Part shown: positions 1 to 40,406 of the stretch, piece by piece
Position numbering within the stretch: the first letter of the stretch is position 1
Layout of the letters: each line of letters opens with the position of its first letter
DNA from: a virus
Reading direction: 5' to 3' (one strand)
IMG/VR virus record: IMGVR_UViG_3300034103_001695
Coordinates: 1-40,406 of that record
Length of the DNA: 40,406 bases
The notes under the pieces: model-generated
Databases searched by the model: none
The model's input: only the letters and a program-made list of their open reading frames with translations
Told to the model about the DNA's origin: nothing
Position numbers and translations under genes: made by a program

Positions 1-127
1 CACCGTTTGCCATGGGGCGATGGCGTGGTCGATCTCGCGTCCGTGTTGCGTCGGGTGTTTGATCTGCTCGCCGAGCTGCGGCCACGCGGATCGATCGACG
101 ACGACATCGACGGCGATTTCGCCGAGC
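1..127. repeat. Terminal overlap of a circular contig (left copy)
   Basis: These 127 bases are identical to the last 127 bases of the window. The repeat lies inside one open reading frame that continues across the join, so it marks circular closure by the assembler (127 is a common maximum k-mer length) rather than a biological terminal repeat. Unique genome length is 40,279 bp. Confidence 0.95.
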
Positions 128-387
128 TGGAACGGGCCAAACTGCGCGAGGAAGTCCGCAAGCTGATCCGCCAGAACGAGCTGCTCATGGTCGAGCTGGA
201 TGAGAACCAAGGCAAGCTGATCCCACGCGACGAGATCCGCGATCGGCTGGGGTGGTTGTCGAGCCGATTGCGATCGCTCGGCACGCAGTTTCGCCGATGC
301 AAAACCGGCGACGACGCGGCCGACAAGCTGAACGAGGCCCTCGAACAGATCGCCGCTGAGATCGCCGACGGGACACTGCAATGGTGA
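1..387 (+). CDS. Terminase small subunit, 3' part (gene starts at 40043)
   Basis: This is the C-terminal 128 residues of a 207-residue protein whose first 79 codons are at 40043-40279. The small subunit recognises the packaging site and recruits the large subunit. The visible part is rich in charged helices, with a long coiled-coil-like stretch (ELERAKLREEVRKLIRQNEL) followed by a KLIPRDEIRDRLGWLSSRLR segment. That arrangement is typical of the C-terminal half of lambda Nu1-type subunits. The stop overlaps the start of the GpA-type large subunit by seven bases, the usual order. An internal TTG at 7-9 could be mistaken for a start, but the frame is open through the circular join. Family assignment rests on context and helix pattern; no DNA-binding motif was confirmed. 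Confidence 0.75.
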   Translation, partial: HRLPWGDGVVDLASVLRRVFDLLAELRPRGSIDDDIDGDFAELERAKLREEVRKLIRQNELLMVELDENQGKLIPRDEIRDRLGWLSSRLRSLGTQFRRCKTGDDAADKLNEALEQIAAEIADGTLQW

Positions 388-2462
388 AGCCCGTCGACGA
401 GGAACTGCGGATCGCACTGGTCAACGGCCAGTCCCGGCCGCCGCGATCGTTTCGCAAGTGGATCACCGACGAGCTGATCATTCCTTCGGGCCGGTTCGCG
501 GGCGAACGGTTTAAGCTTGAGACACAACCGGTCCTGAACCTGTGGATCGACGCCGTCGATTCTCACGAGTGGACCGACCTCGTGTTCCAGGCCGTCACCC
601 AGATGGGAAAAACGCTGTTTGGGTTCGTCGCTCCTTTGCTCTATCACACTTGCGAACTGGCCGAAAACTTTGTCCTCGGTGTCCCGTTTGGGGACATGGC
701 GTCCAATAAGTGGGACGCCGACATTCTGCCGGTGTTGATGGCCTCGCCGGGCCTGCGGAAATTGCTCCCGCGTCGAGGCTCTGGATCCGGCGGCGGCAAG
801 ATCCGCGACAGTGTCCAGCTCGCCAACGGTGCGATCCTCAAGATTATGAGCGCCGGGGCCGACGACGCCGGCAAGGCCGGGTTCACCGCCCGTTGTCTGT
901 CGATCACCGAGGCGGCTCGATTCTCGAGCGCCGGCACATCGTCGACCGAAGCCGACCCGCTGCGCCAGCTCCGCGGCCGACAGCGATCATTCCCGCGGGC
1001 CGAGCGTCGCACCTACATCGAGGGCACCGTCACCATCGAGGACGAGTTGCCCTGGCGATTGCGTCCCGAGTCGACGCGCTCGCGGATCCTGACCCCCTGC
1101 CCGCATTGCTCGCGATACGTGGCCCCAGGACGCGAGGACCTGGTCGGGTGGCGTGATGCCCGCAGCGAATTCGAAGCCGCGAGCCTGGCGCACTGGCGGT
1201 GCCCGAAATGCGAAACGCCGATCACCGAGGCCGAACGGCGGGACATGGTGTCGGCCGCCAAGCTGGTCCACCACGGCCAGTCGGTCGACAAGCTGGGGCG
1301 GGTCAGCGGATCACCACCGACATCGAGCCGCCTCTGGTTCCATGCGACCCCGTTCGTGAACCTGCTACTCGGCCCGCCCGACATCGCCACCGACGAGTGG
1401 CTGGCAAGCAAAATCCCCGACGATTCACCCGACCGCATCCAAGCCGACAAGGAGCTGACCCAGTTCGTTTGGTCGCAACCCTACACCCCGCCCAAGATCG
1501 ATGGCGAGATCGAACTGGACCGCAAGTCGATCGGGTCGCGGATGGCCTCGATCCCGCGCGGAGTCCTGCCGGCCGATCGCGTCTTTACCACCCTGGGCAT
1601 CGACATGGGCGAAACAAAGTCGTGGTTCGTTTTGCTCTGCTCGCGAGCCGACGGCACACTGCACATCGCTGACTATGGAGACTTCGATGTCCGGTCCGAC
1701 CTGGCACTGCCCGAGGTTGCCATGGTGTCAGCTCTCCAGGAATTTTGGAGAGTTGTCGAGGCGGGGTGGCAGGTCCAAGGGGGCGAGATCGTCCAACCCG
1801 ACCAGGCGTGGATCGACGCCGGCCACGAGGAAAAAGCGATCTGGCAATTCGTGCGCAGTCTCGAATCCCGCCAGCGGCTTGGCCAACAGGTGTTCGCGTC
1901 GCGTGGTCGAGGCGAGACGCAGATCGGGACGTCAAAGTGGGTTCCCGTCAAGAAAACGGGCAACCAGGTCCGCCAGATCGATCCCGGTGGTCGGTGGTAT
2001 GTCGAGTGGGTCACACGTGGCCGAGTGTTCGAGGTCCACTGGGACGCCGACCACGCCAAGGTGATCGCACAACACAGCCTGACGATCGACCAGTCGTCAC
2101 CCGGTGCGACGTCGATGTTCGCCGCGTCGAGCCGAATGCACGAACGTTTCGCGCGTCACATCTGCAACGAACGACGCCGCGAGGAACACCGACCCGGCCA
2201 GCGGCCACGTTATCGATTTTATCGAACAGGCCCCAACCACCTGCTCGACGCGTTTGCCCAGGCACTCGCCGCACAGATCCGGCTCGGCTGGGAACCGCCA
2301 CGCGTTGATCTCGATGGTCCCGACGAGTTGGCCAACGATCCGGCCGCGGCCCCGCTGCGGTCGGCACAATCGCCGACGGTCAAGGCTAAGACCAAACCCA
2401 CCACACCCCAAGACGAGGCACGCAAGCAACGCCAGGCCGATTGGTTCGCAAAGTTCCGTTGA
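381..2462 (+). CDS. terL: Terminase large subunit, GpA family
   Basis: This is the packaging motor and nuclease that cuts concatemeric DNA and pumps it into proheads through the portal. At 693 residues it has the normal GpA length. In order it shows a deviant Walker A (TQMGKT, residues 73-78), a Walker B-like SITEA (174-178), and a zinc-binding module with CPHC (240-243) and CPKC (274-277). The nuclease domain has acidic positions in GIDMGETKSW (D408), IDAGHE (D479) and a C-terminal HLLDAFAQAL. The zinc module between ATPase and nuclease is characteristic of the lambda gpA family and supports cohesive-end packaging, though no cos site was recognised. The ATG overlaps the small-subunit stop, suggesting translational coupling. 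Confidence 0.95.
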   Translation: MVKPVDEELRIALVNGQSRPPRSFRKWITDELIIPSGRFAGERFKLETQPVLNLWIDAVDSHEWTDLVFQAVTQMGKTLFGFVAPLLYHTCELAENFVLGVPFGDMASNKWDADILPVLMASPGLRKLLPRRGSGSGGGKIRDSVQLANGAILKIMSAGADDAGKAGFTARCLSITEAARFSSAGTSSTEADPLRQLRGRQRSFPRAERRTYIEGTVTIEDELPWRLRPESTRSRILTPCPHCSRYVAPGREDLVGWRDARSEFEAASLAHWRCPKCETPITEAERRDMVSAAKLVHHGQSVDKLGRVSGSPPTSSRLWFHATPFVNLLLGPPDIATDEWLASKIPDDSPDRIQADKELTQFVWSQPYTPPKIDGEIELDRKSIGSRMASIPRGVLPADRVFTTLGIDMGETKSWFVLLCSRADGTLHIADYGDFDVRSDLALPEVAMVSALQEFWRVVEAGWQVQGGEIVQPDQAWIDAGHEEKAIWQFVRSLESRQRLGQQVFASRGRGETQIGTSKWVPVKKTGNQVRQIDPGGRWYVEWVTRGRVFEVHWDADHAKVIAQHSLTIDQSSPGATSMFAASSRMHERFARHICNERRREEHRPGQRPRYRFYRTGPNHLLDAFAQALAAQIRLGWEPPRVDLDGPDELANDPAAAPLRSAQSPTVKAKTKPTTPQDEARKQRQADWFAKFR

Positions 2463-2464
2463 TC

Positions 2465-2479
2465 GGCAACACCGTGACC
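2465..2479 (+). promoter_or_regulatory. Late-region repeat element, copy 1 (before capsid gene)
   Basis: GGCAACACCGTGACC begins three bases after the terL stop and 87 bases before the capsid ATG. It is identical to the copy at 9738, and the match with that copy extends, with some mismatches, for about 40 bases without gaps (shared TCGGGC then TACG). Related copies lie at 34711 and 37136. Every copy precedes a late unit, so it may be a phage-specific late promoter or an RNA control element. Function is inferred. Confidence 0.55.
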
Positions 2480-2551
2480 CATACCTCGGGCCCCTTACGG
2501 TTTTGACTCGGTTTTCTATCGACGTCGCATCACCACCGTCAAGGGTTTGAA

Positions 2552-4267
2552 ATGCTCTACACCGCGGCCCAATTAAGCTTCCTCGTCGACCGCGGGCTCC
2601 GACCTGACGCCGACGACGCAACCGCCGAAATTTTCCAGCGCTCGCTGTCGCCGATCGACGCCGAGGCATTTTTCCGGATCGACCAAGTGATCCCGCCCGC
2701 GAACGCCGACGCAGTGATGCGGCAAGGCGAGCCGCAACCGCCCACCCCACCGCCCACGCCCCCGGCACCGACCACGCCCGAGAACGTCACGCGATCGGAA
2801 CCGGCCCAGCCCGATCAACAGTCGATCGAGCGGATCATCGCCGAGCGATTGGAAGCCGAGCGCGTCGCCCGCGTCGCACGCGCCGAGTACATCACCACGC
2901 AAGCCGGGACCGACGGAGCCGTCTCGCCCGACATCGTGGCCCGAGCCCTCCGCGAAGATTGGCCCCAGGATCGCGTCGACCGCGAATTCCTCGCCGAAGT
3001 CCGACGCCGAGCCCCTTCCGCGGGTGCGGGTGGCGTGGGGATTCACGTCCAACGCGGTGCGACCACGCAATCGCTCCAGGCCGGTTTGCTCCTACGCATG
3101 GGGGTCAACCTCCAGAACGAACAGATCGCCAGCCGCGAGGCCGGTGTGATGTTGCGCCGCACGGGTGTCGACGCCAATTGGCTCCACCAGGCCAACACCC
3201 AGATCGCCCGCGGGGCGCAGTTGTCGCCCGAATTCGAACGAGCGATGGACGGCGGCCACGAGTACGCGTCCTACAGCCTGGTAGATTTCTGCCGGGCCGC
3301 GCTGCAAGCCCAAGGGATGCAGATCCCCGCCGATCGTGGCGACATGATCCGCCGCTCGTTGTCGACCGCGACACTGTCCGCGGTGTTCTCGACCGCGTTC
3401 AATCTGGCCTTTGTGCAGGGGTATCTCGAATACCCCGATTCGACGCTCGGTTGGACCTTCGAGAACCTCGACGTCGCTGATTTCAAGCCGCAGGAACGGG
3501 GCATGATGAACCCCGGGACTGGGTTCACGCTCCAACCCCGCGGCAAGGTCGAAGCGAACCACATCACGTACGACGACGCGCTCGAGCGTTACTCGATCGA
3601 GCGTTACTCGGGCCAGTTCCAAGTCGACGATCGGGACATCATCGACGACCGATTCGGCAACGTTTCGCAACACAGCCCGGCCGAGCTGGGCCGCATGGGT
3701 CGCGCCACCCGACCGCGTTTGGTTTACACCGCACTGTTGGCCAACGCCAACATGCGGGACGGCGTCACGTTGTTCAACGCGTCACACAACAACGTGTTGA
3801 CGTCGTCGGCCCTCGACGCGACGACGCTGGCCGCAGCTGCGTCGGCGATGGCTCGCCAGACGATCAACGGCAACACGTTGTCGAACCTGATGCGGTTCCT
3901 GATCGTCCCGTCGTCGCTCGCGTTTGCGGCGGCTCGGTTGATCAACTCGGCCGAATTGCGCGACACCACGGCAAGCCGCTTGGCCGGTACCGCCAACCCG
4001 CACGAAGGGCAGTACCAGATCCGCAGCGAGCCACTGCTCGACAACGGTGTCGGCGGTTTCTCGGGATCGACCACCACCTGGTTCGGATCGGCCGCCGGTT
4101 CGACCCAAAAGACGATCGAGGTCGGGTACCTCCGCGGGACGCAAGGGGCCCCATCGGTCGAGTCGTTCATGCTTACCGGCGGCTCGTGGGGCATGGGTTG
4201 GAAGGCCAAGCTGGACATCGGTGTCAAGCCGATCACCTGGCATTCGCTGCTCCGAGCCACCGCCTGA
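2552..4267 (+). CDS. Major capsid protein with N-terminal scaffold-like region
   Basis: This 571-residue protein forms the capsid shell. The C-terminal two thirds resemble the capsid half of the prohead protease/major capsid fusion proteins of many proteobacterial prophages. Landmarks include a conserved block around GVTLFNASHNNVLTSSALD and a following FLIVPSSLAFAA strand. The first about 150 residues contain a Pro/Thr-rich linker (residues about 60-76) and a long charged helix (QQSIERIIAERLEAERVAR), as expected of a scaffolding delta-domain removed by the phage protease. Here the protease is a separate gene at 36582, about 6.2 kb upstream across the circular join. The gene is preceded by the late element and followed by a strong hairpin, consistent with an independent, abundant transcript. 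Confidence 0.85.
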   Translation: MLYTAAQLSFLVDRGLRPDADDATAEIFQRSLSPIDAEAFFRIDQVIPPANADAVMRQGEPQPPTPPPTPPAPTTPENVTRSEPAQPDQQSIERIIAERLEAERVARVARAEYITTQAGTDGAVSPDIVARALREDWPQDRVDREFLAEVRRRAPSAGAGGVGIHVQRGATTQSLQAGLLLRMGVNLQNEQIASREAGVMLRRTGVDANWLHQANTQIARGAQLSPEFERAMDGGHEYASYSLVDFCRAALQAQGMQIPADRGDMIRRSLSTATLSAVFSTAFNLAFVQGYLEYPDSTLGWTFENLDVADFKPQERGMMNPGTGFTLQPRGKVEANHITYDDALERYSIERYSGQFQVDDRDIIDDRFGNVSQHSPAELGRMGRATRPRLVYTALLANANMRDGVTLFNASHNNVLTSSALDATTLAAAASAMARQTINGNTLSNLMRFLIVPSSLAFAAARLINSAELRDTTASRLAGTANPHEGQYQIRSEPLLDNGVGGFSGSTTTWFGSAAGSTQKTIEVGYLRGTQGAPSVESFMLTGGSWGMGWKAKLDIGVKPITWHSLLRATA

Positions 4268-4289
4268 TCGTGACGATATAACCCTGGTA

Positions 4290-4329
4290 GGGGCGGGTTC
4301 GATCGGTGAAAGCTGATTGAACCCGCCCC
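4290..4329 (+). terminator. Hairpin terminator after the capsid gene
   Basis: A perfect 11-bp inverted repeat (GGGGCGGGTTC at 4290-4300, GAACCCGCCCC at 4319-4329) with an 18-base loop lies 22 bases after the capsid stop. No U-run follows, so it may act as an attenuator or 3'-end stabiliser of the capsid message rather than a classical intrinsic terminator. Confidence 0.7.
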
Positions 4330-4379
4330 GTAGACAGTCCAACCAACCCAGCCATCCCGAACCGAATCGAGCCGTCCCG

Positions 4380-4844
4380 ATGCCCAAGTCCTACACGTTA
4401 GTCGTCACCCGTCCGTTCAATTGCGACGGGCGCGAATACACCCCCGGCGAGATCATCGGCAGCGTCGCCAGCGAGGTCCCTTGGGGGACGTTGCTGTCGG
4501 TCACCGGTGCGGCCGATCGGGTCGCGGCGATGGATGACAGCGAGGTCGACGACGAGGCCGACGAACCGTCGATCGAGCCCGAATCGGACATCGAGCCGAG
4601 CGCCGAAGCCGACGACGACACCGACACCGAACCACAAAGCCCCTCGACGCCCGCCCAGGACGAAGCCGGTAGCGATCTGCTCGCGATGGGGCTGACCCCC
4701 AAGATCGTCGAGTCGCTCGCCGCGGCCGGAATCAGCAACGCGGAAAAGCTGCTCGATTTCGTCGCCTGTGATGGCGACCTGTTGGACCTCGACGGGATCA
4801 AGGCCCGCGACAAAAAAGCCATCCTCAACGCCCTCAAGGTGTGA
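4380..4844 (+). CDS. Acidic protein with C-terminal helix-hairpin-helix domain
   Basis: This 154-residue protein has three parts. An N-terminal beta-rich segment (about residues 1-45, SYTLVVTRPFNCDGREY) is followed by a very acidic linker of Asp/Glu/Pro/Thr (about 50-95). The compact C-terminal domain (about 100-154) contains LTPKIVESLAAAGISNAEKL and DLDGIKARDKKAILNAL, a double helix-hairpin-helix pattern. It sits directly after the capsid gene, where lambda keeps head-completion genes, so a virion or head-DNA contact role is possible. The ATG at 4380 is chosen because the in-frame TTG upstream lies inside the terminator hairpin. I do not recognise a named family for the whole protein. Confidence 0.7.
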   Translation: MPKSYTLVVTRPFNCDGREYTPGEIIGSVASEVPWGTLLSVTGAADRVAAMDDSEVDDEADEPSIEPESDIEPSAEADDDTDTEPQSPSTPAQDEAGSDLLAMGLTPKIVESLAAAGISNAEKLLDFVACDGDLLDLDGIKARDKKAILNALKV

Positions 4845-4848
4845 CCCC

Positions 4849-5205
4849 ATGACACTGCGGACCGTCCTCAGCGCCGTCGCGGCGGTCCACGGTGCGATCG
4901 CGGCCGAGCCGATCACCTTCACCAACCCGGGCGGATCGGCCGAAAAGTTCACGGCCATCGTCTACGCGGAAAAGCGTAGTTGGCGGCAAAACGATCGAGG
5001 CCGCGAACAGGTCACTCTCCGCGACGTGATCGTCCCCGACCGGGTCGTCGTCGGTGCCCGGGTTACGATCACCGACCCCGACGGGTCGACGATCGGCTAC
5101 ACCGTCGAGTCGATCAAGATCGCCGCCAGCGGTCGCCGTCGTGCGACGTGTCGCCGGACCACCGCCGTCGAGATCACTCGGCCCAACTATCGGGGGAACA
5201 CATGA
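4849..5205 (+). CDS. Probable head-tail joining protein
   Basis: This 118-residue, beta-rich protein starts four bases after the previous stop and ends in a four-base ATGA overlap with the next gene. It contains strands such as RVVVGARVTITDPDGSTIGY followed by YTVESIKIAASGRRRATCRR, compatible with a small beta-barrel. Size and position match the lambda FII type head-tail connector (about 117 residues). That match is by gene order and size only, since no sequence signature was recognised. An open frame on the opposite strand is a shadow. Confidence 0.65.
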   Translation: MTLRTVLSAVAAVHGAIAAEPITFTNPGGSAEKFTAIVYAEKRSWRQNDRGREQVTLRDVIVPDRVVVGARVTITDPDGSTIGYTVESIKIAASGRRRATCRRTTAVEITRPNYRGNT

Positions 5206-5750
5206 CCCTCGGGTGGATCCGCAACACCGCCAACCTCGCCGCGGCAACGCTGTCACGTTGCCACGCGATCCGCACCTGGCAAGGTAACAACTGGACCGAG
5301 GCCCAGGCGTTGGCCCGGATCTACCACCACGCGTTGCCACCGCCCGGCAACTCACGCGAACACACCCTCGCCGAGCTGACCGCCCTACGTCCGTTCGTGT
5401 TGCTCTACACTGAACAACAGGACGGGCTGGACCTGAACCGCGACACCGCCGGCACCGACTGGGCACCACGGGCCAGCGGCCACCTGGTCGCGTGTTTCGA
5501 GGCGACGATCCCGACCGTCGATCTGGCCGACCCGTCCAAGGTGATGCGGGACTTCGAACAGTTCCTCGGCCTGGTGATCGGCACGGGCAACACCAACCAG
5601 CCCGGCCTCTACGAGCTGTTCGGCCAACCGGGCGAGCTGGCGGGGACTCGCGTCGTCTATCGCGGATCAGTTCGGACCGAGCCCGAGGACGTGGCCGACC
5701 TCGGGGACTGTCTCCGCGGGTGGCTCGATCTCTATTGGACGATGGGGTGA
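5202..5750 (+). CDS. Probable neck or tail-terminator protein
   Basis: This 182-residue protein is translated from an ATG overlapping the previous stop (ATGA). It has an N-terminal helical part and then alternating strands. Landmarks are RPFVLLYTEQQDGLDLN, HLVACFEATIPTVDLADPS and a C-terminal GDCLRGWLDLYWTMG. It sits in the head-tail connector cluster between the capsid gene and the tail genes, where tail terminator or completion proteins are encoded. The assignment is positional. Confidence 0.65.
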   Translation: MTLGWIRNTANLAAATLSRCHAIRTWQGNNWTEAQALARIYHHALPPPGNSREHTLAELTALRPFVLLYTEQQDGLDLNRDTAGTDWAPRASGHLVACFEATIPTVDLADPSKVMRDFEQFLGLVIGTGNTNQPGLYELFGQPGELAGTRVVYRGSVRTEPEDVADLGDCLRGWLDLYWTMG

Positions 5751-5754
5751 CGCG

Positions 5755-6273
5755 ATGATTGAAGCGATCACAGTCCGAGACCGAGGTGTCACCCCCCGGG
5801 GCCTGGCCCGTCAGATGCGCAAGGCCCAGGCCGAGGCGTGGGAGGATACGGGCCTGGAGTTTCAGCGGTCGTACGTGGGGGCCAGATTCACCGTCAAGCA
5901 CGCTCGCGAAGCCGGGTACGAAAAACGGAAAGGCGACGAGCTGGCCTGGGGATCCAAACAGTGGCGACGCAGCTACATGGGCATCAAGTGGGCACGACGC
6001 CGACACCAAAACCCGCTGGAATTCACTGGCGAAACGTACTGGGCGACCATCAAAAAATCCGGATCCAAACTCGATGCCAACAGCAACCGGGCCCAATTGA
6101 CGTTCATCGGTGCGCGCAAGCTGTCGTTCCGCCATCCCAAGAGCAAGATCCGGATGCAAGACGAATTCCGTCGGATCACGCCACGCGAGGCCCGCGAACT
6201 GGCCAAGTTTTACGACGGGGCGCTCGACCGGATCCTGGCCGCCAACAACGACCAAACCACTACCACCCTTTGA
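5755..6273 (+). CDS. Basic minor tail or neck protein
   Basis: This 172-residue, strongly basic protein begins four bases after the preceding stop. It contains an N-terminal helix (RGLARQMRKAQAEAWEDTGLE), a central basic block (KRKGDELAWGSKQWRRSYMG) and a C-terminal helix (ARELAKFYDGALDRILA). Size, charge and position are like lambda gpZ or HK97 gp10 tail-completion proteins, last in the head-tail connector series. The similarity is structural and positional; no diagnostic motif was seen. Confidence 0.6.
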   Translation: MIEAITVRDRGVTPRGLARQMRKAQAEAWEDTGLEFQRSYVGARFTVKHAREAGYEKRKGDELAWGSKQWRRSYMGIKWARRRHQNPLEFTGETYWATIKKSGSKLDANSNRAQLTFIGARKLSFRHPKSKIRMQDEFRRITPREARELAKFYDGALDRILAANNDQTTTTL

Positions 6274-6293
6274 ACGAACGGAGACACGACGAC

Positions 6294-6629
6294 ATGAGCG
6301 GATTGATCACGGCGGCGGTATCGGACAAGGCGGCTGAGGAAGCGATCAAAGTCGGCGGGAAATTCCTGACCGCGAACCACTGGTCGGTGATTTTCTTGGG
6401 CGGGTGCCTTGGGTTTTTGGCCTATCTGGCGATCGTCGTCGTCCCCCAGGTGAGTACCTCGATCAACGATGGCTACGCGAAAAACGCGGCGAGTCTGGAA
6501 AGAGCTATTGATTCGATCAAAGCCGAGAACGCAGAGTGGCGCGAATACAACAAACGAGTCCTCGATCTGTTGATCGAAAAAGGGTCGGCACTGCTGACCC
6601 CCAAGGACATCGCAGAACTGAACTTTTGA
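6294..6629 (+). CDS. Small membrane protein with coiled-coil tail
   Basis: This 111-residue protein has one clear transmembrane segment at about residues 28-48 (SVIFLGGCLGFLAYLAIVVV). A C-terminal helical region (SLERAIDSIKAENAEWREYN) with heptad-like spacing ends in LLTPKDIAELNF. A membrane anchor plus coiled coil resembles a holin, an Rz-like spanin or a superinfection-exclusion protein, and the sequence alone does not decide. It opens a run of three very small genes before the receptor-binding genes. Confidence 0.65.
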   Translation: MSGLITAAVSDKAAEEAIKVGGKFLTANHWSVIFLGGCLGFLAYLAIVVVPQVSTSINDGYAKNAASLERAIDSIKAENAEWREYNKRVLDLLIEKGSALLTPKDIAELNF

Positions 6630-6644
6630 CCCCAAGGTCTTTCG

Positions 6645-6785
6645 ATGAGTTGGTGGGAATATGCCCGTGATTGTTGGCTGTTGTCGTGTCCATCGTTTGA
6701 TGGCTCGATGTTTTCGATCATCCCGGACACAATACGGGCGATCGCGGAATACCTGACCACCAGCGGAGACGCCTCTGATGAGTGA
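6645..6785 (+). CDS. 46-residue hypothetical protein
   Basis: The short frame starts at an ATG 16 bases after the previous stop. It has an AAGG-containing ribosome-binding region and ends in an eight-base overlap with the next gene (ATGAGTGA). The product has an aromatic N-terminus (MSWWEYARDCWLL) and a short amphipathic C-terminal half. No function is recognised. The tight packing between two small membrane-protein genes suggests it is translated with them, but its size makes it uncertain. Confidence 0.4.
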   Translation: MSWWEYARDCWLLSCPSFDGSMFSIIPDTIRAIAEYLTTSGDASDE

Positions 6786-6963
6786 CGAACTAATCAACCT
6801 AATCTTTGGCCTGATCGCGGTGCTGGCGGTGTCGGCCTGGAACATCGCCTCGACGGCACGCGTGGCGAACAAACTAAAAGAACAGGCCGACCGAATCGAG
6901 CTAATGCTTCGCCGGGTCGAGACTGTGAACGAATCGAACACCAAACCAAACCCGCCCACCTGA
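6778..6963 (+). CDS. Small single-span membrane protein
   Basis: This 61-residue protein has one transmembrane helix at about residues 5-24 (LINLIFGLIAVLAVSAWNIA), followed by a charged amphipathic helix (ANKLKEQADRIELMLRRVET) and a polar tail. This is a typical layout for phage holin-like or Rz/i-spanin-like components. The neighbour at 6294 has a similar design, so the two may form a pair. It lies amid tail genes, away from the export cassette at 37-40 kb, so a lysis role is only one possibility. Confidence 0.6.
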   Translation: MSDELINLIFGLIAVLAVSAWNIASTARVANKLKEQADRIELMLRRVETVNESNTKPNPPT

Positions 6964-6973
6964 GACCCTGTTC

Positions 6974-7417
6974 ATGAGCGATGACGAGCTGCTGGCACTG
7001 ATCGACGGAGACGCCCGAGCGTCTCAACTCGCCGCCGTCGGCAACGATCGCGAGTGTGCCGATCGGTGTGTCGAGATCGCCCCGCGTGTACGAGTCCCGG
7101 TGTCGGCCGCTGATTTGCAATACCACTCGATGCTGTCGGGCAAGTGGGGCGAGATGCGGGTCCGAGCGTTCGACCCGGCCGAGCCAACGAGCGTTCGCGT
7201 GTTGTGCCATCAATTTCTTGACCAGGTTTCTGCCGGTCGTGGGATCGACCTGACGTTGCCCCAAGTGACGCAGATGCTCGAACACCTGACCGCCGCCGGT
7301 CTGGTGGATCAAGCCGCGATCGCCGCGATCAACGAGTTGTCGTGGGCACCCGCAACGATCGACGCGCGAGACGTCTCGCGGGTCATGATGCCGCGCCGAC
7401 CCGGAGGACATCTCTGA
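6974..7417 (+). CDS. Hypothetical tail-region protein
   Basis: This 147-residue protein is mostly helical. It has an acidic start (MSDDELLALIDGDARA), a central segment with CHQFLDQVSAGRGIDLTLPQ and a C-terminal AAIAAINELSWAP. The stop overlaps the next start by one base (TGATG). It sits between small membrane proteins and the putative adsorption genes, suggesting a virion structural or tail-associated role. I do not recognise the family. Confidence 0.6.
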   Translation: MSDDELLALIDGDARASQLAAVGNDRECADRCVEIAPRVRVPVSAADLQYHSMLSGKWGEMRVRAFDPAEPTSVRVLCHQFLDQVSAGRGIDLTLPQVTQMLEHLTAAGLVDQAAIAAINELSWAPATIDARDVSRVMMPRRPGGHL

Positions 7418-7944
7418 TGCCAACGTCATTTGCTGATCTAGTGCCGCAAACCCCGATCGTCTGGGGACCGTCAGGCGGGACCGGTGTGACCAAGATCATT
7501 TCGGTCAACGCGCTGGCGAACACTGCTGCGCAACAGGGTGAGTTTGTTGACCTCGGCGCAAACATTCCGCCGTGGCTCGCGATACACCTCTTTGTCGAGA
7601 CTGGCACTGCACCAACGGCGGGTGGAACTGCAGATCTCTATCTCGGTTGGTCGCACGACGGAACGCGTTTCCCGGCAAAGCTGACCGGGTCTGATGGCTC
7701 CTACACTCGCGGGACGAGTGATGCAAACCTGCGACAATTGGGCGGGCGGTTATTTAGCCTGGTCGCTACGAACGATCTGGAAACACGGTTGTATCAACAG
7801 CCTTGGTGGATTCAGCCGACGGCTCGTTATCTCGCCCCGCTGCTGATCAACAACTTCTCGGTCGCGTTTCGCAACCGCTCACCAGCTAGCGGCAATTTGA
7901 CTCGGATCGAGATCGTCCCCCATCGATGGAGGATCGGGGCGTGA
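7417..7944 (+). CDS. Putative virion protein upstream of receptor-binding gene
   Basis: This 175-residue beta-rich protein has a start overlapping the previous stop by one base and a stop overlapping the next start (GTGA). Segments such as GTADLYLGWSHDGTRFPAKL and NNFSVAFRNRSPASGNLTRI look like jelly-roll or lectin-like strands. Similar small beta proteins occur beside tail-spike or receptor-binding proteins. Its base composition begins to drop in GC toward the next gene. The function assignment is weak. Confidence 0.6.
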   Translation: MPTSFADLVPQTPIVWGPSGGTGVTKIISVNALANTAAQQGEFVDLGANIPPWLAIHLFVETGTAPTAGGTADLYLGWSHDGTRFPAKLTGSDGSYTRGTSDANLRQLGGRLFSLVATNDLETRLYQQPWWIQPTARYLAPLLINNFSVAFRNRSPASGNLTRIEIVPHRWRIGA

Positions 7945-8756
7945 TCGTTGACGTGCCATCGTGGGAGCATTTTGGAACGCATGAACAGAGCGCCTACCCG
8001 GAACATTGGGAAGGTGTGCGTGCTTATTGGGCTCAGTGCCTTGGTCCGACAGGTACTCGTCTAGCAGATCTTAGCGGCCCATCAAACTGGGGCACGTTCA
8101 CATCGAACATGACACCCAATACCGATTGGGTGGTTGATAGCGGCCGATATTCAACGCTTCATTCCGGCACCGAAAACAACGGCAAGCAAATACGGACGAA
8201 TTATCGAATTCCAACTACAAATTTCACCGCGCTGGTTTGGGCAAAAGCGACTTCCGGAGGACTTTTGGTTCGTCCTTTCGGTGATAGCGCTGCCTCAACT
8301 GGAGTCTCCGGTGTGTCGCTTGGTTTTGGAATTTTTGGTGGCAATAACGTTTACGGAATTTTTCGCCAGGGTGTTAACGCTAGTGCCGGCGACATAAGCA
8401 CTACGTCAACTTTTTTAAACGAAGTCGCTTTGTGGGGCGTGCAAATGTCGGCAAACGACGGCGCATCTGTTTGGAAAAATGGCGTCCGTCTCGCGGGAAA
8501 TGCGACTTACAAGTCGATCACACAACAGGATCAGGGTTGGTACATCGGTGGCGACCATCCGCGGTCAGCTTTTAACGGCAACATTTATGAGTCGATGATT
8601 TGGGACCGCGTGGTAACGGCAGCAGAGCAACGGCAAATTTATCAGATTGGCATCGGTGGCATGTTGACGCCTGCACCTATCCCCGCACTGTTTGCGTTTC
8701 CGTCGAACCCGCTGGCCATTTTTGCCGCGAGCCATGCGGCTGTTGTAGGAGGCTGA
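7941..8756 (+). CDS. Putative receptor-binding protein, LamG/concanavalin-like
   Basis: This 271-residue protein likely contacts the host surface. Residues about 60-230 form a LamG/concanavalin A-like beta sandwich by pattern: TNFTALVWAKATSGGLLVR, a glycine-rich core, then VWKNGVRLAGNATYKS and GWYIGGDHPRSAFNGNIYES ending in the typical IWDRVVTAAEQRQIYQIG helix. The GTG at 7941 is preferred over an ATG at 7926. A GGAGGA ribosome-binding site (7928-7933) is spaced eight bases before it, and it gives a four-base overlap with the preceding stop. The coding sequence is clearly AT-richer than neighbouring genes, a common sign of recently exchanged adsorption genes. Confidence 0.7.
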   Translation: MIVDVPSWEHFGTHEQSAYPEHWEGVRAYWAQCLGPTGTRLADLSGPSNWGTFTSNMTPNTDWVVDSGRYSTLHSGTENNGKQIRTNYRIPTTNFTALVWAKATSGGLLVRPFGDSAASTGVSGVSLGFGIFGGNNVYGIFRQGVNASAGDISTTSTFLNEVALWGVQMSANDGASVWKNGVRLAGNATYKSITQQDQGWYIGGDHPRSAFNGNIYESMIWDRVVTAAEQRQIYQIGIGGMLTPAPIPALFAFPSNPLAIFAASHAAVVGG

Positions 8757-8757
8757 T

Positions 8758-9735
8758 ATGAGTCTGCGACCCGTTGGTTCGACTAGCAATCTGGCGACGA
8801 TCCGGATCTTTGATGACGGCGGTATTCCTGCCCCTGGTTTGGCGCTCCACAGCAACGGCGCGAGCATCAACTACAAGCGACAAGGATCGGCAGCGGTCAC
8901 GATCACGATCACCGGTTCGCCGACACCGAACTACACCGATGTCGGTGATGGGTCGTACGAGATCGCGGTGCCCGATGCGGCATACGCGTCCGCCAACCCA
9001 CGATTGACGATCGAGGGGTCGCTCGCGGGCCACGTGATTATCCCCGACGTCCAACAGGTCGGAGCCCCAGCGGTCAACGTTACGGCGGTTGGTGGCACCG
9101 CGGTCAACGGACCGAACGCACTCAAGGCCGACGTCTCTGCGTTGGCGTTAGAAAGCACGGTCAACGCGGTTGGTGTGGCTCTGGTGGATGTCAGCAACCG
9201 AATTCCCGACGCATTGGAAGGCGGACGGATCAAGGCGGTCGCGACGGTGTCGACGGCGGGGCTGGCCACCGAGGCGACGCAGCTGCTGATCAAGGCCAAG
9301 ACGGACCTGATCGGAACCGCTGCGGTTTCGGTCGTCTCACCCGTCCGACAAGACGGCACGCTCAACGACCTGGTCGTCGGTGACGCGTACCAACAGACTA
9401 CCGGCCGAGCGATCCAGATCACGATCACCGGCGTCTCGGCGGGGCTCCAGACGGCCCTGGCCACGGCAACGGTCCACCTCGGGTTCCGAGCCTTTGGCAA
9501 GTCGCGACAATCGCCCGAGTTTCGCCGCTACGAATTCGCCGGCACGATCGTCAGTGTCGGGGCCTCGACCGTGGTGCGGTTCGAGCTGACCACCGCCCAG
9601 ACCAAGGGGATCCTGCCGGGCCGTTACGATTACGACATCGAATTCCGAACCGGTGGCAATTATCTGACCGAGGTCGCCTCGGTCGAGGATACTCCGATGT
9701 CGTGGCTCGAATCGTCAACGACGTTGCCAACGTGA
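8758..9735 (+). CDS. Putative tail fibre or baseplate-type protein
   Basis: This 325-residue protein starts one base after the previous stop. The N-terminal about 95 residues are a beta domain (ATIRIFDDGGIPAPGL, then YTDVGDGSYEIAVPDAAYAS). Next comes a repetitive Ala/Val-rich helical middle (ALESTVNAVGVALVDVSNR, ATEATQLLIKAKTDLIG) that could trimerise as a shaft. The C-terminal beta domain (about 215-325) has a RYDYDIEFRTGGNY strand like BppU-type baseplate domains. Adjacent to the LamG-like gene, it probably belongs to the same adsorption apparatus. The domain assignments are from pattern only. Confidence 0.6.
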   Translation: MSLRPVGSTSNLATIRIFDDGGIPAPGLALHSNGASINYKRQGSAAVTITITGSPTPNYTDVGDGSYEIAVPDAAYASANPRLTIEGSLAGHVIIPDVQQVGAPAVNVTAVGGTAVNGPNALKADVSALALESTVNAVGVALVDVSNRIPDALEGGRIKAVATVSTAGLATEATQLLIKAKTDLIGTAAVSVVSPVRQDGTLNDLVVGDAYQQTTGRAIQITITGVSAGLQTALATATVHLGFRAFGKSRQSPEFRRYEFAGTIVSVGASTVVRFELTTAQTKGILPGRYDYDIEFRTGGNYLTEVASVEDTPMSWLESSTTLPT

Positions 9736-9737
9736 TC

Positions 9738-9752
9738 GGCAACACCGTGACC
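9738..9752 (+). promoter_or_regulatory. Late-region repeat element, copy 2 (before cement gene)
   Basis: GGCAACACCGTGACC is identical to copy 1, begins two bases after the preceding stop and lies 85 bases before the cement-protein ATG. The near-identical spacing to the start codon (87 and 85 bases) for the two abundant capsid components supports a regulatory role. A short G-run/C-run hairpin follows at 9778-9797. Confidence 0.55.
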
Positions 9753-9777
9753 CAGCGGTCGGGCGGCATACGTTAGC

Positions 9778-9797
9778 GGGGGTCAATTTCGCCCCCC
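9778..9797 (+). terminator. Weak G5/C5 hairpin upstream of cement gene
   Basis: GGGGG (9778-9782) can pair with the C-run at 9792-9797 across a loop of about nine bases. It lies in the leader between the late element and the cement gene. It may be a leader structure rather than a terminator. Confidence 0.3.
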
Positions 9798-9822
9798 ACC
9801 GCAACACGCTGGAGTCTGATCG

Positions 9823-10200
9823 ATGTCGGCAATTTATCTCGGGAACGATGACGAGCAGGTCATCACCAACGGCGCATCCGCCGTCGCTTGCGGGGCGATC
9901 GTCCGCACCGACGCCGCGGGAAGTAAAGCCGGCGTCGTCTCGTCTCTGCAAGGGATCGCCGCCAACGCCCAGGGCGGGGTCAAGATCCGCGGCCGGTTCA
10001 CCGTTGTCGCTCGCGGTGCCGACACCTGGGCCGCCGGTGATCAGGTCCTTTGGAGCTTTACCAACAGCAACGCGACGAACAAAACCGCCAACGCCGGGGC
10101 CAGCTCCGTTGCGCTCGGCCGGGCGGTCACCGCCAAGGCCAGCGGTGCGACCAGCTGCGAGGTCGAGCTGAACGGCGGCGGCGTCAACAACCTCAGCTGA
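9823..10200 (+). CDS. Capsid cement/decoration protein, DUF2190-like
   Basis: This 125-residue protein stabilises the expanded capsid. The pattern matches DUF2190 decoration proteins: an N-terminal strand, ACGAIVRTDAAGSKAGVV, the conserved GIAANAQGGVKIRGRFTVVA block, then a WAAGDQVLW motif and a C-terminal GRAVTAKASGATSCEVELNG. Family members of about 110-130 residues usually sit beside the major capsid gene. Here it is about 5.5 kb downstream, after tail and adsorption genes, with its own upstream repeat element and a hairpin behind it, so it appears to be an independent transcription module. Confidence 0.75.
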   Translation: MSAIYLGNDDEQVITNGASAVACGAIVRTDAAGSKAGVVSSLQGIAANAQGGVKIRGRFTVVARGADTWAAGDQVLWSFTNSNATNKTANAGASSVALGRAVTAKASGATSCEVELNGGGVNNLS

Positions 10201-10224
10201 TCGCGACGCGATCGAGTTTTCAGA

Positions 10225-10245
10225 CCGCGGCTTGTGAGGCCGCGG
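10225..10245 (+). terminator. Hairpin after the cement gene
   Basis: A perfect 7-bp inverted repeat, CCGCGGC (10225-10231) and GCCGCGG (10239-10245), with a seven-base loop lies 24 bases after the cement-gene stop. There is no U-run. It probably terminates or stabilises the short cement transcript, like the capsid hairpin. Confidence 0.55.
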
Positions 10246-10279
10246 GTGTCGTTCGACCCGCCCCACGTGAGCCCCAGCC

Positions 10280-11242
10280 GTGAGCCTCTACACCCCCTAC
10301 GCGATCCGGTTCCACAACTCGACGATGACCACGGCGACGTTGCTGTCGGCGATCCGATCGCAGTCGATCGCCGTCAACAACTCGATCACGGCCGACACCG
10401 ACGCCGGGTCACCGTACCCGCAACACGTCGCCAACGCCGCACAAAAGCCGTCGGCTCAATTCGTCTCGACCGACGTCGCCGGCGCGTTGGACCTGGTCGG
10501 AACCGAAGGGTGGCCGATCAGTGCGACCAACGTTAGGCCGGGGCTCGACCTGTTTCAACTGTTAATCGATGCGACGACCGGACGACCCGCCGCGGGATCG
10601 GTCCACCGGCGGCTGAACATTCAACGCGGGATCGTCGTCCCACAATCGCTGACCGTCGACCACCAGGCCGACGCCCAATTGTCCATGCAGGCGTTTGCGA
10701 TCGCCGACCCGGCCGACACCGCAACGATCGGCGTGGCACCGCTGACGCCGTTCGCCAGCCAAGCCGCACCGACGGGGCTCGCTGGCGGATCACGCCACAC
10801 CCTGGGCCCAACCTCGATCGGTGGTGTGACGCTCGCCTGCAACCTGCGGGTCGAGATCAATTTCGGGGTCACCGTAATCACCGAAGGATGCAACAGCGAC
10901 ATCCACGACGCGGGGCTGTTGATCGCATCGAGCAACCCGACGATCCGGATCAGCGGCAAGAACATGGCCAAGTTCATCAGCGCCGACATCCCGTTGGCCG
11001 GCAAGGGTGCGACCCACGCCAACACGTCGATCGTGTTGCGCAAACGGTTGCAAACCACCGCCGGGTTCGTTGCGAATGCGACCGCCGAACACATCCTGAT
11101 TACCGCCGCCGGGATGGCCTGTTGGGAACAGGTCCACAGCGCCACCGGCAACGGACGCGTCGAGGACGTGTTGATGATTAGCTGTCGGCACGATGGGACG
11201 AACACGCCGATCGTGATCGACACCACCCACGCGATCCCCTGA
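10280..11242 (+). CDS. Probable major tail tube protein
   Basis: This 320-residue protein starts with GTG and stands alone between two hairpins, upstream of the tail chaperone and tape-measure genes. That is the canonical position of the tail tube gene in siphoviruses. It is beta-rich with few charged clusters. Features include RRLNIQRGIVVPQSLTVDHQ, a possible structural core, and paired cysteines in the second half. No named family was recognised, so the call rests on gene order and expected size. Hairpins on both sides suggest separately tuned expression, which fits an abundant tube subunit. Confidence 0.5.
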   Translation: MSLYTPYAIRFHNSTMTTATLLSAIRSQSIAVNNSITADTDAGSPYPQHVANAAQKPSAQFVSTDVAGALDLVGTEGWPISATNVRPGLDLFQLLIDATTGRPAAGSVHRRLNIQRGIVVPQSLTVDHQADAQLSMQAFAIADPADTATIGVAPLTPFASQAAPTGLAGGSRHTLGPTSIGGVTLACNLRVEINFGVTVITEGCNSDIHDAGLLIASSNPTIRISGKNMAKFISADIPLAGKGATHANTSIVLRKRLQTTAGFVANATAEHILITAAGMACWEQVHSATGNGRVEDVLMISCRHDGTNTPIVIDTTHAIP

Positions 11243-11260
11243 CCGACCGCTCGGGATGGC

Positions 11261-11276
11261 GGGGCCGCCGGGCCCC
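11261..11276 (+). terminator. GC-rich hairpin after the tail tube gene
   Basis: GGGGCC (11261-11266), loop GCCG, GGCCCC (11271-11276). A T-run (11309-11313) follows about 30 bases later, with further short complementary segments between. This is probably a transcription terminator or attenuator bounding the tail tube message. Confidence 0.55.
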
Positions 11277-11337
11277 ATAGCGGGCTACACGCTCCGTGGG
11301 CTCGGCGGTTTTTGCCCTTTTCAATCAATCGACCCCA

Positions 11338-11589
11338 ATGCCAACGAACGAACCAAAACCAATTCCAAAGCCGATCGACGTGGTCACCGTGTTGTGTCGG
11401 GTTTGTGGTTGGGGCCGCATCCAAGCGGCCCAGGTGGCGATGGGGATGGACGCCGCCACGATCAAAAGCGTCGAGGGGTCGTACGCAAGATCGGACCGCG
11501 AAACGATCGTCGTGGCGGCGTTCTCTACCCTCGCCAAACTTCGCCAAGCCCCCCCCGACCCCGTACCCGAACCGACCCCCAAACCCTGA
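11338..11589 (+). CDS. Small protein between tail tube and chaperone genes
   Basis: This 83-residue protein has proline-rich ends (EPKPIPKPIDVV at the start, DPVPEPTPKP at the end) around a helical centre. The centre, VLCRVCGWGRIQAAQVAMGM, has a CxxC and could hold a helix-turn-helix. The ATG at 11338 is chosen because the upstream in-frame ATG lies in the preceding terminator region. Small tail assembly chaperones occupy this position in siphoviruses. The role is unconfirmed. Confidence 0.5.
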   Translation: MPTNEPKPIPKPIDVVTVLCRVCGWGRIQAAQVAMGMDAATIKSVEGSYARSDRETIVVAAFSTLAKLRQAPPDPVPEPTPKP

Positions 11590-11609
11590 CCCGAGGCCAC
11601 CACGACCCC

Positions 11610-12467
11610 ATGGCTGGTTTTCTCTATTTCCTCCCCGACCTGCGGACCGTTAAACCGTCCGACATCACGGCCCATCGGCTCGATTACGCGATCGAGTCGA
11701 AACAGATCCAGCCGATCACCCTGGGCCCTGGTGATCGCCCGGGCGTGATCGTCGCCGACGCGTCATCGATGGACCGGGCCGCGGTCCGGTACCGACCGAC
11801 GACGCAAACTTGGCACCGCTGCACCCGCAGCGACGGCCCGACGCCGTGGGTCGGTTGGTACACCGACGAGCCACCCGCCGCGGCCGACCTGGTAAGGCCG
11901 TCAACCCTGCCGGGTCTCGACGTGACATTGCCCGATGGGGACCGGTACCAGGTGCCGATCGCCAGGCGGTTTAGCGATTTCGAGGGGCGGCTGTTGTGGT
12001 CGTGTGCCCTGCCCCAGTCGCTCGCCCGCGACATGACCGGCGTGTGGGTGCCTCGTGGCCCGATCGCACGCTATGCCCGGCTGTGGGACTTGCTCCAGGG
12101 GTTTTTGATCGCACGCGAGGCGGCGGTCGCCGAGGCCACCGACGGCGGGACGGTCTATTTCGACTATCCACCGATCAACGATTTGGCGATCGCGATCCTG
12201 GGGATCAATTACCGAGTCGGGGCCGACGAGCTGGAACACCGGGGCCTGTGGACCCAGGACGTACGGGACGCGATCCTGCGCGTCGCTTGTGACGATGCGA
12301 CCCGCGAGGCGTGGGTAAAAAAAAAGATGTTGGAAACGGTCCACGCTGGTGGTCTTTCCTTGCCTGGGCCCGATCCGTCGACGCCGGCCGACCGAACCAA
12401 CACGCCCCCACCGTGGCCGATCTCTACGCCCACAGTGTCGGACTCCACCGCTGAGGCAATTGCATGA
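11610..12467 (+). CDS. Putative tail assembly chaperone with -1 frameshift site
   Basis: This 285-residue protein is encoded immediately before the tape-measure gene and overlaps it by four bases (ATGA). That is the position of lambda G/GT tail chaperones. The body has a beta N-terminus (GFLYFLPDLRTVKPSDIT) and a helical second half (NDLAIAILGINYRVGADELE). A run of nine A residues (12317-12325) is in frame as GTA AAA AAA AAG, giving a perfect A-AAA-AAG heptamer. After a -1 slip the ribosome would read 42 codons ending at the TGA at 12452, giving a 281-residue variant with an aromatic C-terminus (PRWWSFLAWARS). The zero-frame tail is Pro/Ser/Thr-rich. The chaperone role is inferred from position and the slippery site. 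Confidence 0.6.
   Translation: MAGFLYFLPDLRTVKPSDITAHRLDYAIESKQIQPITLGPGDRPGVIVADASSMDRAAVRYRPTTQTWHRCTRSDGPTPWVGWYTDEPPAAADLVRPSTLPGLDVTLPDGDRYQVPIARRFSDFEGRLLWSCALPQSLARDMTGVWVPRGPIARYARLWDLLQGFLIAREAAVAEATDGGTVYFDYPPINDLAIAILGINYRVGADELEHRGLWTQDVRDAILRVACDDATREAWVKKKMLETVHAGGLSLPGPDPSTPADRTNTPPPWPISTPTVSDSTAEAIA
12320..12326 (+). promoter_or_regulatory. A-AAA-AAG slippery heptamer, candidate -1 frameshift
   Basis: The heptamer is in the correct phase for tandem -1 slippage (codons AAA AAG). It is the dnaX-type sequence, located about 140 bases before the end of the presumed tail chaperone gene and just upstream of tape measure. The -1 frame stays open for 42 codons. No obvious stimulatory pseudoknot was identified by eye. 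Confidence 0.45.
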
Positions 12468-14191
12468 GCAGCACGATCGTCACACTGACGGGCGACGCGA
12501 CGGCACTCGATCGAGCGTTTCGTATCATTCAACAGGCCCAAGACAAAGCCGACGCCAAGTTTCGCGCGATGAAGGACACCGCCAAGGCGTCGGCGTCCGA
12601 GATCTCCCAAGACATGACCGCGGCCGGTGACACCACGGCCAAGGTCTTTAACGAATCGATCCGCGAGTTGCGTCGCATGGGGCCCGAGGGTCGAGCGGCA
12701 GCGACAGCGATCGAGGCCCACCTGCGCGAGACCGGCCAGGCGGGCCGGCAATCGTTCGATTCGGTGATCGCCAAAATCGGCGAGATCGACGACGCAGCTG
12801 CGGCCGTGGCCCGATCGGCCAAGGCCGAACTGGACGGAGCGGCCGATGGGATCAAAGACGACGTCGACGACCTCGACAACAAGACTGGCAAGATCCAGGC
12901 CAACGTCATCGAGTACGCCAAGGCGTGGCTGTCCGTCGGTGCGGCGGTCGGTGTGATCCGGGCGGGGCTGGCCGAGGTGCGGGCCGAGCAGGAAAAGAGC
13001 CTGGAGAGTTTGCAAGGGCTCGCGGATCCTGAACGACGCTTGGCCCAGATCGCCACATCGGCGTCGGACCTCGACGCGATGCTGGCCCAGGCCGATCAAT
13101 TGTCCGAGCGGTTTGGGATGAGCCGCGAACAGTCTCGCGGGTTGATCTTCTCGGCCCGGTCGGAGGGGTTCACGGGCGACGTCGACACCGTGGCCCGAGC
13201 TTCGCGAGTGATCGACACCGAGGCCCAGGCAAAGCTGGTCGGGGTGTTGTCGCGTCAATTCGGCGACGCAACGAACACAGCCCAAAACCTGTCGGCGGTG
13301 TTGGCTGCGGCCGGTGGCTCGGCGTTCAATTTCGAGACGGTCGGGGCGAACGTGATTAAGTCGGCCTCGGCGGCTCGGGCCTCGGGTGCCGACCTCCCCG
13401 AGACGCTGGCGGCCAACGCCCAATTGGCCAACCTAATCGGCGACACCGCCGGCGATCGCGTCCGAGCGTTCGCCTCGCTCGCGAGCCTGAACCCATTGCT
13501 GCAAGGCCGCGGGATCATGGGATCGGCCGAGGCATTGCAAGCGATGCCCGAGGCCCAGCGGGGCAAGATCCTGGGGTCGGGGATGGAGGTCAACGAAGCC
13601 TATCGGCTGCTATTGGAAAACTCCAAGGCGATTAAGGATTCGGCCGAATCGATCCGGGCCGACATCGCCGCGACCGGCGAGGGTGGCGGGGCGTTGGCGG
13701 GGGCGTTGGCGACGGTCGAGGGGTCCAGCCGCTTCATGAGTCGCGAGGCTGTCGCTCGGGCGCAGCAATCACAACAGATCGCCGCCGAAGGCCGATTCAG
13801 CGCATCCGAGGCGGAATTCCAGGCCCAGCTCGCTTCCCAGCGGGCCGATGCGCTGAACAACGGCGGCGGGGCGATTGCCGGGGCATTCGGCTCGATGGCT
13901 GCTCGGGGGCTGAGGGCCTCGACCGGTGATTTGTTGGGCGGTGGAACGGCGGCCTCGGTCGGTGGCGAGATTGCCCAGATGTCGGACGCGGAGCTTGCCC
14001 TGTCGGCATCACCGATGGGGGCGCTGATCCAAGCCGCGATGTCGATCACGAAGCTAGGCGGTCGCATGGGTGGCGGATCCGGTGATCCGGTCGTCGAGGA
14101 ATTGCGTGGGATCCGGTCCAACACATCACCCGGGCCGGTGTTCCGCGGTTCGAATTTACAGGCACCCGTCGAGGCGGCCTCGGCCCCGTAA
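12464..14191 (+). CDS. Tail tape-measure protein
   Basis: This 575-residue, alanine-rich and helical protein sets tail length. The N-terminal about 150 residues are coiled-coil-like (IIQQAQDKADAKFRAMKDTA, IREL RRMG region). A hydrophobic glycine-rich segment lies near 160-170 (LSVGAAVGVIRAG), as in tape measures that contact the membrane. A middle region repeats SADA-like helices, and the C-terminus is low complexity. The ATG overlaps the preceding gene's stop. At the usual rule of roughly 0.15 nm per residue this predicts a tail near 85 nm, short to average for a siphovirus. No sheath or baseplate wedge genes are present, which fits a non-contractile tail. Confidence 0.85.
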   Translation: MSSTIVTLTGDATALDRAFRIIQQAQDKADAKFRAMKDTAKASASEISQDMTAAGDTTAKVFNESIRELRRMGPEGRAAATAIEAHLRETGQAGRQSFDSVIAKIGEIDDAAAAVARSAKAELDGAADGIKDDVDDLDNKTGKIQANVIEYAKAWLSVGAAVGVIRAGLAEVRAEQEKSLESLQGLADPERRLAQIATSASDLDAMLAQADQLSERFGMSREQSRGLIFSARSEGFTGDVDTVARASRVIDTEAQAKLVGVLSRQFGDATNTAQNLSAVLAAAGGSAFNFETVGANVIKSASAARASGADLPETLAANAQLANLIGDTAGDRVRAFASLASLNPLLQGRGIMGSAEALQAMPEAQRGKILGSGMEVNEAYRLLLENSKAIKDSAESIRADIAATGEGGGALAGALATVEGSSRFMSREAVARAQQSQQIAAEGRFSASEAEFQAQLASQRADALNNGGGAIAGAFGSMAARGLRASTGDLLGGGTAASVGGEIAQMSDAELALSASPMGALIQAAMSITKLGGRMGGGSGDPVVEELRGIRSNTSPGPVFRGSNLQAPVEAASAP

Positions 14192-14205
14192 GGAGACCCA
14201 GCAAC

Positions 14206-14625
14206 ATGCCCGCATTGATCGGAACCGCGTACGAATTCAGCGCGCACATCGGCCCCCCGCCCCAATTGCCCCGGCCGGTCACCGAACAGTTCACCCGGCC
14301 AGGTCTGGCCGGCACGGGGGTCAAGATCCACGCGACGATGTCGCCCGAGTTCTCGCTGCAGCTGGTCGCCCACGGGGCCGAATCGGCTCGACCCGCCGCG
14401 GCCGATGCCTACCGAACGCTCGTCGGCACGGTGCAACGGTTGCGGATCACCGGCGTCGATTACGACGCGCTGGGGTGGCGGTTCCTGGTCCTGGGCGTCG
14501 AGGTGATCGAGAGCCAGGCGATCATCGCGTTCCACGGCCGATCGTGGGCGGGTCTGCAGGTGAGTCATGCCCCCGCCGGCCGGATCGTCACCTCGTGGCG
14601 GATGCAAGCGGTCCCGTACCCGTAA
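14206..14625 (+). CDS. Probable distal tail protein
   Basis: This 139-residue protein follows tape measure after a 14-base gap with a GTAAGGAG-like ribosome-binding site. It is beta-rich (FSLQLVAHGAESARPAAADA, then YDALGWRFLVLGVEVIESQA) and ends in SWRMQAVPYP. Distal tail or tail-tip proteins are encoded right after tape measure in siphoviruses. The assignment is positional. Confidence 0.6.
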   Translation: MPALIGTAYEFSAHIGPPPQLPRPVTEQFTRPGLAGTGVKIHATMSPEFSLQLVAHGAESARPAAADAYRTLVGTVQRLRITGVDYDALGWRFLVLGVEVIESQAIIAFHGRSWAGLQVSHAPAGRIVTSWRMQAVPYP

Positions 14626-14659
14626 GAAAACCTGACGATGATTGATAGACAGAAGGATC

Positions 14660-15481
14660 ATGACCGACCTACCGATTAACAAGATTGTTTGCGGCGACAA
14701 CGTAGCGACGATGGCGACGTTCCCCGCGGAATCGATCGACCTAGTTGTTACTTCGCCGCCGTATGACAACCTGCGAACCTACGGCGGCCACACGTGGGAT
14801 TTCGAAGGAGTCGCTCAACAGTTGTGGCGAGTCATCAAGACGGGCGGTGTGGTTGTTTGGGTGATCAATGATGCGACCGTGAACGGCAGCGAAACCGGAA
14901 CGAGTTTTCGGCAAGCGCTTCGGTTCATGGAGATCGGGTTTCGGTTGCATGACACGATGATTTGGGAGCGAACATGCCCGTTCCCAGAATCGACGCGATA
15001 CCGCCCAAATTTCGAGTATATGTTTGTTTTGTCAAACGGAAGCCCAAAATCATTCAATCCGATCATGGACAGGAAGGTGACGACAGGTACAAGATCCACG
15101 CCGCCGCAAGAGCGACAACCAGACGGCCGAATCATAAAACCGAATCGAGATTACGCCGCGCATTATAGAGAATATGCACCAAGATTTAACACATGGAAGC
15201 ATGTAAACGGCAGCACAAACGGCACGTCGGATCTTTATGCGTATAAGCATCCAGCAGTATTCCCCGAGGGAATCGCTCGCGACCACATCCTGAGTTGGTC
15301 GAACGAAGGCGACATCGTGCTGGATCCCTTCAGCGGATCAGGCACTACAGCCAAGATGGCGAAGCATAACGGGCGGCGATACATCGGTATCGAGATCAAC
15401 CCGGAATACTGCGAGATTGCGGCGAAGCGGCTGGAACAGGGCGTTTTAGAGTTTTCAGACGAGCCAATGCCGTTGAAATAG
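14660..15481 (+). CDS. Site-specific DNA methyltransferase (N4-C or N6-A)
   Basis: This 273-residue enzyme transfers a methyl group from S-adenosylmethionine to an amino base. Catalytic motif IV is TSPPY (residues 31-35), followed much later by the SAM-binding motif I DPFSGSGTT (222-230). That is the beta-class circular order. SPPY is most typical of N4-cytosine enzymes, though N6-adenine enzymes also use it. The ATG at 14660 has an AGAAGGA ribosome-binding site and is preferred over an upstream TTG. It has no partner endonuclease beside it, so it is an orphan that could protect phage DNA from host restriction. The gene is AT-richer than the tail genes around it, a sign of recent insertion. 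Confidence 0.9.
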   Translation: MTDLPINKIVCGDNVATMATFPAESIDLVVTSPPYDNLRTYGGHTWDFEGVAQQLWRVIKTGGVVVWVINDATVNGSETGTSFRQALRFMEIGFRLHDTMIWERTCPFPESTRYRPNFEYMFVLSNGSPKSFNPIMDRKVTTGTRSTPPQERQPDGRIIKPNRDYAAHYREYAPRFNTWKHVNGSTNGTSDLYAYKHPAVFPEGIARDHILSWSNEGDIVLDPFSGSGTTAKMAKHNGRRYIGIEINPEYCEIAAKRLEQGVLEFSDEPMPLK

Positions 15482-15492
15482 GTTTTAACACC

Positions 15493-17595
15493 ATGGCGAC
15501 AATCAATTGGAACACTGCGACGCGATTGTCACCGGCGACGGCGGTGTCGGTGTCGACCCGTGCGACCTGGGCGGCGTCCTGGACGTCGAGGCCCGAGATC
15601 CACGCCGAACAATGCGCCTGGACGATCGCTCCTGAGATCGCGACCGCGACGCTGCGGCGTCCTTTCGGCCGGGTCGTGTTGCCCGGTGCGAACACTGCGA
15701 CGGATCTGACCCGCATCGACATCCGTGGGCATTTTGTGCGGATCGATTGGACAACCGACGAAGGGACAACGGCGACGTGGCTCGGTTTTGCCGAATCGAT
15801 CGTCGACGAGCCCAAGGGGTTGACCGATGGCGTGATCCCGTCGAGCGGGATGCAGACGGTCGTCTGTTACGGCCTGGAACGGATGCTAGCCGCGGCCCCG
15901 ATCCGTGACACCGTTTGGCGCAACGTGATCGACCCGCCATCGCCGGCGACGCGTCGAGGCGGCTCACCGATCGCGTTCAACGCAGACGGCCGACCGAACC
16001 GATCGGCCTCGACGGTCGGTGGGGTGTACGTGTTCGAGCCCGATCCGACGGTCGCACAGTATTGGACGACCCGCCAGGCGGTGGCGTACTTGCTGGTTCA
16101 TCAATTGCCCACCAACAGCGGCGGCGTCGCGGCGATCCCCTGGGCCTTGGCCAACGCGGCGGTCGTCCCTGATTGGGACGCATGTTTTGCCGAGGTCGAC
16201 GGCCGCACGGTGTACGACGTGATCACCGAGTTGATCGGGCCGCGGCGGTTGATGTCCTGGACGGTGTCGTGGGACTTGTCGAGCCTGCAGGTCTACCCGT
16301 TTTCGATGACGCCGACGCTGATCAACCTCGGGACGGATGTCGTCCCGGCGAATACGGTGACCCACACCGTGTTGTTCGATGCCGATCCGCTGTCCCGTGG
16401 TGCGGTCAACGCGGACGGGGCCGACGTGGTCGACCAGGTGATCGTCCGCGGCGGCCGGCGGGTGTCGATCTGTACGCTCGATCTGCCCTCGACGTCACTC
16501 GAAAACGATTGGACGAACACCAACCAAACCGCCTACAACGATGCCGCATCGGCGGGGGCTGGGTACGCGGCAAAAGACGTCTATGAACAAAGGCGACTGA
16601 ACGCTGGGGTCCGCCAGGGCGCAAACCTTGCCAACGTCTTTCGGCGGCTGCGGATCCCGCTGGCGTGGGACTGCAAGGTCGCGGGTGATCCTGCGGCCAG
16701 TCCGCCGGTGAAACAGAACGTGTTCATCGACGAGGCCAACGGCAACGCGGCTTATTTGCCCAACCCGGGCGGGATCCGGATTTTGCCGACCTCGGGGTTG
16801 CGTCGAGGCAAGACCTACACCGGGACGATCACCGCGGTCGACACCGAGGTCCTGGGGGACCTGCCCCCGCTGGTGACGCTGGAGACGCCGCAGCTGGGCC
16901 GCCGCGAGATCCAGACGATCGGCCGGGCCCACGACATCGCCGGCGGTGAACCCGCGTGGTCGGTCCAGGCGACCGTCCCCGATCCTCGCGTGATCGACCT
17001 CGAGGTGGTCGGGGCACCGCAACACATGCTCGGCGGTGCGGGGTTCGTGCCCTTGGCCGCGGATCCCGACGTGAGCGATGGGTTCGACATCGCCGACACC
17101 CGGGCGACGGTGGCGATCGAGGAGGATCGATTCGCCGAGGGTGTTTGGCCCGCGACGCTGTCGACGGTCGACATCGTCCGCCGGCGGGTGGTCTACGTGG
17201 GCGACGGGTACTCGATCATCCGCGTGGTGCCCTGGACCGTGGTGGGGTTGTCGACCACAGCGGCCGAGCAAACGACCGATGGTGGGTACGTGGTGGACGA
17301 TCGAGCGATCCTGACACAGCTGGCCCGGTTGCTGGCGGCTTACCACACCACGCCGCGGCTGCAGATGACGTTGGCCACCCAGCGGCGGACGGGGGTGTTG
17401 ACCGTGGGGTCGATTATCACCAGCGTCGGCACCGCCTACCCGACATCGATCAACGCCCTGGTGGCCAAAATCGAGATCCTGAACCCCGAGGGGGCCGGGG
17501 CCAATTCGATGCGGGGGGCGAGCCAAACGATCACCGCCGCATCGGTCCCGGTCGATCTGTTGACCCAATTCGTTTTGAACGCGAGGGGTAGGTGA
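15493..17595 (+). CDS. Tail hub / tail-tip structural protein
   Basis: This 700-residue beta-rich protein is the largest tail protein after tape measure and lies where siphoviruses encode the central hub or tail-associated protein. Segments such as LRRPFGRVVLPGANTATDLT, DQVIVRGGRRVSICTLDLP and RRGKTYTGTITAVDTE suggest several tail-hub beta domains. A region near residues 365-400 (NAGVRQGANLANVFRRLRIP) resembles the hub-domain arrangement of gpJ/gp27-like proteins. It starts 11 bases after the methyltransferase stop. No lysozyme or peptidase motif was recognised. The call is by size, composition and order. Confidence 0.65.
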   Translation: MATINWNTATRLSPATAVSVSTRATWAASWTSRPEIHAEQCAWTIAPEIATATLRRPFGRVVLPGANTATDLTRIDIRGHFVRIDWTTDEGTTATWLGFAESIVDEPKGLTDGVIPSSGMQTVVCYGLERMLAAAPIRDTVWRNVIDPPSPATRRGGSPIAFNADGRPNRSASTVGGVYVFEPDPTVAQYWTTRQAVAYLLVHQLPTNSGGVAAIPWALANAAVVPDWDACFAEVDGRTVYDVITELIGPRRLMSWTVSWDLSSLQVYPFSMTPTLINLGTDVVPANTVTHTVLFDADPLSRGAVNADGADVVDQVIVRGGRRVSICTLDLPSTSLENDWTNTNQTAYNDAASAGAGYAAKDVYEQRRLNAGVRQGANLANVFRRLRIPLAWDCKVAGDPAASPPVKQNVFIDEANGNAAYLPNPGGIRILPTSGLRRGKTYTGTITAVDTEVLGDLPPLVTLETPQLGRREIQTIGRAHDIAGGEPAWSVQATVPDPRVIDLEVVGAPQHMLGGAGFVPLAADPDVSDGFDIADTRATVAIEEDRFAEGVWPATLSTVDIVRRRVVYVGDGYSIIRVVPWTVVGLSTTAAEQTTDGGYVVDDRAILTQLARLLAAYHTTPRLQMTLATQRRTGVLTVGSIITSVGTAYPTSINALVAKIEILNPEGAGANSMRGASQTITAASVPVDLLTQFVLNARGR

Positions 17596-18224
17596 TGCGC
17601 CAAGAGGATGCAAGGAATATGCTGCGGCTGCAACGCGACCTCGACGAGCTGCGCAAGGCCGTCGACGCCCTGCGCAAGGCGAACCAAACGATAGGGACGG
17701 GGTTTGCCCGGGCGACAATGGTGATCCCGACGCTGGAGATCCCCGCGGCGACGATCAGCGGATCGAACACCGTGGTCACCCACAAGCCGGCCAAGATCCT
17801 GGACCTGTTGATCCGCGACGCCAACGCGACGTGGAACATGAGCGAGGTCAAGCCGTCGGCGTCGTCTGGGCCGACGATCAAGCTGGCCAACCCGTTCACG
17901 GATCAAGTGATCCCGGCCGACGTGCCGATCGCGGCGATCCAATTGGTCGGTCGGTCGTGGGTGCCGATCCGCGGCGGCGGTGGGGCGGTGATTATCAAGA
18001 CGCCGGCGCTGGGGATCCCGGCCCGCAACACCTCGACCCAGGTCGTCGGCCGGGCCGACTGCACGATCCAGCGGATCGACAGCGGACACGCGCTCGTGGC
18101 GACGTCTCGTGTGATTAACGTCTGCAACATCTCGAGCCAAGCGGTCGGCGGCAATCGCTACGGGATGGCCAAACAGGAAGAAGTCTCGGGCCGCTGGTTG
18201 ATCGATTTCGAGGATTGCCTTTGA
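17595..18224 (+). CDS. Tail protein with N-terminal coiled coil
   Basis: This 209-residue protein has an ATG overlapping the hub stop by one base (TGATG), preceded by GAGGGG. The first about 35 residues form a heptad-like helix (MLRLQRDLDELRKAVDALRK). A beta-rich body follows, ending in EEVSGRWLIDFEDCL. An upstream GTG one codon earlier is an alternative start. Short coiled-coil trimerisation heads followed by beta domains are common in tail-tip or fibre proteins. The exact role is unknown. Confidence 0.6.
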   Translation: MRQEDARNMLRLQRDLDELRKAVDALRKANQTIGTGFARATMVIPTLEIPAATISGSNTVVTHKPAKILDLLIRDANATWNMSEVKPSASSGPTIKLANPFTDQVIPADVPIAAIQLVGRSWVPIRGGGGAVIIKTPALGIPARNTSTQVVGRADCTIQRIDSGHALVATSRVINVCNISSQAVGGNRYGMAKQEEVSGRWLIDFEDCL

Positions 18225-19552
18225 GTCTCAAGCCGCATTCCCCTGGGTGTGGGTGCAATTGCCCCCAATACCTGTTCGCCCCGACCGAGAGCATTTTTCC
18301 CGATCGCCCGAGCAACCTCGGGTCGAAGCTGTTGACGCTGTTTCCGGTGGCCGAGGGGACCATCTCGGGGACGTCGTACTTGCTCGATGCGGGCGAGTCG
18401 CTGGCCCCGTCGCCGGGGCTGATCCACTGCGGCCGGGCCTGGTTTCATGAGATCGACATCTTCGACGGTGACGCCGACATCACGTGGGACGGCGGGGTGA
18501 TCGAGTTTCGCCAGGCGGGGACGATCACCGTCGCGGGCGTCGCGGCCGACATCATGCCGGACGACGCGACGATCGCCTATTCGCGCGTCGTTCTGTACGT
18601 GACCGACTCGTGGTACATGGTCGCCGTGATCCGGTACCACACCGTCGCGTCGGTGGCCGGGACGACGACGCGGGGATCGATTCAGATTTTCAACCGGGTG
18701 ACCGATGTCCGGAATCGATCGGTGAGCCTGGAGGCGGTCGGCGAGGCGGGGACGTCGATCCGATCGTGGTATCTCGGCGATGCGACGGTGATGACCTCGG
18801 GCGATTACCTGGGCGACTATTACGCGGACTACCTTGCCCCGAGTCCATCGACCTGGACGGTTCGGTCGACCTGTTACCGCCCGGCGTTGCCCGCTGGTAC
18901 CGAGGCCCAGTACCAACACCAGCGAGCGGCGTCGGACACGTTCGGAGGTTACAACTATCCCGCGACGTTTGACCTGGTGGGCGACATCGAGGGCGAGTGG
19001 GTTAGGGATTACACATGCAACCCGGGGTCGGTGGCCCAGACACACAATTTCGCGGGGACGTTGACGGCGGGGATCTTGCGGCCGGCGGGGTTGGGGTTTG
19101 GGGATTATGAGTGGCTGGATCTGCCCCCCGGGTCGTTTGTCGACACGTCGACGGCACTGGTCGGGCCATGGGTGCGGGGTCGACCGTCGACGGATACGTG
19201 GAACGCGTTGATCCGGTCCGAAGAAAAGGCGTGTTGCCCGGCGACGTGTGGCGGGACCGATTACCAAAACACCCAGCGGGCGACCGCGTCGTGGTTCGCC
19301 GGTTCGGCGGTGGTGTGGCCCAAGCCGACGGGGACGGCGATCTACCCCAAACCGGTGATCCGTCACCTGTTGATTATCGACACGACGAACCTGAACGGGG
19401 CCGGGGTCAGCGACGAACGGACGCAAGCCGACACCGCGATCGCGACCGATGGGACCGCAGCGGCGACGATCGCGGTGTATGCGACGCCCGATGGCCCGTC
19501 GGCGGGGATCCTTCGATTCACTGAGGTGGGGCTGCAATGGGACGTCTCATGA
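18221..19552 (+). CDS. Cysteine-containing tail-tip or fibre protein
   Basis: This 443-residue protein starts at a TTG that overlaps the previous stop (TTGA), with GAGGA seven bases before it. The N-terminus has clustered cysteines (GCGCNC, about residues 10-15), and a second cluster appears near residue 345 (ACCPATCGG). The body is rich in Thr, Ser, Tyr and aromatic residues (SGDYLGDYYADYLAPSPSTW), typical of an extended beta structure at the tail tip. The frequent GATCGA-type codons and high GC match the flanking late genes. I do not recognise the family. Confidence 0.6.
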   Translation: MSLKPHSPGCGCNCPQYLFAPTESIFPDRPSNLGSKLLTLFPVAEGTISGTSYLLDAGESLAPSPGLIHCGRAWFHEIDIFDGDADITWDGGVIEFRQAGTITVAGVAADIMPDDATIAYSRVVLYVTDSWYMVAVIRYHTVASVAGTTTRGSIQIFNRVTDVRNRSVSLEAVGEAGTSIRSWYLGDATVMTSGDYLGDYYADYLAPSPSTWTVRSTCYRPALPAGTEAQYQHQRAASDTFGGYNYPATFDLVGDIEGEWVRDYTCNPGSVAQTHNFAGTLTAGILRPAGLGFGDYEWLDLPPGSFVDTSTALVGPWVRGRPSTDTWNALIRSEEKACCPATCGGTDYQNTQRATASWFAGSAVVWPKPTGTAIYPKPVIRHLLIIDTTNLNGAGVSDERTQADTAIATDGTAAATIAVYATPDGPSAGILRFTEVGLQWDVS

Positions 19553-20823
19553 TTTGTGATTGTGGGTCGACGATCGCGACGAACAAGCCCAGCCGGGTCA
19601 AGTGTGGCAAGTGTGGCCGCGAGTCGTTGGTCGATGGCGGACCGGCCGAGCCGTCGGTGGCGGTCCCGCGTGAGATGCAGGTCCCCGCGGTGATGGCTCC
19701 CGGTGACGCACTGGCCAAGGTGATCGCGGGTTATGGGTACCCACCGCCCGAGGGTTGCCAATGCGACGAACGACGGGCCGAGATGAATCGACTCGGGATG
19801 GTCGGTTGCGTGGTGCAACGCGAGGCCATTATCGGGTGGCTGGTCGATGCCGCGGCCCAAAGCGGTTGGGGCGGCTGGTTGGCTCGACGGTTTGCCCCGG
19901 CCAAGGTCCACCGCATGGCGGCCGACATGGTGGACGAGGCGCTCGAGTTGTCCGGCTACGTCAGGGCGGACCGGATCGCGTTGATCATGACCCATTGGAA
20001 CCCGGCCGGATTCCGACGGCCTGGTCAGACGTTGCGCGAGTCGCTGGGGTACTTGCGCAGGCCTGCGCAAGTGATGGAGGTGGTGTACGAGGATCGGTAC
20101 GCGGAGATCCTGGGCTCGACGGTGATACCCGCCGGGCCGCGGTCGGTCCTGTGGCAGAAAGAGCAGCTGATCAACTTGGCGGTCGAGCGGTTGCCCCCGA
20201 GCGTGTGGTGGGTGGCGTGGGTCGATCACGACCTAGTGTGGGAATCGGACCAGTGGGTCGAGGCCGCGGTCCGGATGCTGCGGGGCGGGATGGATTGTGT
20301 GCAGTTGTTTAGCCAAATCAAATACCTGTCCCGGGATGGTCAGTCGATCACCCAGACGGCGACATCGGCCACGGCGGCCCGAGCGGCTGGGGGTGTGCCC
20401 AACGCCGCCCCCGGCGGGGCGTGGATCGCGTCGCGTCGGTGGTTCGACTCGATCGGCGGACTGTATGACCGGAACGTGTGCGGCGGTGGCGATGCGACGT
20501 TTTTTGATGCTGTGACGGCGAGTCGATCGGGGTATCTCGAGCGCCAGGCCCCGCAGCTGCGGCTCGACTCGATCGAGTATTGCCAAAGGGTCGGCGGCGC
20601 TCGCTGGGGGTGTTTGCCGACGAGCGTTCAACACCTGTGGCACGGTGAACGCGATCACCGCCAATACCACAGCCGCGACCAGATCCTGGCCCGTGGTGGG
20701 TTCTGCCCGCGGCGTGATGTCCGAGTAAATCACAACGGACTGTTGGAATGGACGACCCGCGCCGATCTGTCGATGCGGGCCGAGGTTTGGGGGTATTTCG
20801 TAAACCGTAAGGAAGATGGATGA
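19537..20823 (+). CDS. Zinc-ribbon glycosyltransferase-like protein
   Basis: This 428-residue protein has three parts. Residues 1-30 form a zinc ribbon (CDC and CGKC: C7, C9, C23, C26). Residues about 70-140 hold a second Cys-containing helical module (EGCQCDERRAEMNRLG). The C-terminal GT-A-type glycosyltransferase fold has WQKEQLINLAVERLP, then the DxD-like metal site D230-H-D232 (VAWVDHDLVW), and a GGAWIASRRWFDSIGGLYD segment ending in GGGD (316-319). These are hallmarks of nucleotide-sugar-dependent transferases. Possible acceptors are virion proteins, DNA or host surface glycans. ATG 19549 (ATGA overlap with the previous stop) is an alternative start that keeps both ribbon halves. Confidence 0.7.
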   Translation: MGRLMICDCGSTIATNKPSRVKCGKCGRESLVDGGPAEPSVAVPREMQVPAVMAPGDALAKVIAGYGYPPPEGCQCDERRAEMNRLGMVGCVVQREAIIGWLVDAAAQSGWGGWLARRFAPAKVHRMAADMVDEALELSGYVRADRIALIMTHWNPAGFRRPGQTLRESLGYLRRPAQVMEVVYEDRYAEILGSTVIPAGPRSVLWQKEQLINLAVERLPPSVWWVAWVDHDLVWESDQWVEAAVRMLRGGMDCVQLFSQIKYLSRDGQSITQTATSATAARAAGGVPNAAPGGAWIASRRWFDSIGGLYDRNVCGGGDATFFDAVTASRSGYLERQAPQLRLDSIEYCQRVGGARWGCLPTSVQHLWHGERDHRQYHSRDQILARGGFCPRRDVRVNHNGLLEWTTRADLSMRAEVWGYFVNRKEDG

Positions 20824-21290
20824 CGAATAAAGCAAACCCGCCAGCTCCGTACCGACCCAAAGACGTTCCGACGTCTCCTCCGCCTCCTAGGCCGCCATCG
20901 TACGGTCGCGGATCACGGTTTGCCATGCTGGCCAAGGGTTTGAAGCGGACCCGCGGCGAACGCAACAACAACGAGGCGGCTTACGAACGGCACCTCGAAC
21001 AGGAAAAGGCCGCGGGGCGGGTCGTTGCGTGGTGGTTCGAGCCCGCATCTTTCCGGGTCACGTCCTGCAACACAGGACAGCCTGTCCGGTACTCACCGGA
21101 CTTCATGGTGTTGGCTGCCGATGGGACGGTGTACATGGACGACGTCAAGGCCCAAGCGAAACGCGGTAAGACGTTCGATGACCCCGCGTCGATGGTGAGG
21201 ATCAAGACCGCGGCCGACGCGTACCCGCTTTTCGTGTGGCGGCTGGTCCGCCCGATCCGCGGCGGGGCGTGGGATGTTCACGAGGTTTGA
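20820..21290 (+). CDS. PD-(D/E)XK nuclease, DUF1064-like
   Basis: This 156-residue protein overlaps the previous stop by four bases. After a proline-rich N-terminus it has the small phage-nuclease pattern: NEAAYERHLEQEKAAG (E52), then YSPDF (D94), then MDDVKA (D108, K110). This is the D...DxK catalytic core of restriction-endonuclease-like folds. The C-terminal KTAADAYPLFVWRLV helix/strand completes the fold. DUF1064 proteins are usually encoded in replication or recombination regions. Here the gene sits at the end of the late operon, so it may act in Holliday-junction or concatemer processing linked to packaging. The function within the family is not fixed. Confidence 0.75.
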   Translation: MTNKANPPAPYRPKDVPTSPPPPRPPSYGRGSRFAMLAKGLKRTRGERNNNEAAYERHLEQEKAAGRVVAWWFEPASFRVTSCNTGQPVRYSPDFMVLAADGTVYMDDVKAQAKRGKTFDDPASMVRIKTAADAYPLFVWRLVRPIRGGAWDVHEV

Positions 21291-21293
21291 CCG

Positions 21294-21593
21294 ATGGACG
21301 AAGCGACCAAACCGACGGCCAATTTCGCGACGCTGCGGAATTGCTTGTGGGTTCGCGTGATGCGGATGGGGATGTCGGCCGGTTTGCCGCTGGAAGAACG
21401 CGAGCGAATCGCCAACCGAGCCGTGGCAACGTTCGGGCGTCACGCCGAAGAAGCTGACGACCTGCACCAGTTGCGCCACCGCATCGCCCACGGTGCGATC
21501 AAGGTAATCGCCGAAGCGGCCGCCAAAATAAAGTCTCCGGCAACGGATCAACCCAATCCGGTTCGGTCAAAACCGATCCGAAGTTTGGCGTAA
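21294..21593 (+). CDS. Small helical protein, last gene of the late strand
   Basis: This 99-residue protein is mainly helical, with a central GRHAEEADDLHQLRHRIAHG motif continuing into AIKVIAEAAAK. A 58-codon frame at 21738-21914 encodes a clearly related GRHSSDAEDLFVLKHRIQAG segment, so the gene has a paralogue or remnant immediately downstream. Its last 95 bases overlap a minus-strand frame (21499-21735), making a convergent overlap where the two transcription blocks meet. The function is unknown. Confidence 0.6.
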   Translation: MDEATKPTANFATLRNCLWVRVMRMGMSAGLPLEERERIANRAVATFGRHAEEADDLHQLRHRIAHGAIKVIAEAAAKIKSPATDQPNPVRSKPIRSLA

Positions 21594-21735
21594 AGCTTTG
21601 GGAGTTTCGTTTGGCGTATTCCAGGAAGTGCCAATCCCATTCCACGACCTTGACCCAGTTTCGAACAGCCACCCCGACCAGCGACGGTCCGAGCATGGGA
21701 TCGGGTTGTTGGGGTTCGGTGCGGTGGTCGCCCAT
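21499..21735 (-). CDS. Small hypothetical protein at convergent boundary
   Basis: This 78-residue frame begins at an ATG directly behind a 45-bp leader that is repeated, nearly identically, in front of the gene at 22172-22624. The shared leader ending exactly at both ATGs is the main reason to accept it. The product is aromatic-rich (WVKVVEWDWHFLEYAKRN) and ends in TLFWRPLRRLP. It overlaps the 3' end of the plus-strand gene 21294-21593. An ATG nine bases upstream (21744) is an alternative start. Confidence 0.4.
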   Translation of the reverse strand: MGDHRTEPQQPDPMLGPSLVGVAVRNWVKVVEWDWHFLEYAKRNSQSFTPNFGSVLTEPDWVDPLPETLFWRPLRRLP

Positions 21736-21778
21736 CGTTGGCATTGGGGTTAGGCGTTGGGGTTGCGCGTGTCACCGG
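21733..21778. repeat. Leader repeat, copy A
   Basis: About 46 bases matching 22622-22667 with only a few mismatches. The core, read on the minus strand, contains AACCCCAACGCCTAACCCC and ends at a minus-strand ATG. It covers the 5' leader of the small gene at 21499-21735. Confidence 0.8.
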
Positions 21779-21914
21779 CCGGCACTCGTCCGACGCCGAG
21801 GACCTGTTCGTGTTGAAACACCGGATCCAAGCCGGTGTGATGAAGCTGATCGACGAGCAGGTCAAAACCGCGGCCGATTGTGTCGCGTCAAAGCCGCTAC
21901 GGGCTCGGCGGTGA
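21738..21914 (+). pseudogene. Truncated paralogue of the 21294 gene
   Basis: The 58-codon frame reads GRHSSDAEDLFVLKHRIQAG then VMKLIDEQVKTAADCV, aligning with GRHAEEADDLHQLRHRIAHG then AIKVIAEAAAK of the gene at 21294. Upstream of GRH the homology fades into the leader repeat, and only TTG codons offer a start. It therefore looks like a duplicated gene whose 5' half was replaced by the repeat. It could also be a short functional ORF, but no ribosome-binding site is visible. Confidence 0.5.
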
Positions 21915-22175
21915 TGGTGACGAAATTGGTTTCGTGAGCATTCGCGAACGCCAACGACGACCGATTTTTTTTGGCTTACGTGGATGGCCGTCTGGCAGCA
22001 TTTTTTGCGGTGCCGATAAGCATACTGGGCCTTTTAACTCGTCGGCATACTCCCACCACAAAGGCCCAAACACTGGACGGTTGCAGATCGCATCTAAATC
22101 AACCGTAAATGGTAAGCAATCAGACGATCCCAGAAGAACGGCGATACTAGCGGCTTTAGTCTTTGGGTTGTTCAT
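21897..22175 (-). CDS. Small hypothetical protein
   Basis: This 92-residue protein has an ATG overlapping the stop of the preceding minus-strand gene (ATGA), indicating coupled translation. It reads AVLLGSSDCLPFTVDLDAIC then FGPLWWEYADELKG, and ends in a basic stretch and SSPSPPSP. The upstream gene ends with a similar SSPSPPPQP from a related DNA segment, so the two 3' ends share a duplicated end. The gene is AT-richer than most of the region. No family is recognised. Confidence 0.55.
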   Translation of the reverse strand: MNNPKTKAASIAVLLGSSDCLPFTVDLDAICNRPVFGPLWWEYADELKGPVCLSAPQKMLPDGHPRKPKKIGRRWRSRMLTKPISSPSPPSP

Positions 22176-22624
22176 GGTTGGGGCGGTGGTGATGGTGACG
22201 AAAACCTATACAACCGACGCCAGTCAGACTCGCCATCGAGCCTAAACATTGGAACGTCGCCATCAGGCCAAGATGTTTGCACGACGCGCAAGCCACTGAT
22301 CACGTCGCCGATTTTTACAGGATGCTCCCGCTCAGGCGTCGGATCCGGTTCGGGTTGGGTGAGCAACGCCAACAGGTCGATGCCGAACAACTTCTGGAAG
22401 TCGCCGAGGATTTCGGTTTCGAGGCGAGCCATATGGCATTCCAACGGGTCACTCGGATCAATTTCGCTGAACCGCAGGGACCTTTCTAGCTCTACGGCAG
22501 TATTGACGTGACTGACAATAAAACGAGCGATCGCGCTCCGTCGAAACTCATTGGACCGCCGGTGTCGGTCTCGCTGAATACGGTCTGAGATTGCCAGGTG
22601 GTCAAACGTCTGCTCGTCACTCAT
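22172..22624 (-). CDS. Hypothetical helical protein
   Basis: This 150-residue protein is preceded by the leader repeat (22622-22667), with AAGG six bases before the ATG. The N-terminal 100 residues are charged helices (AISDRIQRDRHRRSNEFRRS, IVSHVNTAVELERSL, EILGDFQKLFGIDLLALL). The C-terminal 50 residues, starting HPVKIGDVISGLRVVQTSWP, look like a small beta domain, ending SSPSPPPQP. It lies near the promoter-distal end of the early minus-strand block. The function is unknown. Confidence 0.6.
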   Translation of the reverse strand: MSDEQTFDHLAISDRIQRDRHRRSNEFRRSAIARFIVSHVNTAVELERSLRFSEIDPSDPLECHMARLETEILGDFQKLFGIDLLALLTQPEPDPTPEREHPVKIGDVISGLRVVQTSWPDGDVPMFRLDGESDWRRLYRFSSPSPPPQP

Positions 22625-22667
22625 GGTTGGCCTTGGGGTTAGGCGTTGGGGTTGCGTGTGTCACCGG
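22622..22667. repeat. Leader repeat, copy B
   Basis: The second copy of the repeat at 21733-21778. On the minus strand it supplies the leader and ribosome-binding region of the gene starting at 22624. Its distal end merges with the 33-bp palindromic element at 22656-22688. Confidence 0.8.
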
Positions 22668-22688
22668 ACGGCTTGCGCCGTGCCGCTA
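22656..22688. repeat. 33-bp palindromic element, copy 1
   Basis: These 33 bases are identical to 27347-27379. On the minus strand it contains ACGGC-GCAA-GCCGT, a hairpin with a GNRA-type loop whose stem continues as CGG/CCG around one bulged base. It supplies the last codons and TGA of the HTH gene 22661-23149. From memory, similar elements are scattered in planctomycete genomes (not verified here). Confidence 0.85.
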
Positions 22689-23149
22689 TTGTTGGGGGGT
22701 TGGCCGCTGGCCTGACAGGCGACGCAGGGCCAGTAGTATACGAGGCCGTGACGGGGACACCGTTTGCCCTCGCGGATTCGGATCGGACGAAACACCCCGG
22801 CGTGGCTGACCGATTCGGCCCGGCGTCGCTGGATGACCCGCCAGACCTGCATCTCCGATGCGCCGAGGATCGCGGCGGCCTTGGCCATCGACATTCCGTC
22901 CGTCTCGACGAGCCGGGCTGCTTCGTCCTGTTGCCCGAGGGTCAGGGGGAGCCGTTTTGACCACAGCGCGATGCCGTGGCGTTTGGCGTATTTGTAAATT
23001 CTCCACCAGGTGACGCCGGTTTGGTCGGCGATCTGGCGAACAGAGAGCCCGCCGCGGCGGAGCAGTCGATCGACTTGAGCGATCCGTGGGTCGTGTAGTG
23101 TCAACCATGCGACACCTGTGACCGGCACCAGGCACACAGCCCGGCACAA
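22661..23149 (-). CDS. Double helix-turn-helix DNA-binding protein
   Basis: This 162-residue probable transcriptional regulator has two resolvase-like helix-turn-helix units. The first is at about residues 35-60 (LSVRQIADQTGVTWWRIYKY) and the second at about 87-110 (MSMAKAAAILGASEMQVWRV). A C-terminal CPRHGLVYYWPCVAC motif (about residues 134-148) could bind zinc. The last eight residues (SGTAQAVR) are encoded by the palindromic repeat, suggesting that insertion of the element fixed the C-terminus. The start is uncertain: a TTG around residue 17 is also possible. Confidence 0.65.
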   Translation of the reverse strand: MCRAVCLVPVTGVAWLTLHDPRIAQVDRLLRRGGLSVRQIADQTGVTWWRIYKYAKRHGIALWSKRLPLTLGQQDEAARLVETDGMSMAKAAAILGASEMQVWRVIQRRRAESVSHAGVFRPIRIREGKRCPRHGLVYYWPCVACQASGQPPNNSGTAQAVR

Positions 23150-23227
23150 TTGGCGATCCCTCGCCTGGTCGAGTTTCGTTCGAGGGGCGGAACGTTGGCA
23201 AAACCATAACGGATCGGCGGGTCGTGT

Positions 23228-23998
23228 TCAATTCGTGGTGATGATCCGCGACCCGTACAACGGATCGAGGACGAACGGTTGGCAGTACCCAAACGGCGTC
23301 GGCGAATCGTGACGTGCGGACGGGATATTGTTGATCACTAGCCGGCTCCAGTTTTCAAAATCGGCACTTTCCTCGACGAGCGTATCGAGGGAATAGATCC
23401 TCGGCTCGATCAGTGATTTATCCTTTGGGACAATGACGTGCCCCACGAGCCGAAAATTGATCACGACGCCAAGGTGAACCCGACCGACGGCGTCGGTGTC
23501 GTCGTAAATAGTTCCGATCAGACTGCCGACTGGGTCGAAACTACAATACACCTCCTCGTCGATTTCTCGCCAAACGCCACCACGAAACGCGTCTCGTGGC
23601 GTAATTCCGTCGGAGTTGTTGACGTGTCCACCGATGCCGATCGATCGTTTGCCGATCAACCGCGATTCACCACCGGCAGATCCGCGGCGATAATTGAACA
23701 CCTGGAATTTATCTCCGAACCATTGGCTCGGTTCGTATCGGTGCAAAATCACGTACGGGATCAGCTGCAGGAATTCGGGATCGTCCTCGACCTCCGACCG
23801 CGGCATGAACCGCAGTTGGTCGGAGTTGATCAGCTCCGCCGCCAGTTTTTGGGACGTAGTGTCCGACGAAAACCCCTTACAAACGTCGATCGCGTACATC
23901 GCGGGGATCACGAGAACGCGTTCGTCGGTTTTGCTGGTCAAGATTTGGGCCTGTGGTGGTGGGTCAGGGATCGGTGGCCGCGACGATCGCGGCGGCAA
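23228..23998 (-). CDS. Nudix hydrolase family protein
   Basis: This 256-residue protein resembles Nudix proteins that start with a conserved IPYVILHRYEPSQWFGDKFQ strand, then YRRGSAGGESRLIGKRSIGI leading into GGHVN. The Nudix helix reads WREIDEEV, providing the REUxEE metal ligands. The upstream conserved Glu of the GX5EX7REUXEEXGU box appears to be replaced (PRDAFRGGVW), so substrate or activity may differ from standard diphosphate hydrolases. It may clean nucleotide pools or act on NAD or ADP-ribose derivatives during infection. The start overlaps the upstream gene by 35 bases. A TTG about 18 codons in is an alternative. Confidence 0.75.
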   Translation of the reverse strand: MPPRSSRPPIPDPPPQAQILTSKTDERVLVIPAMYAIDVCKGFSSDTTSQKLAAELINSDQLRFMPRSEVEDDPEFLQLIPYVILHRYEPSQWFGDKFQVFNYRRGSAGGESRLIGKRSIGIGGHVNNSDGITPRDAFRGGVWREIDEEVYCSFDPVGSLIGTIYDDTDAVGRVHLGVVINFRLVGHVIVPKDKSLIEPRIYSLDTLVEESADFENWSRLVINNIPSARHDSPTPFGYCQPFVLDPLYGSRIITTN

Positions 23999-24242
23999 AC
24001 CCGGCGGCGAACACGCCCCGAGATCGACGATCGAGCGAGTGGATCGCTAGGCCGTCGCGGAATTGCTTCACAATCGGCACCCCGAGTGATTCCAGGTCGT
24101 CGAGGTGTCGTCGAATTGTCCTGGCGTCGACGCCCAGCTCGTCGGCCAGCTGCGGGACGTGGAGCCCGTCGCGTGACCGCAACGCCAGCTCGATCGCCGC
24201 AACACGACGCAGCGACTTAGCTAGCCCGTTTTTGTGCGGCAT
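23964..24242 (-). CDS. Winged helix-turn-helix regulator
   Basis: This 92-residue DNA-binding protein carries the pattern RVAAIELALRSRDGLHVPQL then ADELGVDARTIRRHLDDLES LGVPI, the HTH_11/DeoR-type winged helix, with a short C-terminal extension (GVFAAGFAAAIVAATDP). The ATG at 24242 is supported by an AAGGAGGT ribosome-binding site eight bases before it; longer in-frame starts upstream are shadows of the zinc-ribbon gene. It overlaps both neighbours. It is probably a phage transcription regulator. Confidence 0.75.
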   Translation of the reverse strand: MPHKNGLAKSLRRVAAIELALRSRDGLHVPQLADELGVDARTIRRHLDDLESLGVPIVKQFRDGLAIHSLDRRSRGVFAAGFAAAIVAATDP

Positions 24243-24417
24243 CTGTCGCGACCTCCTTTCGGGCAAGGGCAAAAGCGACCTGGGCCCGTAGCCTGGCCAC
24301 CGCCTCGACGGTGTCGCGGCAATCGTGGCAGACGTCCCAGCCCTGCGACCGCGTGGTCGCAACGTCGCCACAGAAGCGACAGGGGTGGGGTGTTGATGGG
24401 GTTGATGGTGTTGGCAT
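24217..24417 (-). CDS. Small zinc-ribbon protein
   Basis: This 66-residue protein has two CxxC pairs, CRFC (residues 13-16) and CHDC (30-33), that form a compact zinc ribbon, followed by a helix (AVARLRAQVAFALARKEVAT). Small treble-clef or ribbon proteins like this are frequent in phage early regions and may bind nucleic acid or host RNA polymerase. Its 3' end contains the ribosome-binding site of the HTH gene. Confidence 0.6.
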   Translation of the reverse strand: MPTPSTPSTPHPCRFCGDVATTRSQGWDVCHDCRDTVEAVARLRAQVAFALARKEVATDAAQKRAS

Positions 24418-24426
24418 GTTTACGGC

Positions 24427-25320
24427 TCACTGGACGTAAAAAAAGCAGCATCCGTCTAGGGCCGACAAAAGCGAGTCGCGGTCCCACTGACCACCAAGGA
24501 TTTCAACAGCCGCGTCAATGACGTCATCGGTCAACTCGTTTGGGTCAAGTGGCTGAATTGACTCCAGTGCAGCAACAACAGCGTTGGCCGCTTTGGTTTG
24601 GTCGTTGCTGACGCTCCCCGTGAAATCGTAGGTCACCTGACGGGACTTGGGTTGATCCTCGCTGTCGTTGTGTTGATCGACAAGAAGCATTCCCTTTTCA
24701 GTCACTTCGATGGACCAGTATTGTTCATCGTACGGAATCCCCGTCACGTCATGCACTGGCCTGTCAATTTGCACAAGGCCAGCCGACTCAAGTGCATCCA
24801 CGTGGTGCATCCATTCCGTGAAGTGACGACCCGATTCGTTGCGAGTCGTAGCAACGCACAACTCGCTAATCATTTCTTCGCTGATAGCCTGATCGTCGTC
24901 ACCTACCGGACAAACACCGAAAAAAAACGTTCTTGATTCTTCGCAAACCGGGTGCGATGCGACAAGTTCCTCAAACGAATCAAATTCCTGGTTCGGGTTG
25001 ACCATATCATCAAGGATGAACCACGCGCCGCGAGATGTGATCTTGTAGTTCTTGCCTTTGAAAACCTGCTCGGCGACTTGATCTTCGTCTGATTCAGTAA
25101 CCGTCCAGGTGATCTTTTGCGACTCGCCATCCAGCTCTACCGTGATCGACTTCTTGCCGGCTTCGATCGCTTCTTCGATTGAGTCGTAAACCTTAAGTGA
25201 CGCATCGTTGTCGTCGCAGAACTGCGCTCCACAATCTTCGATGCGGCATTCATCATTGCGACGCACTAACTTGCCACTGCCAGCCCAAACCTGATCGACA
25301 TAGATTTCGATTACGGACAT
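24427..25320 (-). CDS. Acidic protein of unknown function with own promoter
   Basis: This 297-residue protein is strikingly acidic (many Asp/Glu: ECRIEDCGAQFCDDNDASL, ESDEDQVAEQVF) and ends in CCFFYVQ. Residues about 150-215 (ISEEMISELCVATTRNESGR, then HHVDALESAGLVQIDRPVHD) look like a winged-helix-type fold. Codon choice is visibly less GC-biased than in neighbouring genes, suggesting a different origin. A sigma70-like promoter with an embedded palindrome lies in its 128-base upstream gap, so it may be expressed separately, for example in the prophage. Acidic early proteins sometimes mimic DNA, but nothing here proves that. Confidence 0.7.
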   Translation of the reverse strand: MSVIEIYVDQVWAGSGKLVRRNDECRIEDCGAQFCDDNDASLKVYDSIEEAIEAGKKSITVELDGESQKITWTVTESDEDQVAEQVFKGKNYKITSRGAWFILDDMVNPNQEFDSFEELVASHPVCEESRTFFFGVCPVGDDDQAISEEMISELCVATTRNESGRHFTEWMHHVDALESAGLVQIDRPVHDVTGIPYDEQYWSIEVTEKGMLLVDQHNDSEDQPKSRQVTYDFTGSVSNDQTKAANAVVAALESIQPLDPNELTDDVIDAAVEILGGQWDRDSLLSALDGCCFFYVQ

Positions 25321-25349
25321 TTCGGAGCCTTTTTTTTTGGGGTCGTTTT

Positions 25350-25366
25350 GACGGCTGACTGCCGTC
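25350..25366 (-). promoter_or_regulatory. 5' leader hairpin of the acidic-protein gene
   Basis: Perfect inverted repeat GACGGC (25350-25355) and GCCGTC (25361-25366) around a five-base loop, between the candidate promoter and the start at 25320. On the minus strand it is followed by an A-run, not a U-run, so it is not an intrinsic terminator for this gene. Confidence 0.5.
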
Positions 25367-25374
25367 GTGCTTCC

Positions 25375-25403
25375 ATCTTATCGAATGGACACCCCGTGTC
25401 CAT
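25375..25403 (-). promoter_or_regulatory. Candidate sigma70 promoter overlapped by a palindromic operator
   Basis: On the minus strand TGGACA (25402-25397), a 16-base spacer and TAAGAT (25380-25375) form a near-consensus promoter. A perfect palindrome ATGGACAC-N3-GTGTCCAT (25385-25403) covers the -35 box and spacer, so a dimeric repressor could block polymerase. The transcript would lead into the gene starting at 25320. Confidence 0.55.
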
Positions 25404-25448
25404 AGAGGAAATAGCAAAAAAAAGCAGAAAAGAGGAAACGACCGTAAA

Positions 25449-25979
25449 TCACGAGGCGAAACGGCTGCGGTCGTACTTGCGGCGGGTTCGTTTGGGGAAG
25501 GATCGCGGGATCTCGTCGCCGCGGGATTCATCGGCCTCGGCCCGTTTGCGGCGTTTCTCCGCGATCCGTTTGGCAAGTTCGTGCTGGTAAATGTCGGCCA
25601 GTGTCTTGGCCGTGGCGGCTCGTCGCTGTGTGAATTCGTTTTCGTCGCCGATCTCGCGTTCGGCCCAGCCGGTGCCGTCGCACGCGACACACTGGTCCCG
25701 CATCGGGCCCGAACAGCGACAACGCTCGCGGACCCACAGGCGATTCCCTTTGACACGGTAGAGCCTAAGCCGCTGGCCGTTTGGCGTTTCGCCGATCCGA
25801 CGGGCCAGCCGATCGCGTTTGTAAATGGGCCAAACGCGTTGGGCGCAGCGGTACGACAAGCGGCCGACCGAGGCGACGATCGTCGGTGTGAGTTCGGCCA
25901 ACGGTCGGTGATCGAGCAACACGCGGAGACTTTCGAGCCGCTTGGGCAGGTCGCGTTCGAATTGATCGGGAATGGTCAC
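25449..25979 (-). CDS. Basic protein with DnaJ-like zinc finger
   Basis: This 176-residue basic protein starts at a GTG with AAAGGAG eight bases before it. The centre has RCRCSGPMRDQCVACDGTGW (about residues 87-106), with the CxxCxGxG-type zinc motif of DnaJ fingers. The C-terminus is a long basic helix (HELAKRIAEKRRKRAEADES). Together these suggest a nucleic-acid-binding replication or regulatory accessory. It is the first gene in the block downstream of the replication initiator region. Confidence 0.6.
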   Translation of the reverse strand: MTIPDQFERDLPKRLESLRVLLDHRPLAELTPTIVASVGRLSYRCAQRVWPIYKRDRLARRIGETPNGQRLRLYRVKGNRLWVRERCRCSGPMRDQCVACDGTGWAEREIGDENEFTQRRAATAKTLADIYQHELAKRIAEKRRKRAEADESRGDEIPRSFPKRTRRKYDRSRFAS

Positions 25980-26009
25980 TGGTTAGACTCCTTTCGGGTT
26001 GGTGAGTAG

Positions 26010-26249
26010 TTAGCTGTTGGCTTTGGTCGTTTGTTCTCTTAGTCGTTGCCAGGCGAGTGAATTCATCACCATGTAGTCATTACCAACGCGAAACGCGACC
26101 GAGCGGACAACAAGCAGCGGTTTCCAATTGTTTGGATCCTTCGCCCACTTTTTCTGAATCCGTTTTTTCTTGCTCCTTGGGAACCGCACCTGTTTGCGAC
26201 TCCATTCGACGCCGAGGCTGTCATCGATCCGAATTGGCATTGGGAACAT
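26010..26249 (-). CDS. Small basic protein
   Basis: This 79-residue protein starts inside the 3' end of the initiator gene (29-base overlap). It is rich in Lys/Arg (SRKQVRFPRSKKKRIQKKWA) and then hydrophobic/polar (PLLVVRSVAFRVGNDYMVMN). An internal ATG three codons later (MPIRID) is another start. A small basic early protein of this size may bind nucleic acid. No family is recognised. Confidence 0.55.
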   Translation of the reverse strand: MFPMPIRIDDSLGVEWSRKQVRFPRSKKKRIQKKWAKDPNNWKPLLVVRSVAFRVGNDYMVMNSLAWQRLREQTTKANS

Positions 26250-27315
26250 GGTTATCGTCCTTCGTGTTGTGGGTCTGGTCGAAACGTTCAAGAGCTTCCT
26301 GGAGGCGGCGGTCGATCACGGCCTCGGGGGCGTTGGCCTCGCGGCCGGCTCGGATGATCCGGCTGCGGAGTCGCTCGCGTGCTTGCGCTCGTTGCTGGGC
26401 CGCTGATAGGAGCCCGCTGGAGGTCGCTGGGGCCGGTTTGGGTTGCAATCGCTCTGGCGGTCGACTGCGGCCTGTGATCCAGCGGTGGAGCCATCCCACG
26501 TGGATCCCGGATGTCGTGGCGAGGTCGCGGCGGTACCGATCGACGAGCGACATCACGTCGCCAGGGGTCAGCTCGCGACGCTGGGCCGCGGTGATCGCCG
26601 ATTGCGAGCCGTCGACGCTCATCCCGAGGTCCACAAGAGCACTCACCACCACCACCCAGCCGACGGGCTGGGCCGTGGCTGTCGCTTCGTCGCGTGGTGG
26701 TGGTGAGTGTCTGGATGGATTACTGGAGAGATTTCTGGATTGTTCTTCTATGGCCTGCTCTGTCAGCGCAGGTGGGTGCGCTGTGAGAACAGGGGGGTGT
26801 TCTATTAGCGCAGGCGGTTGCGCTGACAGAACAGGCGGTCGAACCGTCAACCGATCGTTGACGGTTGGGTGATCGCTGGCCGGGGTGACGCAGCGATCGG
26901 ACGCCGGGGTGACGTCTTGGGTAGTTGCATCGGCCGGGGTGACCGATGCGAGGTTTGTCGAGCGGACGGCGGTCCAGTCGATCGAGTAGCGATTCGCTCG
27001 GGTGCCGCCGGTGACGTATCGCTGGGATCGGACGCGTAGGAGCCCGAATTCGTCGACGGCTCGACGGATCACGCGGCGGACGGTGGCCGGGGTCGTTTCG
27101 AGGCGGTCGGCGAGGTCGGTGTGGGTCAGCTCGGCCCCGTCGCCCGTGCGGTCGAGCGCGTGGACGACGAACAACAGCTCGCGGACGTGGAGGTCGGTCG
27201 ATCCCGCGACCCGGGTCGATTGCAAACGACGCCAGGCGGACCAAAGCGACGCGCGGTCGTCCTGGTCGCGGCCCTCGGCCGTTTCGATGAGCGGTCGTGG
27301 TTGCGGTCGCTTCAT
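26221..27315 (-). CDS. Winged-helix replication initiator containing an origin-like region
   Basis: In this 364-residue protein the first about 115 residues are a winged-helix DNA-binding domain (ELLFVVHALDRTGDGAELTH, LADRLETTPATVRRVIRRAV, then ANRYSIDWTAV). The middle (about 125-200) has repeated peptides (PPVLSAQPPALIEH, PPVLTAHPPALTEQ; VTPAD/VTPAS three times) encoded by DNA repeats resembling iterons. The C-terminal about 150 residues are helical (DVMSLVDRYRRDLATTSGIH) and could contact the helicase loader. This design (DNA-binding N-terminus, origin inside the middle, partner-binding C-terminus) is that of lambda O. The helix-rich AAA+ protein at 28694 could be its partner. The initiator role is inferred. 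Confidence 0.65.
   Translation of the reverse strand: MKRPQPRPLIETAEGRDQDDRASLWSAWRRLQSTRVAGSTDLHVRELLFVVHALDRTGDGAELTHTDLADRLETTPATVRRVIRRAVDEFGLLRVRSQRYVTGGTRANRYSIDWTAVRSTNLASVTPADATTQDVTPASDRCVTPASDHPTVNDRLTVRPPVLSAQPPALIEHPPVLTAHPPALTEQAIEEQSRNLSSNPSRHSPPPRDEATATAQPVGWVVVVSALVDLGMSVDGSQSAITAAQRRELTPGDVMSLVDRYRRDLATTSGIHVGWLHRWITGRSRPPERLQPKPAPATSSGLLSAAQQRAQARERLRSRIIRAGREANAPEAVIDRRLQEALERFDQTHNTKDDNHVPNANSDR
26765..26943. repeat. Iteron-like cluster, candidate replication origin
   Basis: Inside the initiator gene lie two dyads AGCGCA-N6-TGCGCT (26765-26782 and 26807-26824) in a 42-bp-spaced pair, each followed by AGAACAGG. A perfect inverted repeat AACCGTCAA-N7-TTGACGGTT sits at 26842-26866, and three copies of GCCGGGGTGAC begin at 26879, 26903 and 26933. 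A relatively AT-rich stretch (26715-26762) adjoins. The arrangement parallels lambda ori within gene O. Confidence 0.6.
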
Positions 27316-27346
27316 GCTCGGGCGGTTTCGCGGGGTGGTGGTTGGT

Positions 27347-27379
27347 GTGTGTCACCGGACGGCTTGCGCCGTGCCGCTA
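27347..27379. repeat. 33-bp palindromic element, copy 2
   Basis: Identical to 22656-22688. On the minus strand its first three bases are the TAG stop of the gene at 27377-27919, and its GNRA-loop hairpin lies in the 61-base gap ahead of the initiator gene. It may work as a transcript boundary. Confidence 0.85.
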
Positions 27380-27919
27380 GGGTGTGGAGGGTGTGGAGGG
27401 TTTGGTAAGGTTTGCGATTAGGTCGCGGGAATAGTCGCTGAGGATCTCGGCCGGGAGTTTGGCGAGAACGTTGTGGAATTGGTGGAGCCTGGCCGCCATG
27501 ACCCGCAGGATCAAACCGCGGCCGGTGATCGGTGGGAGCGGGTTGAGGTCCTCGATCGAGACCGCGACGTCGTCTAGTTTCGCGAGCTGGTAGAGGTTGG
27601 CCGTTGCCCAAAACGTCGGAGTGGTGTCGCCGATAGTACGGTAGAGGTCGAGCGGACAACCGAGCGTCTCCAGCCGGCACCGTGGCACCATCGGGCTGTG
27701 GGCGATCACGTGGACCACGTGGCGCGAGTAGACCGCGGCGGTGATCGCGGCCGTCGCCCCGTCGGAGAATCCGATCAGCGTCGCCGGTGCGGTTAGATGG
27801 CGGCCGAAGTCCTCCGCGTTGCGATGGTTCCAGTTGATGCGATCGACGGCCAGAACCTTGTCCGGGTCGAAGTAGCGGCCGAGGCTGTGGCCGAAGCCGT
27901 TAAGGGCGTAGAATTCCAT
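27377..27919 (-). CDS. Alpha/beta-hydrolase-like protein
   Basis: This 180-residue protein shows a GxSxG nucleophile elbow, GFSDG (residues 50-54, Ser52), preceded by a hydrophobic strand (APATLI) and followed by the helix ATAAITAAVYSRH. That is the classic alpha/beta-hydrolase order. Candidate acid and His residues are in the C-terminal half (LPPITGRGLILRV, then LHQFHNVLAKL). The protein is shorter than typical esterases (about 200-280), so it may be a minimal or pseudo-hydrolase. It is coupled by a one-base overlap to the ASCH gene and sits in the replication operon, an odd place for an esterase. The stop codon lies in the palindromic element. Confidence 0.6.
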   Translation of the reverse strand: MEFYALNGFGHSLGRYFDPDKVLAVDRINWNHRNAEDFGRHLTAPATLIGFSDGATAAITAAVYSRHVVHVIAHSPMVPRCRLETLGCPLDLYRTIGDTTPTFWATANLYQLAKLDDVAVSIEDLNPLPPITGRGLILRVMAARLHQFHNVLAKLPAEILSDYSRDLIANLTKPSTPSTP

Positions 27920-28323
27920 CACTTGGGTGCCTCCCAGGTGATCATGACGCCGACGAATGTCCCGACGCCGTATTGATCGCCGAACCACTGGGCCATCTCG
28001 GCGACGTCGTCGAAGCCGTCCGCCCACGCGATGTCGGACTCGTCGACAGCCTGGCCGTCGATCAGGATTTCGGTGATCTCGTGGGCGATGTTTTGGGCGG
28101 TCGGTTTTGCTTGTACGATCTCGATCTCGATCTTGTGACATCCGGTACAGATGGGATCGGTCTCGACGATCTTCGAACAGGTTGGGGTCCGCATCCCGGT
28201 ATAGAGCTGGACGGGCTCGCCCGTGCGGGCGTGGCGGCGTTTGCCGATCGGGCGGATCGTTTGGCACTTGGTGCCGCTGCGGATCGCGTCGATAAATTGC
28301 GGGGCGAATGAATAGGCGACCAT
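27919..28323 (-). CDS. ASCH-domain protein
   Basis: This 134-residue protein has the ASCH (PUA-like beta-barrel) pattern: FAPQFIDAIRSGTKCQTIRP, the basic HARTGEPVQLYTGMRT strand, a CTGCH motif, and a C-terminal FDDVAEMAQWFGDQYG helix. ASCH proteins bind RNA or modified nucleobases, and phages often carry one near replication genes. The ATG at 28323 is supported by GAAGGA seven bases upstream. The stop overlaps the next start by one base. Confidence 0.8.
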   Translation of the reverse strand: MVAYSFAPQFIDAIRSGTKCQTIRPIGKRRHARTGEPVQLYTGMRTPTCSKIVETDPICTGCHKIEIEIVQAKPTAQNIAHEITEILIDGQAVDESDIAWADGFDDVAEMAQWFGDQYGVGTFVGVMITWEAPK

Positions 28324-28334
28324 TTTGCGGTCCT

Positions 28335-28697
28335 TCACGAATTGGGGGCGAATTGGGGGGCGTAGCAGACGAGGAACGTTTGGCCGTGGGCCGATCGCTT
28401 GACGCCGGGGCGGACGATCCGGCCGTCGCGAGCGAGTTCGGTGATTCGGCCGCTGATCTGATGGTGGTGCTTGCGCATGGCGTGGGCGATCTCCAGCCCG
28501 GTGGCTCCGCGTTGACCGGCCTGGGTGACTATGTCCAGGACCGCCTGACGTTCGGCGGGGAGTTTGGGCTGGATCGAGTCCCACACCTGGCGGCGGTGTG
28601 CCTTGCCGTGGTCGTACGGCGGCGGGGGCGTGGCCGCAGCTGCGGCCGGCGTGTCGAACAGACTGGGCTGTTGGCGGAATTGCTCGTCGCGTCTCAT
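28335..28697 (-). CDS. Winged-helix protein
   Basis: This 120-residue protein has a proline-rich N-terminus (AAAAATPPPPYDHGKAHRRQ) and then a winged-helix domain (ERQAVLDIVTQAGQRGATGL, EIAHAMRKHHHQISGRITEL, ARDGRIVRPGVKR) with the layout of MarR-like or replication-accessory wHTH proteins. The ATG overlaps the stop of the AAA+ gene by four bases. It probably binds DNA in replication or its control. Confidence 0.7.
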   Translation of the reverse strand: MRRDEQFRQQPSLFDTPAAAAATPPPPYDHGKAHRRQVWDSIQPKLPAERQAVLDIVTQAGQRGATGLEIAHAMRKHHHQISGRITELARDGRIVRPGVKRSAHGQTFLVCYAPQFAPNS

Positions 28698-29470
28698 GGG
28701 TTGGCACTCCGTTTGATGATCGAGCGGCGGACTTCGTACGAAATGAACTGCCAGATTTCGCGGAACGAGGCAAAATAGAATTTCCGCAAACGTGGGGCCC
28801 ACTCGTCGGCGTCGTAGGAGTGGAACACCTCGGCCCAGTAGTCGATGACCGCGTGTTTTTGCTCCGTCGTTGGCGGTGGCAGCTCGATCTGGGTATCGAT
28901 GCGGCTGCGGATCGCAGGGTCGAGCGTGTCGAGGCGATTGGTGGCCAGGACGAACAGGTGGGGAGCAGTCCAGCGGTCGAGCCGTTGCCACAATGTCGCC
29001 TGGCAGGATGCGATCTCGCGACCGCCCGAGGTCTGGAGCTGGTCCCGTGATGGGAACAGCGTGTCGGCCTCGTCGATCAAGACCACCGCCGGCGGGGCGG
29101 CGGCGATCCAGTCGAGGACCTCGGCGACGCGGTTGCTGGTCTCGCCGAGCAGTGACCCGACGAGCTGGTCACCGAGCACGCGATAGCACTTGAGCCCGGC
29201 CTGGTGGGCGATCCAATAAGCCGCGGTGGTCTTTCCGTTGCCGGGCGGGCCGTGGAGTAGGATCTGGCGGGTCGGGTGGATGCCGTAGCGGGCGACTTCG
29301 GCGAATAGGGCCGAGTCGCGGAGACGCCACTGGGCGACAACCGTGTCGGCCAACCGCGTGATCGCCTCGGTCTGGACGAGCGACGCCAGGGCGACGCGTG
29401 AGGGTGAGTCCTCGACGATCGCCGTGGGGCGTGGCTTGGCTCGTGGTAGTTGTTGCATGGTGGGTTTCAT
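28694..29470 (-). CDS. AAA+ ATPase
   Basis: This 258-residue ATPase has Walker A GPPGNGKT (residues 74-81), Walker B LIDEAD (131-136), sensor-1 Asn in LATN (178) and arginine-finger candidates in RSRID (188, 190). The fold is that of classic AAA clade proteins (FtsH/p97-like). Its size and place between a HhH protein and wHTH proteins suggest a replication role such as helicase loading, although helicase loaders usually look more DnaC-like. No peptidase domain is present. The ATG overlaps the upstream stop (ATGA); a second ATG four codons later is possible. Confidence 0.85.
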   Translation of the reverse strand: MKPTMQQLPRAKPRPTAIVEDSPSRVALASLVQTEAITRLADTVVAQWRLRDSALFAEVARYGIHPTRQILLHGPPGNGKTTAAYWIAHQAGLKCYRVLGDQLVGSLLGETSNRVAEVLDWIAAAPPAVVLIDEADTLFPSRDQLQTSGGREIASCQATLWQRLDRWTAPHLFVLATNRLDTLDPAIRSRIDTQIELPPPTTEQKHAVIDYWAEVFHSYDADEWAPRLRKFYFASFREIWQFISYEVRRSIIKRSANP

Positions 29471-30075
29471 TCCTCGCTGCGGTCACAGATGAAGTCGTTG
29501 AGCTTGTCGGCGATCGCTGAGGCGGTCGCGAGGTTGATGCCGGCGAGGTCGTCGAACCAGGACTGGCCCCGCTGGATCATGCGGTCCTGGAGCTGGCCGA
29601 CGAGCATGATGTCGGCGTCGATCAGGGCGTTGTGGGCCGTGGTCGATAGTCGTAGCGCGGCGATCGGTTCCGCTCGCCACTGGTCGGCGTTGCGGCCGTG
29701 TTTGTCCTCGTCGGCCGGGGCCATCGTGTCGAACAGCGGTAGGACCTGGCCGTTCTTGGGTCGCAGGAATCGGACCAGGTCGGACTGGGTCGCTGCCTTG
29801 TTGGCTAGGATTTGGGCCAGATCTTCTTTGGCTCGGTCGTAAACTGATTTGGCAAGGTCCACGGTTTTGCGGCAATCCTCGATTTCGGCCTCCTGGTCGG
29901 CGATCATGTGGGTGAAGCGTTCGACCTGGGTCATCACGTCGCGCAGTCGATGCAGCTCGCTGACCTTGGCGGCCATCGATTCGGCGACGGTCGGCTTGGG
30001 GCGTGATTCCTCGATCGCGGTGGTCGCGTCCTCGCGGTCGGGTGCGGATGCTGCGGCGGGTTTTTTCTTGGCCAT
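29467..30075 (-). CDS. Coiled-coil protein with C-terminal helix-hairpin-helix
   Basis: This 202-residue protein has a basic N-terminus and a coiled coil at about residues 38-95 (AKVSELHRLRDVMTQVERFT). The C-terminal HhH-type region (about 145-195) contains TAHNALIDADIMLVGQLQDR and WFDDLAGINLATASAIADKL, like the DNA-binding tail of many phage early proteins. It precedes the AAA+ gene with a four-base overlap, so both are likely co-translated and may act together at replication forks. A GAGG five bases before the ATG is embedded in the repeated leader motif. Confidence 0.65.
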   Translation of the reverse strand: MAKKKPAAASAPDREDATTAIEESRPKPTVAESMAAKVSELHRLRDVMTQVERFTHMIADQEAEIEDCRKTVDLAKSVYDRAKEDLAQILANKAATQSDLVRFLRPKNGQVLPLFDTMAPADEDKHGRNADQWRAEPIAALRLSTTAHNALIDADIMLVGQLQDRMIQRGQSWFDDLAGINLATASAIADKLNDFICDRSEE

Positions 30076-30103
30076 GGGTGCCTCGGGGTCAGGGGTTGGG
30101 GTT
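30076..30103 (-). promoter_or_regulatory. Leader motif with ribosome-binding site
   Basis: On the minus strand AACCCCAACCCCTGACCCC then GAGGCACCC runs straight into the ATG at 30075. It closely resembles the leader repeats at 21733 and 22622. It also encodes the last residues and stop of the upstream small gene. Confidence 0.5.
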
Positions 30104-30292
30104 GATGGGGAAGTCGGCTAGGTGTTGCTTGATCTGACGGAGCCAGATGGCCATCGTTCGATCGTTCGGGTACTTTTCGAGCGATGACGACATCCAGCGG
30201 GCGAGCGACTCGATGAAGTCGCGATCGTGGCGAGCGGTCCGCAGTCGATCGAGTTCGGCTGCGGTCGGTTGGGTGGTGGGTGTTTGGCTCAT
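30089..30292 (-). CDS. 67-residue hypothetical protein
   Basis: The small protein begins at an ATG overlapping the stop of the SNase-like gene (ATGA). It is helical and polar (AAELDRLRTARHDRDFIESL, then SLEKYPNDRTMAIWLRQIKQ) and ends NPNP within the leader motif of the next gene. No family is recognised. Tight coupling on both sides makes it likely to be translated. Confidence 0.55.
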   Translation of the reverse strand: MSQTPTTQPTAAELDRLRTARHDRDFIESLARWMSSSLEKYPNDRTMAIWLRQIKQHLADFPINPNP

Positions 30293-30789
30293 GGCGTGCG
30301 GATCTCTTGGGTTTTGCCCTTCCGGTCGACGTGCCACAGGTAGTTCTCCCAGTGAGCCGCCTCGACGTCTCGCTTATTTTGGCCGCGGTAAGGGACGGCA
30401 AGGCGTTCGCTAACGAGTAATGAGCAGACGGTACGGAACTCAAGAGGTTCGACGTTAAGTCCGCCGATCGCAAAATCACCCTGGAACCGGCCAAACTTTT
30501 CCAGTTCCTCGCGGTTGCTTTTGGGTGTTTTGAAGGTCAAAAGCGTTTGTTCCGATCCGATCGGTAGCAGCTGCTCCAGGCGTGTTTTGGCAAGCTTTCC
30601 AAGTGTGGCCAGCCATTCGGTTCGATCGTCGGACTCGGCGGTATCAATCCGTCGGAGCCTGATCGCCTGGCGGTGGTGCTTAAGGTCGTGGCCGCGGTCG
30701 ATCACGACGTTGACTGTGTCGCCGTCGGCGATTGACTCGATCACGCATGGGTACCATCGAGGATCGGGGTATTGGTGAGGCATGGTCAC
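30289..30789 (-). CDS. Staphylococcal-nuclease-like (SNase) protein
   Basis: This 166-residue protein matches the SNase/TNase beta-barrel pattern: CVIESIADGDTVNVVIDRG then IRLRRIDTAESDD (DGDT and IRL.R.D motifs), KFGRFQGDFAIGGLNV and LVSERLAVPYRGQNK. The DGDT aspartates and an Arg of the barrel are present. The catalytic Glu position after IDTAE is plausible, but not all residues can be aligned by eye. No signal peptide is present, so it acts inside the cell, perhaps on host or phage nucleic acids, or as a non-catalytic binding barrel. GTG 30789 (GTGA overlap) or ATG 30783 are possible starts. Confidence 0.75.
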   Translation of the reverse strand: MTMPHQYPDPRWYPCVIESIADGDTVNVVIDRGHDLKHHRQAIRLRRIDTAESDDRTEWLATLGKLAKTRLEQLLPIGSEQTLLTFKTPKSNREELEKFGRFQGDFAIGGLNVEPLEFRTVCSLLVSERLAVPYRGQNKRDVEAAHWENYLWHVDRKGKTQEIRTP

Positions 30790-31142
30790 TCGGTGGGGTT
30801 GGTGGGTTCGGTGGTCGGTTGGGATGATTGCGGGGTCAGTGGGTTGGGTATGACCTTGAGATGTCGCTCGCCGTGGATGCCTAAACCGACGACGATTTGC
30901 ATCACCCCGACGTGGCCCAATGCCGCGAGGATTCGGTCGGTGATCTGGGGCGTGGCTGTGGTCTTACCGAGTTCGTAGGTCGCGATCGACGACGGCGAAC
31001 AGTTGACTAGGTCGGCCAGTTGTTCCTGGGTTAGCCCTTGCGACAGTCGAAGCCGGCGAACGAGTCGCGAGGCTGGGAGGTGACCACAGTCGACCAACGC
31101 ATTGCTAAGTTCGGCCGCAAATTGTTTGTTCTTTTTGCTCAT
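30786..31142 (-). CDS. XRE-family helix-turn-helix regulator
   Basis: This 118-residue regulator has the Cro/C1-type HTH at about residues 33-62 (LSQGLTQEQLADLVNCSPSS then IATYELGKTTAT). A short C-terminal region holds a Thr/Pro-rich tail (NPLTPQSSQPTTEPTNPTE). It has no peptidase or oligomerisation domain like lambda CI, so it looks like a Cro-type or general regulator. The gene lies inside the early operon with ATGA overlaps on both sides, not divergently, so it may set the balance of operon expression. Confidence 0.85.
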   Translation of the reverse strand: MSKKNKQFAAELSNALVDCGHLPASRLVRRLRLSQGLTQEQLADLVNCSPSSIATYELGKTTATPQITDRILAALGHVGVMQIVVGLGIHGERHLKVIPNPLTPQSSQPTTEPTNPTE

Positions 31143-31615
31143 GAGTAGGCTAGTCCCTGGGCGTGGCAGAATCGGACGAACGCGACGACGGGCTCGACGA
31201 GGTTGGTCAACCGTTCGTCGTTGATGGCGACCCACGTCGGCGGAGCGTTAAGCCGCTCGGTGATGGTGGCCTCGGAACACCACAGGTTTTCGGATGCCAC
31301 CGAAAAGCCGATCACCGTTGCCCGGACCCTTAGATCGGGGCTCGGACTGGTGAGCTGGGTCCGCAGCAACACGAACGACACCGGGGTCGAGTGGCAACAA
31401 TGCCGCAAGGCGGCGATCATTTCCGACACCAGGACGCGATCGTTGAGCGACCCAACAGTCGCGAAGCGGAACCGACGGACGCCGGTTTCTTGGATTGCGT
31501 CCCAAAGGAGCAGTGGCCCGACCGCCCCCTGGAGGGCCAGCTCCTCGGCCATTTTCTGGGCGACTCGGATCAACTGCCGGAACGAGTCGAAGTGTTGAGT
31601 CTCGGTGTGTCTCAT
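31139..31615 (-). CDS. Hypothetical protein upstream of XRE gene
   Basis: This 158-residue protein has a helical N-terminus (HFDSFRQLIRVAQKMAEELA) and alternating strands (SFVLLRTQLTSPSPDLRVRA, TVIGFSVASENLWCSEATIT), ending LVEPVVAFVRFCHAQGLAYS. Four-base overlaps with both neighbours show translational coupling with the XRE gene. The mixed fold does not match a family I know. It might be a partner of the downstream regulator, but nothing in the sequence proves this. Confidence 0.6.
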   Translation of the reverse strand: MRHTETQHFDSFRQLIRVAQKMAEELALQGAVGPLLLWDAIQETGVRRFRFATVGSLNDRVLVSEMIAALRHCCHSTPVSFVLLRTQLTSPSPDLRVRATVIGFSVASENLWCSEATITERLNAPPTWVAINDERLTNLVEPVVAFVRFCHAQGLAYS

Positions 31616-31950
31616 TTTGGGTCCTGGAATGCTGGAGGGACGGGAACGTCGGCGGGGTCGCAGACGTTGGGAACGAGCTGGAGAGCGATGGCGAGCTGGT
31701 CGCGCTGGTGGTCGGTGAGATCGTCGAACGCGTCGAGGTGGGCCCGGGCCCAGTCGAGCAGCTGCGGCGAGATCCACGGCCGCACGATCGGCGAGCAGAT
31801 CAGGCAGATCACGCGGTAGAGGTCGTCGCCGGCGAGGATCGCCTCACTGTGGAGGCACTGGCGGTCGAGGGATGCGAACGCCTCGGTCCGGCTGTCGACG
31901 TATTCGTCGCGGATCCAGTGCTTGGCTGGCGTGTGGTCAGGGCCTGGCAT
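31612..31950 (-). CDS. Hypothetical helical protein overlapping csrA
   Basis: This 112-residue helical protein (IRDEYVDSRTEAFASLDRQC, then ISPQLLDWARAHLDAFDDLT) has CLICSP and several other cysteines. The ATG at 31950 has CAGGA about nine bases upstream and is chosen although the frame stays open far further. In that same frame, a GTG at 32199 would add a strong transmembrane segment (VLIVVSAAVFFLLDSLFW), giving a 195-residue membrane-anchored form with csrA nested inside. Its first 142 bases overlap the 3' end of csrA. Confidence 0.5.
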   Translation of the reverse strand: MPGPDHTPAKHWIRDEYVDSRTEAFASLDRQCLHSEAILAGDDLYRVICLICSPIVRPWISPQLLDWARAHLDAFDDLTDHQRDQLAIALQLVPNVCDPADVPVPPAFQDPK

Positions 31951-32132
31951 TGGTTGAGATCCTGCAGTAGCTCCTGGCGTTTGATCGAGACCGGTTTGGG
32001 GGCGTCGATCCCGAGGCTGATCCTGTGGGACTTTGATGGCTTGCAATACGTGATCACGACGAGCGTCGGCTGGTCGCTCGGCGGGATTTCGAGGACGATC
32101 GACTCGCTGGGGCGTCTTTGCAAAATCAACAC
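31809..32132 (-). CDS. csrA: CsrA/RsmA-type translational regulator
   Basis: Residues 1-58 match CsrA from end to end: MLILQRRPSESIVL at the start (usual MLILTRRVGETL), a central strand, ISLGIDAPKPVSIKRQELLQ (usual [20 protein letters not shown]). CsrA dimers bind GGA motifs in mRNA leaders and block or activate translation. The GTG at 32132 has an excellent GGAAGGAG seven bases upstream. The frame runs to 107 residues, longer than the usual 60-75. The extra part is low complexity and overlaps the next gene, so it may be an unstructured tail. Lying just after the integrase gene, it may act in phage or host post-transcriptional control. Confidence 0.8.
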   Translation of the reverse strand: MLILQRRPSESIVLEIPPSDQPTLVVITYCKPSKSHRISLGIDAPKPVSIKRQELLQDLNQCQALTTRQPSTGSATNTSTAGPRRSHPSTASASTVRRSSPATTSTA

Positions 32133-32246
32133 GTGGGGGCTCCTTCCAGAACAGGGAATCCAACAGGAAAAACACCGCCGCGCTGACGACGATCAGCACG
32201 AGAAAGCGGTCGAACGTAAAGTCGTCGGGAAACGGGACGAACGCGA

Positions 32247-33461
32247 TCAGCGTGTGAACCCGCCTAGGATCGGCACCGTGAGCAGGGCCTCGACGAGCGG
32301 CGTCTCGGATCGCCGATAGTGACGGGCCTGGACCTCGGTCGTGATGCCTCCCGATCGCTCGGCCGCGTGGCCGGTGACGTACTTCGACACGCCGGGCCGG
32401 TGATCTTCGAGCCACGTGACGCAGGTCTTGCGCAGGTGCTTGGGGAGCAGTTTGACCGGCTCGTCGGACCAGCCGGTCGCGGTGACGCCGGCGGCCTTGA
32501 GGATCTGGTCCCACTGCCAATAGAAGCCGACGAGGCCGCGTTCGGCCGATCCGGCTGTCGTGGGCCAGTCGAAGACGGGTGCCGATGGCACGGGCACCAG
32601 GCCGACGCGTAGCCGGTCCAGGTGATGGCGTACCAACGGCGTGATCGGCAGGATTAGCGGGTCGGGTTTGATGCCCGAGGTTTTCGTGGGCACGAACGAT
32701 AGCCATCCGTCTGGGTTGTTCATTTTGCCCGCAGGGTGCGGTGTGCGGCTGTCTCGTCGGATCGATGACCAGTTGAGGCCGTGACCCGTTGGCGAGAGCG
32801 TGATCGCGTCCTCGGTCCTCATGCCGTATGTCGCGAGCAACACGATCAGGGCCTGCCAGCCTTCGGCCGGTGTGTAGGGCAACGGCCATCGGCCAGGCGT
32901 GGCCGTTGACGATCGCCGATAGGTCGGCCAAGTGGCGACGTCGCAGGCGTGATATATCCGCGACAGCTCGGCTTGGCTGAGGGTGTAGATGGTCGACGCG
33001 GACCGGTAGGGGACCGAGTCGATCGTCGGGGCCTGTTCGAGGATCCCGAGCCTGGCACCCTTGGCCAGGATCGCTCGGATAGAGCCGATCGTCTTGTTGG
33101 TGGCTCGCGGCGGATGTCCTTGTGATCGGAGCCATCGCTGGAACGCGACGAGGCTCTTGGCCGTAATTTGTGCCAGGACCGGATTGACTATCCGGTCGGC
33201 GTCCGACCGTTGCGGCGATTTGGAGGAAATAGGAAAAGCAGCGCAGAACGCATCGAATCGATCGAGCGAGCGTTCGTAGTCCTCGCGAGTTGCTCGCGTC
33301 CTGATGGTCGGCGAGACGTGGGCAACGTACAGATCGCGGACGGTCCAGGTGTGGGCCAGATGGTCGTCTGAGGCCCACGGGTCCGACACTGGGTCGACCG
33401 AGTGCAGACGTGGGTGTGGGATTGTCGAGCGGGTGTCGGTAGGACGTAAGGGCTGGATCAT
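32247..33461 (-). CDS. int: Tyrosine recombinase integrase
   Basis: This 404-residue enzyme integrates and excises the prophage. The N-terminal core-binding domain covers about residues 38-150 (IRTRATREDYERSLDRFDAF). The catalytic domain has R215 (GMRTED), K260 (PTKTSG), H342-x-x-R area (KHLRKTC, R344), H365 (VTGHAAE) and the nucleophile Y382 (ARHYRRS), so all key residues are intact. It is the first gene of the minus-strand block, and the likely attP is 490 bases upstream. An intact enzyme means the phage is temperate or was recently so. Confidence 0.93.
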   Translation of the reverse strand: MIQPLRPTDTRSTIPHPRLHSVDPVSDPWASDDHLAHTWTVRDLYVAHVSPTIRTRATREDYERSLDRFDAFCAAFPISSKSPQRSDADRIVNPVLAQITAKSLVAFQRWLRSQGHPPRATNKTIGSIRAILAKGARLGILEQAPTIDSVPYRSASTIYTLSQAELSRIYHACDVATWPTYRRSSTATPGRWPLPYTPAEGWQALIVLLATYGMRTEDAITLSPTGHGLNWSSIRRDSRTPHPAGKMNNPDGWLSFVPTKTSGIKPDPLILPITPLVRHHLDRLRVGLVPVPSAPVFDWPTTAGSAERGLVGFYWQWDQILKAAGVTATGWSDEPVKLLPKHLRKTCVTWLEDHRPGVSKYVTGHAAERSGGITTEVQARHYRRSETPLVEALLTVPILGGFTR

Positions 33462-33729
33462 GCTGTGGACCTAGGTCGCGAGCTGGGATCGAGTCCTGGA
33501 CGGCCAGCCGCGGGGGAAGGGGTGACGCACCGATTGCCGGGGCGGTCCCATTCTGATCAGCAAGCGGAAAAAGTCCGCGAGCCGATCCCTTGTGGGATAG
33601 GGCCATTGTGGTATTGGCACCGGGATGGTCACCCGGTTGCCATTGTTAGGGGGGTCGTGTGCCCTTGCCTGTCTCACTCGATGGCGATCTGTCAATCGCT
33701 GGCCTCGCGGCCGAGTGGTCAAAGAACGG

Positions 33730-33818
33730 GGCGTTTGTTGATGGCCCCGAGGTTACCGATTCCCAGATCGGTGTCAACAAAAAAAAAGCGACCTCGCCCC
33801 CCTGTATCAACAAACGCC
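33730..33818. repeat. Nested inverted repeats upstream of integrase
   Basis: The outer arms are a perfect 13-bp pair, GGCGTTTGTTGAT (33730-33742) and ATCAACAAACGCC (33806-33818). Between them lies a smaller dyad, ACCGAT-N6-ATCGGT (33755-33772). The location between attP and int suggests integrase arm sites or a repressor operator that controls int. Confidence 0.6.
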
Positions 33819-33948
33819 GTTAACAGACGCGGGGGACGGGTCGCATTCACGGTTGCCCGTGTCGAGTCTCACTGCGGGCGGTGACAGCCTCCCGTTGTGA
33901 TTGTCGAATGGAGCCCTAAGCGTATGGAATCAAACGACTTACGGCGAG

Positions 33949-33995
<47 letters not shown>

Positions 33996-34074
33996 TTCTC
34001 ACGGGCCGGATCTGTTATGATCGTGGTGTTTAGCCCCTTCCCATTTTGCCCAAGTTTTTTCGGTTTTTTTTACA

Positions 34075-34314
34075 ATGAACCACGCAAACCTGATTGTCTG
34101 CCGTGTTTTTTCTGTTGTGGTTTGGGTGTGGTTGATTGGGTCGATAGTCGCGTTGGTGTTGTTGACGCTGTTGGCCGCAATTAAACAGGACGGAGCGAGT
34201 CTGGAAAAAGTTTGGGCGTTTTGGTTCCCCCAGGTTTTTCCAGCCTTGAGTGGTGTTGTGCTTGCCGACGTTGCCGAGCGTCTACGCCGAGCGTACCCAG
34301 ATCGTCAGGACTGA
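34075..34314 (+). CDS. Small membrane protein
   Basis: This 79-residue protein has one long or two close hydrophobic segments: a strong one at about residues 10-33 (VFSVVVWVWLIGSIVALVLL) and a weaker one at about 50-62 (FPQVFPALSGVVLA), with a basic C-terminus (ERLRRAYPDRQD). It lies alone between attP and the divergent WYL gene, overlapping the latter's stop by ten bases. Small membrane proteins beside the attachment site are often lysogenic-conversion or superinfection-exclusion genes. No ribosome-binding site is obvious. Confidence 0.5.
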   Translation: MNHANLIVCRVFSVVVWVWLIGSIVALVLLTLLAAIKQDGASLEKVWAFWFPQVFPALSGVVLADVAERLRRAYPDRQD

Positions 34315-34664
34315 GGCGATTCGCCGATCAGTACCGATGCGGCGGGTATCGATCGCACATCATGGCATTGGGTCAGCCTGAACCGTCTTGGCTCTCCACG
34401 TGTCAGGCACAAAGCGACAAACGAGCCGCCATCCCATTTGATTGGTGACACGTAGCGACGACTACGCTCACCATCGGCCGAGATGTACGACATCTCGATT
34501 GCCAACCGATCTGGGTCACGCATGGCCCGCGTGATGACAGCGGCCGCTTCCGGGCCGTTTTTGGCCGTCTGGACCTCTGGTGGGGGGGGTGGGTGAGGCT
34601 GGGTCCTTCCCGGGGGGGTGGCGGTCGGGGCGTCGCCAACATATCGGCCGGAATTTTTGCGCAC
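34305..34664 (-). CDS. Lone WYL-domain protein
   Basis: This 119-residue protein has a proline-rich N-terminal 40 residues and then a WYL-type Sm-like beta barrel: ITRAMRDPDRLAIEMSYISA, GERSRRYVSPIKWDGGSFVA and LCLTRGEPRRFRLTQ. WYL domains sense ligands or nucleic acid and normally follow an HTH domain in regulators; no HTH is fused here. GTG 34664 is favoured by AGGA eight bases upstream. The gene diverges from the head operon across a 90-base gap holding late element copy 4, a suitable position for a late or lysogeny switch protein. Confidence 0.6.
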   Translation of the reverse strand: MRKNSGRYVGDAPTATPPGRTQPHPPPPPEVQTAKNGPEAAAVITRAMRDPDRLAIEMSYISADGERSRRYVSPIKWDGGSFVALCLTRGEPRRFRLTQCHDVRSIPAASVLIGESPQS

Positions 34665-34710
34665 GTCAAATTTCCTGGGGAGAGAGAGAAGCCGCGCTAC
34701 ACACCCTACA

Positions 34711-34725
34711 GGCAACGCCGTGACC
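34711..34725 (+). promoter_or_regulatory. Late-region repeat element, copy 4 (head operon)
   Basis: GGCAACGCCGTGACC lies 44 bases before the first head gene, in the divergent gap opposite the WYL gene. It differs from copies 1 and 2 at one position (A to G). Confidence 0.5.
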
Positions 34726-34754
34726 ATGGCAACGCGTTGGCCATCATCTTTGGC

Positions 34755-35033
34755 ATGGGAATCGACATCGCTGGCAGAATCGAACGTGCGAACGACCTGA
34801 TCGACCAAGCGATCGCGGCCGATGATGACGGCAATCCTTCCGAGGCGCTACGGTTGATCGATCAGGCGTCCCTGTTGATCGCGATGGTGCCCGACTCCGA
34901 GCTGGAGGACGAGTCTTTTAGCTGGGACCGCGAAGCGATCGATCGGGCGCGTAAGGCGTTCGCGCGGCGAGCCAACATGGTCGGCGGAATGCAGACGCAC
35001 GAGGTCCGATACGTAAGGGAATCTCATGACTAG
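34755..35033 (+). CDS. Small protein in gpW position
   Basis: This 92-residue, acidic, helical protein (IAGRIERANDLIDQAIAADD, EALRLIDQASLLIAMVPDSE, then DREAIDRARKAFARRANMVG) is the first gene of the head operon. It overlaps the portal start by eight bases. A small gene immediately before the portal matches the position of lambda W, a head-tail joining protein of similar size, but the sequence pattern looks TPR-like rather than W-like. The frame is open upstream to 34593, but that stretch is not protein-like. Confidence 0.55.
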   Translation: MGIDIAGRIERANDLIDQAIAADDDGNPSEALRLIDQASLLIAMVPDSELEDESFSWDREAIDRARKAFARRANMVGGMQTHEVRYVRESHD

Positions 35034-36585
35034 CTCGCTCGCGTGGTCGATCGATTGCTTGGCGTCGGTCCCGGCGAAGCGATCACCAGACACCTGGGGC
35101 AAACCGGTACAAGTCGCCGAGCGAAGCCTCGCGAATTATGACGCACCGGCGGAACCGTTGCCCGGTGGTGCGATCCTGCGACGGTGGGAAGCCGGATTTA
35201 CTGATCGGCTGAACGAGGCACACTGGGCCCACGCGCATGGGGCACCGATCAACCACGATTTGGCGATCGATCTCCCACGGCTGCGGGCTCGGACCGCGTG
35301 GGAAATGAGCAACAACCCGATCGTCGACGGGATGATCACGACGCATTGTCAGGACCTTGTGGGGCCGGCGGGTCCGATCCTGCAGGTGTATTCGAGCGAC
35401 GATAGATTTTCGAGCCGGCTCGAATCCCGTTGGGCGGAGTGGTCGGAGATTTGCGAGGCGTCTGGCGATACTCTGGTCGACCTGCTCAAGCTGTGGTTTC
35501 GGTCGCTGTGGGCTACGGGTGAGCTGCTCGGCCAAGTCGTCACCGACGAGGACTCGCCATTTCCGGCGACGATGCGGATCTTGCCATTGCACGCGGATCG
35601 GCTCGCGACACCCCACAACATGGTTGCCGCGGCGGATGTCGCTTTGGGGGTCAGACGTAATAAAAACGGCCGGCCGCTGGCCTACTTTATCAGCGACCTA
35701 ACCTACACCGGACCGTGGCAACAACTGACCGGCAAGTTCGACGAGAAGGCCGCTCGGTTTATTCACCACGGGTTTTTCAAGGTTGAGCCCGGACAGGTCC
35801 GTGGGTTTCCGTTGCTGGCCTCGGCACTGCCGGCGATCGCCGACATCCGCGACTATGACACCCAGGTCCTCGACGCTGCGCGAGCAGCTGCTGACACCGG
35901 GGTGTGGTTTTTCAATTCGAACCCGGACGGCGAGAAGTGGGCCGGGGCTGAGGCGATCGAAGTACCCACCAAAAGGCGAGTGAACCGCACGGCCCCGCCG
36001 GGGTGGCAACCGATGCAGCTGCAACCCGGGCACCCGACCGCCAACTACAGCGAGCACCGTCGCGAGCGTATGGTCGAGTTCGGCCGCGCGGCGTCGATCC
36101 CGTTGATGATGATTCGCTTGGACTCGTCGCTCCACAATTACTCGTCGGCTCGGTTCGATCACCAGGTCTACGTCCAAGGGTTGGCGGTGTGGCGGTCCTG
36201 GATCGCGCGCAAAAACCTGCGGCGGATGGTGATGGACCTGGTCCGTGAATTGCAATTGGCGAGGGACCTTGGGCCGATGCCGGCCGACACCCGATTGGCA
36301 TGGGGCTGGCAGATGCCGCCGCACGTCGACCCCAGCAAGGAACGAGCGGCCGAGCGGATCGGATTACAAAACCGGACGCTGACGTTCGAAGCCGCTTGCA
36401 ACGCGGGATCCCAAAGCCAGGAGGACGTGATCGCGTCCTGGGCCAAGACCATGCGATTGCTCAAGGATTCCGGATTCGACGACTCCGCGATCGAGGCGTT
36501 CCTCGCAACGCTGGGATTCACTGACCGATCGGGGACGGCGTCGGTTCGAGCGATCACCTCGACGCAACAAGGGGCGACAAAATGA
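35026..36585 (+). CDS. Portal protein, lambda family
   Basis: This 519-residue protein forms the dodecameric DNA channel at the capsid vertex. It matches the lambda B/PF05136 pattern: RARTAWEMSNNPIVDGMITT near the N-terminus, SLWATGELLGQVV and HADRLATP in the wing, KVEPGQVRGFPLLASALPA at the crown, the LHNYSSARFDHQVYVQGLAV block, and WQMPPHVDPSKERAAERIGL near the C-terminus. Length is normal. It is followed by the protease gene with an ATGA overlap. Confidence 0.93.
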   Translation: MTSSLAWSIDCLASVPAKRSPDTWGKPVQVAERSLANYDAPAEPLPGGAILRRWEAGFTDRLNEAHWAHAHGAPINHDLAIDLPRLRARTAWEMSNNPIVDGMITTHCQDLVGPAGPILQVYSSDDRFSSRLESRWAEWSEICEASGDTLVDLLKLWFRSLWATGELLGQVVTDEDSPFPATMRILPLHADRLATPHNMVAAADVALGVRRNKNGRPLAYFISDLTYTGPWQQLTGKFDEKAARFIHHGFFKVEPGQVRGFPLLASALPAIADIRDYDTQVLDAARAAADTGVWFFNSNPDGEKWAGAEAIEVPTKRRVNRTAPPGWQPMQLQPGHPTANYSEHRRERMVEFGRAASIPLMMIRLDSSLHNYSSARFDHQVYVQGLAVWRSWIARKNLRRMVMDLVRELQLARDLGPMPADTRLAWGWQMPPHVDPSKERAAERIGLQNRTLTFEAACNAGSQSQEDVIASWAKTMRLLKDSGFDDSAIEAFLATLGFTDRSGTASVRAITSTQQGATK

Positions 36586-37130
36586 ACGCGATCATCCGCA
36601 AAGCTGCGACCGGAATTCACCAGCGACGCCTCCCAGCGGACTGGATCGCGCGGGCCGCGTACGTCGACGCCAAGACCATGAACGAGACGACTCGCTCGAT
36701 CATGGCCACCATCGCGACCGAAAACCCGGTCATGGTGTACGACTGGAACAACGGCCGCAGGATGCAGGAAGTCCTGTTGTCGACCGGGGCAGAGATGCCC
36801 GAGTGGACGCCGATGCTCGACAGCCACAACCCCTACAGCCTGTTGACCCTCGGCTCGGTGAAAAACTACCGGCGGAGCGGATCCAACATTCTTGGGGAGC
36901 TGGTTTTCGCCGCCGATTCAGCCATCGATCCGATTTGGCGACGCGTTGCCGATGGCCACCTTCGGGCCGTTTCGGTCGGGGGCTTGCGGCGTGAATGGGT
37001 CGACATCGAGCCCAAGCAATCGGCGCAGGTCGCTGGCCGGCGATGGACGGCGGGATCTCTACCGATGCGGATCACGACATCGTGGATGATTCGCGAGACG
37101 AGCGTCGTCGTGTTCGGTGCGGACGGCTGA
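36582..37130 (+). CDS. Prohead protease
   Basis: This 182-residue HK97-type serine protease matures the prohead. The catalytic His is in MLDSHN (H82) and the catalytic Ser in RAVSVGG (S131), the spacing of this family. Strands around SVKNYRRSGSNILGELVFA and MRITTSWMIRETSVVVFGAD complete the fold. In many related phages this domain is fused to the capsid protein that here lies at 2552. The unfused state with about 5.7 kb between the protease stop and the capsid gene is unusual. It should cut the N-terminal part of the capsid protein. Confidence 0.85.
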   Translation: MNAIIRKAATGIHQRRLPADWIARAAYVDAKTMNETTRSIMATIATENPVMVYDWNNGRRMQEVLLSTGAEMPEWTPMLDSHNPYSLLTLGSVKNYRRSGSNILGELVFAADSAIDPIWRRVADGHLRAVSVGGLRREWVDIEPKQSAQVAGRRWTAGSLPMRITTSWMIRETSVVVFGADG

Positions 37131-37135
37131 ATTCC

Positions 37136-37150
37136 GGCAACGGCGTGACC
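37136..37150 (+). promoter_or_regulatory. Late-region repeat element, copy 3 (export cassette)
   Basis: GGCAACGGCGTGACC starts six bases after the protease stop and 128 bases before the first signal-peptide gene. It is related to the copies at 2465, 9738 and 34711. Confidence 0.5.
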
Positions 37151-37227
37151 TGGTCCTGGGGCGTGGTCTGATTTGATGGCCATCCCGGCAAGTTTTCTCG
37201 CGGCGTGTGTCTGCGCCGTTCGTGCCT

Positions 37228-37244
37228 GGATGGTTCCACCATCC
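37228..37244 (+). promoter_or_regulatory. Leader hairpin of the export cassette
   Basis: GGATGGT (37228-37234), loop TCC, ACCATCC (37238-37244), a perfect 7-bp stem 19 bases before the ATG at 37264. The loop is close to a CsrA-type GGA hairpin in shape, but it presents UCC, not GGA. It could influence ribosome access. Confidence 0.4.
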
Positions 37245-37263
37245 CACGCTATGAGGCACCGCG

Positions 37264-37668
37264 ATGATCCCGCGATTCTTGTTTCTTTCTTTGTTGGTGT
37301 TTGCTTTTGCTGGACAGTCTTTTGCGCAGGCGACCGCCGAACCGACCCTGATCGCCAGCTCCGACGCCCCGATTTTTGGCGACTCGGGTTTCACTGCGGA
37401 CCGGCTCGACACGTTAATCCTCGCGTGTTGTGACGACGAGTCGATCCCCAAGGCGAAACGCGACCAGATCCGCAGGATCATGGAGGGCCGCGGGCCGTTC
37501 AAGAAACTACAGAAACGCATCCTTACCGAACGGGTCCGCACTCGGTTGGCCGAGGAAGGAATGATCGACGTGGACTCCCAGGGCACGACCTACGCGGCGA
37601 TTCCCTGGGACGAGCTGCTCAAGTTCCTGACGACGATCCTGCCGCTGTTGATCCAGTTATTCGGATGA
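37264..37668 (+). CDS. Exported protein with hydrophobic C-terminus
   Basis: This 134-residue protein has a clear signal peptide (MIPRFLFLSLLVFAFAGQSF, cleavage after about residue 21), then an acidic region with CCDDE. A helical charged part follows (AKRDQIRRIMEGRGPFKKLQ), ending in a hydrophobic tail (LLKFLTTILPLLIQLFG). The export signal plus an amphipathic or membrane-seeking tail fits an envelope-acting lysis factor. The ATG overlaps nothing upstream; the next gene starts in its stop codon (ATGA). Confidence 0.65.
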   Translation: MIPRFLFLSLLVFAFAGQSFAQATAEPTLIASSDAPIFGDSGFTADRLDTLILACCDDESIPKAKRDQIRRIMEGRGPFKKLQKRILTERVRTRLAEEGMIDVDSQGTTYAAIPWDELLKFLTTILPLLIQLFG

Positions 37669-37826
37669 TCATCCTCGAACATTTTCGCCAGATGTCGCGA
37701 GCGATTTCGGCGGCCCTGGTTGCGTTCGGTGTCGATCTCGATTCGGCCATTCACTGGCCGGATCTGTTTCTTGATTGCTCGATCATCATCCTCTATTGGA
37801 TTGCGTCATGTTTTGGAGTCGCTTAG
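37665..37826 (+). CDS. 53-residue hydrophobic protein, holin candidate
   Basis: The tiny gene has an ATG overlapping the previous stop (ATGA), and its 3' end overlaps the next gene by 19 bases. Two moderately hydrophobic segments (ISAALVAFGVDLDSA; DCSIIILYWIASCFGVA) could span or insert into the membrane. Its place between two exported proteins and upstream of a protease makes it a candidate holin or pinholin, but it is short and the prediction is tentative. Confidence 0.45.
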   Translation: MIILEHFRQMSRAISAALVAFGVDLDSAIHWPDLFLDCSIIILYWIASCFGVA

Positions 37827-38542
37827 TTCTGGTGGCATGTGTCCTCTGCAGTGCAACCGCACGGGCCGAGGTCAAAGCCGTGTTGACCGGGCCCGAGGAA
37901 GCCGAGGCCGGGGACCTGGTCGTGATCGATGCCACGGGCTCGATCGGTGATGGGTTTAGGTTTCGGGTCGACGAACGCCTAGTCGGTCGGGTGTTCGCGA
38001 TCGATCGGCGGGTTATCTTCGCAACGAGGACGCCCGGCGTGTATCAATTCCAGGTGATCGTCGCCGATCGCGAGGCACGGATCGACGAGGTGACGTTATC
38101 GGTCAAAGTCGGTCAGATTCCACCACCGACCCCACCCGAGCCACCAAAGCCGCCACCGCCACCAGGGCCGCCCCCATTGCCACCTGCGGACGTCGACCCG
38201 CAGCTGCGGTCGGCACTGACCGCGGGATTCGCCACGCGTAAAACTGACGCGGCGATCTGGTCCGGGATGCTGCTCGGGATGGGGCGTGTCGTCGAGTCGG
38301 ACGCGACCAAACAATCCGGGCCGAGGCTCAAGACGATGGCGGACGTCGACGAGCTGCGTAACCTCATCGTCCGGGCACCGTCCCAACCCGTCAGTGGTGG
38401 CGACGTTATCGCCCCAGCGATCGGCCCAGGGCTCGCGGCGATCGGTGGACCAGCGGACAAGATTGACGAGGCCGGTCGGCGGGCCGCGGTGGCCAAACTG
38501 CTGATCGGTGCGGCGACCGTGTTGGATGAGGTGAGCCGATGA
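37808..38542 (+). CDS. Exported PKD-like protein with long Pro-rich linker
   Basis: This 244-residue protein has a signal peptide (MFWSRLVLVACVLCSATARA, cleavage after about residue 20; an LxxC-like motif leaves a lipoprotein possible). An Ig/PKD-like beta domain follows (about 22-103, AVLTGPEEAEAGDLVVIDAT, GVYQFQVIVADREA). A rigid proline-rich linker (about 105-126) leads to a helical C-terminal domain (about 128-244, LRSALTAGFATRKTDAAIWS). The proline rod could span the periplasm in a spanin-like manner. The start at 37808 is preferred over an earlier ATG because it gives a clean signal peptide. The stop overlaps the protease gene start. Confidence 0.65.
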   Translation: MFWSRLVLVACVLCSATARAEVKAVLTGPEEAEAGDLVVIDATGSIGDGFRFRVDERLVGRVFAIDRRVIFATRTPGVYQFQVIVADREARIDEVTLSVKVGQIPPPTPPEPPKPPPPPGPPPLPPADVDPQLRSALTAGFATRKTDAAIWSGMLLGMGRVVESDATKQSGPRLKTMADVDELRNLIVRAPSQPVSGGDVIAPAIGPGLAAIGGPADKIDEAGRRAAVAKLLIGAATVLDEVSR

Positions 38543-39537
38543 GCGACACCAACATCCTGAACAAGCCAACCGGTTGGACCCCCAACCCGGAAGGGGTCGA
38601 GGAAATTATCCGCGACCCGAACAACATGGTCCGCGATCTGACCCGCGGCCAGGCAATGGACCTTCGCGCGACGTTGTCGAAGGCGTCCCGAGACGCCAAG
38701 CGGCGGGTCATGTTGACCGATGCGTTGCGAGTGCTCGAACCAAATTGGAAACGAGGGGCGCAAAAGATTGGCGACTGCGTCTCGTGGGGTTGGGAGATTG
38801 CGGGGACGTTGTCCGTGGCCCACGACATTGTCACGCGAGCCCGCCCGATCACGTGGCCGGGAGTGATGGCGACCGAGTCGCTGTACGGTCTGATGCGGGT
38901 CGAGGCGATCGGCAAACGTCGAGGCGGGTACCAAGACGGGGCATACGGTGCGGCGGCGGCCAAGGCGGCCACGACCTATGGTTTTCTCGCTCGCCAAGAC
39001 TACAGCGGCGAGACTGGCAACAAAGACCACGACCTCCGCGCGTACTCTGGCGAGCGGGCCAAGGAATGGGGCAATTTCGGCAACGGCGGGGAACGCGACG
39101 CCGGCAAACTGGACGAGGTCGCAAAGCGATTCCCGTCGAGTGAATGCCCACGGATCAAGACGTTCGAGGATGCCGCGGCGTCGATCGAACAGGGTTGGTC
39201 GGTCGCAGTCTGTTCCAACTACGGTTTCAACGGGTCGCGAGACCGTTTTGGATTTAAGCAAAAGCGAGGGACCTGGTACCACTGCCTCAATTTTTTCGCG
39301 ACTCGGTGGGATCGGCCCGGGCTCGGTTGTATGCAGTCCTGGGGCAATTCCGAGGGGCTGGAAAACGCAGACCCGCCTGACGTTTGGCCCGAGTTGGCGA
39401 AATGTTTTTGGTGGGTCGATCCAGCCACGGCGACCGGCATGTTGTCGCAAGGTGACAGCTACGCCGTGACCGGGATCGAAGGGTTCAAACTTCGAGAGAT
39501 CGATTGGCTCAAAGGATGGGAGGTAACAGGGCAATGA
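38539..39537 (+). CDS. Papain-fold (C1-like) cysteine protease, possible lysin
   Basis: In this 332-residue protein the catalytic Cys block is QKIGDCVSWGWE (Q75, C80), the His block is TWYHCLNFF (H248) and the Trp-Gly block is MQSWGNSEG. The last replaces the classical Asn-Ser-Trp-Gly with Gln-Ser-Trp-Gly, leaving N270 as a nearby candidate. No signal peptide is present, so release through a holin-like pore or packaging in the virion would be required. Its position in the export cassette suggests an endolysin role against a proteinaceous or amidated wall, but prohead or ejection functions are possible. The C-terminal 60 residues are extra to the papain core. Confidence 0.65.
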   Translation: MSDTNILNKPTGWTPNPEGVEEIIRDPNNMVRDLTRGQAMDLRATLSKASRDAKRRVMLTDALRVLEPNWKRGAQKIGDCVSWGWEIAGTLSVAHDIVTRARPITWPGVMATESLYGLMRVEAIGKRRGGYQDGAYGAAAAKAATTYGFLARQDYSGETGNKDHDLRAYSGERAKEWGNFGNGGERDAGKLDEVAKRFPSSECPRIKTFEDAAASIEQGWSVAVCSNYGFNGSRDRFGFKQKRGTWYHCLNFFATRWDRPGLGCMQSWGNSEGLENADPPDVWPELAKCFWWVDPATATGMLSQGDSYAVTGIEGFKLREIDWLKGWEVTGQ

Positions 39538-40046
39538 TGACCAGAATTCTATTTTGTGCGGTGATCAGTCTGGCCGGCGTTGCAACGGCGCAGCAACCGA
39601 CGGGCCAGGCACGGGGCTGGGCGTGGGCGTTGGTCGGTGCGGTTGGTATGAACCAAGCCACACCCGCACCCGCACCCAGCCCGACCCCGTCGGGGATCTG
39701 CCAACAGTGCAACGGGACCGGCAAGGTCGGAGACGGTCGGGTCTCGGCGACGTGTCGAGAATGCAACGGCACGGGCAAAACGGTCACCACACCGACGCCC
39801 ATACCCGACACCAAACCAGCGACCAAACGCGGGACGATCGTCATGTTCTGCCGACCCGGTTGCATCTACTGCGACAAGTGGGTCGCCGAGGTGAAGCCAC
39901 AACTCCGAGACCAGTGGACGATCGACGAACGCAAGGACCCCGAGGGACCGGTCCCAAATTTCGAGATCCGCATCGGCACGCGTGTGATCATCCACGAGGG
40001 GTTTTTGTCGCTGAAACAACTCGCGGAGATCATCGGCGCAAAGTGA
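39534..40046 (+). CDS. Exported thioredoxin-fold protein with DnaJ zinc finger
   Basis: This 170-residue protein has a signal peptide (MMTRILFCAVISLAGVATAQ). Next come a Pro-rich linker, two CxxCxGxG DnaJ-type zinc repeats (C56, C59; C74, C77) and a glutaredoxin/thioredoxin-like domain with CIYC (C110, C113, plus C106). Thus a zinc finger and a redox CxxC are exported together. It could catalyse or isomerise disulfides of the neighbouring cysteine-containing proteins or of host envelope proteins. The ATG overlaps the protease stop (ATGATGA), with GGAGG upstream. Its stop overlaps the GTG of the terminase small subunit. Confidence 0.7.
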   Translation: MMTRILFCAVISLAGVATAQQPTGQARGWAWALVGAVGMNQATPAPAPSPTPSGICQQCNGTGKVGDGRVSATCRECNGTGKTVTTPTPIPDTKPATKRGTIVMFCRPGCIYCDKWVAEVKPQLRDQWTIDERKDPEGPVPNFEIRIGTRVIIHEGFLSLKQLAEIIGAK

Positions 40047-40406
40047 TCCCCGAGGGCCTTAGCGATTCCGATCGGCGGCGGGTTCGTCGAGCACTCCAGG
40101 CCGCACTGGAGCGGCTCGACGGGGTCGAATACTCGGCCCGCAAGCTGGCCGACGTGAAATGGTTCGAGCGACGTTTGGCCGACGACGAGCGGCGGCGATT
40201 GTTCGCCGCATTTCCGAAGGGGTTGCTCGGTCAATTGTCCGGTCGTCGCCACGCCCAGCTCGACGACCTCGCGGCCAAACACCGTTTGCCATGGGGCGAT
40301 GGCGTGGTCGATCTCGCGTCCGTGTTGCGTCGGGTGTTTGATCTGCTCGCCGAGCTGCGGCCACGCGGATCGATCGACGACGACATCGACGGCGATTTCG
40401 CCGAGC
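40043..40406 (+). CDS. Terminase small subunit, 5' part (continues at 1)
   Basis: This is the N-terminal part of the 207-residue protein that ends at 387. GTG 40043 overlaps the stop of the thioredoxin gene (GTGA) and gives a frame that passes the junction without a break. The N-terminal helices include RRRVRRALQAALERLDG and a basic ARKLADVKWFERRLADDE. No convincing HTH was found, although Nu1-type proteins normally have one at the N-terminus, so the packaging-site binding mode may differ. From 40280 on the sequence is the terminal overlap. Confidence 0.7.
   Translation, partial: MIPEGLSDSDRRRVRRALQAALERLDGVEYSARKLADVKWFERRLADDERRRLFAAFPKGLLGQLSGRRHAQLDDLAAKHRLPWGDGVVDLASVLRRVFDLLAELRPRGSIDDDIDGDFAE
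40280..40406. repeat. Terminal overlap of a circular contig (right copy)
   Basis: Identical to 1-127. See the left copy. The reading frame of the terminase small subunit is unbroken across it. Confidence 0.95.

Follow-up and report, generated by a model that had tools for sequence, protein, structure and literature searches.

A conserved late-gene cassette with a papain-fold protease is a candidate host-release module of planctomycete phages

In the window analysed here, a 40,406-nucleotide stretch of viral DNA (IMG/VR record IMGVR_UViG_3300034103_001695), five overlapping genes, A to E, are encoded next to the packaging genes. We consider it likely, with moderate confidence, that they form a late-expressed host-release module of planctomycete phages, acting in lysis or in opening of the envelope. 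Neither this virus nor its relatives yielded an ordinary wall-dissolving enzyme, and the cassette is therefore probably their exit route from bacteria with unusual walls; the papain fold of its protease, the exported context, the late position, and the lack of a detected endolysin together lead us to infer a function in lysis.

The first 127 bp of the window are identical to its last 127 bp, leaving 40,279 unique bases. This terminal repeat marks the window as a complete genome, so that the placement of the cassette between prohead protease and terminase in the initial annotation is literally true. On the circular map, the order of the late region is portal, head protease, A to E, TerS, TerL, and capsid gene, as follows.

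35026..36585 (+), portal protein (PF05136, 1.2e-44)
36582..37130 (+), head maturation protease (phrog_4523, 1.8e-17)
37264..37668 (+), A, 134 aa, signal peptide
37665..37826 (+), B, 53 aa, one C-terminal hydrophobic segment
37808..38542 (+), C, signal peptide, PKD-like sandwich, Pro-rich linker, and five-helix domain
38539..39537 (+), D, predicted papain-fold cysteine protease
39534..40046 (+), E, signal peptide, two CxxCxGxG motifs, and a CxxxCxxC thioredoxin/glutaredoxin-like domain
40043..40406 (+), putative TerS, 5' part, named by position; the gene crosses the terminal repeat and ends at window position 387
1..387 (+), putative TerS, 3' part; positions 1-127 repeat 40280-40406
381..2462 (+), TerL of the GpA type (PF05876, 6.9e-21; PF20454, 3e-11)
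2552..4267 (+), major capsid protein (phrog_4523 match)

The cassette has the composition first described for it, with three signal-peptide proteins (A, C, and E), the hydrophobic B, and the protease D occupying 37264-40046. Its successive genes overlap by 4, 19, 4, and 4 nt, and the series continues with an overlap of 4 nt between E and TerS and of 7 nt between TerS and TerL across the genome junction. The head block is indeed split, as had been noted: the head protease and capsid genes match adjoining parts (13-167 and 165-641) of phrog_4523, the 'major head and protease protein', and the cassette, TerS, and TerL stand between these two separate genes. A scan of 34000-40406 for promoters of the sigma-70 type found none, including between the protease and A, and we therefore regard A to E as belonging, with the terminase, to a single late operon. 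On the same sigma-70 scan we rejected the idea of a moron with its own promoter. A late gene position near the packaging genes is a feature by which lysis cassettes are recognised, and A to E have it. All five ORFs are under purifying selection, with dN/dS values against the relative L004 of 0.19 (A), 0.21 (B), 0.20 (C), 0.08 (D), and 0.24 (E), compared with 0.22 for the neighbouring head protease; D is the most conserved, and the value for B indicates that even this 53-aa ORF is a real gene. Elsewhere in the window, a protein that is tyrosine-recombinase-like by motif (32247-33461, -) adjoins a tRNA-Asp gene (33950-34024, -), which suggests that the virus is probably a temperate phage with tRNA attachment.

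Sequence searches of Pfam, PHROGs, and the PDB gave no family match for D, and only a fold search resolved it. An AlphaFold (AF2) model built from 47 relatives was confident (pLDDT 91.1, pTM 0.89); its nearest PDB fold in Foldseek was the C1A peptidase xylellain (3ois; E 1.1e-8, TMt 0.67), followed by cathepsins and papain, and among viral models it matched other phage Peptidase_C1 proteins. The original papain-like call is borne out by this model, according to which D is a papain-fold cysteine protease with predicted peptidase activity. The active site Q-C-H-[N/Q] appears in papain order as Gln75, Cys80, His248, and Gln266, and Gln75, Cys80, His248, and Ser267-Trp268-Gly269 are invariant across the 47 relatives. 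Just before SWG, most relatives have Asn, whereas the window clade (Gln266) and the L020 clade (L020:7992-8990) both have Gln. D therefore shares the fold and the Q-C-H-N/Q-SWG active-site pattern of papain family C1A (xylellain, cathepsins, papain) but differs in its IGDCVSW motif, its phage late-gene context, the replacement of Asn by Gln in the window clade, and the lack of a match to Pfam Peptidase_C1 (PF00112) in any of the 47 members at E-values up to 0.1. None of the 47 had a relevant Pfam match of any kind, and D is, judging from the model, a member of the papain fold outside the Pfam Peptidase_C1 family. The window D carries no signal peptide; a hydrophobic segment N-terminal to the catalytic domain is present, by crude hydropathy, at 32 of the 49 D loci left after removal of redundancy at 90% identity of D.

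A profile scan detected D relatives in at least 327 viral contigs and retained the best 80; tblastn found none in the isolated phages of INPHARED. Among cellular genomes, D occurs in three MAGs, two of them planctomycete and one unclassified, and in a prophage of Blastopirellula marina DSM 3645, and it is present in 11 of 392 sampled Planctomycetota genomes. Since D-bearing prophages reside in Planctomycetota, we infer that this is the host group, in agreement with the planctomycete host that had been suggested. A C-type cluster lies just upstream of D at 42 of the 49 loci, and at 26 of the 49, searches seeded from the window or from relatives recognised a TerL, portal, or capsid gene near D on the same strand. 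These TerL proteins come from several PHROG families (15, 38, 2, 979, and 9). The check for conservation in related phages was thus favourable: C, D, and usually another exported or membrane protein constitute a conserved unit, and divergent phages and prophages retain C-D(-E) next to a portal, terminase, or capsid gene. Sharing of a host-linked module by phages that otherwise differ is the pattern expected of a lysis cassette. The position of D between portal/protease and terminase/capsid genes in the window could also fit a protease that, like other products of the head block, processes the virion or is packaged in it for entry. This role is highly improbable, because a separate head protease is present, most D relatives have an N-terminal membrane segment and membrane or exported partners, and the module is found beside different capsid and terminase families. 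One of the D-bearing phages, G014 (L109-L112; 60.5 kb, complete), encodes 5-hmdU DNA kinase and amino acid:DNA transferase domains, from which DNA hypermodification is probable.

In a curated collection of dsDNA phages, 97.4% encode a recognisable lytic protein (PMC12596118). Whole-record searches for Amidase_2, Phage_lysozyme, SLT, Peptidase_M15_3, Peptidase_M23, NLPC_P60, and CHAP, with positive controls, found none of these seven families in 31 D-bearing viral records, most of which are fragments. The window, G014, and G020 are complete by their terminal repeats, and Pfam scans of the called genes in these three genomes likewise found no wall hydrolase; a few ORFs lay outside the scan, including a 1,580-aa G014 protein, and in one scan the matches listed comprised the first 25 of 32 families. 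These results agree with the earlier observation that no classical endolysin is visible. An alpha/beta-hydrolase-like protein is encoded at 27377..28267 (-, start uncertain) in the window, with 34% identity over 85 aa to a signal-peptide hydrolase located directly upstream of the L020 cassette (L020:6204-6707, +), and may be an accessory envelope esterase. Titles and abstracts of the literature on planctomycete phage biology mention no lysis system.

That no other muralytic candidate was found is also compatible with D being a conventional endolysin whose fold class is new. Such a papain-type peptidase would cut peptide cross-links in the thin peptidoglycan of planctomycetes, C and E would assist export or folding, and exit would still be by lysis, though not by a protein-wall system. 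Planctomycetes do have a peptidoglycan-like layer (PMC5814848), and NlpC/P60 and CHAP lysins lie within the wider papain-like superfamily (PMC10318531). However, the nearest folds to D are protein-cleaving C1A peptidases rather than NlpC or CHAP enzymes, and no NlpC/P60 or CHAP match was found for the D family, and we regard this version as unlikely. The peptidoglycan-like layer nevertheless counts against our preferred model of a host-release module, since one would expect any lysis system to have a means of overcoming this layer.

The slot that D occupies can be filled by another protease. The TerL of the B. marina prophage has close counterparts in six sampled planctomycete genomes, four of which have D. 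The other two, the prophages G240 and G362, have a 55%-identical TerL, and the slot upstream of it holds a different papain-type protease together with an exported thioredoxin.

L186:5882-9123, unrelated papain-type protease and exported thioredoxin, upstream of the 55%-identical terminase
L187:9044-12125, the same arrangement

The layout there comprises a soluble protein, two single-TM proteins, the protease, the exported thioredoxin, and a TM/coiled-coil protein, and the same arrangement is found in two further viral contigs. The protease bears the motifs RQTLGSCASH, GHAIYAV, and NSWGTWGDAGYGY, and neither BLAST nor profile comparison detected relatedness to D. The presence of an unrelated papain-type protease in the equivalent position suggests that what matters for the slot is the kind of protein rather than its family, a papain-type cysteine protease being required and, in this lineage, an exported thioredoxin as well.

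The remaining members of the cassette are exported or membrane proteins, with membrane partners called by hydropathy. A, C, and E start with signal-peptide-like segments. A, which has relatives in L020 and L004, ends in a hydrophobic or amphipathic helix (LLKFLTTILPLLIQLFG) and is a possible membrane-active partner; B is a holin candidate by size and place only, and neither protein had a family match. Small TM proteins occur in the cassettes, with no firm match to a holin family in PHROGs. Downstream TM/coiled-coil proteins in relatives matched Rz-spanin PHROGs weakly (best 6.8e-4), possibly because of their coiled-coil composition, and no spanin pair could be demonstrated in the window. In C, the helical domain (AF2 pLDDT about 96) is the part conserved in the family alignment, the sandwich has a weak Foldseek match to PKD domains (E 0.012), and several relatives are lipoprotein-like. 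A chagasin-type protease inhibitor was considered for C and rejected, given that Ig-like matches reached only E 0.2-0.5 and the typical motifs were not seen. In G014 the usual place of C, directly upstream of D, is taken by a signal-peptide protein with a staphylococcal-nuclease-like motif (L109:10593-11117, -).

E had been proposed as a redox helper. The window protein has two CxxCxGxG motifs of the DnaJ type (E 6e-5, but below the cut-off) and a weak thioredoxin-like match (PF13098, E 0.013, also below the cut-off). Exported relatives of E in L064, L068, L095, and L097 contain thioredoxin domains above the Pfam cut-off and in this respect resemble the thioredoxin-fold exported oxidoreductases (Thioredoxin_7, Thioredoxin), from which E differs by its location in a phage cassette, its Pro-rich linkers, and its DnaJ-like CxxCxGxG motifs. 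Such domains were found in 8 of 42 testable E relatives, a minority, and we rejected a universal redox role; the proposal is only partly right, with clear thioredoxin domains in some relatives and the weak match in the window protein itself.

Cassette-like sets of C, D, and exported or TM proteins are also found among ordinary chromosomal genes in three planctomycete chromosomes.

L097:7127-10047, cassette-like set
L151, about 8441-11880, cassette-like set
L153:8450-10906, cassette-like set

No recognised phage genes were present in the 7-10 kb examined on each side, and the L097 cassette has a GC content of 0.477 compared with 0.43 in its flanks. These copies are possibly remnants, or lysis cassettes kept (domesticated) for the host's own purposes. 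A pure lysis role does not predict chromosomal cassettes without visible phage genes, which leaves room for another role and suggests that use of the cassette may not be restricted to phage release. They would also suit a host-surface or superinfection-exclusion module, in which an exported protease and its partners trim receptors or envelope proteins during infection or lysogeny, as would the exported and membrane proteins of the cassette and a sequence diversity typical of envelope-facing proteins. We nevertheless judge such a module rather improbable, considering that gene overlaps couple the cassette to TerS and TerL, no sigma-70-like promoter separates the protease from A, many phages keep the module beside packaging or head genes, and these phages would be left without any visible lysis enzyme.

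Under the host-release model, the module would be made late in infection together with the packaging genes. A and B, or the small TM proteins in relatives, would permeabilise or organise the inner membrane, and C would hold or position the system in the envelope. D would be the wall-opening enzyme in the endolysin's place, reaching the periplasm and cutting the load-bearing wall. In most relatives it would be anchored in the inner membrane by its N-terminal segment and face the periplasm, as signal-anchor endolysins do; D of the window clade lacks this segment and would therefore need a membrane-permeabilising partner, A or B, for its release. The exported and potentially disulfide-active E, and its thioredoxin relatives, could keep the catalytic cysteine of D reduced or open disulfide-linked wall proteins. 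According to one description, the planctomycete wall is a disulfide-bonded protein sacculus (PMC2754498), and this protein wall would be the likely substrate, with the peptide bonds of thin peptidoglycan as the alternative. A more far-reaching proposal, which we advance only tentatively and do not think probable, is lysis by protease and thiol reductase: these phages would dispense with peptidoglycan hydrolases and instead reduce and proteolyse a disulfide-linked protein wall, unrelated papain-type proteases would have filled the slot at least twice, and some host chromosomes would have kept the cassette for their own use.

The cassette resembles those of lambda, Mu, and N4, in which signal-anchor (SAR) or canonical endolysins are encoded with holins and spanins, in being a small late cluster near the terminase with one enzyme and small membrane proteins, and in an enzyme that may or may not have an N-terminal membrane anchor. 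It differs in that the enzyme is a predicted papain-fold cysteine protease outside every Pfam peptidoglycan hydrolase family, and in having an exported thioredoxin-like or zinc-finger partner instead of a confident holin or spanin. PeiW, PeiP, and PeiR are cysteine peptidases. Encoded by methanogen viruses, they are likewise viral peptidases directed against a host wall other than standard murein, but they cut the isopeptide bond of pseudomurein, and in archaea (PMC4592898, PMC6189367).

In the titles and abstracts of the literature found, phage lysis of Planctomycetota is apparently undescribed. There is also a long-standing debate about the nature of the stress-bearing layer in planctomycete cells. 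A widespread phage protease family in the endolysin's place would make both questions, the mode of lysis and the nature of this layer, directly testable. Hundreds of viral contigs that lack annotation can be assigned to a new family through D, which may also serve as a genomic marker for planctomycete-infecting phages.
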